Shown here one piece after another: positions 1 to 41,482 of a stretch of 41,482 nucleotides of DNA. A program made the translations under genes and the position numbers. Within the stretch, counting starts at the first letter, position 1. Each line of letters opens with the position of its first letter. Where the stretch lies: positions 1 to 41,482 of the forward strand of contig JANYDH010000025.1 of NCBI GenBank assembly GCA_025359865.1, written 5' to 3'. The notes beneath the pieces are model-generated. The model ran no database searches, was not told where the DNA came from, and was given only the letters and a program-made list of their open reading frames with translations. Source of the stretch: Actinomycetes bacterium. GTDB taxonomy: Bacteria; Actinomycetota; Acidimicrobiia; Acidimicrobiales; Ilumatobacteraceae.

Positions 1-2
1 GG

Positions 3-110
3 CACCACTACCGGCCAGACGGAACCGAAATCGGCTGGCGCGCCGACCTCAACACCACCAGCCCAATCACCCCCCAACACCCCAACGCAACCCACAACCC
101 CGCCGCCTGA
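3..110 (+). CDS. C-terminal end of a probable DUF222/HNH endonuclease-like protein (partial)
   Basis: An open frame enters from the left edge and stops at TGA 108-110, giving 35 residues. It contains HHYRPDGTEIGWR followed by a Pro/Asn-rich tail. In actinobacterial DUF222/HNH proteins the last strand after the HNH motif commonly reads like F-x-RPDGTxIG, so this looks like such a tail. The catalytic HNH residues would lie outside the window, so the call rests only on this short motif. These genes are multicopy and often associated with mobile or repetitive regions, which fits the decayed sequence that follows. Confidence 0.4.
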   Translation, partial: HHYRPDGTEIGWRADLNTTSPITPQHPNATHNPAA

Positions 111-156
111 TCGACCGTAATCGGCTGTGCGCAGGTGTGCACCGGCATGAACCCGG

Positions 157-408
157 GTGGGCTTCCTGCACGCACAGCGACCTAGTAGCCCCCCAGGTGG
201 TGTCGCGCAGAAGTTTGTTGAATGTGATGGCCTTGTCTCTTGGCGAGCTCGAATCGCTGATCCCGACGAACTTGTGGCCAAGATGATCACATTCGTCGAG
301 CACCGACACACTCCTCACATGGCCCGGCGACTGCGCTCCAGGGCTGACCTTCGGCCTTGGGTTGTTGCCAACAGGCTGTCGCAAATTGCGGGTGGGGTGT
401 GGTGTTGA
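157..408 (+). pseudogene. Possible IS630-type transposase C-terminal remnant
   Basis: The frame contains DPDELVAKMITFVEHRH around residues 36-52. This resembles the C-terminal helix of IS630-family transposases (roughly D-x-LxxxIxxFxxxYN), which follows the catalytic DDE core. Upstream catalytic motifs are absent, and the expected YN-x-T-x-x-P-F-x-W tail is not preserved. The frame runs on into the repeat at 346. If the reading is right, this is an old fragment; the resemblance is weak and could be coincidental. Confidence 0.22.
346..399 (+). repeat. Dispersed repeat family B, half-copy
   Basis: The block begins GACCTTCGGCCTTGGGTTG, like the left arm of the 48-base palindrome at 587-634. It then diverges into CTGTCGCAAATTGCGGGTGG, which recurs with few changes at 41145-41172. 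The two half-copies therefore share both a left arm and a private right part. The function is unknown. Confidence 0.55.
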
Positions 409-586
409 CCGCCGCGACACGTGCCTCCACGTGTCGCCGCGATCAGCGCTTCGAACCGGCCACGGCGGAGACCCGGTCCCCCAGCCGACTGCCCTCAGTC
501 TCGCGTACTACCACCTCAGCCTGCCGACGAGCACAATGCGGCACAATGAGCGAACGGATCCGGCGTTCCAACTCAACACGAGGGCT

Positions 587-634
587 GACGTTTGGCGTTG
601 GGTTGTTGTCAATGACAACCCAACGCCAAAGGTC
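587..634 (+). repeat. Dispersed repeat family B, full palindromic copy
   Basis: Arms 591-606 (TTTGGCGTTGGGTTGT) and 615-630 are perfect inverted repeats of 16 bases around an 8-base loop. A second copy lies at 7863-7910 in the opposite orientation. The stem would form a stable hairpin in RNA or DNA. It sits immediately before the first open codons of the kinase remnant, with an in-frame TGA at 638-640 just inside its right edge, so it may have interrupted that gene. Confidence 0.75.
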
Positions 635-670
635 AGTTGATTTCGCCTCACCCTCGCCTTCGTTGCGGCG

Positions 671-1231
671 GTGCTCACCGCTACGGCCGTGCGGCACACC
701 ACCACACAGCACTTGAGCTACGCCACCGCACCACGGCTCGTCGGAACGCTGATCGGCACCTGCGGCGCGATGGTCGTCATCGCCTGGTCCGAACCGCCCG
801 ACCTGACCACGGCGGGAGCGGTCTGGATCGGCATCCTCTTCACCGCATCGGCGGTCGCCGGGCATGTCGCACGAGGCGATCGCGAGCGCCGGAACACGGA
901 TCTGGCCGAACGCGAGGACATCGCCGTGGTCCGGTCCCGGCACGCGTTGTTGGCCATCGCCACCGAACGCCTTCGCATCGCCGACGAACTCAGCACGATC
1001 ATCTCGCGCTCGATCCACACCGTCGCCCACGAGGCCGGCGCAGGATCGCAGCTGGTCGAGATCGACCCGGTCGCCGCCCGTACGACCCTCGAGGTGATCT
1101 CTGCGATCAGCCGAGAAGCCCTCAACGATCTACGCCGCCTACTCAAACGCATACGCACCGAAAGCGATTCCGTCGTCTGCACCCCGATCGAACCCACCCG
1201 TGTCGCCGTCGCGTCCGGTGATGCCCGATGA
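671..1231 (+). pseudogene. Degenerate NarL-type sensor histidine kinase (no phospho-His, no ATPase domain)
   Basis: Two hydrophobic segments (about residues 22-38 and 50-65) are followed by a coiled linker and a HisKA_3-like dimerisation region (about 98-162). Intact relatives carry an ELHD motif there, with His as phospho-acceptor. Here residues 106-109 read ELST, so His is replaced by Ser. The protein ends at 186 residues, without the N, G1 and G2 boxes of the HATPase_c domain. The N-terminus also looks cut: the open frame extends upstream only to 641, right after a repeat element, so the GTG start at 671 is only the first available. It overlaps the response regulator by 4 bases, as a normal kinase/regulator pair would. 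It cannot autophosphorylate as read and is most likely a remnant. Confidence 0.7.
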
Positions 1232-1898
1232 TCCCGTCGATCCGGGTTGTCGTGGCCGATGATCAGACTCTGGTCCGCAGCGGGTTCCTCGCGCTCCTCC
1301 GATCAGAAGATGGCATCGACGTCGTCGGCGAAGCCGCAAACGGGTACGAAGCCGTCAGGGTCGCCAAGCTCGAGCGACCCGACGTGATTCTCATGGACAT
1401 CCGGATGCCCGAGATGGACGGTCTGGAGGCGACCCAGCTGATCACCGCCGACCCGGCGTTGGAATCCGTGCGCATCGTGGTCCTCACCACCTTCGACCTC
1501 GACGCTACGTCCACGAGGCACTCCGGGCCGGTGCTTCCGGCTTCCTCTTGAAAGACACGCTCCCTGCCGATCTCCTGGCCGCAATACGCGTCGTCGCCGC
1601 TGGGGATGCGCTGCTCGCCCCGAGCATCACCCGACGGCTCATCGAAGACTTCCTCCGACGACCGATCGCCCAACCCGAAGACGCCCGACTCGACCAACTC
1701 ACAGCCCGCGAACGCGAGGTGCTCATGGCCGTCGCCGGAGGGATGTCGAACGCCGAACTCGCCGATGAACTGTTCACGAGCCACGCCACCGCCAAGACCC
1801 ACGTCAGCCACCTCCTGACGAAGTTCGCCGCTCGGGACCGGGCCCAGCTCGTCGTCGTCGCCTACGAGACCGGACTCATCACCCCCGGCCAAGTCTGA
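1228..1898 (+). pseudogene. NarL/LuxR-family response regulator, frameshifted
   Basis: The N-terminal receiver domain has the acidic pair D11/D12, phospho-acceptor D57 in VILMDIRMPEMDG, and the LTT switch region. After FDLD (codon at 1501) the frame is lost. One base appears missing near 1504-1506, because the next frame continues YVHEALRAGASGFLLKD, exactly the expected end of the receiver. That frame runs through a LuxR-type HTH (LTAREREVLMAVAGGMSNAE, then the ELADELFTSHATAKTHVSHL recognition region) to the stop at 1896-1898. As sequenced, translation gives a 107-residue receiver without DNA-binding domain. Because the partner kinase is also degenerate, real decay is more likely than a sequencing error, though one base is all that separates the two. 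Confidence 0.82.
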
Positions 1899-1950
1899 CT
1901 GAGTTCTTCTCGGCATGCGCGCAAGATCATCCGGCGTAGCACTCGTGGGT

Positions 1951-3243
1951 TCAGACGAGGAGCGGCTGAGCCACCTGCTCGCCAACCCCGAACACTCGCC
2001 GGTACCGGTCAGTTTCGTCGCTCGGGCCGAGCGCCTTGTTCGGATTGTCGGAGAGCTTTACGGTCGGCCGGCCGTTCGCCGACACCGCCTTGCACACCAG
2101 GCTGAACGGGAGGAGTCGGTCTCCGGGCACGAGACCGCCGAAATCGTTCGTAAGCATCGTGCCCCATCCGAACGAGACCCGCACTCGCCCGGAGAAGTGC
2201 AGATGCAGACGCTGAATCTCGTCGACATCGAGCCCATCGGAGAAGATGACGAGCTTGCGGCTCGGGTCCTCGCCGCGCGACTCCCACCACCGCAGAGCCA
2301 TCTCGGTGGCCCGTACGGGATCGCCGGAATCCACGCGGATGCCGGTCCAGGTCGCGAGCCAATCAGGGGCACGATGGAGAAAGGCTTCGGTCCCGTATGT
2401 GTCCGGCAGAATCACCCGCAGGTTGCCGTCGTGCTCCGCATGCCAATCGGCGAGCACACGATACGGGGCCTCGCGGAGTTCCTCGTCATCCCGGGCGAGG
2501 GCGGCGTACACCATCGGCAGTTCGTGTGCATTCGTCCCGATCGCCTCCACGTCGTGTCGCATCGCCATCAAACAGTTGGAGGTGCCGATGAATCGATCGT
2601 CGAGGCCCTCCATCAACGCCTGCACGCACCAGTCCTGCCAGAGAAACGAATGCCGTCGGCGGGTCCCGAAGTCCGAGAGGCGAAGGGCGTCGAGTTGTCG
2701 TAGGCGCCCGAGCTTCTCCCAAACCCGTGCCATGGCACGCGCATAGAGCACCTGGAGCTCGAACCGGCCCATGTCGCTGAGCACCGCACGGCTCCGTAGC
2801 TCCATCAAGATGCTGAGGGCCGGCACCTCCCAGAGCATCACCTCCGGCCACGGGCCCTCGAAGGTCAACTCGAACTGGCCGTCGCGCACCTCGAGGTGAT
2901 ACTCCGGTAGGCGCACGGAATCGAGCCACTCCATGAACGCACTGCTGAACATCTGACGCCTGCCGTAGAACGTGTTCCCGCGCAGCCATGTCGACTCGCC
3001 TCGTGAGAGTCGCAACGAACGTGCGTGATCGAGTTGCTCGCGCAGTGCACCCTCGTCGACAAGATCGGTCAGCCGAACCGATGGCGTGCGGTTGACGAGG
3101 CGGAACGTCACCGAGACGTCGGGCCGGTTGCGCAGCACCGACTGGCACATCAACAGCTTGTAGAAGTCGGTGTCGATCAACGAGCGGACGATCGGATCGA
3201 TCCCCCAGTTGTGGTTGTGGACACGCGTCGCGATGTCGACCAC
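1951..3243 (-). CDS. pncB: Nicotinate phosphoribosyltransferase
   Basis: A 430-residue protein that makes nicotinate mononucleotide from nicotinate and PRPP with ATP hydrolysis, the entry step of the Preiss-Handler NAD salvage route in the cytosol. Family signatures include SLIDTDFYKLLMCQ near the N-terminus, the RRRHSF segment, GTSNCLMA and the GTNAHE motif near residue 240, whose His is the phosphorylated residue in characterised enterobacterial enzymes. IRVDSGDP and the SFGWGTMLTNDFG phosphate-binding segment follow. Length and motif order match PncB. The start is GTG (3241-3243). It is divergent from the PotA-like gene. Only 52 bases separate its end from the regulator pseudogene, with no obvious terminator. 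Confidence 0.95.
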   Translation of the reverse strand: MVDIATRVHNHNWGIDPIVRSLIDTDFYKLLMCQSVLRNRPDVSVTFRLVNRTPSVRLTDLVDEGALREQLDHARSLRLSRGESTWLRGNTFYGRRQMFSSAFMEWLDSVRLPEYHLEVRDGQFELTFEGPWPEVMLWEVPALSILMELRSRAVLSDMGRFELQVLYARAMARVWEKLGRLRQLDALRLSDFGTRRRHSFLWQDWCVQALMEGLDDRFIGTSNCLMAMRHDVEAIGTNAHELPMVYAALARDDEELREAPYRVLADWHAEHDGNLRVILPDTYGTEAFLHRAPDWLATWTGIRVDSGDPVRATEMALRWWESRGEDPSRKLVIFSDGLDVDEIQRLHLHFSGRVRVSFGWGTMLTNDFGGLVPGDRLLPFSLVCKAVSANGRPTVKLSDNPNKALGPSDETDRYRRVFGVGEQVAQPLLV

Positions 3244-3358
3244 GTCATGCCTCGTCGTGAACAGTGAGCACAGACATGTCGGCTATTGTTTCCTGAACTG
3301 CGAGTCAGTCATGCGTGGTTCGGCGTGATCTGGAGGTATCTGGAGGGGAGAGGCACAG
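3244..3358. promoter_or_regulatory. Divergent promoter region, pncB / ABC ATPase
   Basis: These 115 bases separate two outward-facing genes and must hold both promoters. A purine-rich GGAGGGGAG at 3342-3350 precedes the ATPase ATG at 3359 and serves as its ribosome binding site. I see no convincing -35/-10 pair or operator palindrome. Confidence 0.5.
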
Positions 3359-4429
3359 ATGGGGCGAGATCGATCCCGTGGAGCGACGGGCGGAGGCGGT
3401 CGCATTCAGCTGGAATCGTTGTCCAAGTGGTACGGCAATCAGCATGTGCTGAAGAACATCGATCTCGAGATCCAATCCGGCGAATTCTTCTCGCTGCTCG
3501 GTCCATCAGGCTGCGGGAAGACTACCACGCTGCGCTTGATCGGCGGGTTCGAGGCGATCGAACACGGCTCGATCCGCATCGATGGCGACGACATGAACGG
3601 CGTCCCACCAGAGAAGCGACCCGTCAACACGGTCTTCCAGAACTACGCACTGTTCCCCCACAAGACCGTTGCCGACAATGTCGCGTTCGGGCTGCGGTTC
3701 AAGGACTGCACCAAGGTCGAGACTCGTCGACGTGTCGGCGAAGCGCTCGAACTCGTGCGACTGACGGGGTTCGAGAGCCGCCGTCCACACCAACTGTCGG
3801 GCGGCCAGCCGCAGCGCGTCGCGCTCGCTCGTTCGCTGGTGTTGCGGCCGAAGGTATTACTGCTCGACGAGCCACTCGGTGCGCTCGACGCGAAACTCCG
3901 ACGCGTGCTTCAGGTCGAACTCCGCGCGCTGCACCACGAGGTGGGCATCACATTCGTGTACGTCACACACGACCAAGAGGAGGCGCTCACGATGAGCGAT
4001 CGTCTGGCCGTCATGCGCGCTGGCGAGATCGATCAAGTAGGCACGCCACACGAGGTGTACGACACGCCGGCCACCGCCTACGTTGCCGACTTCCTCGGGC
4101 TGGCCAACCTGCTCGCGGCGGAGGCGAGCGATGGGGCCGTGCAGCTGCTCGGTCAGCGGATCGCCACCGATACCGATGACGTGCGCGGCCCCTGCACCGT
4201 GCTTGTCCGCCCCGAACGCTTGAAGCTGGTGCCAATAGCCGAGGGCACATTGTGTGCTCAGGTCGACAACGTGGTGTTTGCCGGCGCAGTCACGCACGTG
4301 CATCTCCGTGTTGGTGATCACGCACTCCAGGCGGTGGTCACCAACGATGGCTCGTCGTTGACCATGGTAGAAGCGGGCGAAGTAGGGCTGTCGCTGGCCC
4401 CCGACGCGATCCGAGTGCTCGCAGGCTGA
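3359..4429 (+). CDS. potA: Spermidine/putrescine-type ABC transporter ATPase (PotA-like)
   Basis: A 356-residue importer ATPase. The nucleotide-binding domain has Walker [11 protein letters not shown] (about residues 49-58), the Q-loop FQNYALFPH, signature [14 protein letters not shown] (the usual LSGGQQQR with Gln to Pro), Walker [13 protein letters not shown] and the switch THDQEEA. A C-terminal TOBE regulatory domain begins after LGLANLL. The family energises uptake of polyamines, or of related cationic or quaternary amines. The only matching permeases and binding protein in the window are potBCD-like genes 17 kb away on the other strand, so they may form one transporter split over two loci. 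The gene abuts the oppositely directed Rieske gene with no gap. The Pro in the signature is unusual but lies at a variable position. Confidence 0.87.
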
Positions 4430-5527
4430 TCAGCGTTCGACCGGGCCACGAGCGGCCAGGTAGCGCTTCGTGAACTGGATCACTTCATCGTCTTTCGGGC
4501 TGAGCACTCCATGCTCGAACGCCTTTGACGACACACCGAGATGTACCCGTTCGCACACCACGTTGTCTTGTGCGGCGATCAACTCGCTGAAGTCGACGAT
4601 CTGCGACGGATTGAACCCTGGCAGGTCGATGACCTCGGGCGCGAACATGTACTCCATCGTCATCGTCGTGTGATGCGGACCCTTCGGGAACAGCGTCGTC
4701 ACGATCGCGCTGGTACCGGTGACATCGATGAACATGTTCGGGAACACGGTGCCCCCGTAGTAGCTGGTGGTGTCGATACCGGAGACGCCGGGCAGCAACG
4801 GCAGGTCGGACGTACCCGAGAAGCTGAAGCTGTTGCCGCCATTGGCCAGGTTGGCGCCACCGTCGTCGCGACTGTGGTCAAGGACCCAACCACTACGGAA
4901 GAGCGGCACCACCTCGACGAGCTCGGGATGTACCCGGGTGCAATGGAGGCACTCCTGATAGTTCTCGACCACGATCTTCCAGTTCGCGGCGACCTCACAC
5001 GACGTACGCACCGCCACCTTGAGTTTGCCGAACTGGTACCGCTCGAGCTGTAGCAGTTCGGTCGCGTTGGTGCTCATCCATTGGTCGAAGGCCGGCGGCT
5101 GTTTGGCGAGGCTCACGAAGATGAACCCCTGCCAGACCTGCACGTGGTGCTTCCACAGCGACAGCGCCGACTTGTCGAGATCGTCGTCGTCAAGATGTGG
5201 TGTGGCCAAGAGTCGCCCATCGAGGGCATACGTCCAGGCGTGATACGGGCACATGAGCGAACCCTGAGTGCTCTCGCTGTGCGCGTCACACAGGCGAGCA
5301 CCCCGGTGTCGACAAACATTCGCGTGTGCATGGACGGTGTCGTCCAGATCGCGTGCGAGCAGCACGCTCTCACCGGCGATGTCGACCACCATCCGGTTGC
5401 CTCGGGCAAGTCGGTCGGCCCGGCCAGCCATGAACCAACCACCGTGAAACAGCTTGTTGCGCTCGACTTCGTATACCTGCTGTGAGATGTAGTCGAAGCT
5501 TGACAATGTGTGGGCAGTATTCGGCAT
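4430..5527 (-). CDS. Rieske-type aromatic-ring-hydroxylating/quaternary-amine oxygenase, alpha subunit
   Basis: A 365-residue oxygenase. The Rieske 2Fe-2S site is C72-x-H74 (CRHRG) and C93-x2-H96 (CPYHAW). The mononuclear iron site is H195 and H200 in ENYQECLHCTRVHPEL, with a carboxylate expected near the later QDNVVCERVHLG segment. This ENYxECxHCxxxHPEL form is typical of the branch that includes glycine betaine, stachydrine and carnitine oxygenases, as well as aromatic oxygenases. Given the carnitine/betaine genes nearby, N-demethylation or cleavage of a quaternary amine is a reasonable inference but is not shown. No ferredoxin or reductase partner lies in the window. The start ATG (5525-5527) faces the aminotransferase across about 80 bases. 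Confidence 0.83.
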   Translation of the reverse strand: MPNTAHTLSSFDYISQQVYEVERNKLFHGGWFMAGRADRLARGNRMVVDIAGESVLLARDLDDTVHAHANVCRHRGARLCDAHSESTQGSLMCPYHAWTYALDGRLLATPHLDDDDLDKSALSLWKHHVQVWQGFIFVSLAKQPPAFDQWMSTNATELLQLERYQFGKLKVAVRTSCEVAANWKIVVENYQECLHCTRVHPELVEVVPLFRSGWVLDHSRDDGGANLANGGNSFSFSGTSDLPLLPGVSGIDTTSYYGGTVFPNMFIDVTGTSAIVTTLFPKGPHHTTMTMEYMFAPEVIDLPGFNPSQIVDFSELIAAQDNVVCERVHLGVSSKAFEHGVLSPKDDEVIQFTKRYLAARGPVER

Positions 5528-5606
5528 GCCTGCGCTCCTATCCCTGGACGACCTCAGCCTACTGGAGACTGAACGACCGATCAGACAACTGAGCTACCAT
5601 CGCCAC
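5528..5606. promoter_or_regulatory. Divergent promoter region, Rieske oxygenase / aminotransferase
   Basis: A 79-base gap between two outward-facing genes of a probable catabolic module. An open frame extends the aminotransferase upstream through this gap. I prefer the start at 5607 because alignment with class III aminotransferases begins well after it and the extension would overlap the Rieske start. No clear operator was recognised. Confidence 0.4.
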
Positions 5607-7010
5607 ATGGGGCACGCCAACAGCTCAACGCTCGACGACCTGGTTCGCCGCGAAGAGGTCGTCTTCCTGGCACGGATGACCAAGTCCACCGAGCTGTGGC
5701 GACGCGCACAACAGTCGATGCCCGGTGGCGTCACGTCCAGCTGGGCCAATTCACGACCGGTCCCGGTGTGGGTCAGCCATGGAGTCGGCGGCCACGTCTG
5801 GGACGCCGACGGGACCGAGTACATCGACATGCACGGTGGCTACGGCGTCAACGTGGTCGGGCACGCCAACCCTGCGATCGTCGATGCGGTACGCCAGCGT
5901 GTCGGGCTGGGCACCCACTTTGCCCAGCCGACCGACGATGCGATCGTGGTTGCCGAGGCGTTGGCGATCCGGTTCGGCCTGCCGCTGTGGCGGTTCACGA
6001 ACTCCGGTACAGAAGCCACGATGGACGCGATGCATCTAATGCGTGCCATCTCCGGCAGGCCGTTGATCATCAAGATCGAGGGCACCTACCATGGCCACCA
6101 CGACGCGACGATGGTGTCGATCTTCCGGTCGGCTGACCAACTCGGGCCCGAAGACGAGCCGTACCGAGTACCCGGCCCTGGGGTTCCTCAGGCCATGGCC
6201 GATCTGCTCCGGATCGTCCCGTACAACGACCTTCCCGCCCTCGAGCGGGTGCTGCAGCAACATCGCGGCCAGGTGGCCGGGATGATCCTGGAACCGATGC
6301 TGATGAACGCTGGCATCATCCCGCCAGCACCCGGCTATCTGCAGGGTGTCCGCGATCTCACCCGGCAGCACGGCGCGTTACTCGCGTTCGACGAAGTGAA
6401 GACGGGCATGGTCGTCGATTGGGGCGGTGCGACGCGACTGTTCGGCATCACGCCCGACATCATCTGCCTGGCGAAGGCACTCGGTGGTGGCCTTCCCTGT
6501 GGTGCGATCGGCGGCACTGCGGAGGTGATGGCCGCCATTGCAGACGGCCGGTACGACCAGATCGGCACGTTCAACGGCAACCCGCTCACCATGGCCGCTG
6601 CTCGCGCCACGCTGACAGAAGTGCTCACTCCCGACGCGTACATCGCAGCAGAGTTACTCGGCCGCAAGATGTTGCAGGGCTCGATCGATGCGCTCATCGC
6701 CAACGACCAGCCGTGTTACGGCGCTGTGTTCGGATTTAAGGGTTCGGTGGTGTTCCACGACCGACCGGCCACCAATTATCGAGAGTTTCTCGCGATCGAT
6801 GCTGCCGTCAGCCACTGCCACTTCCTCGTGCAACACAACGGTGGCGTGTTCTTGCCACCGTGGGGCAAGAGCGAATCGTGGACGCTGTGCGTTGCCCACT
6901 CCGATGCCGACGGCGAACGATACGTTGCCAACGTGACCCGGCTCGGACAAGAACTGACCTGCGTCACCCAACGTTCCTCCGACATCTTCACGAACGGCGT
7001 GTTCTCATGA
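5607..7010 (+). CDS. Class III aminotransferase, glutamate-1-semialdehyde aminomutase-like
   Basis: A 467-residue PLP enzyme of fold type I. It shows the GSA-aminomutase pattern: PGGVTSSWANSRPVPVW near the N-terminus, GTEYIDMHGGYGVNVVGHANP, the PLP phosphate site NSGTEATMDAM, IKIEGTYHGHHD, the cofactor Asp in LLAFDEVKTGM, and the catalytic Lys in LAKALGGGLP near residue 290. True HemL proteins sit with haem genes; this one is divergent from a Rieske oxygenase and coupled to a dioxygenase. It is therefore more likely a catabolic transaminase or aminomutase acting on an amine or beta-amino acid. Its stop overlaps the next start (ATGA). The substrate is unknown. Confidence 0.85.
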   Translation: MGHANSSTLDDLVRREEVVFLARMTKSTELWRRAQQSMPGGVTSSWANSRPVPVWVSHGVGGHVWDADGTEYIDMHGGYGVNVVGHANPAIVDAVRQRVGLGTHFAQPTDDAIVVAEALAIRFGLPLWRFTNSGTEATMDAMHLMRAISGRPLIIKIEGTYHGHHDATMVSIFRSADQLGPEDEPYRVPGPGVPQAMADLLRIVPYNDLPALERVLQQHRGQVAGMILEPMLMNAGIIPPAPGYLQGVRDLTRQHGALLAFDEVKTGMVVDWGGATRLFGITPDIICLAKALGGGLPCGAIGGTAEVMAAIADGRYDQIGTFNGNPLTMAAARATLTEVLTPDAYIAAELLGRKMLQGSIDALIANDQPCYGAVFGFKGSVVFHDRPATNYREFLAIDAAVSHCHFLVQHNGGVFLPPWGKSESWTLCVAHSDADGERYVANVTRLGQELTCVTQRSSDIFTNGVFS

Positions 7011-7864
7011 ACGCGACGTTGCAGCAGTTCTCGCGCAGCGACGGCCCGGGGTCTGTGCTCGATGCGCTCGAAGTCGACGGAGGCGTGATCGTGCATGATC
7101 TGGTGCCGCCGGCCACGTTGGCCCAGTTCCGGGAGGACATGAACCGGCACGCATCGGGCCACCGCGTCGGGACCGCTGCAGACGATCCTTCAATACAGTC
7201 GTTCTGGGGTGCAACGACGAAACGGTTCACCCGTCTCGCGGCGCGCAGCCGAGCGTTCGTCGACATTCTGACCGACCCGTTCTACCTGTCCGTGGCCGAC
7301 AAAGTCTTGCTTCCACGTGGAGGCGCCTACTGGATGAACACGGGCCAGATGATGATCATCGGGCCCGGCGAGAAGAGCCAGATCTTGCATCGTGATGCCG
7401 ACAACTGGCCGACGATGAATCGTCCGGGCGGGTTCGAGGTCACGCTCAGTTGCATGTTCGCGATCTCCGACTTCACCGCCGAGGCCGGTGCCACGCGCGT
7501 AGCACCTGGGAGCCATCGCTGGGACGACTACCAACGCCGCGCGACCCCCGACGAGATGACCCAAGCCGTGATGCCAGCCGGCAGCGGGATGATCTACACC
7601 GGCCGGGTACTACACGGCGCCGGTGCCAACACCACGACCGACGAGTGGCGCTACGGCATGCATCTATCATACGTGCTCGGTTGGCTCACTCCGGAAGAGG
7701 CCGGCCCCCTCGGCACACCGTGGGAGGTGGTCAAGGACCTGCCCGAGCTGGCCCAACGACTGCTCGGCTGGCGCTGCTACAGCACCCAGAACAACAACGC
7801 CAGACTGTGGACCGTCGACTACGAGGATGTACCCGTAGGGCTGGAACTCGTCGACGACTCGTGA
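7007..7864 (+). CDS. Phytanoyl-CoA dioxygenase (PhyH) family Fe(II)/2-oxoglutarate oxygenase
   Basis: A 285-residue double-stranded beta-helix oxygenase. The metal ligands are visible as H128-x-D130 (LHRDADNW) and a distal His near 203 (RVLHGAGAN). An Arg in the following EWRYGMHLSY is a candidate 2-oxoglutarate contact. The family hydroxylates unactivated carbons with 2-oxoglutarate and oxygen; bacterial members include ectoine hydroxylase and many tailoring enzymes. The ATG at 7007 overlaps the aminotransferase stop by 4 bases, so the two are translationally coupled and probably act on the same compound. The gene ends inside a dispersed palindrome that may serve as its terminator. Confidence 0.85.
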   Translation: MNATLQQFSRSDGPGSVLDALEVDGGVIVHDLVPPATLAQFREDMNRHASGHRVGTAADDPSIQSFWGATTKRFTRLAARSRAFVDILTDPFYLSVADKVLLPRGGAYWMNTGQMMIIGPGEKSQILHRDADNWPTMNRPGGFEVTLSCMFAISDFTAEAGATRVAPGSHRWDDYQRRATPDEMTQAVMPAGSGMIYTGRVLHGAGANTTTDEWRYGMHLSYVLGWLTPEEAGPLGTPWEVVKDLPELAQRLLGWRCYSTQNNNARLWTVDYEDVPVGLELVDDS

Positions 7865-7910
7865 CCTTTGGCGTCTAGGTGTCATTGACAACAACCCAAC
7901 GCCAACGGTC
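7863..7910 (-). repeat. Dispersed repeat family B, full copy between convergent genes
   Basis: This 48-base block matches the reverse complement of 587-634 along its whole length with a handful of changes. The arms CCTTTGGCGT and AACCCAACGCCAACGG still pair imperfectly. It begins inside the stop codon of the PhyH gene and ends 4 bases before the end of the oppositely directed Hsp70-like gene. A bidirectional terminator role is plausible from that position. Confidence 0.72.
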
Positions 7911-7914
7911 GGCG

Positions 7915-9432
7915 TTAGAGACTTCGGTCCAATTCGAATGGCATGGGGAGATAGTCATACTGGAGTTCTAGTTGATCATCCGAGCAGGTGAAGGTCGCCG
8001 TTGGATCAGCAACATCAGCAATGACGAGCGGTTGAGCCGGCATCGCTACGCCATTCGCGATCACGTTGATTGTCCCATCACCGACGACACCGCTCAGCGC
8101 GAGCGTGCCGTCACCGATGTCGACACGAGCGGTTGCCACTCCGTGCAACACCGTGGAGACAGCGAAGCCGCTGGCCGCATCACGGCTGGTTTCCTCGAAG
8201 TCGACGAATGTTTGGGTGAACGTACCGTCGGCGCCGATTGCGATGATCGAGAGCCCGCTTACTTCGACGACTTCCATGTTTGCACCGAGTGCGGTTGCCG
8301 CCGCTGCGACGGAAGCCCAGTAGCCGTCATTGCGGATCGTCCAATGGCCGTCGATGCACTCCGCCGACGACTGCGTCAAGGTTGTGGTTGTGGTTGTGGT
8401 TGGGATTACTGTTGTGGTTGCCAGCGCTGTCGATGTCGTCGAGTCGACAGTGGTCACCGGTTGCGTGGTCACCGGTTGCGTGGTGACCGGTGTGGGGGCC
8501 GATGTGATGACCGAGTTGACGACGTTCACCGTGGACGGCGTCGGCCGTGAGGCCCCCTCGCCGTCGTCACGCATGGCGATGGCTGTGCTGGCCGCAACCA
8601 AGGCGACCGTGGCCGCACCGACTACCAAAGGCACCCACCTTGGGCGTGCCTTGTTCAGCAGTCCCGTGCTTGCGGGCAGTTCGTTAGGAGACATCGTCAA
8701 CGGCGTGCCGCTGTAGCCGGAACCCGGCGTTGCGAGCGGCATCCCGGGATACGCGACGCTCGGAGCTGGAAGTGGCGTGCCCGGGTACGCCGCGTTCGGG
8801 TATGCCGCACCCGGCATGGGCATAGGAGTACCCGGGAAGGCGCTGCCGGCAACAGTGGCCGGAGCAGTCGCGAAAGCCGCTGTCGCTGTCTCGGAAACAG
8901 CGGCCGCGCCGAGAGCTGCGAACGCCGCACCGCAAGCCAGTTCGAGGTCGATCCCGGTGTCGATAGCTGGTGACGTCAACGCACGGCGGGCATCGGTGTA
9001 TGACACTCTGATGATTTTCGCGATAGGCACTCCCGCGAGTCGTGCAGCTTCGGTCAGAAGGCCTGAGCGGTAGTCGTCGAGTCCGTCCACATGTGCCAGC
9101 GCGACAGCATCCGGCTCGACACCGTGGAGTTCTATCGCAGCAGCGACCACGGCAGCAACGAGGTGCCCGATGAGCGATTCGATGCCGTACGGCGTTCCAC
9201 CGACCATCACTGGCGTCGCCTCACCGAGCCGATCTGCGAAACCTATGATGAGCCGCGATGGATCAGATGCTGCCCCGGCGGCGGACTCTCCGACGACAAT
9301 GCGCCCATCGGCGGCGAGTGCGACGACCGAAGGAATCGTCGCTCCGTCAACCGCGAGCGGCGGGTGGCCGGCCGTCGCGGTCGCCCATGCCGTCGATGCA
9401 TCGCCGACTGCGATGCCCAGTACGTAACCCAT
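7915..9432 (-). CDS. Membrane-anchored protein with a shortened Hsp70/actin-like N-terminal domain
   Basis: A 505-residue protein. The first 180 residues follow actinobacterial Hsp70-like proteins: phosphate loop LGIAVGDASTAW, then PSVVALAADGRIVVGESA, VGGTPYGIESLI and LLTEAARLAGVPIAKI, ending with GIDLELACGAAFAALGAA. The middle of the Hsp70 ATPase fold (phosphate-2 and adenosine motifs, about 200 residues) is missing, so ATP hydrolysis is unlikely. Next come a Pro/Gly/Tyr-rich linker (about 180-255), one membrane span (WVPLVVGAATVALVAASTAI, about 268-288), a Thr/Val-rich stalk (about 310-355) and a roughly 150-residue outer domain with two Cys that I do not recognise. ATG 9432 was preferred over GTG 9438 because it directly precedes GYVLGI. 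The likely role is an envelope protein; the partner is unknown. Confidence 0.7.
   Translation of the reverse strand: MGYVLGIAVGDASTAWATATAGHPPLAVDGATIPSVVALAADGRIVVGESAAGAASDPSRLIIGFADRLGEATPVMVGGTPYGIESLIGHLVAAVVAAAIELHGVEPDAVALAHVDGLDDYRSGLLTEAARLAGVPIAKIIRVSYTDARRALTSPAIDTGIDLELACGAAFAALGAAAVSETATAAFATAPATVAGSAFPGTPMPMPGAAYPNAAYPGTPLPAPSVAYPGMPLATPGSGYSGTPLTMSPNELPASTGLLNKARPRWVPLVVGAATVALVAASTAIAMRDDGEGASRPTPSTVNVVNSVITSAPTPVTTQPVTTQPVTTVDSTTSTALATTTVIPTTTTTTTLTQSSAECIDGHWTIRNDGYWASVAAAATALGANMEVVEVSGLSIIAIGADGTFTQTFVDFEETSRDAASGFAVSTVLHGVATARVDIGDGTLALSGVVGDGTINVIANGVAMPAQPLVIADVADPTATFTCSDDQLELQYDYLPMPFELDRSL
8450..8494 (-). repeat. 15-base tandem repeat coding for Thr-Thr-Gln-Pro-Val units
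   Basis: Three head-to-tail copies of GTGGTCACCGGTTGC (plus-strand view), the last diverged, encode the repeated TTQPV of the extracellular stalk. Runs of GTTGTG nearby encode the poly-Thr part. Such tracts change length easily by slippage. Confidence 0.7.
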
Positions 9433-9608
9433 CAACACCCCCCATCGTTTCCGGCGACGACTACCCCGCTCTCGACTGCCGACTTTCCTCGATCAATGGC
9501 GATGGTACCCCGTAGGAGCTTCGCTGACAGGAGAACCATGCGTGCGGTCAGATGAGATCCGCAGGGTGGGGTCCGCAAGAACCAAGCCGCATCGGCAACA
9601 CTGCAGGG

Positions 9609-10580
9609 ATGAGCGAACTCCATCACCGCATCGAGTATGTCAACGGAATCCGGCTCCATTGCGTCGAGCAGGGCGAAGGCCCGTTGGTGCTGATGGTCCA
9701 TGGATTCCCCGAGTCGTGGTACTCCTACCGATATCAACTCCCGGTGCTCGCTGCGGCCGGATACCGCGCCGTCGCGATCGACGTCCGCGGTTACGGCCGG
9801 TCCTCCAAGCCGACTGCGATCGACGCCTACCGGATGGTGCGCAAGGTGGCTGACAATGTGGCGTTGGTGAAGGCGCTCGGGGAGGAGACCGCTGTCATCG
9901 TCGGTCATGACTGGGGCGCCCCCATCGCCTGGACATCGGCGCTGTTGCGACCCGACGTGTTCCGTGGTGTGGCCGGCCTGTCGGTGCCGTTCGCTGCGGC
10001 CGGCGACCGGCGACCGACCGAGGTGTTCCGCGAGATGGCTGGCGCGGAGGAGTTCTACATCGAGTACTTCCAGCAGCCTGGGCGAGCCGAGGCCGAGCTG
10101 GATGCCGACGTTCGCAGTTGGCTGCTCGGCTTCTACTTCACGGCATCCGGCGATGCGCCACCGCCAGATCTCGCGGCCGGAACGGTGGCCACGGTCGCAC
10201 CAGGTCGCAAGATGCGCGACCGGTTCAGCTATCCGGAGCAGATGCCTGCATGGCTGTCTGACGAGGATCTCGATTTCTACGCCGGCGAGTTCGAGCGCAC
10301 CGGGTTCACCGGAGGGCTCAATCGCTATCGCAACGTCGATCGCGACTGGGAAGACCTGTCCACGTTTCGCGGCCGACCGATCGAGGTACCGGCGTTGTTC
10401 ATCGGCGGCGACCGCGACGGCCCGACCATCTGGGGCCAGCGGGCCATCGACGCGTTCGCGACATCGCTGCCACGTCTGCACCGGTCGATCATCCTGCCCG
10501 GATGCGGCCATTGGACCCAGCAGGAACGGCCGGACGAGGTGAACGAGGCGCTGCTCGACTTCCTCACCGCACTCAGTTGA
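9609..10580 (+). CDS. Alpha/beta hydrolase, epoxide hydrolase type
   Basis: A 323-residue hydrolase. It has the oxyanion HGFPESWYSYR, the GYGRSSKP segment after strand 4, nucleophile D101 in VGHDWGAP (Asp rather than Ser points to epoxide hydrolase or haloalkane dehalogenase), and catalytic His near 301 in GCGHWTQQE. HGFPES and the spacing favour soluble epoxide hydrolase. The family forms a covalent ester with the substrate and releases a diol. The start at 9609 (ATG) lies 10 residues before the conserved VNGIRLHC; the frame is open further upstream. It converges with the CaiD-like gene, 8 bases from stop to stop. The physiological substrate cannot be read from context. Confidence 0.87.
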   Translation: MSELHHRIEYVNGIRLHCVEQGEGPLVLMVHGFPESWYSYRYQLPVLAAAGYRAVAIDVRGYGRSSKPTAIDAYRMVRKVADNVALVKALGEETAVIVGHDWGAPIAWTSALLRPDVFRGVAGLSVPFAAAGDRRPTEVFREMAGAEEFYIEYFQQPGRAEAELDADVRSWLLGFYFTASGDAPPPDLAAGTVATVAPGRKMRDRFSYPEQMPAWLSDEDLDFYAGEFERTGFTGGLNRYRNVDRDWEDLSTFRGRPIEVPALFIGGDRDGPTIWGQRAIDAFATSLPRLHRSIILPGCGHWTQQERPDEVNEALLDFLTALS

Positions 10581-10588
10581 CCGGCGTC

Positions 10589-11371
10589 TCAGTTGCCCCT
10601 CCAAATAGGATCACGTTTCTCCGCGTACGCTGCATTCCCTTCCGCGGCGTCGTCGGAATCGATCGCGCGGCGGTAGCTCTCGAACCCCTTGATCGACTGC
10701 ATCGCCTCAACCTCGTTCATCTGCGCGGTGCGGCGGCCGATGTCGAGCACTGCGGCCACACTCAACGGTGCCGATTTCATCACCTGCACGGCGAGTTGGC
10801 GTGCGGCCGGCATCAGCTCCTCGGCAGCAACGACCCGATTGACGAGGCCCCATCGGGCAGCTTCCGGGGCGCCCATCCGCCTGCCGGCGAGTAGAAGTTC
10901 GCGGGCGATGTGCGGCGGCACCAGGCGCGGCAGTTTCACGCTCGCGGCATCGGCCAGAATGCCAAGGGCGGCCTCGGGGAGGAAGAACTGCGCGTGTTCC
11001 GCTGCCACGATCAGGTCGGCGGCGAGCGCAATCTCGAACCCGCCGCCGACCGCCATTCCGTTGACGGCGGCGATCACCGGCTTCGAGCGATTCGGCAGAT
11101 CGGGGAACCCGCCGAAGCCACCTACGCCATAATCGGCGTCGAACGATTCGCCTTCACCGGCCGCGCCGAGATCCCAACCGGCGCTAAAGAACCGCTCACC
11201 GGCACCCGTGATGATCACGACCCGCACTGACGGATCGCGCTCGAACCCGGCGAACGTGTCACCAAGTGCGCAACTGGTACCGGCATCAAGGGCGTTCGCC
11301 TTCGGGCGGTCGATGGTGACCACCGCGATGCCACCGTCGATCTCGACGCGGAACCCCTGTTGCTCGGTCAT
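10589..11371 (-). CDS. caiD: Crotonobetainyl-CoA hydratase (CaiD-like crotonase)
   Basis: A 260-residue crotonase with unusual stretch-by-stretch likeness to enterobacterial CaiD as I remember it: RPKANALDAGTS, ITGAGERFFSAGWDL, the DADYGVGGFGG insert, KPVIAAVNGMAVGGGFE, GRRMGAPEAARWGLVNRVV and EKRDPIWRG at the C-terminus. Both crotonase glutamates are kept (GGGFE and FLPEAALG). CaiD adds water to crotonobetainyl-CoA to give L-carnitinyl-CoA. The start ATG overlaps the acyl-CoA synthetase stop by 4 bases. The operon partners (synthetase, dehydrogenase, carnitine-dehydrogenase-like fusion) support a gamma-butyrobetaine/carnitine role rather than general beta-oxidation. A generic enoyl-CoA hydratase is the alternative. 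Confidence 0.82.
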   Translation of the reverse strand: MTEQQGFRVEIDGGIAVVTIDRPKANALDAGTSCALGDTFAGFERDPSVRVVIITGAGERFFSAGWDLGAAGEGESFDADYGVGGFGGFPDLPNRSKPVIAAVNGMAVGGGFEIALAADLIVAAEHAQFFLPEAALGILADAASVKLPRLVPPHIARELLLAGRRMGAPEAARWGLVNRVVAAEELMPAARQLAVQVMKSAPLSVAAVLDIGRRTAQMNEVEAMQSIKGFESYRRAIDSDDAAEGNAAYAEKRDPIWRGN

Positions 11372-13428
11372 TGTTGAACCCCCTCAGTGATGGTGTCGAC
11401 CTCGACGATCAGCAATGCGTCGACGGCGACAGCACCGCTGCGACCGACGAGCACCGGGTTCAACTCCACCTCGACCACGTCGGTACCGACGACGCTCCCG
11501 GTGAGGCGGACCACGAGCGCGACCAGCGCGTCGATGTCGGCGGGTGGGCGGCCACGAAACCCATGAAGCAGTGGGGCGCTACGAAGCATGCCCAACGCAG
11601 AGCGAACATCGTCTGGCGTGACGGGCGCGAGTAGGTGAACGACATCGCCCCACAACTCAGTCGTCACGCCACCAAAGCCGAGCGAGACCAACCAGCCGAT
11701 CGGCGGGTCACGGCGCACTGCGACGAGCACTTCGGCGACCACGTCGGTGACCGTCGATTCGACCAGATATCCGTGGTCCGTAGCCGGCATCACGGCAAGA
11801 GCGTTGGCCAGCGCAGTCGCGTCGCGGAGACCGACGTACACGCCACCCTGCTCGCTCTTGTGCGCCATCCCCAGCGCCTTCAGCGTGACCGGATAGCCAA
11901 CTTCGACAGCGGCTGCGAGAACGTCGGCGACGGCGGGAACGGTTCCGGCGCTGGCGATCACACGACCCTCTGGGACGCCGACCCCGAGTCGTCTGAGCAT
12001 GTCCTTCGCCGCCGCCTCGTCGACCAGACGCGTGGCAACCGGGGCGACCACAGGGGCGTGAGGAGGATCGCATCGGCGCCCGATGGTGACCGCCACCTCG
12101 AGCGCAACGAGGCCCTCCGCCAAGCCCATCAACGGGGCCAACCCGCGGCCAGCAATGTGATTACGAAGTGGTTCGTTGAGACACTCGGTCATCGTGGCCA
12201 CGACGACCCCACGACGGCCGGTCGCAGCGGCCGCGTCAGCGAGCGCATCGGCGGCGACGTACCACGAGCCCGCGTCGTTGTGTGTTCCGGTCGGAGCGTC
12301 GAGCACCAGCATCGTGGCATCCTGCGGACCATCCATCACCGCGCCGAACGTGGCCGTCATCGCCGCGGAGTCGCCCCACATGAACGTGTGATAGTCGAAC
12401 GGGTTGCTGACAGAAACGAGTTCAGACAGCGTGGCCTCGATCCGTGCCTGGTGACCATCGTCGAACGGTTCGAACGTGAGTGCCGAACCGTCGCTGCGGT
12501 CGGCCACGAGCGATGCCTCGCCGCCTGAACAGCTGAGCGACACCAGCCGCGACCCGCTGAGACGTCCACCCATATCGAGCAGTTTCAGCGTCTCGAGTAG
12601 CTCGGCTGGAGTTCGGACCGTGGCAACGCCATATCGCGCGAACAGCGCGTCGTAAGCGGCGGCCCTCCCCGCCATGGATCCGGTGTGCGACGCGGCGATC
12701 CGCGCACCCGCTGCCGATCGGCCGGTTTGCAGCGCGACGATCGGAATGCCCTGCGCGTTGGCACGGCGGGCAACGGTGGCAAACCGCTGCGGGTCTCGAA
12801 CCGCCTCGAGGAACAGCCCGATCGCGGTGATGCGGTGATCGTCGAGCAGCGCCTCGATCGCGTCCTCTGTTCCGAGGTTCGCTTGGTTGCCCACGGTGAC
12901 CATCATCGCCAACCGCAGACCGCGCTGCTGGAACGTGAGGTTGCACGCCACGTTTCCGCTCTGCGACACAATGGCAACACCACGCTCGAACGATCCGCAC
13001 CCGTGCTCATCGGGCCACAACGCCACACGGTCGAACGTGTTGACGTAGCCATAGCAATTCGGCCCGAAAAACGGCAGATCACCTGCCGCGTCGAGCAGAT
13101 CACGTTGTAGGTCGGTCTCGCCCGATTCCGCGAAGCCCGAGCCATAACACACCGCACCGCCGGCGCGGAGTGAACGCAATGTGCTCATCGCAAGAACGGT
13201 GGCGTGACGGTTGACACCCAAGAACACCGCGTCGGGTGTATCGGGTAGCGCGTCGAGCGATGGCAGACAGACAACTCCGGCCATCTCCTGACGGGTCGGA
13301 TGCACCGGCCAGATCGGGCCATCGAACCCCAGGTTCAGGCACTGGCGGACCACCCGTTCAGCGGCGGCGCCGCCGACCACGGCAATCGACTTTGGGGCGA
13401 GGAGACGTCGAAGATCAGCCACGCTCAT
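11368..13428 (-). CDS. ADP-forming acyl-CoA synthetase (acetate--CoA ligase family, alpha-beta fusion)
   Basis: A 686-residue fused synthetase that makes an acyl-CoA from acid, CoA and ATP through a phospho-His. The CoA-binding Rossmann domain starts at LLAPKSIAVVGG. The ligase domain has VSQSGNVACNLT and the phospho-His segment AASHTGSMAGR. The C-terminal ATP-grasp part includes GYPVTLKALGMAHKSEQGGV and VEVELNPVLVG. The start at 13428 was chosen because MSVADLRRLLAPKSIAVVGG is the usual N-terminus and its ATG overlaps the dehydrogenase stop by 4 bases; the open frame extends further upstream. In this operon it probably activates gamma-butyrobetaine or carnitine, a step done by an AMP-forming ligase (CaiC) or a CoA-transferase (CaiB) in enterobacteria. 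Substrate assignment is inference. Confidence 0.83.
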   Translation of the reverse strand: MSVADLRRLLAPKSIAVVGGAAAERVVRQCLNLGFDGPIWPVHPTRQEMAGVVCLPSLDALPDTPDAVFLGVNRHATVLAMSTLRSLRAGGAVCYGSGFAESGETDLQRDLLDAAGDLPFFGPNCYGYVNTFDRVALWPDEHGCGSFERGVAIVSQSGNVACNLTFQQRGLRLAMMVTVGNQANLGTEDAIEALLDDHRITAIGLFLEAVRDPQRFATVARRANAQGIPIVALQTGRSAAGARIAASHTGSMAGRAAAYDALFARYGVATVRTPAELLETLKLLDMGGRLSGSRLVSLSCSGGEASLVADRSDGSALTFEPFDDGHQARIEATLSELVSVSNPFDYHTFMWGDSAAMTATFGAVMDGPQDATMLVLDAPTGTHNDAGSWYVAADALADAAAATGRRGVVVATMTECLNEPLRNHIAGRGLAPLMGLAEGLVALEVAVTIGRRCDPPHAPVVAPVATRLVDEAAAKDMLRRLGVGVPEGRVIASAGTVPAVADVLAAAVEVGYPVTLKALGMAHKSEQGGVYVGLRDATALANALAVMPATDHGYLVESTVTDVVAEVLVAVRRDPPIGWLVSLGFGGVTTELWGDVVHLLAPVTPDDVRSALGMLRSAPLLHGFRGRPPADIDALVALVVRLTGSVVGTDVVEVELNPVLVGRSGAVAVDALLIVEVDTITEGVQQ

Positions 13429-14585
13429 CCGCCGAAGGGGCGCAGCATCGACCGCGAGATGATGTGACGTTGGATCTCGCTGGTTCCATCCCAGATGCGG
13501 TCGACGCGGGTGTCTCGCCACATCCGTTCGAGCGGAAGTTCATCCATCAGCCCCATCCCCCCGAGGATCTGAATTGCCTCGTCGGTGACGAATTGGCACA
13601 TCTCACTGGAGTACACCTTTGCCATCGCGATCTCGGGATCGGTCACGGTCCCTCTGGCATCTTTCCAGGCCGCCCGCAGCGTGAGCAGTTCAGCCGCATC
13701 GAGGCGGGTGGCCATGTCGGCCAGCTTGAACGACACACCCTGGAACTTGCCGATCTGCTGGCCGAACTGCTGGCGGGTGGCAGCCCACTCGGTGGCAATC
13801 CTGAGCGCACGACGGGCGCGGCCGACACACACCGCTGCCACCTGCAGCCGGGTGGAGCCGAGCCACTCGTTGACCGCATCGAAACCATGGTGCTCTTCAC
13901 CGAGGATCTTCGACGCCGGTACCCGACAGTCGTCGAAGTTGATGATCTTGTTGTGGTAGCCACGGTTCGACACGCAGTTGTAGCCGGCGACCACCTCGCA
14001 TCCCGGTGTGTCGAAGTCGACCAGGAACCCGGTGATCAACTTCTTCCGACCACGGCTCGTCTGCTCCTCGCCACTGGCCGCATACAAGATGACGTAGTCG
14101 GCCATGTCGGCATGGCTGATGAAGTGCTTCGTACCGTTGATCACGTAGTCGTCGCCGTCGCGCACGGCGCTGCATTTCATGCCGCGCACATCACTGCCGG
14201 CATCGGGCTCGCTCATCGCCATGCAGTCCACCCGCTCACCGCTGATGGTGGGAAGCAGGTATTCGTCGATCTGACTGCCGGTACAGGCTCGCAAGATGTT
14301 GGATGGCCGGGCGACGATGTAGTGCAGCGCATACGAGGCCGCACCGAATTCACGGTCGACCAAGGTGACGCCGAGCGAGTCGAGTCCACCGCCTCCCAAC
14401 TCGGCCGGCATGTTGGCCGCATACAGACCGGCGTCGAGCGAGCGCCGTTTGATTTGCTGCACGAGTTCGGGAGGCACCTCACCCAACTTCTCCACAACCG
14501 CTTCATGTGGGAAGAACTCGTTCTCGGTGAAGGCACGCGCGGTGTCGACGACCATCTGGTGTTCGTCGGACAGTTCGAAATCCAT
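13425..14585 (-). CDS. Acyl-CoA dehydrogenase with Asp at the usual catalytic Glu position
   Basis: A 386-residue FAD flavoprotein that introduces a 2,3 double bond in an acyl-CoA and passes electrons to ETF. It shows the MDFELSDEHQ start, MSEPDAGSDVRGMKCSA, NGTKHFISHADMADYVI, and AIQILGGMGLMDELPLERMWRD before the C-terminal helix. The catalytic base of medium-chain-type enzymes lies in a YEGT motif. Here the segment is IWDGTSEIQRH, with Asp at about residue 366; some branches use Asp there. In context the likely substrate is gamma-butyrobetainyl-CoA, giving crotonobetainyl-CoA for the CaiD-like enzyme. It sits 30 bases after the fusion gene and overlaps the synthetase. Confidence 0.87.
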   Translation of the reverse strand: MDFELSDEHQMVVDTARAFTENEFFPHEAVVEKLGEVPPELVQQIKRRSLDAGLYAANMPAELGGGGLDSLGVTLVDREFGAASYALHYIVARPSNILRACTGSQIDEYLLPTISGERVDCMAMSEPDAGSDVRGMKCSAVRDGDDYVINGTKHFISHADMADYVILYAASGEEQTSRGRKKLITGFLVDFDTPGCEVVAGYNCVSNRGYHNKIINFDDCRVPASKILGEEHHGFDAVNEWLGSTRLQVAAVCVGRARRALRIATEWAATRQQFGQQIGKFQGVSFKLADMATRLDAAELLTLRAAWKDARGTVTDPEIAMAKVYSSEMCQFVTDEAIQILGGMGLMDELPLERMWRDTRVDRIWDGTSEIQRHIISRSMLRPFGG

Positions 14586-14615
14586 CGTGTTCTCCTGGGT
14601 ATCGGTGGGTGCAGA

Positions 14616-15719
14616 TCAGCGGGTGGCGAACGGTAGCCGCATGACGTTGCCGACTTGAGTGGGGATCACGAGCGGGGCATGAGCATCGGCAATGGAAGCC
14701 AACGCAGCCGCAACATCTGGACGGATCGCTGTCGAGCGCCCAGCGTTCATATCGACGTGTAACAGCATCTGCTCAGCGGTGCACACCAGCGCACCGCTGT
14801 CGCCGTGATACATCATGTGGATCAGGTGAAGGCGTTTGGAATCGAGGCCGAGCACCTGGGTGGTGATGCTGATCGGTTCGTGAACGTCGACCTCGAGCAG
14901 GTACACGATGTGAGTTTCGACCGTGTAGAAGCTGTACCCCATGGCCCGGTAGGCCTCGTCGTCACCGATGTAGCGAAACAGTGCGTCGCTGGCCCACCCA
15001 GCCGCAGTCAGGTAGGCGGCCTCGGTCATATGGCCGTTGTAGTCAACCCAGTCGGGTTCGACCTGGGTGGCGTAGAGCGCGAGCGGCGTCTCAGGACTGT
15101 CACCCGGCCGCCATGGCTGTACGGCGGTAGCAGCCAGTCGTCGTGCCTCGTGTCGAGCGATCGCTGCTCCGGCACCCCTGCCCGATGGTCGCAATGCACG
15201 CATGACGGCGATCAGTGCGTCGGCATCGGGCCCGCGCTCGCCGCCGGTTAGCTGCACCAACCCAGCGCCGAACTGCCAGCGTTGATCCGGCGGTATCTCG
15301 GCGCCTACCGGCCACATGCCGATCGAGTCGTAGAACTCGGTGAGTTCAGCGGCCTGTGGTCCTGAAACCTCGACGATTGCGATCAGATGCACCGGCGAGC
15401 AGCCGTGTGCGGTCGCGTCGGTGGCGACCAAACCTGAGTATCCCGCTGGGACTGCACCTGCTACGGCCTGGATCAACCGCGCCTCGGTCAACTCGTCGTG
15501 GTTGCTGACGACACGCAACCGCGAGCGGGCTGCACCCGGGAACAGCCCCAACCGCTGCGCTTCCGGCCACAACCCATCCACCGCCGAAGCGAGCGTGGAA
15601 TCATCGACGAGCACGTCGAGACCGGATGCCAAGAAGCGCGTCGCCCACTGCGCAGCCAATGCCCCGGACCCGGTCACGGCGACAACCGCAGCGTGGGCCA
15701 CGGTGGCGTACGATCTCAT
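14616..15719 (-). CDS. Shortened carnitine 3-dehydrogenase domain fused to betainyl-CoA-type thioesterase
   Basis: A 367-residue, two-part protein. Residues about 211-367 are a hotdog thioesterase (QVEPDWVDYNGHMTEAAY, then HIVYLLEVDVHEPISI). In several bacteria this domain is fused behind L-carnitine dehydrogenase and acts on betainyl-CoA. Residues 1-200 keep only pieces of that dehydrogenase: a Rossmann-like start (AVVAVTGSGALAAQWATRFL), WPEAQRLGLFPGA, LIAIVEVSG through FYDSIGMWPV, and the linker GAGAAIARHEARRLA. The C-terminal catalytic helical domain between the last two pieces is gone, and the Gly-rich loop is altered. The protein is over 100 residues shorter than the fused enzymes I recall. 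The dehydrogenase half is probably inactive while the thioesterase is probably active. It is the first gene of the operon and is divergent from a TetR regulator. Confidence 0.75.
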   Translation of the reverse strand: MRSYATVAHAAVVAVTGSGALAAQWATRFLASGLDVLVDDSTLASAVDGLWPEAQRLGLFPGAARSRLRVVSNHDELTEARLIQAVAGAVPAGYSGLVATDATAHGCSPVHLIAIVEVSGPQAAELTEFYDSIGMWPVGAEIPPDQRWQFGAGLVQLTGGERGPDADALIAVMRALRPSGRGAGAAIARHEARRLAATAVQPWRPGDSPETPLALYATQVEPDWVDYNGHMTEAAYLTAAGWASDALFRYIGDDEAYRAMGYSFYTVETHIVYLLEVDVHEPISITTQVLGLDSKRLHLIHMMYHGDSGALVCTAEQMLLHVDMNAGRSTAIRPDVAAALASIADAHAPLVIPTQVGNVMRLPFATR

Positions 15720-15754
15720 AAGCTAAATATACATTCAGGATTGGATTCACACCG
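15720..15754. promoter_or_regulatory. 35-base AT-rich divergent control region, fusion operon / tetR
   Basis: Only 35 bases separate the two start codons. The stretch is strikingly AT-rich for this genome (TAAATATACATTCAGGATT). Both promoters must overlap neighbouring coding sequence or be leaderless. A TetR regulator binding here would control both directions; I could not define a clean inverted repeat. Confidence 0.5.
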
Positions 15755-16393
15755 ATGCCCCGACCACGACTCGACCATGTTCGCAAGGCTCAGATTCTCT
15801 CGGCGGCAGCTTCTGTACTGTCCGAACGGGGTTACGCCAATACCCGTGTCGTCGACATCGCGCGTGAAGCCGGAACCAGCCCCGCAGCGATTCTGTACTG
15901 GTTCGAGGGCAAGGATGGACTGCTGGCCCATGCGCTCGTGATGCGCGAGCAAGAGTTCCACGATCAGTTCACGGTCAAGGCCGATTCGAAGTCGTCCGCG
16001 TCCGATCGGTTGCGGATACTGATCGAGGCGATGCTGCACCACTACGACTGGAAGTTGTGGATGGAATTGTGCGTGCTTGCGCTCCGCGACGAAGCCGCGG
16101 CAGCCGAGCGCGACCGGATGGACCGCCGATGGAGGGCCGCGTTGCGAGCAGTCATCCGCGATGGCCAGCGACTGGGCGAGTTCACCGACAGCGACCCGGA
16201 CGACACGATGTTCGTGCTCGCTGCGTTACTCGACGGCCTTGCGCCGCTGTTGGCCCTGAAGGCTCGCGGCGTGACTCGCGACCGGGTGGAACGGGTATGG
16301 CTCGCCGAGGCAGCGAGGCTGTTGGGTCAGGGCTTCGACGATCGCCCCCTGAAGCGCAGCCTCAGCAAGTCACCGGAACGAGTCGGGTCGTGA
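15755..16393 (+). CDS. TetR-family transcriptional regulator
   Basis: A 212-residue regulator. The N-terminal HTH (residues about 10-57: ILSAAASVLSERGYANTRVV, DIAREAGTSPAAILYWFEGK) is a standard TetR domain with the YWFEGKDGLL form common in BetI-like members. The C-terminal ligand domain includes WMELCVLALRD. It is divergent from the fusion operon and overlaps the SDR gene by 4 bases. It therefore most likely represses the quaternary-amine operon and is relieved by a CoA ester or betaine intermediate. The ligand is inferred from context only. Confidence 0.88.
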   Translation: MPRPRLDHVRKAQILSAAASVLSERGYANTRVVDIAREAGTSPAAILYWFEGKDGLLAHALVMREQEFHDQFTVKADSKSSASDRLRILIEAMLHHYDWKLWMELCVLALRDEAAAAERDRMDRRWRAALRAVIRDGQRLGEFTDSDPDDTMFVLAALLDGLAPLLALKARGVTRDRVERVWLAEAARLLGQGFDDRPLKRSLSKSPERVGS

Positions 16394-17190
16394 GCGACGA
16401 CTTTGCGGCACCTTCCGCCTCGAACGCCTCGGCAAGCCCGCTCGCTGGCCCGCTCACAGGCTTGCGGGCATTGGTCACCGGTGGCGGCGCCGGGATCGGG
16501 CAGGCGATTGCCGCCACGTTGCGCCGGGACGGTGCAACGGTGCTGGTGACCGATGTCGATGCCTCTACCGCTGCGGACGTCGTGGCCGATGTCTCACGTA
16601 CCGCCGACGTCGACCGCCTGTTCGTGGCCGTGCGCGACCAGATGGGTGGACTCGATCTGCTGGTCAACAATGTTGGCATCGCCGGTCCCACCGCCGTCGT
16701 GCAAGACATGGACCCCGACGAGTTCGATCACTGTGTCCAGGTCATCCTCGGCAGCACGTTCCGGTGTACCAGAGCGGCGGTCGAGCTGTTGCGTGAGCGG
16801 CCCGGATCGATCGTCAACATCTCGTCAACGGCTGGCATCTTCGGCTATGCGTTGCGCTCTCCATACGTTGCCGCCAAGTGGGGTGTGATCGGCCTCACCA
16901 AGACCTGGGCGATGGAGTTGGGCGAGGCGGGCATCCGCGTCAACGCGATCTGTCCCGGCTCGGTCGGTGGCCCGCGCATGGACGGCGTGATCGAACGTGA
17001 AGCCGCCACCCGCGGCATCGACGAGGCCTACGTTCGCCGCGCCTACCACGAGCAGGTGTCGATGAGGTCGTTCATCGACGCGAGCGACATCGGCGAGATG
17101 GTGGCGTTCCTCGCCTCGCCCGCGGCGCGGTTCATCTCGGGCCAGGTGATCTCTGTGGATGGCCACACCGAAACCCTCAGCACCCGCTGA
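16390..17190 (+). CDS. Short-chain dehydrogenase/reductase (FabG-like)
   Basis: A 266-residue NAD(P)-dependent oxidoreductase. The cofactor loop is TGGGAGIGQAIA, with D in VTDVDAS after strand 2, suggesting NAD preference. NNVGIAG, the catalytic Ser in NISSTAGIFG, and Y-x3-K in SPYVAAKWG follow. The GTG start at 16390 overlaps the tetR stop (GTGA), so the two are coupled. As the local dehydrogenase domain of the fusion protein is crippled, this SDR is a good candidate to oxidise the 3-hydroxy group of carnitine or carnitinyl-CoA. That is inference; SDR substrate cannot be read from sequence. Confidence 0.87.
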   Translation: MSDDFAAPSASNASASPLAGPLTGLRALVTGGGAGIGQAIAATLRRDGATVLVTDVDASTAADVVADVSRTADVDRLFVAVRDQMGGLDLLVNNVGIAGPTAVVQDMDPDEFDHCVQVILGSTFRCTRAAVELLRERPGSIVNISSTAGIFGYALRSPYVAAKWGVIGLTKTWAMELGEAGIRVNAICPGSVGGPRMDGVIEREAATRGIDEAYVRRAYHEQVSMRSFIDASDIGEMVAFLASPAARFISGQVISVDGHTETLSTR

Positions 17191-17193
17191 TCC

Positions 17194-17230
17194 GTGAGTT
17201 TCGGTGCAAGCTCAACCGCCGCAACCTCAC
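17194..17230 (+). repeat. Dispersed repeat family A, single 37-base unit
   Basis: Begins GTGAGTTTCGGTGCAAGCTC and ends GCAACCTCAC, exactly 37 bases like the units at 24146, 24197, 40467 and 40518, with the same GTGAG...CTCAC inverted ends. It is followed by GGAACTCGCAGC, similar to the AGARCTCGCTGC flank of the paired copies. It lies 4 bases after the SDR stop, between convergent genes. Confidence 0.75.
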
Positions 17231-17255
17231 GGAACTCGCAGCACGCAGCGCGGGC

Positions 17256-17279
17256 GGAGGGAGGGAGGGAGGGAGCGGG
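17256..17279 (+). repeat. GGGA tandem run, possible G-quadruplex
   Basis: Several GGGA units in a row followed by GCGGG give at least four closely spaced G-tracts, the usual quadruplex pattern. It lies in the 94-base gap between the SDR stop and the convergent 2Fe-2S subunit stop. It could stall polymerase or help end transcription of the plus-strand pair. Slippage could change the repeat number. Confidence 0.55.
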
Positions 17280-17284
17280 CTGGC

Positions 17285-17779
17285 TCAGGCGTGGGGCACC
17301 GCGGCGGCGCGCTGGACGGCGGCCACGATTCGGGTGTAGCCGGTGCACCGGCATAGGTTGCCGGACAGTCCGATCCGAACTTGCTCCTCGGACGGCGATG
17401 GATTGTCGGCCAGTAACGCCATCGCCGACATGATCATCCCAGGGGTACAGAATCCACACTGCACACCGCCTTCATCCAGCAGCGCTTGTTGCAGTGGGTG
17501 CAGGTCGTCGCCGGTCATCACGCCCTCGATGGTGGTGATCGCGCGGCCCTGCGCTTGCACGGCGAGATAGCTGCACGAGTTCACCGGGCGACCGTCGAGC
17601 AACACCATGCACGCGCCGCATTCGCAGTCGTCGCAGCCTTCCTTGGTTCCGGTGAGGCCGACCTCGCCACGGATCACACTGAGCAGGTTGCGGTCCTGTT
17701 CGATGTGTACCGGATAGGCGATGCCGTTGACGTCGAGAGTGACGTCGAACGTGCCACTGGCAGTGGTCGAGTCGGTCAC
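17285..17779 (-). CDS. Molybdenum hydroxylase small subunit, two 2Fe-2S clusters (CoxS/XdhC-type)
   Basis: A 164-residue protein with both expected clusters. The plant-type ferredoxin site is GCDDCECGACMVLLDGRPVN with a later Cys in NSCSY; the helical site is QCGFCTPG plus GNLCRCTGY. The usual first motif is GCxxGxCGAC; here the Gly is replaced by an additional Cys, which may mark a subfamily. It passes electrons from the molybdenum site to FAD. The GTG start overlaps the FAD subunit stop by 4 bases. It is the last gene of the potDBC-hydroxylase run. Confidence 0.92.
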   Translation of the reverse strand: MTDSTTASGTFDVTLDVNGIAYPVHIEQDRNLLSVIRGEVGLTGTKEGCDDCECGACMVLLDGRPVNSCSYLAVQAQGRAITTIEGVMTGDDLHPLQQALLDEGGVQCGFCTPGMIMSAMALLADNPSPSEEQVRIGLSGNLCRCTGYTRIVAAVQRAAAVPHA

Positions 17780-18672
17780 GATGCGGCTCCGATTCCGATG
17801 GCGCGGTTCAGGGGGATGGCAACGATGTCGCCGGCGGCCCGACGTGCGGCGGCTTCTACGGCTCGGCGGGCCATCACGCCGACTGTGTGACGCCGATACT
17901 GAGCCGATGCCCGCACGTCACTGATCGGAGTGGCCTGTCCCGCCGCCAAGACACCAACGCGCACGGCGGCCTCTGGCACGTTGGCCCCAGCCAGCGAATG
18001 GAGGCCGTCGACCATGATGATGGTCGGCGCTACCGCGGTGAGCGCAACCGACGCCGACACGACGAAACCGTCTTCATCGAGCACCACGCAGGCGGCTGCG
18101 CCGACGACTGCGATCTCCATTGCACGGCGATATTCGAGCCGGAGGTATGCACTGCCCGAACGAACCAGCGGAGTGGGAATGTGGACCATCACACACAGTT
18201 CGTCGGGCGCAGCGCTGGTGCGACCCGGCCCGGTCCACAACTCGGACAACGGCACGCGACGCGAACCGCGCATCGACTGCAACTCAACCTGTGCACCGAG
18301 CACGAGCAGCGGTGCCCCGGTGTCCATCGCCGGCGAAGCATTCATGATGTTGCCGCCGATCGTGCCCAGATTGCGAGTGCTCGGCGACCCGACCAGTGCG
18401 CTCGCGTCGGCGAGCCCGGAATACGCCGATGCAAGCAACGGGTGAGATTCGAGCACGCTGTGGGACACGCCGGACCCGATGGTGACACCATCGGCAGTGT
18501 CGTGAACGACGAGTAACGCTTCGATGCGGTCGATCGCGACCAAGTGCTGTGGCAGTGCAGCTTTGCCGTGGCGCGCTCCGACCACAAGGTCGGTGCCTCC
18601 GGCGATCGGCCTAGCCCCGGAGGCCATCGCGGCCACGGCCTCGGCGATTGTCGTGGCGATAACGAAGCTCAC
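17776..18672 (-). CDS. Molybdenum hydroxylase FAD-binding medium subunit (CoxM-type)
   Basis: A 298-residue subunit. The FAD-binding motifs RPIAGGTDLVVGAR and TIGGNIMNASPAMD are intact. The C-terminal CO-dehydrogenase flavoprotein domain follows (ASVALTAVAPTI). The GTG start at 18672 (VSFVIATTIAEAV) was chosen because it overlaps the large-subunit stop as GTGA. The medium subunit transfers electrons from the iron-sulfur clusters to NAD, quinone or another acceptor. Gene order large-medium-small is a legitimate variant of the CO-dehydrogenase/xanthine-dehydrogenase family. Confidence 0.92.
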   Translation of the reverse strand: MSFVIATTIAEAVAAMASGARPIAGGTDLVVGARHGKAALPQHLVAIDRIEALLVVHDTADGVTIGSGVSHSVLESHPLLASAYSGLADASALVGSPSTRNLGTIGGNIMNASPAMDTGAPLLVLGAQVELQSMRGSRRVPLSELWTGPGRTSAAPDELCVMVHIPTPLVRSGSAYLRLEYRRAMEIAVVGAAACVVLDEDGFVVSASVALTAVAPTIIMVDGLHSLAGANVPEAAVRVGVLAAGQATPISDVRASAQYRRHTVGVMARRAVEAAARRAAGDIVAIPLNRAIGIGAAS

Positions 18673-20966
18673 GATGCGTCCCCCTGGATCGTGTTCCACA
18701 CACGCTCCGCCGTCATCGGCAACTGCCGTACTGGTCTGCCGATCAGCTTGGCGAGGGCATTCGAGATGGCCGCCGCAGTGGCGATGTTGGGGGCCTCGGC
18801 CAGGCCTTTGGCACCACGCGGCCCTGCGTCGGGCGTGAAGATCTCTACGAACTGCACCAAGATCGGTGGCGCATCGGCGCAGGTCTGCAACTTGTACTCC
18901 AGCAGCGCGGCGTTTCGCTGGCGGGCCTGGTCGTCGTAGGTGGTGCCCTCGCTGAGCGCTTGGCCGATACCCATCATGACGGCGCCCTCGACCTGCCCAT
19001 GAGCGCCGATCGGATTGATGATAATGCCCGAATCATGAGCGGCACTCACATGCAGCACCCGGGCCACACCGGTGTCGCGGTCGAGCTTCACGCGGACCGC
19101 GTGGCACGAGAACTGCGGGGCCACGAAGGCCGCCATACCCAGGTCGCCGACACAGCTTGACCCAGCCAGCGGTGGGGCCTCGGCCGGGGTGCTCGAACCG
19201 TGACCGATCAACAGTTGCCCTCCGGCGGCAATCCCGGCCAGTTCGACCAACGACACCGTCGTCGCGGGCGTACCAGCGACGTAGGCATGGCCGTCGGCGA
19301 GCACGATGTCGGCCTCGGCGGCCTCCAAGTGATCGGCTGCCAACTTCTTCAATTGCTCGGCAACCTGCCCTGCGGCGGCGATCACGGCCCTGCCGTTGTT
19401 GAGTAACGTCTGCGAGCCGGTGGCCCCCATGTCATAGGGCGCGACTGCGGTGTCCTGGTAGACGAGCTCGAAGTCTTCCGGTTTCATGCCCAGCTCATCG
19501 GCGGCCAGGTCGCGCAGCGTCATCACCGAGCCGGTGCCGCACTCTTGGGCACCGGTGATGATCTGTCCGGCGCCGTCGCCGTCGATCTTGATGTACGCGC
19601 CCGACGGGACCGAGAAGCTGGGCCACCACCCGATTGCCACCCCGATTGCCTCGTCGTCGGGCAACGGTTGCCCGTAGCCAGCCCCGCCAGCAGCTAGATC
19701 GATGCACTGCTGTAGTCCGATCTCGCCATAGGTTTGCCCGCTCGGACCGACGGCACCGGTGTCGACCGCGTTGCGGCGACGAAACTCGACCGGGTCGATA
19801 CCGACCGCTGCAGCTACCTCATCGGTGTGCGACTCCAACGCCCAACACGCCTGCGGTGCAGTTGGGGCACGAACCGAGCCGGACGGCTGGTGGTTTGTGT
19901 AGACGAGATGCGCCTCCACCTGCACATTAGGAATCCGGTACGGCCCGGCCGTGTGCATGGCTGCGAGTTGGCTGAAGAAGGCCGCATCGGCCGTGTAGGC
20001 ACCGTTGTCCATCGCTAGCCAGGCCCGGCGGGCCGTGATGGTTCCATCATCGAGCACACCGGTTTCGATGTTGAACACGATGCTCTCACGGCGTCGGTCG
20101 GGGGCGATGAACTCCTCGCGCCGAGTGAACACCAACCGAACGGGTCGTTTCGCGACCCGGGCGAGCGCGGCGATGTGCGCCTCGTAGTGGAAGCCGCACT
20201 TGCCGCCGAACCCACCACCGAGGTGGGGGACGATGATCCGCACCCGGTTGGTGGGCAGTTGCAGCGTCTCGCACACGCCGGCGCGGGCATCGAACGGCAC
20301 CTGGGTAGTGGTCCAGATCGTGACCTTGTTGCCCTCCCACTGGGCAACCACGGCGCGTGGCTCGATCGGCACCGCATGACACCCGTCGGCCACGTATCGG
20401 CTCTCGATGATGTGGTCGGCGGCCGCCATGCCTGCGCCGACATCACCCTTGGTGATCGACGCAAACGACGCGTCGTTGCGGTCGCGCACCAACGCATCGG
20501 CTGCGCCGTACGACTGCCAATCCGGATGCACCAACGCAGATTCAACAGACAGCGCCGCCTCGATGTCGTTGATGACGGGTAGTGGTTCGTACTCGACAAC
20601 GATCGCATCGACCGCGCGCTGGGCGACCACCGCATTGACCGCAGCGACTGCGGCGACGATCTCACCCTCGAAGCGCACCACGTCACGCGCGAACAGCGTG
20701 CGATCTTGCACGAATGGGCCGAAGCGCACATCGGGCACGTCATCGGCGGTGAGCACCGCGAACACCCCAGGCATCGCTCTCGCGGCTGTGACGTCGAGCC
20801 GAACAATACGGGCGTGGCCGATGTTCGCGTAACGGAACTTGGCGGCAAGCACTCCGGTGAGGGAGAGATCGGCGGTATAGCGCCCGCTACCGGTGACCTT
20901 GTCGGGGCCGTCGGCGCGCACGAATCGCGGTGGGCTAGTTGTGATGGCGGTCGTTGTGGCGGTCAT
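18669..20966 (-). CDS. Molybdenum hydroxylase large (Moco) subunit, xanthine dehydrogenase family
   Basis: A 765-residue catalytic subunit carrying the molybdopterin cofactor. It has the N-terminal hammerhead domain (VTGSGRYTADLSLTGVLAAK) and Moco-binding segments HLGGGFGGKCGFHYEAHIAA, GAQECGTGS and GATGSQTLLNN. The catalytic Glu is in GAKGLAEAPN near the C-terminus. The CO-dehydrogenase active-site Cys loop (AYRCSFR) is not present, so this is not a CO dehydrogenase. The family hydroxylates N-heterocycles or aldehydes with water. The ATG at 20966 is preferred to an upstream in-frame start because GGAGGAC lies about 9 bases before it (20975-20981 complement). It follows potC by 59 bases on the same strand; its substrate is probably what the transporter imports. 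Confidence 0.92.
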   Translation of the reverse strand: MTATTTAITTSPPRFVRADGPDKVTGSGRYTADLSLTGVLAAKFRYANIGHARIVRLDVTAARAMPGVFAVLTADDVPDVRFGPFVQDRTLFARDVVRFEGEIVAAVAAVNAVVAQRAVDAIVVEYEPLPVINDIEAALSVESALVHPDWQSYGAADALVRDRNDASFASITKGDVGAGMAAADHIIESRYVADGCHAVPIEPRAVVAQWEGNKVTIWTTTQVPFDARAGVCETLQLPTNRVRIIVPHLGGGFGGKCGFHYEAHIAALARVAKRPVRLVFTRREEFIAPDRRRESIVFNIETGVLDDGTITARRAWLAMDNGAYTADAAFFSQLAAMHTAGPYRIPNVQVEAHLVYTNHQPSGSVRAPTAPQACWALESHTDEVAAAVGIDPVEFRRRNAVDTGAVGPSGQTYGEIGLQQCIDLAAGGAGYGQPLPDDEAIGVAIGWWPSFSVPSGAYIKIDGDGAGQIITGAQECGTGSVMTLRDLAADELGMKPEDFELVYQDTAVAPYDMGATGSQTLLNNGRAVIAAAGQVAEQLKKLAADHLEAAEADIVLADGHAYVAGTPATTVSLVELAGIAAGGQLLIGHGSSTPAEAPPLAGSSCVGDLGMAAFVAPQFSCHAVRVKLDRDTGVARVLHVSAAHDSGIIINPIGAHGQVEGAVMMGIGQALSEGTTYDDQARQRNAALLEYKLQTCADAPPILVQFVEIFTPDAGPRGAKGLAEAPNIATAAAISNALAKLIGRPVRQLPMTAERVWNTIQGDAS

Positions 20967-21025
20967 GGCGTGATGTCCTCCGGGGCCACAATGTGTCACA
21001 TCTCGAGGCGGCGCGCGTACACCGG

Positions 21026-21931
21026 TCAGATGCTCATGCCGGTCAGTCCCACGGCGGCTCCATCGGTGCCGCTACTGCGCCTGTTCATCATCCGCATCGC
21101 GAGTGCCGCCAAGCCGACCGCCACCAGGGTGACGACCAGCATCACGGTGGCCAGCGCGTTGAGTGCTGGAGTGGAACCTGCTCGGGCACCGGAGTAGATC
21201 TTGATCGGCACCGTCTCGGTCGACGCCCCGGTTGACAGGAATGACGAGATCACGAAATCGTCGACCGACGTGGCGAACACCGTCATCAGGCTGGCGAAGA
21301 TCGCTGGGCCGAGCAGCGGCAACAGGACCAGGCGGATGGCTTGAAACCGGCTGGCACCAAGGTCGCGCGCTGCTTCTTCGTACTGCGTACCGATTGCCGC
21401 GAGGCGACCGCGGATGATCACCACTACGAACGACAAGGTGAACGTGACGTGACCGAGCAGTTGCGTGGTGATTCCGCCCGGCAGGCCCTTGTACACCTGG
21501 GTGAACACGAGGAACAGGGCGACGCCGAACACGATCTCGGGTGTGACGATCGGCAACAACATCAGCCCATTTGCTGCTCCCGACACCTTGCCGCGCCACC
21601 GATGCAATCCGATAGCCATCGCGACGCCCACCGGCGTGGCGATCAGCATGGTCAGGCATGCAAGGGTGAGCGTGTTCGAGAGGGCGGTTTGCAGACTGTC
21701 GTCGTGCCAGACCGACAATGTTGGGTCGGTCCAGTACCACCGGAACGACATCGGTTGGAATGCCGACCGGCTTTTGCCCGAGTTGAGCGAGATCCGCACG
21801 GCCACCAGCACCGGCAACAGTGACCACAGCACGTACAGCCAAGTGACAACGGCAAGTCCGTGCGCCCTGCCTCGGCTACCCCGACGGCTACTACGACGGC
21901 TGCTAGCACGATCGCTGCGGAGCAGGCTCAC
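21026..21931 (-). CDS. potC: Spermidine/putrescine-type ABC permease, PotC-like
   Basis: A 301-residue inner-membrane permease with about six membrane spans. The cytoplasmic coupling loop EEAARDLGASRFQAIRLVLL (EAA motif) docks on the ATPase. The tail carries charged residues and a short Ser/Gly end. The GTG start overlaps the potB stop by 4 bases. It pairs with potB to form the channel. The matching ATPase is probably the PotA-like protein at 3359, as none is encoded beside it. The substrate class is polyamine or another cationic amine. Confidence 0.9.
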   Translation of the reverse strand: MSLLRSDRASSRRSSRRGSRGRAHGLAVVTWLYVLWSLLPVLVAVRISLNSGKSRSAFQPMSFRWYWTDPTLSVWHDDSLQTALSNTLTLACLTMLIATPVGVAMAIGLHRWRGKVSGAANGLMLLPIVTPEIVFGVALFLVFTQVYKGLPGGITTQLLGHVTFTLSFVVVIIRGRLAAIGTQYEEAARDLGASRFQAIRLVLLPLLGPAIFASLMTVFATSVDDFVISSFLSTGASTETVPIKIYSGARAGSTPALNALATVMLVVTLVAVGLAALAMRMMNRRSSGTDGAAVGLTGMSI

Positions 21932-22845
21932 CGTTCGGCCTGGCGTTGCTGGCGGACCGTGGTGACAAGGTAGTACAACATCAGCACGAAAAGGAACGCC
22001 ATCAGCACCAGCACCAACGACGCGCCGGTCTGTGGCTGGCTCGAGCCTCGCAGGTAGTACTCGATCTGGTTGCCGATCATCCCTGTGCGCGGCGAGCCGC
22101 TGGTGAGATAGGTATTGGTGTAGTAGTCGCCGAACATCGGCAACACGGTGATCACGCTTGCGGCCAACAACCCGGGTACCGACAGAGGCAAGGTGACACG
22201 GAGGAACGTGCTGAACGCCGATGCCCCAAGATCACGACTTGCCTCGAGTAGTCGACCATCGATGCGCTCGAGCGCTGCATACAGCGCGAGGATGAAGAAC
22301 GGCACGTAGCCGTAAACGAGACCGATCACCACGGTCGGCCAATCACCGTCCAGCCAGTTGTGCGGTGTGTCCATCAGTCCCAACCACCCGAGCGCCTTGT
22401 TGACGAACCCGTCGAGTTGGAGGAGGTTGGTCCAGGCCAGCATCCGCATCAAATAGCTGATCCAGAACGGCAATACGAGCAACGCCAACAGTATCCCACG
22501 CGAGCGTTGGGCCTTACGAGCGACGAAGTAGGCGACCGGATAGCCGATCGCGATGCAGCCGACGAGCGCTAGTGCGACGAACCAGAACGTACGGATGAAG
22601 ACCGTGCCCAGATCTCCGCCGACGATGCGGTCGAGGACCCTACCCATCGCCGCGTAGTCCCAGTCGAGCGGATTCCACGCCGGCTGCGGGGTCTTCAACA
22701 ACGGTTCTATCTGGCCGAACGCAACCGCCAATACCGCGTAGATCGGCACAAGGAAGAAGGCGATCAGCCATCCAATCCCTGGCAACGCGAAGCCAGCCCA
22801 CACTCGGGTAGGGCGACGCCGCGCGACGACAACACGGCCGGTCAC
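21928..22845 (-). CDS. potB: Spermidine/putrescine-type ABC permease, PotB-like
   Basis: A 305-residue permease with six predicted spans, the first at GFALPGIGWLIAFFLVPIYA. The EAA loop LEASRDLGASAFSTFLRVTL is intact, and FGDYYTNTYLTSG after it is characteristic of PotB/PotH. I chose the GTG start at 22845, 4 bases after the potD stop, because upstream in-frame sequence is the shadow of potD's end and carries no family similarity. It is part of a potD-potB-potC operon followed by a molybdenum hydroxylase. Confidence 0.9.
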   Translation of the reverse strand: MTGRVVVARRRPTRVWAGFALPGIGWLIAFFLVPIYAVLAVAFGQIEPLLKTPQPAWNPLDWDYAAMGRVLDRIVGGDLGTVFIRTFWFVALALVGCIAIGYPVAYFVARKAQRSRGILLALLVLPFWISYLMRMLAWTNLLQLDGFVNKALGWLGLMDTPHNWLDGDWPTVVIGLVYGYVPFFILALYAALERIDGRLLEASRDLGASAFSTFLRVTLPLSVPGLLAASVITVLPMFGDYYTNTYLTSGSPRTGMIGNQIEYYLRGSSQPQTGASLVLVLMAFLFVLMLYYLVTTVRQQRQAER

Positions 22846-22849
22846 GGCG

Positions 22850-24018
22850 TCAGCCGCCAGCAGTGAATTTCGACCACGCCAACTCGTACTTCGCATCACC
22901 GTCTGTGCCGAGTGGCTTGTACGAAAGTCCCTTCGCGATGTCATCGTTGGTGGGCACGCAGTCACGCAGGTTCGCAGGGACGTACCCCTGGGCAATCACG
23001 TAGTCCGCGTCGAGCTTGGTCAGCGCCGGGAGGTACCCGTTCGTGCTGAAGTTCTTCTCGGCCACCGCGTTGTCGAGCAGGAAGTCGAGGTACAGATGGG
23101 CGAGCACCGGACTTTCCGCCTGGGCCAGAACACCCATGCTGTCATTGATGACCACGTACTGCTCGGCCGGTGGGCGCCAGAAGCCGAGCACCTCAGCGGT
23201 GACGCCCTCCGGCAGGTAGCCGGCAGCAGCAACGATGAGATCTGCGCTCCACGTTTGGGCGATCGAGGTCCCCCCTCGGGGATGTCTTTATACGCCTCGA
23301 TGTTGACCTTCACGTTGACGCTACCGATGAGCTCCATCACGTCGGCCAGAGCCTGATCGATGATCTTCTGGTCGGTGGTGTTGATGTCGGTCAACCCGCG
23401 TCGGAGCATTGCCATCGTGAACGCCTCGCGGTCGTCGTCGAGGACCGACACCTGACCCTTGAAATCGGTGGCGTTCCAGATCGTGTCCCACCCCTGCTGG
23501 ACCACCAACGCCGGGTCGACGCGGTCGGCGCGGTAACCGATGCCAGTACCGAAGAACGTGTAGGGAACTGAATAGGCGGCACCTGGGTCGTACCACGGGT
23601 CGTTGAACGCCGGCAGTACGTTGGCGAAGTTGGAGATATAGCTTTTGTTCAACGGCTGCAGCAAGCCACCTGTAATGAGGTTGCCGATGGTGTCGTTGGC
23701 CATCGAGTGATGGAGGTCGGCTTTGATGGCGCCGGTTGCCAACTTGGCGGTGGCCTCGCTGTCGGTGACGATGGTGCTGATCTCGACCTTGACGCCGTAC
23801 TTCTTTTCGAAGTCTGCGATCACGTCAGCCGACACGTAGTCGGCGTAATTGAGGATTCGTAGTGGACCCTTCTCGGGTTTCAACCCACTAGCGATCGGGT
23901 CCTTCTTCGTGCCCGTCTTGCTGTCGCTGCCGCATGCCTGCAGCAGTGGCACCCCTGCACCGAGCATCAACCCCACGTGTCCGGAACGGACCAAGAAGCC
24001 CCGGCGTGACATTCCCAT
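22850..24018 (-). pseudogene. potD: Polyamine-type periplasmic-binding lipoprotein, PotD-like, frameshifted
   Basis: The N-terminus carries a twin-arginine motif (MSRRGFLVRSG) and lipobox LLQAC, predicting a Tat-exported lipoprotein. The body matches PotD/PotF binding proteins (LRILNYADYVSADVIADFEK, YSVPYTFFGTGIGYR). At IPEGG the frame is lost in a run of six G on the coding strand (23270-23275). One extra base would restore GGTSIAQTWSADLIV and then AEVLGFWRPPAEQYVVINDS through to WSKFTAGG and the stop at 22850. Both halves are well conserved, so the damage is recent, a homopolymer sequencing error, or slippage-controlled. The start is ATG 24018 or 24012; GGGGGAC just upstream favours these over a TTG at 24030. 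Confidence 0.85.
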
Positions 24019-24030
24019 GACGTCCCCCAA

Positions 24031-24512
24031 CGTTGACTGATCGATGAGTCAGGATAGCAAACATCGTCGGAGAGACCGGAATACCGTGGCAGAGCGAGCG
24101 ATGAAGGCCTACGGTGAACATCCCTCGCCCGGCACACCTTCGTCCGTGAGGTTCCGGCAGTCCAGCCTGCACCCAATCTCACAACACGCGCCATCGGTGA
24201 GGTTCCGACGGCCCAGCCACGGCCGAATCTCACAGAGCTCGCTGCATCACCCGCAGAACGGCCGAACCCCAACTCCGCTGGCGATCCCTCTACGACAACC
24301 GATAGTTCCGCGACCAGCGACCGCTCCACACGGATGAACAAGCCCTCCCACGAACCAGACCATACCAACGTCTCCACTACAGACCTACGCTCCTCGCACG
24401 TCAACGATCTGGTGCCGACGGACCGACAGACCGACAGACCTCGTGGTTTGGTTCCCTGCCGGTATCGCAAAGAAGTTGTCAAGATCTCGGCAACGGACGC
24501 CGATGTACAAGC
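24031..24512. other. Divergent intergenic region with paired family A repeats
   Basis: 480 bases separate the pot operon start from the coiled-coil gene. The only recognisable structure is the paired repeat at 24146-24245. Open frames read through it (SVRFRQSSLHP, SVRFRRPSHGR) recur at 40.5 kb only because the DNA repeat recurs. From 24246 to 24512 I see no gene, RNA or clear promoter. Confidence 0.5.
24146..24245 (+). repeat. Dispersed repeat family A, paired copy
   Basis: Unit 1 is 24146-24182 and unit 2 is 24197-24233, each 37 bases with GTGAGGTTCC at the left and AATCTCAC at the right. A 14-base spacer separates them and AGAGCTCGCTGC follows. The copy at 40455-40554 has the same units, spacer length and flank in the opposite orientation. 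Unit 2 matches its counterpart at 35 of 37 positions by my count and unit 1 at 33 of 37. This looks like a REPIN- or MITE-like mobile or structural element. Confidence 0.82.
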
Positions 24513-25787
24513 GTGACCGCGACCATGAATCCGCAACCGCATGCGACTCCTAACGTCGATGCCGAAACGATCACCGCCACCATTCTCACCGCTGTCGAAC
24601 GTCAGTTCACCCGCTACTTCGCGGCGATGTCACGAGAAGCTGATGCGGCCCGCGAGTCGGCTGATGCCTCGCGGACCGAGTTTTCTGCACGCCTGCCGCT
24701 GCTAGAAGCGGCAATCGACGCCCAGCGTGCCGCCAACGAGGCGTACCAGCAGGCGCTGCAAACAGCGCTCGAGGAACGCCTCGCTGAGTTTGCAAACCAC
24801 CAGCACTGGCGGATGAACGACCTCGAAGACAAGGTGGCCGCAATTCCGGTACAGACTCCGGGAATCGATCCTGAAGAGTTGATCGAGATCCGTCAGGCGG
24901 TACGCGATGACATCGAGCGTTCGTTCACCGCGGTCAACGCCCGGCTCGATGGCCTCGACAACGTCGGACGTCAACTCGACGAGCAGTCGAACGCGCTTGT
25001 CCAGCACGTCGCCGAGACCACCGCCACTCTCACCCAACGGATCGAGGACGGCGATCAACGCCTGGGTCTGGCCGTGGAGGAGCAGTTCGCAGCAGCCCAG
25101 GCAGGGTTCTCCGCCACCATCGGCGAGATCGAGACCCAGGTCGGCGAACACACCAACGTGCTTTTGCAGAAGCTGGAGTCGTCGGACTCGCGAGTCACCG
25201 ATCGGATGCTGGCTCTCGAGACTCGAATCAACGACGAGCAGGGCACCAAGCTGGCCAATCTCGAAGCCGCGATGGGCCGTCTCGGCGCAGGCTTCGACGA
25301 CGCACTGGTGGCGATCTCCCGACGCGTACTGGAGATGGAGAACGGTTTGTTGGCCCTCGGCGACCGCATCGACGCGCTCGCCACGGAGGTGTCAAACATC
25401 GACCAGGAAGGCATCGATGAGCTGAAGTCGCAGATGTCACACGCCGTTGGCGAGGCAATGCTCGTTCGGATCGAAGTCGACCGAGTGGTCATCTCCACCG
25501 ACGAAAAGCTCGATCGTCAGGCAGTGCGCCTCGCCGAGATCGAAGGGCTGCTGACCGATCAGATGGACGTGGGCACTGCCGTGCAACTCGAACGTCTCGA
25601 CGAACTGGAACGGGCCGTAGCGATGCTCGATCCATCGAAGTTCGGATTCCAGACGGGTCCGATCACCGGCAGTGTTCCCCGCGTGGCCTTGCCGACATTG
25701 ACGCTCAACCCCCGCCTCCAGGGGGCCGATAGCACTCCCTACGGGGACGTATCGCACGACCAGGATTCCACGTACACGTCGTACTGA
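24513..25787 (+). CDS. Long coiled-coil protein of the pilus locus, function unknown
   Basis: A 424-residue protein with no family I recognise. Most of it (about residues 15-370) is heptad-like, rich in Ala, Glu, Leu, Asp and Arg, and almost free of Pro and Gly, so it should form extended coiled coil (ERQFTRYFAAMSREADAARE, LESSDSRVTDRMLALETRIN). The C-terminal 50 residues are Pro/Thr/Ser-rich and end YTSY. No signal peptide or membrane span is visible, so it is probably cytoplasmic. It lies 47 bases before pilB and likely shares its transcript, suggesting a role in pilus assembly, positioning or filament scaffolding. The start may be GTG 24513 or ATG 24525; neither has a strong ribosome site. 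Confidence 0.75.
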   Translation: MTATMNPQPHATPNVDAETITATILTAVERQFTRYFAAMSREADAARESADASRTEFSARLPLLEAAIDAQRAANEAYQQALQTALEERLAEFANHQHWRMNDLEDKVAAIPVQTPGIDPEELIEIRQAVRDDIERSFTAVNARLDGLDNVGRQLDEQSNALVQHVAETTATLTQRIEDGDQRLGLAVEEQFAAAQAGFSATIGEIETQVGEHTNVLLQKLESSDSRVTDRMLALETRINDEQGTKLANLEAAMGRLGAGFDDALVAISRRVLEMENGLLALGDRIDALATEVSNIDQEGIDELKSQMSHAVGEAMLVRIEVDRVVISTDEKLDRQAVRLAEIEGLLTDQMDVGTAVQLERLDELERAVAMLDPSKFGFQTGPITGSVPRVALPTLTLNPRLQGADSTPYGDVSHDQDSTYTSY

Positions 25788-25834
25788 TACGACTCGCACG
25801 TGACTGACCGCTCTCACCGGCGGGAGATGAGCAC

Positions 25835-27601
25835 ATGGCACTCTTCAAAAGCAAGGACAACGCAACAGCGCCCGCCGCGAGCGGACCGGCGCGCGGCGAG
25901 GTGGTCATCGGACCAGACGCTGCTGAGTGCATGCGCGTGGGCCAACTGTTGGTCGACAGCGAGCAGTTGACGCCCGAACAACTCGCCACCGCGCTACAGC
26001 AGGCCAACGGTGACATCCTCGCGTTCGCCGACATCGCGCTCGGGCGTTTCGGTGCCACCCGCCAAGACCTTGCCGCTGCGATGGGCGAGGTCTTCGGCCT
26101 GCCCGCGGCCGAGACAAAGGGCCTCGAAGTCAGCCCCGAGACCGCCAGGCTCGTCGATGAACAGCTCGCCCGTTCGAACTGCGTCGTACCCGTCTCGGAG
26201 GACGGCCACAAGGTAGTCGTACTGACGGCAGCTCCATCGCCCGGCCGACTGGCCCTCATCGAGAAGTCGTTGCAACGACCCGTTACGTGGATGGCTTCCG
26301 ATCCGGCCACGGTGCGGACCTTCATCGATCGCAGTTTTCGCGCAGACGCCGACATCGACCGGCTGGTGGCCGCGTTCGATCTCCAAGACGACCAGCACAA
26401 GACGGCAAACACCGCCAATGAGGTCAACATCGATGACCAGGCGCCGGTGGTGCAGTTGGTCAACCGGATCGTCAGCCAGGCCAAGCGCGACCGTGCGAGC
26501 GACATCCATATCGAGCCGCTCGATGACCGCCTGAGGGTACGGTTCCGCATCGACGGTCATCTCGTCGAGGCGTTCAGCCTGCCGATCGGCGTGCATGCCG
26601 CACTCACCAGCCGCCTCAAGATCATGAGCGGCATGAACATCGTCGAGAAGCGCCGACCGCAAGACGGCCAGTTCTCCACCACGGTCGACGGCAAAGACAT
26701 CGACGTCCGCATCGGTAGCGTTGCAACGATCTTCGGCGAGAAGATCGTGATGCGAATCCTCGACAAGGGCAGATCGATGATCGGCCTCAGTCAGCTCGGG
26801 TTTCCGCGTGAGACCTACCTGCACTATTCGAAGATGGTGCACGCCCCATTCGGGATGGTGATCTGCGCGGGCCCCACGGGGGCCGGCAAGACCACCACCT
26901 TGTACGCGACGTTGCAGGAGATCAACTCGACCGGCAAGAACGTCACGACGGTGGAGGACCCGGTCGAGTACGTGTTTCCCGGCATCAACCAGATCCAGAC
27001 CAACGAGCAGGCCGGCTTGACGTTCGCCACAGGCCTGAAGGCCATCTTGCGTCAAGACCCAGATGTGATTCTCGTTGGTGAGATTCGTGATGCCGACACC
27101 GCCCGTATCGCCATCCAGTCCGCGCTCACCGGCCACTTCGTGCTGTCGTCATTGCACGGCACCGACAGCGTCGCGGCACTCCACCGCTTCTTGGACATGG
27201 GGATCGAAGCGTTCCTCATCGCTTCGTCGGTCGTCGGCGTGATCGGCCAGCGTCTGCTGCGCCGGATCTGCGACTCGTGCAAGGAGCCGTACACCCCGGG
27301 CGCTGACGAGTTGGCCGCATTCCGCCAGCACACCGGCGGGAGCGACAAGACCCAGTTCTTCCACGGGGCAGGTTGCAACTTCTGCGCCGGCACCGGCTAC
27401 CGCGACCGCATCGGCGTGTACGAATTGCTCCGGATCACCCCCGAGCTGCGGCGCCTGATCGTCGGTTGGGCCACCACCGAGGAGCTCCGCCGTCTTGCAG
27501 TGGCACAGGGCATGCGGACCATGCTCCGCGAAGCCATGGCCCTGGTCGAAAACGACGTCACCACTGTCCCCGAAGTCATCCGCACCCTGTTCGCCAGCTA
27601 G
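25835..27601 (+). CDS. pilB: Type IV pilus assembly ATPase PilB/GspE
   Basis: A 588-residue hexameric ATPase that drives pilin polymerisation from the cytoplasmic face. The N-terminal MshEN-type domain is at about 30-170. The core has the N2 motif RASDIHIEPLDDRLRVRFRI, Walker A GPTGAGKTTT (about 347-356), an Asp box around TTVEDPVEY, Walker B DPDVILVGEIRD (about 407) and His box SLHGTDS. The zinc tetracysteine is CDSC near 478 and CNFC near 513. All catalytic elements are present. GGGAGATG precedes the ATG. pilC follows after 15 bases. Confidence 0.96.
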   Translation: MALFKSKDNATAPAASGPARGEVVIGPDAAECMRVGQLLVDSEQLTPEQLATALQQANGDILAFADIALGRFGATRQDLAAAMGEVFGLPAAETKGLEVSPETARLVDEQLARSNCVVPVSEDGHKVVVLTAAPSPGRLALIEKSLQRPVTWMASDPATVRTFIDRSFRADADIDRLVAAFDLQDDQHKTANTANEVNIDDQAPVVQLVNRIVSQAKRDRASDIHIEPLDDRLRVRFRIDGHLVEAFSLPIGVHAALTSRLKIMSGMNIVEKRRPQDGQFSTTVDGKDIDVRIGSVATIFGEKIVMRILDKGRSMIGLSQLGFPRETYLHYSKMVHAPFGMVICAGPTGAGKTTTLYATLQEINSTGKNVTTVEDPVEYVFPGINQIQTNEQAGLTFATGLKAILRQDPDVILVGEIRDADTARIAIQSALTGHFVLSSLHGTDSVAALHRFLDMGIEAFLIASSVVGVIGQRLLRRICDSCKEPYTPGADELAAFRQHTGGSDKTQFFHGAGCNFCAGTGYRDRIGVYELLRITPELRRLIVGWATTEELRRLAVAQGMRTMLREAMALVENDVTTVPEVIRTLFAS

Positions 27602-27616
27602 TCGAGACGAGATTCC

Positions 27617-28828
27617 ATGCCCAGGTTCGCCTACGCCGCCATCGACACCAGTGGCACCACGATCGAAGGAACCGAAAAGGCCGACACCGTAGGTGACCTG
27701 CGCGAGCGCTTGCTCGGAAAGAACCTGTACCCAGTCAAGATTGCCGAGAAGCGAAGCGCGTTCAACATTGAACTCACCTCTACCAAGGTGAAGAAGAAAG
27801 AGTTGATGCACTTCACTCGTCAGTTGGCTGTCTTCGTCAAGGCTGGCATTCCAATCACAGAGGCCCTCGACATCATCGGAGACGAGACCTCCGACGTCGC
27901 GCTTCAACGGACGATCATCTCCATGGTCGAAGACCTCCGCAACGGCGGGACCTTGAGCGACGCCGCACGCAAACACCCCGAAGCCTTCCCGACGTACTAC
28001 ATGGGAATTCTTCAATCCGCAGAAATGACCGGCAAGCTCGATGAGACCCTCCAAAGCCTGGCGGGCTACCTCGAACGCGAACTCGAAACCAGGTCTAAAG
28101 TGGTCGGTGCGCTTTCCTACCCCGGCGTGGTGATGGTGCTTGCCGTTTTCACCGTGGCCGTTCTCGCGGGATATGTACTCCCACAGTTCAAACCGCTGTT
28201 CGCTGAACTGCATGCCGACCTACCCCTACCAACTCGGATGCTCCTGTTTGCCGGCGACCTCTTTACCGTGCTGTGGTACATCCCGATGAGTGTTGGCCTG
28301 AGCGTTACCGGGCTCCTGTTCTGGCTGTTCAGAACCGATAGCGGCCGGCCGATCAAGGACAAGCTCGTGCTCAAGATCCCGATCATCAAGGGCATCGTCG
28401 AATATTCGATCCTCGAGCGATTCTGTCGGATTCTCGGGGCGATGGTGAAAGCTGGGGTTCCGCTTCCGGATGGACTTCGGACGACAACGGAATCGACGAA
28501 CAACCTCGTTTTCCGCACTCGTCTCGAAGCGGCCCAGGTCATCATGGTCGAAGGAGGCGGATTTGCCCGCCCGCTGGCTGATACCGGCCTCTTTCCCGCG
28601 GCCGCCAAGCAGATGTTCAAAGTCGGCGAGGAGACCGGCACGCTCGATCAGCAGCTCGAAGTCGCAAGCCTGTACTTCGATCGCGAGCTCGAGAGCAGGA
28701 TCAAAAAGTTCACAGCGATGTTCGAACCAATCATGATTGTGATCGTCGGCGTGATCGTAGGATTCGTCGCCCTGGCCCTTGTGTCGGCGATGTATGGAGT
28801 GTTGGGCAATATGAAGAACCAGACCTGA
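27617..28828 (+). CDS. pilC: Type IV pilus inner-membrane platform protein PilC/GspF
   Basis: A 403-residue platform protein with two repeated T2SSF domains (about 70-190 and 270-395). Each has the FTRQLAVFVKAGIPITEALD or FCRILGAMVKAGVPLPDGL signature and a GxFP or TGLFP loop (HPEAFPTYYMGILQSAEMTG, GLFPAAAKQMFKVGEETGTL). Three hydrophobic spans are visible. It links PilB and PilT to the growing pilus. It is the last gene of the coiled-coil-pilB-pilC run and converges with the prepilin peptidase. Confidence 0.96.
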   Translation: MPRFAYAAIDTSGTTIEGTEKADTVGDLRERLLGKNLYPVKIAEKRSAFNIELTSTKVKKKELMHFTRQLAVFVKAGIPITEALDIIGDETSDVALQRTIISMVEDLRNGGTLSDAARKHPEAFPTYYMGILQSAEMTGKLDETLQSLAGYLERELETRSKVVGALSYPGVVMVLAVFTVAVLAGYVLPQFKPLFAELHADLPLPTRMLLFAGDLFTVLWYIPMSVGLSVTGLLFWLFRTDSGRPIKDKLVLKIPIIKGIVEYSILERFCRILGAMVKAGVPLPDGLRTTTESTNNLVFRTRLEAAQVIMVEGGGFARPLADTGLFPAAAKQMFKVGEETGTLDQQLEVASLYFDRELESRIKKFTAMFEPIMIVIVGVIVGFVALALVSAMYGVLGNMKNQT

Positions 28829-28853
28829 CAGGCGCTGCCAGGCAGCACCTTGT

Positions 28854-29642
28854 TCAGGTAGGCCAGAGTCGATCGATGATCGCCCTGCCGACAAACACTG
28901 CGGTCAACGTACCTGCCGCCAGGAACGGTCCGAATGGAAGCGCCGTCTTTCGGCCGGCCTTGCCGACCACCATCGCCCCGACGCCGACGACTGAACCGAA
29001 CAGGAACCCGATGAACAGGCCGACGGGAACGTAACCAAGGCCCAACCAGCCGAGGTACATGCCAAGAAGCGGGGACAGGCGCACGTCGCCATCGCCCATG
29101 CCCCCCCGGCTGCCCACGTAGACCAGCCCCATGAAGGCGACAGCGATGACCGCCCCCAACACCGCGTCGACAAGTCGCCGCGGCTCGTGGACGACGAGCG
29201 CCGCCGTCACTAACAGCGGCGCGCCGATCGCCGCCGTCACGTAGGTGATCTCACGCGGTAGGCGTTTGGTTCGCAGATCGATCCAGCTGAGCGCCAGCAG
29301 CCCTGCCGCAAGCACATCGAACGCTCCCGCCCCCCACGAGGGGCCGAAGTGCACCGCAAACGCGAGAAACATTCCTCCGGTGAGGATCTCAAGAACGAGC
29401 GGTTCGATGCCGATAGCAGTACGACAACGTCGGCACCGCCCACGCAGTGCCAGCCAACTGAACACCGGAACGAGGTCGAGGAGTCCAAGCCGGAGCCCGC
29501 AGTTCCCGCACGCCGAACCCGGCGAAACGATGGAGACACCGCGCGGGACGCGATCGACGACAACCGTCAAGAACGATCCGATCGACAAACCGACCACCGC
29601 CGAGAAGACCAAGAACACCGAAAACAACGACGACCATCCCAT
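28854..29642 (-). CDS. pilD: Prepilin leader peptidase/N-methyltransferase (A24)
   Basis: A 262-residue membrane aspartyl protease that cuts the leader of type IV prepilins before the conserved Phe and N-methylates it. It shows GSFLTVVVDRVPRG and the four-Cys zinc site (CGNC and CRRC). The two catalytic aspartates lie in SWIDLRTKRLP and in GGMGDGDVRLSP. About eight spans are expected. I chose ATG 29642 (MGWSSLFSVFLVFSAVVGL), which starts right before the first span; in-frame starts further upstream would overlap the divergent prepilin gene. Confidence 0.92.
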   Translation of the reverse strand: MGWSSLFSVFLVFSAVVGLSIGSFLTVVVDRVPRGVSIVSPGSACGNCGLRLGLLDLVPVFSWLALRGRCRRCRTAIGIEPLVLEILTGGMFLAFAVHFGPSWGAGAFDVLAAGLLALSWIDLRTKRLPREITYVTAAIGAPLLVTAALVVHEPRRLVDAVLGAVIAVAFMGLVYVGSRGGMGDGDVRLSPLLGMYLGWLGLGYVPVGLFIGFLFGSVVGVGAMVVGKAGRKTALPFGPFLAAGTLTAVFVGRAIIDRLWPT

Positions 29643-29733
29643 CCACCCAGAGCTCCTGCCGAGTGCAGAGCCGAGTCGGAGGTTAGCGATCATCAGCAAA
29701 GCACCACCACAACACGACAGCCTTCGAGCTGGT

Positions 29734-30189
29734 TTGGGGCGCGATCGCGGCTTCACCCTGGTTGAGATCTTGGTATCGATCGTTCTTCTCGGGATTTCGG
29801 GGGTCGCAACGCTTGGGGCAATGGCCGGTAGCGCTCAAGGTTCAGCGATCCAACGAGACCACGCGAATGCGCATGCATGGCTGCAAGGCGCGGCAGACGT
29901 CATCCAGGGAACCCCGCGGGAGGATTGCGACAACATAGGCGGTGTCGCCGGCGAGGCCGAGGCTCGTGTGCGCACCAAGTACAAGAGTGTCGCTCAAGCA
30001 GTGACGAATCCTGACGGCTGGCCTGCCGGAGACATCACGGTGCTGCAGCCCGTGCTGTTCTGGGATGGCAATCAATATCAGTCAAAGTGCTACGACGAAT
30101 TCAACATCAACCTTCAACTCGTCACGCTGCAAGTCACGAACCCGTCAGGAAAAATCGTCAAAACCGTGGAGGTGGTCAAGGGTGCCTGA
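29734..30189 (+). CDS. Prepilin-like protein (PilV/PilE-type minor pilin)
   Basis: About 151 residues. The leader is GRDRG followed by FTLVEILVSIVLLGISGVAT, a textbook type III prepilin signal cut after Gly, with Glu at +5. The remainder is a small globular domain with a Cys pair (EDCDNIGG, QSKCYDE). In this frame no ATG or GTG exists upstream near the leader, so TTG at 29734 is the best start; it gives a 6-residue leader, short but workable. It overlaps the next prepilin gene by 8 bases. It is probably a pseudopilin priming pilus assembly. Confidence 0.82.
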   Translation: MGRDRGFTLVEILVSIVLLGISGVATLGAMAGSAQGSAIQRDHANAHAWLQGAADVIQGTPREDCDNIGGVAGEAEARVRTKYKSVAQAVTNPDGWPAGDITVLQPVLFWDGNQYQSKCYDEFNINLQLVTLQVTNPSGKIVKTVEVVKGA

Positions 30190-31324
30190 CACCTCGAACT
30201 CCCGGCCGACATCGCCGGTCTGTGACCGCGGGTTCACCCTCGTGGAACTCGTGGTGGCAATCGCGGTAACTGCCGTGGTAGCAACGTCGTTGGCTGCCGG
30301 AATCGTGGCCATTCTGAAAAGCCAGGCCGCCACTCAGCAACGCATCACCGAATCGTCAGACCAACAGAACCTGGTGGTCTGGTTGCCGGCTGACCTCTCT
30401 TCCACCCCGGCCGCAAATCTCGAGACGACCTCCAGTCTTGCCTCAGGTTGTCAGGGTTCCTCGCCTGGCACCAGCGTGCTACGTCTGACCTGGACCGAAG
30501 CAGTCAATGGAACGACAACCACATTTCGCGTCAACTACCGCGCCACCACCGACGGTACCGAACTGCGACTGAAGCGCTACTACTGCACCGGCACCTCGCT
30601 ACTTGGCGCTCCTTTCATTCTGACCGTGTCGAACGCACTCCCGAATCTCCCCCCGGGATGGACCGTCGGGCAGGCCCCGATTGCTGTTTCGACGAACTTC
30701 GGTATCGTGCGCCTTGCGTTGACCCAGGCCGATAGCCGCGTGGTCAGCATCGACTCCTCCCAGAAGAATCCAGCAGCGACGCTGCCGCCTACCCCTGCGA
30801 CGGCTACACCCACCACGGTCGCGGCCACCACTACGACAGTCGCAGCCACCACCACGACAGTCGCGGCCACCACCACAACAGTCGCGGGCACCACCACGAC
30901 ACTCGCGGGCACTACGACTACGGCCGCACCGACACCGACAACGACACCGACAACGACAGCGGCACCGACAACGACAGCGGCAGCAACGACAACGACCGCG
31001 GTGCCCTGCGTCGTTGGAACCATGGCACTGTCGCCAAGCAACGTGCAGAACACAGCGAATGGTCAGGGTGCCGGACTGCTGAAGAAGGATGTGGTCGTCA
31101 CGATCACCGTCACAGGGGGCTGTCAGTTCCTTCAACTTGAGTACGACACCGGCGGTTCCAACGGGCTCAGGTACCAGGCGTTCGTCCTTGCCGGCGCAAG
31201 CTACACCGTGACGCTAAAGGGCACCTCCAGCGGCGGCACCGAGGTCTGGGCAAAGGGGAATCGCACCCTCAATGTAACCAACAGCAATGTCGCGCTCCGA
31301 GCTGCAAGCCTGACCGTGACCTGA
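30182..31324 (+). CDS. Large prepilin-like protein with Thr-rich tandem-repeat stalk
   Basis: A 380-residue prepilin (PulJ/PilW-like). The leader is VPDTSNSRPTSPVCDRG followed by FTLVELVVAIAVTAVVATSL, with Glu at +5. A globular domain (to about residue 200) precedes a stalk of about 60 residues of Thr, Ala, Val and Pro (TTTTVAATTTTVAATTTT). A C-terminal domain of about 115 residues (from VPCVVGTMALSP) has two Cys and a beta-rich look. A stalk plus distal domain on a pilin suggests a tip adhesin or surface display module. The stalk would also be a good O-glycosylation target. GTG start overlaps the previous gene. Confidence 0.85.
   Translation: MPDTSNSRPTSPVCDRGFTLVELVVAIAVTAVVATSLAAGIVAILKSQAATQQRITESSDQQNLVVWLPADLSSTPAANLETTSSLASGCQGSSPGTSVLRLTWTEAVNGTTTTFRVNYRATTDGTELRLKRYYCTGTSLLGAPFILTVSNALPNLPPGWTVGQAPIAVSTNFGIVRLALTQADSRVVSIDSSQKNPAATLPPTPATATPTTVAATTTTVAATTTTVAATTTTVAGTTTTLAGTTTTAAPTPTTTPTTTAAPTTTAAATTTTAVPCVVGTMALSPSNVQNTANGQGAGLLKKDVVVTITVTGGCQFLQLEYDTGGSNGLRYQAFVLAGASYTVTLKGTSSGGTEVWAKGNRTLNVTNSNVALRAASLTVT
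30811..30990 (+). repeat. Coding tandem repeats: 21-base units then shorter ACC GAC AAC units
   Basis: A 21-base unit (ACAGTCGCGGCCACCACCAC type) repeats about five times with a few substitutions, encoding TTTTVAA. It is followed by shorter CCGACAACGACAGCG-type units encoding Pro-Thr-Thr-Thr-Ala. Keeping the frame, unit number could change stalk length by recombination or slippage. Confidence 0.8.
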
Positions 31325-31325
31325 C

Positions 31326-32738
31326 ATGCGACGCTCACGATGTAATCGAACCAGCGAATTGGACGACCGGGACAGCGGCGCGATGCTCCCAATGGCGATG
31401 TTCCTCGGCATCATTCTGGCCTTCGTCGTCACCGCAACCGCCACCTACAGTGCCACGACCCTGCGGTATTCGCGGGTCGTCGAAGACCGGGCCGATCGAC
31501 TGGCCGCTGCCGACGGTGGAATGCGTTATGCGATGGAAAAGCTGCGGCTGTTCCAAACGCTGTGCACCACGAAGGTGGCTGCCAACGGATACACCACCGT
31601 GGTCCCGCCATCGATCAACGGCGCGACAATCAGCGTCACCTGCGACCGGGTCGGCACCCTGCTCGCCGACATCCAGGGATGGGCAATCGTCGTCACAGGC
31701 GCAGGCGTTCCCTCAGGCTCGGCGATCTTCAAGACCCAAGGAGGCAACGGCATGACCAAGTCCTTCGGCGGCCCGGTTTTCGTGGCCGACAAGGACCGTC
31801 TCGACATGGGCGCTCCTGCCGAGATCAAAGACGGCGACCTGTGGTATTCGAAGTCTCTCTGCCCCACCCCAGCGCCTGACGTGACCATCACCAACCTCTC
31901 GTTCAGTCCAGACTTCCTTCGCGGTGGGCTCTGTACCACACAAACCTGGACGACTCTTTTTTCCGCGCCAACGCTGCCAACAGTGCCCGGCGTTCCGCTT
32001 GCCCCCGTGACAACAGCCTCCGGATGCAAGGTCTTTTTCCCAGGAAAGTACACGTCGGCACCGGTGACCGCGCCCGAGAACTACATGGTCTCTGGTAACT
32101 ACTATTTCGAGGACGTCACCTGGAACATCACCGACACTGTGGTCGCCGGCGCCGCCGACACTGCCGCCAATGGCGACGGACGGTTCCTCACCTCGAATGC
32201 CTGTGCCGGTATCGACAAGCAGCCGGGGTTTGAGGGCACCGGATCGGGAGCGACCTTCATCCTTGGTGGTTCGAGCCGGATCTACGTCGGAGTCAAGGGC
32301 GGTCTCGAGATCCTCCGGCGCCGCCAAGGGACCGTGGCAGTGAGCGTGCAAGCTGTCGACACGACCGGTGGTGGGTACCTGGCGAGCACTGTCGATTACG
32401 CGTCTGGTGCCAGCATCTACGAGTCGAAGTCCGGGAACAATTCCGACGTCGCCATTCACGGGCTGTGGTGGACTCCGAACGGCAAGGTCGTTCTCGGCAA
32501 TGTCACCAATACCGCCAACGGGCAGTTTCTCGGAGGTGTCGTCGGCGCCTATGTCGAGGTGCAGGCATCTGCCTCGGTGAGCGCCCTGAACATCCGCGTC
32601 GAAACCAGTCCCTACGTGGGCAAGGTGCTCCTCGTGTCGACCGCGACCAAGAACGGAAAGAGCAATTCGATTCGCGCCATCGTCGACTTTCAGCCAGACA
32701 CCGGCTTCCTTGCAATCAACTCTTGGCGCGTTGTGTAA
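31326..32738 (+). CDS. PilX-like pilus assembly protein
   Basis: A 470-residue protein. After a short charged N-terminus it has one span (MLPMAMFLGIILAFVVTATA) starting near residue 20, followed by TTLRYSRVVEDRADRLAAAD. This is the typical start of PilX N-domain proteins, which resemble pilins but lack the GFTLxE leader. The long C-terminal part is beta-rich, Gly/Thr/Val-rich, with several Cys, and probably sits outside the membrane. It follows the large prepilin by a single base and belongs to the same minor-pilin operon. The exact role is unknown; PilX-like proteins help prime assembly or mediate adhesion. Confidence 0.68.
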   Translation: MRRSRCNRTSELDDRDSGAMLPMAMFLGIILAFVVTATATYSATTLRYSRVVEDRADRLAAADGGMRYAMEKLRLFQTLCTTKVAANGYTTVVPPSINGATISVTCDRVGTLLADIQGWAIVVTGAGVPSGSAIFKTQGGNGMTKSFGGPVFVADKDRLDMGAPAEIKDGDLWYSKSLCPTPAPDVTITNLSFSPDFLRGGLCTTQTWTTLFSAPTLPTVPGVPLAPVTTASGCKVFFPGKYTSAPVTAPENYMVSGNYYFEDVTWNITDTVVAGAADTAANGDGRFLTSNACAGIDKQPGFEGTGSGATFILGGSSRIYVGVKGGLEILRRRQGTVAVSVQAVDTTGGGYLASTVDYASGASIYESKSGNNSDVAIHGLWWTPNGKVVLGNVTNTANGQFLGGVVGAYVEVQASASVSALNIRVETSPYVGKVLLVSTATKNGKSNSIRAIVDFQPDTGFLAINSWRVV

Positions 32739-32740
32739 TT

Positions 32741-32760
32741 CGGTGTAGCTCGGTGTAGCT
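32741..32760 (+). repeat. 10-base direct tandem repeat upstream of pilT
   Basis: CGGTGTAGCT occurs twice in direct succession, followed by a partial third CGG. It begins 2 bases after the PilX-like stop, within the 112-base gap before pilT. It could be an operator pair or a chance duplication. Confidence 0.5.
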
Positions 32761-32850
32761 CGGCTCAAGTTCCCTGCATCTCGGGCCGATATCTCACTAC
32801 CTGTACCACCGTGCGTTGCACGAGCCGCCACACACGGAAGTGAGCGAACA

Positions 32851-34005
32851 ATGCCCGACATCGATCCAACGCTGAAGGCCTTACTCGAAGCAACGGTCCA
32901 CGCTGGCGCGAGCGACCTGCACATCACCGCTGGACGACCGCCGACGGTGCGGCGCGACGGGGTGCTGGTGGCGTTCGATGGCGTTGAGGTTCTGACACCC
33001 GCCGACACCGAGCGGATGGTCTTTTCTCTCCTCAACGACAACAAGCTGGAGGAGTTGCGCTCTGAGTACCAGACCGACTTCTCGTTCGGTCTGGCTGACC
33101 TTGGACGGTTCCGAGCGAACGCCTTCCGCCAGCGCAATGCGTTCGCGTTGGCGTTGCGCGTTGTACCCAGTCGCGTTCGGCCGTTGGAGGAACTCGGCGC
33201 ACCCCTGGCCGCGTCCGACTTGTTGAGCCGACCGTACGGGCTTGTCCTCGTTGTCGGTCCGACAGGGTCGGGAAAGAGCACGACGCTCGCAGCGATGATC
33301 GATCGCATCAACCAAACCAAGCCATGCCACATCCTCACAATCGAGGACCCGATCGAATATCTGCACAACCATAAGGTCGCGATGGTGAATCAGCGCGAGG
33401 TGGGCACCGATGTGGGCAGCTTCACCGACGGATTGAGGAGCGCACTGCGAGAGGACCCCGACGTCATCCTGCTCGGCGAGATGCGTGACCTGGACAGCAT
33501 CGCAATCACCCTCACGCTCGCCGAGACGGGGCACCTCGTCTTCGCGACCTTGCACACGAACGACGCTTCGCAGGCGCTCGACCGCATCGTCGACGTGTTC
33601 CCAGCCGAAAAGCGCGACCAGATCCAGATCCAACTCGCCGGCTCGTTGCAGGGGGTGATCAGCCAGCGACTCCTCCCTGCGATCGGAGGTGGCCGGGTGG
33701 CTGCCTACGAGGTGCTCCTTGCGAACGACGCCGTCCGCAACCTGCTCCGCGAAGGCAAGACACGACAACTTCGCAACGTCATGATCTCAGGGCAGCAGGA
33801 AGGGATGTTGACGATCGAGATGGATCTGGCGCGCCTCGTGGCGAGCGGCATCCTCGATTTCGACACCGCTGCCTCTGCCAGCGCCTACCCGAAAGAGATC
33901 CTGACCTTGGCGGCGACGCAGCGCGCACAAGCACAAGCACAAGCGACGGTTGCGTCGGGACAGTCAGCCTCCACCGGTTCCGGCGTGCTCGTCGGACGTC
34001 GCTGA
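32851..34005 (+). CDS. pilT: Type IV pilus retraction ATPase PilT
   Basis: A 384-residue hexameric ATPase that depolymerises the pilus and powers twitching. It shows ASDLHITAGRPPTVRRDG at the N-terminus, RFRANAFRQR, Walker A GPTGSGKSTT (about 137-146), Asp box ILTIEDPIEYLH, Walker B DPDVILLGEMRD (about 202) and His box ATLHTNDAS. The PilT-specific segment LQGVISQRLLP follows. It lacks the PilB zinc Cys. The tail is Ala/Gln/Ser-rich and longer than minimal. GGAAGTGAG precedes the ATG. Presence of PilT means retractile pili. Confidence 0.95.
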   Translation: MPDIDPTLKALLEATVHAGASDLHITAGRPPTVRRDGVLVAFDGVEVLTPADTERMVFSLLNDNKLEELRSEYQTDFSFGLADLGRFRANAFRQRNAFALALRVVPSRVRPLEELGAPLAASDLLSRPYGLVLVVGPTGSGKSTTLAAMIDRINQTKPCHILTIEDPIEYLHNHKVAMVNQREVGTDVGSFTDGLRSALREDPDVILLGEMRDLDSIAITLTLAETGHLVFATLHTNDASQALDRIVDVFPAEKRDQIQIQLAGSLQGVISQRLLPAIGGGRVAAYEVLLANDAVRNLLREGKTRQLRNVMISGQQEGMLTIEMDLARLVASGILDFDTAASASAYPKEILTLAATQRAQAQAQATVASGQSASTGSGVLVGRR

Positions 34006-34026
34006 GGACGCAGAGAGACGCGTCGA

Positions 34027-34746
34027 ATGGCCGCAACGCAGATTCCGTACAAAATGCTCGGCGGAGTCACGCCGTGCCCCGGCGGGTGGTTGGTGCTACC
34101 GGCCCGGCTGGCCGGGGTCACCGTGATCGTCGAAGATCCGGCGGTCGTCAAGACGCTGAGCGAAGTGCTCGACTTCAAGCCGAAGTTCGAAGCCGCGGCC
34201 ATCTACGCCCCGGTCGGCTTTCAAGACGAGCCTTCGGGGCCGTACCGGCCTTGCGATGACGAGGCCCGCGACCTGGTCGGTTGGCCCCGCTGCGCTGCGA
34301 TTCGCCCCATTCCTTGCCGCTCTGCACTTTGGGCAAAAACCCGCGACGAGGCGAGGTCGATTGAACCGTGGCTCACCAACGATGACCTCCGAAGGTTCAA
34401 ATGGATCCGCGAGGCGGAGACCGAGTTCCAGCCATTTCATCAACGGAACTGGTTTGCCGCACACCCTGATCTCAGCTACTTCGTTCTGAATGGCGACCGT
34501 CCGTTGACATCCTCCCCGTATCAGCAGGACGGCATCGTCGAGCGGATGAACCTCCTTCGCAACAAGCTGCCCGGAGTCGAGGACGCCATCCTGTTCACGC
34601 CGCCGCCCGGAGCCGGGCAGATCCACTTGGTCCAGGCCGCTGGCTTGTTGTGGACTGCGCGACGCGCCGCTGGCCGAGCGATCAATCGATTGCCGTTGGA
34701 TCCAACTTGGGATGCATCGGGTCTGAGGATGGAACTCGTTCGCTGA
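34027..34746 (+). CDS. DUF429 family protein
   Basis: A 239-residue protein with DUF429 features: CPGGWLVL near the N-terminus (the family usually has D-GCPxGW; here the first acidic residue is not seen), IYAPVGFQD where relatives have IDAPIGL, RPCDDEARDLVG, the central Gln/Glu segment, HPDLSYFVLNGDRPL and KLPGVEDAI. The family is predicted to have an RNase H-like fold with unknown function. Two of its usual acidic positions look changed here (IYAP, TPCP), so nuclease activity is doubtful. It follows pilT by 21 bases. Its last 65 bases overlap the convergent membrane protein gene. Confidence 0.7.
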   Translation: MAATQIPYKMLGGVTPCPGGWLVLPARLAGVTVIVEDPAVVKTLSEVLDFKPKFEAAAIYAPVGFQDEPSGPYRPCDDEARDLVGWPRCAAIRPIPCRSALWAKTRDEARSIEPWLTNDDLRRFKWIREAETEFQPFHQRNWFAAHPDLSYFVLNGDRPLTSSPYQQDGIVERMNLLRNKLPGVEDAILFTPPPGAGQIHLVQAAGLLWTARRAAGRAINRLPLDPTWDASGLRMELVR

Positions 34747-35842
34747 GCAGGCCGAACAGTACCGCTAAGAGGCAACCGGCCAAGCGGAGCACAGCGCGAA
34801 GATCGCTCGACGGCACTAGCCAGCCTGGGGCAAGGAAGAACAGGACAGTGAGAGATGCCATGGGAAGGATTCTGCGCATGCCCAGTACATCAACGAGCAG
34901 CGCGCTCACGACCAGACCCGGCGTGTAGTAGCTCCACGTCCCCGGATCCGTCGCGATGCGTACCGCAATGGCGACCATCATCACCGAGACGGACCGACGC
35001 GCCACTACTGCGCACACACCAAGTGCTATCGCCAGCAGCACCTGGAATGCTCGGATCCCTGCTGGAACTGTCGAATCGGCGAAACCGATCATTCGGAGGA
35101 TCGAGTCGTCTGCCACCTTCACCGTCGGCCGGATCGCGTCGCGGGTTCCCGGTGCGACGATGATGAATGGCGACCAGAACATAGCCGTGATGCCGATGGC
35201 CAGGCCTGGAGCGGCCAGACTTCGAAGCCAAAGCCCTCGTGCATGCCCAGCGAGAGCTGGCAGCAAGTCGATCATCGTCAATGGGACAAACACGATGGCC
35301 CAAGGTTTCGTAGCTGCAGCCACGCCCACCAGCACAGCGACGGCCCAAGTCCGACCGCGAAGTGCAAGCACCGTCGCAGCAACTCCTGTCAGAAGAACCA
35401 GCGCATCATCGAGGTGGCCGTAGCCGCCCAGCTTCGACCACGTGAATGCCAGCGGGACTCCCCCGATCAAGCATCCCGTCTCAATCCGGCGGCGACTTGC
35501 AGGCTCTCTCGAAAGGGCCTGCCACTCGATGATGCGCAGTGATGCAGCGCCGGCGAGTCCGCTGAGGAGCACACAAGCCACGAAACCGTTGCGCGGTGTG
35601 GTCGATAGCAATCGGGCGAGCATGAGCGAGATCGGGCCGGTTTGGATGTCTACGTTTCGTTCGTACACGTGCAAACCATCAGCGCCGAACATCCGATGGG
35701 CTGCCACTACGAAGCGGTTCCAGTCGCCGCGGCCGCCAGCGATGACCGCCCATGACAGCGACAGGGCTCCGTACAGCCAATATCTCAGGCGGAGCACGCG
35801 ATCTGTCACAAAGCGAGGGGCGGTTGACGTCACCATCTGCAC
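34682..35842 (-). CDS. Multi-pass membrane protein, GT87/DUF2029-like mannosyltransferase
   Basis: A 386-residue protein with roughly nine to ten hydrophobic spans. The first loop reads GDWNRFVVAAHRMFGADGLHVY followed by QTGPISLMLARLL, the pattern of actinobacterial polyprenol-phosphate-mannose-dependent GT87/DUF2029 enzymes, with Asp as the candidate catalytic residue. AAATKPWAIVFVPL is typical of the family's central span. In a pilus locus it might glycosylate Thr-rich surface proteins, but this is inference. Its 3' end overlaps the DUF429 gene, so the true stop may produce a short unconserved tail. Confidence 0.68.
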   Translation of the reverse strand: MQMVTSTAPRFVTDRVLRLRYWLYGALSLSWAVIAGGRGDWNRFVVAAHRMFGADGLHVYERNVDIQTGPISLMLARLLSTTPRNGFVACVLLSGLAGAASLRIIEWQALSREPASRRRIETGCLIGGVPLAFTWSKLGGYGHLDDALVLLTGVAATVLALRGRTWAVAVLVGVAAATKPWAIVFVPLTMIDLLPALAGHARGLWLRSLAAPGLAIGITAMFWSPFIIVAPGTRDAIRPTVKVADDSILRMIGFADSTVPAGIRAFQVLLAIALGVCAVVARRSVSVMMVAIAVRIATDPGTWSYYTPGLVVSALLVDVLGMRRILPMASLTVLFFLAPGWLVPSSDLRAVLRLAGCLLAVLFGLLSERVPSSDPMHPKLDPTAID

Positions 35843-35965
35843 TGCTCAGAGTGTGTCACCCTCGGTGTCACGGACTGGTGACGGTCAAGCGCGCCCGGAG
35901 TGCCGACCGTTCGGCAACTCTGTGGTGGAAGATCCGGGAACCTTCGCTCGATTTTTCGAACGCGC

Positions 35966-35996
35966 AAAAGGGCCGGGCCTTCGCGGCCCGGCCCTT
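35966..35996 (-). terminator. Rho-independent terminator of pilA
   Basis: AAGGGCCGGGCC (35968-35979) and GGCCCGGCCCTT (35985-35996) form a perfect 12-base-pair stem with a 5-base loop. On the minus strand it is followed by TTTT. It lies 20 bases past the pilA stop and is the clearest terminator in the window, as expected for a highly expressed pilin. Confidence 0.88.
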
Positions 35997-36016
35997 CTCG
36001 TTTCACAGTTCGGCTA

Positions 36017-36382
36017 TCAGGCGATCATTGCGGCGGTGCACTTAGAACCCGACGCTGGGATTCCGATTACTCCTGCCGAATCCAAGGTCAGAGTAGTGGG
36101 AGCAGAACGCAGAAATCCGGCTGTGACCAGGGTGGCGAGTGCGCTGGATCCCGGGATCGCGGTCCCACCATTTTGCGCAAAGTAGGCTTCTGTTGCAGTT
36201 TCGAGGGTCTTCTTGTCGGCCTGGCAGGCGCTGGTCTGGCCCTTGTCGGTGATGCCGCGTACGGCGAAGACGGTGACCGTGGCGAGGATGCCGAGGATCA
36301 CGATGACGATGAGCAGTTCGACGAGGGTGAATCCCTTGTCCTTCTTGTCGGTGACTTCCGGTACTTCAATCTCGGAGTTCAT
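36017..36382 (-). CDS. pilA: Major type IV pilin PilA
   Basis: A 121-residue type IVa-like prepilin. The leader (MNSEIEVPEVTDKKDKG, 17 residues) is cut before FTLVELLIVIVILGILATVT, with Glu at +5. The mature protein is about 104 residues, with a Cys pair near the middle and end (SACQADKK, SKCTAAMIA) forming the usual D-loop; TATEAYFAQNGG is typical of short Gram-positive pilins. GGAAGGAA sits 8 bases before the ATG at 36382; an open frame extends further upstream but lacks a ribosome site. Alone on the minus strand with its own terminator, it is likely the major subunit. Confidence 0.93.
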   Translation of the reverse strand: MNSEIEVPEVTDKKDKGFTLVELLIVIVILGILATVTVFAVRGITDKGQTSACQADKKTLETATEAYFAQNGGTAIPGSSALATLVTAGFLRSAPTTLTLDSAGVIGIPASGSKCTAAMIA

Positions 36383-36637
36383 GTGTGGTGTTCCTTCCAT
36401 AAAGAGTGGCTCGTTTCTTTGAGAAACGCCTGCGATGACCCGTTGGGTGCTCGCAAACGCAGAGCAAGAATCGGGCGATTGCGCAGCTGGCTTGAGCCGA
36501 ATCATCGTCAAGAGTCCTTCATGACGCACTCCCACGGTGGCGAGATTGGGCAACCTCATGGCACGGAGCGCTCAAGACGGCACGGTTGTCGGACGAAGAA
36601 CTGTCAGCACAGTGGTGCGGCAGTGGAGGCGATGACG
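36383..36637. promoter_or_regulatory. Divergent control region, pilA / coiled-coil gene, with a leader hairpin
   Basis: These 255 bases hold the pilA promoter and leader. A perfect 7-base-pair hairpin (arms CGTTTCT 36412-36418 and AGAAACG 36422-36428, loop TTG) lies in the pilA mRNA leader about 30 bases before the start and could affect stability or translation. Further up, TTGACG (complement of 36505-36510) is a possible -35. I compared it by eye with c-di-GMP riboswitch landmarks and did not find them. Confidence 0.5.
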
Positions 36638-37156
36638 ATGCGACGCAAACGCAACAAGAACGGCAATCCGTTCGCCGATCTGGTGGAGATGTCACCGTCG
36701 TTCCTGCCCGACGAGTCAACCGAAAGCGCTCGCGCGGTCGCAATCGACATGCGTGACCGGTTGGCCAGGCTCGAGCAGCAGATGCTGGCCCAGTACAGCG
36801 CAATGGCGTCGTACGCGACGATCGCCCAGCACGGGGTCGACACCGCACGTGCCGAGAGCCGTCACGACCTCGACCGCTCGCAAGCCACGGTGATCGGTCT
36901 GATCGAGCGCGTCCGACGTGAATGCGCCGATTCCATTCGGGGTGTCGAGGCCCGTACCGGCGGTGGTAGTGGCGGCGACAACTCGCGGGTCACCGCGCTC
37001 GAGCAACGGCTCGTAGCGTTCGATGACGTACTCGGCGCGTGCATGACCACCCAGAACGAGTTGATCGAGACAGTGGGTGCGCTGATGCAGGAGCGAATGC
37101 AACGTGAGGGTTGGTTGGTGAGCAGTGGTTCGGCCGATGATCTCTCGCTGCGCTGA
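36638..37156 (+). CDS. Small coiled-coil protein beside pilA, function unknown
   Basis: A 172-residue protein I do not recognise. The N-terminus is basic (MRRKRNKNGNPF), followed by DRLARLEQQMLAQYSAMASY and other heptad-like stretches (about 45-105), a Gly-rich hinge (TGGGSGGDNSR), a second helix (VTALEQRLVAFDDVLGACMT), and an SSGSADDLSLR end. There is no signal peptide. GGAGG at 36625-36629 fits ATG 36638 (8-base spacing) better than ATG 36632. It is divergent from pilA. With the larger coiled-coil protein before pilB, it brackets the pilus locus, so a pilus-related scaffold role is a fair guess. Confidence 0.65.
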   Translation: MRRKRNKNGNPFADLVEMSPSFLPDESTESARAVAIDMRDRLARLEQQMLAQYSAMASYATIAQHGVDTARAESRHDLDRSQATVIGLIERVRRECADSIRGVEARTGGGSGGDNSRVTALEQRLVAFDDVLGACMTTQNELIETVGALMQERMQREGWLVSSGSADDLSLR

Positions 37157-37239
37157 CGCACACAGTACGACCCGCACCACCCAGACAGCTCGACCGCCGG
37201 TCGGGTTGCGGTCGCCGCGCTTCGCCCTACCGTGGGGCT

Positions 37240-38424
37240 GTGCCCACTTCTGTCATCACGTTGCGACCAGGCCGCGAGCGTTCCGTGTCTCGTCGCCATC
37301 CATGGATCTTCAGCGGAGCGATTGCCCACGTCGCAGGTGACCCGACACCGGGCGACACCGTCCTGATCAAGTCGTCCGGAGGTGATCGGCTCGGGTTGGC
37401 CGCGTTCAGCCCTGAATCGCAGATCCGGGCGCGGATGTGGACGTTCGACCCCGACGAGACGGTCAACGACGTGTTCGTCGCTGCACGCGTGAATGCTGCA
37501 GCGGCGCGGCGCACATCGCTGTTGAGCGGTGGTACCGATGGAGCTCGTCTGGTGTTCAGCGAAGCCGATGGTGTGCCCGGGCTGATCGCTGACCGCTACG
37601 GCGACACCGTGGTCGTACAACTCACCACGGTCGGCGCCGAACGATGGCGCGAAGCGATCGCCGACGCACTTGCTGCGCTACCGGGCGTGCGCACGGTCTA
37701 CGAACGCAGCGACGCCGACATCCGCGAGCGCGAGGGCCTCGACGCTCGCGTCGGACCGATGCGCGGCGACGCACCGACACCGGGGCTGGTCGTACACGAA
37801 GACGGGCGACAGTTTGCGATCGATATCGAAGGCGGCCACAAGACCGGCTTCTACCTCGACCAGCGCAACGCCCGCAGGGCCATCGCCGAACACGCCGGCG
37901 GACGACGGGTACTCAACGTGTTCTCGTACACCGGAGCGTTCAGCGTGATCGCCGCGTCGGCCGGCGCGGCGAGTGTGTCGAGTATCGATTCGTCCGGTCC
38001 GGCGCTAGCTGCTGCAACCCGCAATGGTGAACTCAACGGCGTCGATGTGGGCGAACTTGTCGAGGGCGACGCATTCACGTTGCTGCGCGGGTTGCGTGAT
38101 CGAGCCCGCCAGTACGACCTGATCCTGCTCGACCCACCAAAGCTCGCCAAAAACGAAAAACACCTCGACAAGGCGACTAGGGCGTACAAAGACCTCAACC
38201 TGCTGGCGATCAAGTTGCTCTCCCCGGGCGGGATGCTGATGACGTTCAGTTGCAGCGGAGCGATGAGCGCAGACCTGTTCCAAAAGGTCGTTGCCGGCGC
38301 GGCGCTGGACGCACGTCGCGAGGTGCGGATCATCGGTCGACTCGCCCAGCCGAGTGATCACCCCGTACCACTATCTTTCCCCGAAGCCGAGTACCTGAAG
38401 GGCCTAATCCTCGAAGCCGAGTGA
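37240..38424 (+). CDS. rlmI: Class I rRNA (cytosine-5) methyltransferase, RlmI-like
   Basis: A 394-residue enzyme. The N-terminal PUA domain (ITLRPGRERSVSRRHPWIFS) binds RNA; GGHKTGFYLDQRNAR precedes the Rossmann fold. SAM motif I is VLNVFSYTGAFSVIAASAG, the catalytic-loop motif is DLILLDPPKLAKN, and the Cys in MTFSCSGAMS is the nucleophile candidate for m5C chemistry. RlmI methylates C1962 of 23S rRNA in E. coli. Some relatives (RlmK/RlmI split) target other bases, so the exact site is not certain. GTG start at 37240. It is unrelated to the pilus genes and is probably monocistronic. Confidence 0.88.
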   Translation: MPTSVITLRPGRERSVSRRHPWIFSGAIAHVAGDPTPGDTVLIKSSGGDRLGLAAFSPESQIRARMWTFDPDETVNDVFVAARVNAAAARRTSLLSGGTDGARLVFSEADGVPGLIADRYGDTVVVQLTTVGAERWREAIADALAALPGVRTVYERSDADIREREGLDARVGPMRGDAPTPGLVVHEDGRQFAIDIEGGHKTGFYLDQRNARRAIAEHAGGRRVLNVFSYTGAFSVIAASAGAASVSSIDSSGPALAAATRNGELNGVDVGELVEGDAFTLLRGLRDRARQYDLILLDPPKLAKNEKHLDKATRAYKDLNLLAIKLLSPGGMLMTFSCSGAMSADLFQKVVAGAALDARREVRIIGRLAQPSDHPVPLSFPEAEYLKGLILEAE

Positions 38425-38486
38425 CGGGCGAGTTACAGCCGAGATGGCGGAAGACTCCATGAGGATGCCTCGCTGTGGATTCGGGA

Positions 38487-39769
38487 CTACGGGGGAGGTG
38501 GGATCGAGCTCCAGATACGATCCGCCGGGAGCACGTGGATGCGGTCGCCGTAGGTGTAGGAGCGGTTACCGAGGTAGAGGCCAACCCCTGCGACAAATCG
38601 GTTGCCGAGGAGGTCGCGGAGCTTCTCCAAGGGTCTGAGGTCCTTGCCCGAAACACGACTTCCGGTCTTGATCTCGAACGCAACGATCGCTCCGTCGTCA
38701 CGCTCGACGATCAGGTCGACTTCGTCACCGTCGGATGTCCGCCAGTGACCGAGTCCGGCTATCCCTTCCATCCAACTCGCCTGTTTGCGAAGCTCCCCGA
38801 CAACGAACGTCTCCACGAGATGGCCGAGTTCGGTCAACGCCGTTGGGTCACGGGCCGTGAGACGGCTCGCCGTCAGCCGCAACAAGCGTGCAGCGACAGC
38901 CGAATCGACCAGGTGCACCTTCGGAGATCTCGTCGCGCGGGACATCAGATGCGTGCCCCACGCCGGAAGCCGGTAGACCAAGAACACCGCTTCGAGAAGC
39001 CTCGTGTAGTTGTCGGCAGTACTTTCGTCCAGCCCAACCTGTGCAGCAGCTCGTGCAATGTTGAGCACCTGTGCCGTCTGTGCGGCGAGGCGTCCGAGAA
39101 GGCGAGGCAACATCGCCGCTTGCCGGACGCGGGACAGTTCTCGCACATCGCGCTCGAGCGTGAGACGAACGTAGTCATCGATCCAGCGATGTCGAGACGT
39201 TTCCGTTGGACGCGCCGAAGCGAGGGGGAATCCGCCACGCATGATCCGGTCGATGTACTCCTCGCGGGTGGTGGTCGACAACTGCCCGGACACGACGGCG
39301 GACCCATCGGCAAAGAGACGTTCGAGAAACCGTTCGGAGACGCCGTCGAGCTCCCCTTGCGAGAAGGGCATCACCTCAAGCCGGTGAAGCCTGCCGGTGA
39401 GCGCCTGAGCCGCAGCAGGCAACGAATCGAATCGTGTCGAACCCGCAAGGATGAACCGCCCGGGCCGAAGATCACGGTTCAACTCGGCTTTGATCGCATC
39501 GAGAACCTCAGGAACGTGTTGGTACTCATCGAGGCACACCGGTGCTCGCCCCGCTACAAAGATCGCTGATCCGCAGCCACCGCCGACCTGGTCGCCAGCT
39601 CATCGAGGTCGATCATCTCAGCACCTGTCGCTACCGCCAGTTCGGCCAAGAGTTGTGACTTGCCGACGGTCCGTGCGCCCTGGAGGAGCAGTACCGGTTC
39701 CTCTTCGAGCCGCGCCAGAGCGAGGTCGAACATTCGACGATGGACCAGACCCCCCGAGTTTCGTGTCAC
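38487..39769 (-). pseudogene. AAA ATPase with DUF4143 domain, frameshifted
   Basis: The N-terminal piece has Walker A QGARTVGKSQLL and EMIDLDELATRS, then runs into a stop after VAADQRS. A different frame continues IFVAGRAPVCLDEYQHVPEV (Walker B region), LAGSTRFDSL, GFPLASARP and the DUF4143 domain (LLGRLAAQTAQVLNIARAAA, GHLVETFVVGELRKQ, DGDEVDLIVERDDGAIVAFE). The break is at about 39561-39570, either one base missing or two added. Family proteins are common solitary genes in actinobacteria, near toxin-antitoxin loci and possibly of defence or mobile origin. Both halves are well kept, so damage is recent or technical. Confidence 0.82.
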
Positions 39770-39875
39770 TAGGTGACTCTACCTGGTAGTTTCTGGATCT
39801 CGAGCACGTCGAACTAGATATTCAGAGTAGTTTCAATTCCGGATTGCGAGCATCTAATGTTCCGGATTCCGAGCA

Positions 39876-40133
39876 ATGCGATCGCGCCACATCATTACCA
39901 TGGATCGAGCCAGCCGACTCGTCGTCCCAAAGGCTCTCCGGGACCAGCTCGCTGTCGAGCCCGGCCAGCCGCTGCGCGCCGAAGTCCGCAATGGCCGGCT
40001 GGAGATCGAGCCTCAGGAAGTGGCGGCCGAACTGGTCGAACGCGACGGGATTCTGGTGATCACGCCAACCGAGCCGGTACCGCCCCTCACTCGTGAAGCC
40101 GTCCGCGATCTTCTTGACGATCTCCGTCGATGA
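39876..40133 (+). CDS. vapB: AbrB/VapB-type antitoxin
   Basis: An 85-residue antitoxin. The SpoVT-AbrB swapped-hairpin DNA-binding domain is TMDRASRLVVPKALRDQLAV followed by EPGQPLRAEVRNGRLEIEP. The C-terminal part (LTREAVRDLLDDLRR) is the toxin-wrapping tail. ATG 39876 is used; ATG 39900 (MDRASR) would be the shorter alternative. Its stop overlaps the toxin ATG as ATGA. In family terms it autoregulates and neutralises the PIN toxin. Here the toxin is broken, so it is an orphan antitoxin. Confidence 0.85.
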   Translation: MRSRHIITMDRASRLVVPKALRDQLAVEPGQPLRAEVRNGRLEIEPQEVAAELVERDGILVITPTEPVPPLTREAVRDLLDDLRR

Positions 40134-40442
40134 CCGGGGTAACACCGGACACGTCGGTGGTGATTGCTGGATTGTCCAGTTGGCACCCTGACCACGACCT
40201 GGCCCGTCCGGTCCTGGCCGACAAACCACCGATCCTTGCGCATGTCTTGTCCGAGAGCTACTCGGTACTCACTCGCCTACCTGCGCCGCGTCGACTGGAC
40301 CCGATCCCTCGCGGTCACGGCGTAGCGCCACGCCTTCCCCGACACGCCCGTGTCACTGGCCAGCCTGCACCCTGCTCCGCTACTCGATCGATTGGCAACC
40401 GCAGGCATCCACGGCGGCGCGACGGTGTCGCCGGGTACGTAG
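40130..40442 (+). pseudogene. vapC: VapC-type PIN-domain toxin, frameshifted and truncated
   Basis: The start is normal: MTGVTPDTSVVIAGLSSWHP with the first catalytic Asp, and HVLSESYSVLTRLPAPRR with the conserved Glu. The frame then degrades; sequence matching the family resumes one base out of phase as FPDTPVSLASLHPAPLLDRL and ATAGIHGGATVSPGT, ending at TAG 40440-40442. The last PIN part (YDALVxxTA, then LxTxDxR with the remaining acids) is missing. The break lies 12 bases before the family A repeat at 40455, so repeat insertion may have removed the end. Ribonuclease activity is not expected. Confidence 0.82.
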
Positions 40443-40454
40443 GGACTTGTTCAC

Positions 40455-40554
40455 GCAGCGAGTTCTGTGAGATTCGGCCATGGCTGGACCGTCGGAACCT
40501 CACAGACGGACGGTGTCGTGAGGTTGGGTGCAAGCTGGGCTGCTGGAACCTCAC
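40455..40554 (-). repeat. Dispersed repeat family A, paired copy
   Basis: Units 40467-40503 and 40518-40554 (37 bases each) have the 14-base spacer 40504-40517; the left flank GCAGCGAGTTCT (40455-40466) is the complement of the right flank of the copy at 24146. Unit ends GTGAGGTT and AACCTCAC are perfect inverted repeats in the second unit. It directly follows the truncated vapC. Confidence 0.82.
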
Positions 40555-40650
40555 AGACGGCGGGTGGAGCGTGGTAGTTAAAAATGGCACCAAAGTACGA
40601 CCACGTTCGTGGGCGACCATTGCTGTCCCACGAGTCCTTTGGCTGGGCGG

Positions 40651-41052
40651 CTACTCCTGGACGAGTTCGATCAGGGTGCCAAAGCTGCCCTTCGGATGAA
40701 TGAAGGCCACCGTGGTGCCCCGGCTGCCCGGACGAGGAACTTTGTCGATCGGGATGGCACCTGCGGCGATCATGCTCGCCAACGCCTCTCCGCAGTCATC
40801 CACTCGATAGCCGATGTGGTGCAGTCCCTCGCCCCGCTTCTCGATCGCCTTGGCCACCGGGCTATCGGCGCGGGTAGGCGTGAGCAGCTGGATGTAGCTC
40901 TCGGCCACCTTGAGCAACGCCTCCTCCACACCATCGCTGTCGACCACCTCGCGATGCTCGACCTCGGCCCCGAACGCCCGGCGGTAATAGTCGATCGCCG
41001 CCTCTAGGTCCCTGACAGCGATAGCGACGTGATCAATTTCGGTGAGCAGCAT
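40651..41052 (-). CDS. mce: Methylmalonyl-CoA epimerase
   Basis: A 133-residue vicinal-oxygen-chelate enzyme that interconverts (R)- and (S)-methylmalonyl-CoA in propionyl-CoA use. The metal ligands are His in EIDHVAIAV, His in GEGLHHIGYRVDD, and Glu in LIELVQE; the C-terminal HPKGSFGTLIELVQ is diagnostic. The length is standard. It has no operon partner in the window; the upstream side is a repeat-containing gap. Its role is probably odd-chain or branched-chain acyl-CoA metabolism. Confidence 0.93.
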   Translation of the reverse strand: MLLTEIDHVAIAVRDLEAAIDYYRRAFGAEVEHREVVDSDGVEEALLKVAESYIQLLTPTRADSPVAKAIEKRGEGLHHIGYRVDDCGEALASMIAAGAIPIDKVPRPGSRGTTVAFIHPKGSFGTLIELVQE

Positions 41053-41482
41053 GATCCCAGTGAAACAGACTGCCCACCGGTCGCGTCAAGGTAGGTGTGC
41101 AAGCGGCTCGCGTCGCACCCTCGACTTTTGGCGTTTGGGTGCGGTCTACAGGTTGTCGCAAAATGCGGGTGGGGTTGGCGGTACCCGATCTCGATCCCGG
41201 TCTTGCGGTCGCGCTGCAGCGTGAACGTTCGTTGCATGACAGCCGGGCGTGGTGGAAGTCTGCATCAGCGACCACGACGGCTGTGCGGGCAGGATCGCGT
41301 CGAGTTTCATGTCGCCAGCCCCGATAACTCGACGCGACTCGGCAGCGCAACAACGGGTAGGCCCGGCGGGCGGGCTGTCAGTCGCCGATGTTGAGCCGAC
41401 GTTGAGCCGACTTCTGCGGCACAACCATCAGTTCAGCAACGACCATGACACCGTCGCCGACAACACGACCAGACGGCCAACT
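41053..41482. other. Repeat-containing right-edge stretch without a clear gene
   Basis: 430 bases. The first 70 should hold the mce promoter. A family B half-copy lies at 41123-41176. Beyond it, open frames exist on both strands but show Arg/Ser-rich shadow composition and no family I recognise. A real gene entering from the right cannot be excluded. Confidence 0.4.
41123..41176 (+). repeat. Dispersed repeat family B, half-copy
   Basis: Starts GACTTTTGGCGTTTGGGTGC and continues with TTGTCGCAAAATGCGGGTGG, matching the half-copy at 346-399 along most of its length. Left and right edges of the window therefore carry the same half-element. Confidence 0.55.

Follow-up and report, generated by a model that had tools for sequence, protein, structure and literature searches.

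A predicted gamma-butyrobetaine-to-carnitine operon with an apparently reduced carnitine dehydrogenase-thioesterase fusion in an actinobacterium of the Ilumatobacteraceae

Does a six-gene actinobacterial locus encode a complete route from gamma-butyrobetaine to glycine betaine, or only a part of it? The question is raised by an Ilumatobacteraceae genome (GenBank assembly GCA_025359865.1, contig JANYDH010000025.1), in which the window, i.e. the whole stretch of 41,482 nucleotides that was analysed, carries a four-gene operon divergent from tetR and SDR genes. The original prediction had taken this locus for a CoA-linked gamma-butyrobetaine/carnitine-to-betaine module, and the gene content, the coordinates and the divergence of tetR-SDR were confirmed (Table 1).

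Table 1. Positions of the features of the locus in the window.
Feature	Position	Strand	Extent	Remark
Rieske oxygenase alpha subunit, class-III aminotransferase and PhyH-type dioxygenase (flank)	4430-7864			Pfam/NCBIfam
CaiD-like hydratase	10589-11371	-	260 aa	Predicted crotonobetainyl-CoA hydratase
NDP(ADP)-forming acyl-CoA synthetase (ACS)	11368-13428	-	686 aa	Predicted gamma-butyrobetaine:CoA ligase
Acyl-CoA dehydrogenase (ACAD)	13425-14585	-	386 aa	Predicted gamma-butyrobetainyl-CoA dehydrogenase
Thioesterase with carnitine dehydrogenase remnant	14616-15719	-	367 aa	
Hot-dog thioesterase domain	14640-15107	-	Residues 205-360 of the fusion protein	Intact
Pseudo-dehydrogenase remnant	15222-15719	-	Residues 1-166 of the fusion protein	
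20-bp element	15724-15743			Probable operator/promoter in the gap that separates tetR from the divergent thioesterase gene
TetR-family regulator	15755-16393	+		TetR_N and TetR_C_6 domains
SDR oxidoreductase	16390-17190	+	266 aa	adh_short_C2, 175.5 bits, scanned from 16402

The genes of the operon are tightly packed, with two junctions being 4-bp overlaps and the third a 30-bp gap. The ACS gene begins later than its listed start (13521): its ATG, at 13426-13428, shares the tetranucleotide ATGA with the stop codon of ACAD, just as the SDR gene begins with a GTG that forms GTGA together with the TetR stop. In two relatives (L038 and L057) the module is likewise flanked by the Rieske, aminotransferase and PhyH genes, which may or may not belong to the pathway.

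The hydratase (PF00378, 210.9 bits, Pfam) is 54.8% identical to CaiD of Escherichia coli. Its score against the CaiD equivalog model NF002936 was 314 bits, below the cut-off of 500, and a Rhizobium etli protein annotated as carnitinyl-CoA dehydratase likewise stayed below it (318 bits). In a quick tree without bootstrap and with many long branches, which included 33 of the 92 module hydratases, the window hydratase formed a 35-row clade (SH-aLRT 99) with E. coli CaiD and these 33 proteins, to the exclusion of PaaF, PaaG and the 33 paralogs of its own genome, which were represented by 29 rows (28 distinct ones, as one gene came from two loci). The original prediction had been staked on the position of this protein relative to the CaiD clade, and the protein lies inside it; judging by this grouping, it is likeliest to act as a crotonobetainyl-CoA hydratase.

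The ACS carries the CoA_binding_2, Succ_CoA_lig and ATP-grasp_5 domains (Pfam), and its phosphohistidine position, H248, is kept in 95 of 95 module synthetases. It thus has the architecture of the NDP-forming acyl-CoA synthetases (ACDs), as was originally proposed, and ADP formation is predicted. Two further residues, Y346 and W351, are each present in 95 of 95 module synthetases vs. 0 and 4, respectively, of 11 control ACDs, after a 500-residue filter had removed 5 of the 16 control ACD loci and 5 of the 99 module loci had given no sequence long enough. The closest solved relative is DddX (7cm9, 209.8 bits). The ACS is most likely a gamma-butyrobetaine:CoA ligase, as far as can be predicted from these features. 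The ACAD contains the N, M and C Acyl-CoA_dh domains (Pfam), is just 30.7% identical to E. coli CaiA and scored best in NCBIfam, below the cut-off, with acryloyl-CoA reductase.

The first gene of the operon had been described as a carnitine dehydrogenase-type fusion with a thioesterase, which proved to be overstated. Its product matches 4HBT_2 (98 bits, Pfam), and no dehydrogenase Pfam domain was found in it at E<=0.001. The model of the carnitine dehydrogenase-thioesterase (CDH-TE) fusion family, NF005716, spans both domains and demands 592 bits, but gave only 195 bits, confined to the thioesterase part (residues 167-360), and the complete dehydrogenase domain with its catalytic HPFNP motif is lacking. 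In the alignment, the remnants of the window, L038 and L057 share several deletions and carry AHGCSP or AKGCSP in place of GHPFNP, and the identity is 54-55% in the remnant vs. 76-83% in the thioesterase part. Mean pLDDT is 40-57 for residues 81-170 and 77-96 per 10-residue block for residues 201-360. The top Foldseek match of the thioesterase domain is a putative thioesterase (2hlj), and D226, H230 and E233 are invariant across 14 sequences. Judging by the sequence and the structural model, a large part of the dehydrogenase domain is gone from the fusion and what is left of it is apparently dead, so that the thioesterase alone is intact.

A cleavage step had been regarded as missing, since no thiolase or BKACE gene was visible. 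This holds for the window but not for the genome: the search for BKACE elsewhere, suggested at the time, located a BKACE gene (321 bits) followed by an intact CDH-TE (676 bits vs. the NF005716 cut-off) on C153, a second contig of this assembly, and in relatives BKACE, CDH-TE, ACAD, ACS and CaiD form one complete operon. All five module genes are thus present in the genome, distributed between the window and C153 rather than contiguous; the assembly consists of 219 contigs with 2.91% contamination, so the co-residence of the two contigs rests on binning. Among 296 genomes of the class, with scoring limited to the best 4-5 first-look candidates of each genome, CDH (E<=1e-60) was found in 26 of the 27 with a module ACS vs. 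13 of the 269 others (Fisher p 1.5e-26), these 13 being the genomes with CDH and no module ACS. In the remaining genome with a module ACS (G292) no CDH was found among the scored candidates, only a thioesterase fragment.

The gene set is far from a chance association. A scan with ACS alone as the query left 80 GTDB loci, of which 76 contain ACAD, 78 the CaiD-like gene and 74 both; in 69 of them ACAD, ACS and the hydratase gene follow each other on one strand in the order of the window. The locus stretches of L045 and L049 show no CaiD-like gene. BKACE was found in 50 of these loci, a PaaJ-like thiolase in only 5, a CaiB-like gene in 4 and a CaiC-like gene in 1. Loci with CDH only were first judged from one BLAST piece and then rechecked with separate domain queries. 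Neither CDH nor BKACE was seen in the stretches of 28 of the 80 loci, which do not include L125, where CDH-TE is cut by the contig end. In 17 of the 28 genomes a CDH-TE exceeding the cut-off lies outside the locus; in the other 11 none was found above it, two having dehydrogenase-only matches of 566-571 bits, five such matches of 262-369 bits and four (G300, G304, G305 and G322) nothing above 157 bits.

Taken together, these data make it probable (about 0.78) that the operon encodes the gamma-butyrobetaine half of an aerobic pathway leading from gamma-butyrobetaine to glycine betaine via CoA thioesters. The ACS would use ATP, via the phosphohistidine, to convert gamma-butyrobetaine to gamma-butyrobetainyl-CoA, which the ACAD would desaturate to crotonobetainyl-CoA and the CaiD-like enzyme hydrate to L-carnitinyl-CoA; desaturation followed by hydration means that cai chemistry would run in the oxidative direction. 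The window thioesterase would then release free L-carnitine, so that the operon alone most likely ends at carnitine and not at betaine. CoA-linked activation, desaturation and hydration of a betaine remain the likeliest function, and the part of the original prediction that carried the operon itself on to betaine probably does not stand. On C153, carnitine dehydrogenase would form 3-dehydrocarnitine, from which BKACE, using acetyl-CoA for the cleavage, would yield betainyl-CoA and acetoacetate; the thioesterase domain of CDH-TE would release glycine betaine. The window thioesterase may be what remains of an ancestral in-operon CDH-TE, whose dehydrogenase was no longer needed once the CDH-TE of C153 was there as well. 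Gene content and order, the groupings, the loss of the domain and the co-occurrence can be read from the sequences, whereas substrates, reaction directions, the succession of evolutionary events and the regulatory contacts are inferred.

An explanation close to the original picture is a closed beta-oxidation, in which the SDR or another dehydrogenase oxidises carnitinyl-CoA as a thioester, a thiolase forms betainyl-CoA and acetyl-CoA, and the thioesterase frees betaine. The SDR is the sole intact candidate for the oxidation of a hydroxy group at positions 10589-17190, and in a quick tree it fell into a clade (SH-aLRT 99) that holds 20 SDRs from module loci and none of the 20 SDR rows of its own genome. 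We regard this clade as the reason to keep the SDR as a genuine associate of the module, as had been proposed, but it is not needed as the carnitine dehydrogenase, since an intact CDH-TE exists on C153; moreover, the SDR occurs in 19 loci, and in 13 of these the stretch includes a CDH as well. The BKACE family acts on free 3-oxo acids, and its frequency in the loci, set against the scarcity of PaaJ-like thiolases, of which none was found in the window, disfavours thiolytic cleavage. The closed cycle is therefore improbable, and the SDR may oxidise another 3-hydroxy betaine, e.g. D-carnitine.

There is an equally small chance that the same chemistry serves another betaine or onium acid, such as 5-trimethylaminovalerate, a DMSP analogue or a demethylated gamma-butyrobetaine. 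DddX acts on DMSP, the flanking genes have no explanation, and the BKACEs of some operons of the class best match a model named 3,5-dioxohexanoate:acetyl-CoA acetone transferase; however, the CDH-TE of the genome exceeds the carnitine 3-dehydrogenase cut-off and the hydratase groups with CaiD, pointing to a carnitine skeleton, and the elimination base of DddX is replaced in the ACS. It is very unlikely that the operon serves the short-chain acyl-CoA metabolism of ordinary fatty acids in general. In favour of this are the breadth of the superfamilies to which ACAD and hydratase belong, the 34 crotonase-family matches in the genome and the hydratase score short of the CaiD equivalog cut-off; against it, the hydratase groups with CaiD, and the module ACS has its invariant Tyr/Trp pair and co-occurs with carnitine dehydrogenase.

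Concerning regulation of the gamma-butyrobetaine operon, the TetR protein scored 73 bits with the BetI model, below the NCBIfam cut-off, and stands at the same position in L038, L039 and L057. The 20-bp element is identical and in the same place in all four genomes, and TetR bound to it probably controls both divergent units. No second copy was found in the window's genome within 3 mismatches, nor any in the C153 stretches within 5, which means that the two halves of the pathway are not under that one switch; shared control through this element was rejected for this reason. In the loci, six shuffled motifs gave 3-16 matches with up to 5 mismatches, so only exact copies count. One copy with 3 mismatches was seen in L085.

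Two thioesterases per locus occur in 7 actinobacterial, 5 betaproteobacterial and 2 gammaproteobacterial loci (a sixth betaproteobacterial one, L081, is cut), and those on the ACAD side and the CDH side always fall into different groups of a quick tree labelled by hand. We tentatively suggest, at somewhat less than even odds, that a dedicated carnitinyl-CoA thioesterase was born from CDH-TE: a second CDH-TE of alphaproteobacterial type would have become available, and the resident fusion would have shed its dehydrogenase stepwise, from the full fusion through a trimmed remnant, as in the window, to a free thioesterase. The module would then represent a still undescribed oxidative gamma-butyrobetaine pathway that extends over two phyla and has both an onium-binding ADP-forming synthetase and an SDR of its own.

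What is distinctive here is the worn-down fusion, the two-thioesterase layout, the Tyr/Trp signature of the ACS, the module-tied SDR group and the 20-bp element identical in four genomes. If the proposed reading is correct, actinobacteria and proteobacteria have a testable aerobic way of making glycine betaine out of gamma-butyrobetaine that avoids trimethylamine. The reading also proposes what a group of ADP-forming synthetases, recognisable by a simple Tyr/Trp signature, may do, and offers a fusion enzyme that seems to be caught midway in the loss of one half.

No description of the five-gene module was found in the titles and abstract beginnings of the papers listed from the open-access literature searched. 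In E. coli, the chemistry of caiTABCDE is used reductively. CaiD is homologous to the window hydratase (54.8%) and CaiA distantly related to the ACAD (30.7%), but activation in the window would be performed by an ADP-forming synthetase in an oxidative direction, and CaiB, CaiC and CaiT had no match in the window at E<=1e-10, in which the window differs from the cai operon. DddX, an ATP-dependent DMSP lyase (PMC8163506), resembles the ACS in its NDP-forming superfamily, phosphohistidine position and onium-type acid, but in the alignment its elimination base Glu432 corresponds to Ala386, so that the ACS lacks this mark of DddX, and its cation-pi Trp391 to His347, which has Tyr346 as its neighbour and Trp351 nearby (hand-counted). 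A SAR11 island combines CDH and BKACE with gamma-butyrobetaine dioxygenase, another route to carnitine (PMC12421898). The carnitine transporter cntTUVW of R. pomeroyi is SPO2995-2998 (PMC10130141), and the module synthetase of this organism is on the megaplasmid, so no link is made between them; the passages of PMC6370202 on V. paradoxus have no bearing on the module.

Closer parallels exist in rhizobia. Both BcoAB and the CDH-TE SM2011_c01638 of S. meliloti reportedly come from a 2019 study by Bazire. BcoAB is used as an ATP-dependent gamma-butyrobetaine:CoA ligase (PMC8364193), and SM2011_c01638 is reported to act on carnitine and to convert betainyl-CoA to betaine (PMC12482172), as in the predicted module. 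BcoAB is a two-gene name and the window synthetase one chain. With BcoAB in print the activation chemistry is known in kind, and the earlier remark that such a set-up was not known to be described is not supported, also because records of Rhizobium and Sulfitobacter carry annotations of the entire operon. In R. etli, R. johnstonii and Sulfitobacter sp. W027 it comprises BKACE, carnitine 3-dehydrogenase, ACAD, an acetate-CoA ligase family protein, as the key enzyme is merely named in the Rhizobium records, and carnitinyl-CoA dehydratase. ACAD, ADP-forming synthetase and CaiD-like gene follow the same order as in the window, and BKACE and CDH-TE are present in the genome of the latter, but on another contig; the CDH-TE within the window operon is reduced to a thioesterase, and a TetR protein takes the place of the GlxA-type regulator.

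The cleavage of the 3-oxo intermediate, called missing in the original prediction, has a candidate enzyme in the same assembly (4.99 Mb in 219 contigs; completeness 96.6%, contamination 2.9%). Contig C153 carries a BKACE gene and, immediately behind it, an intact carnitine dehydrogenase-thioesterase fusion (CDH-TE), and the acyl-CoA dehydrogenase (ACAD), NDP-forming acyl-CoA synthetase (ACS) and CaiD-like hydratase (ECH) are located in the window, on contig C186. Together they probably form a split module leading from gamma-butyrobetaine through carnitine to glycine betaine; we infer the substrates of all module proteins.

Location of the features discussed in the text
Feature	Position	Strand	Remark
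Thioesterase-type protein	window 14616-15719	-
ACAD	window 13425-14585	-
ACS	window 11368-13428	-
ECH	window 10589-11371	-
TetR regulator	window 15755-16393		divergent from four-gene unit
SDR	window 16390-17190		divergent from four-gene unit, with tetR
BKACE	C153 50320-51189		321 bits, one match in assembly
CDH-TE	C153 51230-52690		676 bits (cut-off 592), one in assembly
Molybdenum hydroxylase	window 17285-20999
Rieske, aminotransferase, PhyH genes	window 4430-7864; L038 659-4180
ABC ATPase	window 3359-4429
Permeases	window 21026-22995
Solute-binding protein	window 23020-24030
Pilus-like genes	window 25835-36559		by eye
Module copy	L050 6061-11086
In-operon BKACE	L045 10797-11735; L046 7261-8190
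20-bp element, 3 mismatches	L085 1160-1179

The gene set and layout originally described for 10589-17190 stand, with 4-bp overlaps at the ACAD/ACS, ACS/ECH and TetR/SDR junctions, except that the first gene is no working dehydrogenase fusion. In its product, residues 167-360 correspond to the thioesterase portion of the CDH-TE family (195 bits), and residues 8-87 show weak similarity to L-carnitine dehydrogenase (34.8 bits); a Pfam search of the protein found no dehydrogenase domain. Aligned with complete CDH-TE proteins, it shares several deletions with its counterparts in L038 (genome G051) and L057 (Acidimicrobiaceae RE-4nov15-40), and the motif GHPFNP, whose histidine we take to be catalytic in carnitine dehydrogenase, is replaced by AHGCSP, AKGCSP and AKGCSP, respectively. 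Identity among the three proteins is 54-55% in the remnant versus 76-83% in the thioesterase part, thus the remnant still looks constrained, though less. An AlphaFold2 model built from 14 sequences (mean pLDDT 73, pTM 0.63) gave 10-residue block pLDDT values of 77-96 for residues 201-360, 69-88 for 11-80 and 40-57 for 81-170; its top Foldseek match was 2hlj, a putative thioesterase. L039 (G056), L040 (G039), L059, L061 and L063 have a free thioesterase, 171-228 residues long, as the counterpart.

The hydratase is 54.8% identical to Escherichia coli CaiD and 33% to PaaF. In a quick tree without bootstrap (66 rows), in which numerous paralogs have long branches, it forms a clade with 33 module hydratases and CaiD (SH-aLRT 99), and the paralogs of its own genome (29 rows, 28 different) fall outside; grouping outside the CaiD clade was the refuting outcome named in the original prediction. 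It misses the NCBIfam equivalog cut-off (314 vs 500 bits), as does the Rhizobium etli protein that carries a carnitinyl-CoA dehydratase annotation (318).

Relatives within the class carry BKACE, CDH-TE, ACAD, ACS and ECH as one operon (L042-L044, L046, L047, L051); no hydratase is visible in the operons of L045 and L049, and L048 shows just BKACE and CDH-TE. In L038 and L057 a C153-like BKACE/CDH-TE pair lies beside TetR, thioesterase, ACAD, ACS and ECH. The five-gene operon also occurs on plasmids of R. etli, R. johnstonii and Sulfitobacter, where its products are named 3-keto-5-aminohexanoate cleavage protein, carnitine 3-dehydrogenase, acyl-CoA dehydrogenase, acetate-CoA ligase family protein and carnitinyl-CoA dehydratase; a Ruegeria pomeroyi stretch has only ACAD, ACS and hydratase. 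GTDB contigs were scanned with a synthetase alignment, and the best 80 of at least 384 loci were kept, some cut by contig ends. Among these best 80, ACAD was found in 76, ECH in 78, BKACE in 50, and ACAD, ECH, CDH and BKACE together in 46; the complete set occurs in Acidimicrobiia, alpha- and betaproteobacteria, and gammaproteobacterial loci show the ACAD-ACS-ECH part. Neither CDH nor BKACE was seen in 28 of the best 80; elsewhere in those genomes, CDH-TE exceeded its cut-off in 17, a dehydrogenase-only match scored 566-571 bits in two and 262-369 bits in five, and no CDH match above 157 bits was found in four. Of 296 class genomes, 27 have the module synthetase: 26 score at least 643 bits, and in G056 it is cut by a contig end. 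The group below reaches at most 393 bits. CDH at E<=1e-60 accompanies the module synthetase in 26 of these 27 and is present in 13 of the 269 others, with only 4-5 first-look candidates scored per genome; in the exception, genome G292, all that was found is a thioesterase fragment within an open frame of 114 residues.

The module copy of L050 (G180) has no ADP-forming synthetase in the stretch, its ACAD is read in three pieces, and an additional small thioesterase follows the hydratase. The in-operon BKACE of several Acidimicrobiia (L045, L046) is about 30% identical to that of C153 and adjoins CDH-TE, ACAD and ACS despite matching a 3,5-dioxohexanoate:acetyl-CoA acetone transferase model (437.7 and 424.8 bits, cut-off 430).

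Two thioesterases occur in each of 14 loci: seven actinobacterial (L038, L039, L040, L057, L059, L061, L063), five betaproteobacterial (L071, L075, L090, L093, L115; a sixth, L081, is cut) and two gammaproteobacterial (L097, L101), where the second gene lies about 5 kb downstream. In a quick tree of 81 thioesterase domains, those on the CDH side form two groups (12 rows, support 98; 33 rows, 97) and those on the ACAD side two others (7 rows, 97; 29 rows, 93), neither containing the other kind; neither kind is a single clade (5 and 4 changes). Actinobacterial CDH-side domains, including that of C153, nest among alphaproteobacterial CDH-TE proteins, and the window domain joins the fused domains from its class, though the support is just 82. 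Most simply, an acquired CDH-TE would have replaced the resident dehydrogenase, the old thioesterase being retained for carnitinyl-CoA.

The window SDR and 20 SDRs from module loci (19 of the best 80 of at least 384 GTDB loci, and L038) form a clade (SH-aLRT 99), apart from 20 SDR rows of the window's own genome; in 14 of those best 80 this SDR is encoded on the same strand as the operon, no more than 4 kb from ACAD. As a guess, its substrate might be D-carnitine. In the 35 bp that separate tetR from the thioesterase gene lies a 20-bp element, TAAATATACATTCAGGATTG, identical and same-placed in the window, L038, L039 and L057, and occurring once in the window's own genome (up to 3 mismatches allowed). 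The TAAAT-ATAC-ATTCA core comes close to an inverted repeat, as would be expected for a TetR-type operator. A copy with 3 mismatches in L085 (uncultured Amylibacter) contains a perfect inverted repeat, TGAAT-ATAC-ATTCA. A regulator gene of the GlxA family, to which CdhR belongs, was found in 38 of the 80 best GTDB loci (L057-L136). Pseudomonas aeruginosa CdhR is described as a regulator of carnitine catabolism (PMC5806209).

Several neighbours of the operon were noted. A three-subunit molybdenum hydroxylase (CoxS/M/L-like) adjoins it and is also near the module in L038. A Rieske oxygenase, class-III aminotransferase and PhyH dioxygenase, kept next to the module in L038 and L057, perhaps feed or drain the betaine pool; the Rieske oxygenase scores 192 bits with the GbcA model, below the cut-off of 670. 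An ABC ATPase and permeases flank the catabolic genes on opposite sides. The frame of an ABC transporter's solute-binding protein apparently shifts near residue 255 (by eye), its C-terminal part reading as nonsense, which seems to be a sequencing error or a broken gene. Type IV pilus-like genes, recognised by eye, would encode two secretion ATPases, an inner-membrane protein, a prepilin peptidase and pilin-like proteins.

The synthetase has CoA_binding_2, Succ_CoA_lig and ATP-grasp_5 domains, and its best solved relative is DddX (7cm9, 209.8 bits), reported as a DMSP lyase from the same superfamily that depends on ATP; a docked model and mutants assign cation-pi contacts to its Trp391 and Phe435, and the role of base is assigned to Glu432 (PMC8163506). 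In a hand-counted pairwise alignment, Trp391, Phe435 and Glu432 correspond to His347, Ser388 and Ala386 in the window protein, therefore the lyase base is absent. His248, Tyr346 and Trp351 are invariant in 95 module synthetases, 83 of which have Trp at residue 389; among 11 ACD homologs with lower scores in the class, none has Tyr346 and 4 have Trp351. This conservation fits, though it does not prove, a cationic substrate.

Sinorhizobium meliloti BcoAB has been used as an ATP-dependent gamma-butyrobetaine:CoA ligase (PMC8364193), and activity on both carnitine and betainyl-CoA has been reported for the CDH-TE of this bacterium (PMC12482172), thus the chemistry is known in kind; what sets the present variant apart is its split layout, worn-down fusion, second thioesterase and SDR group.
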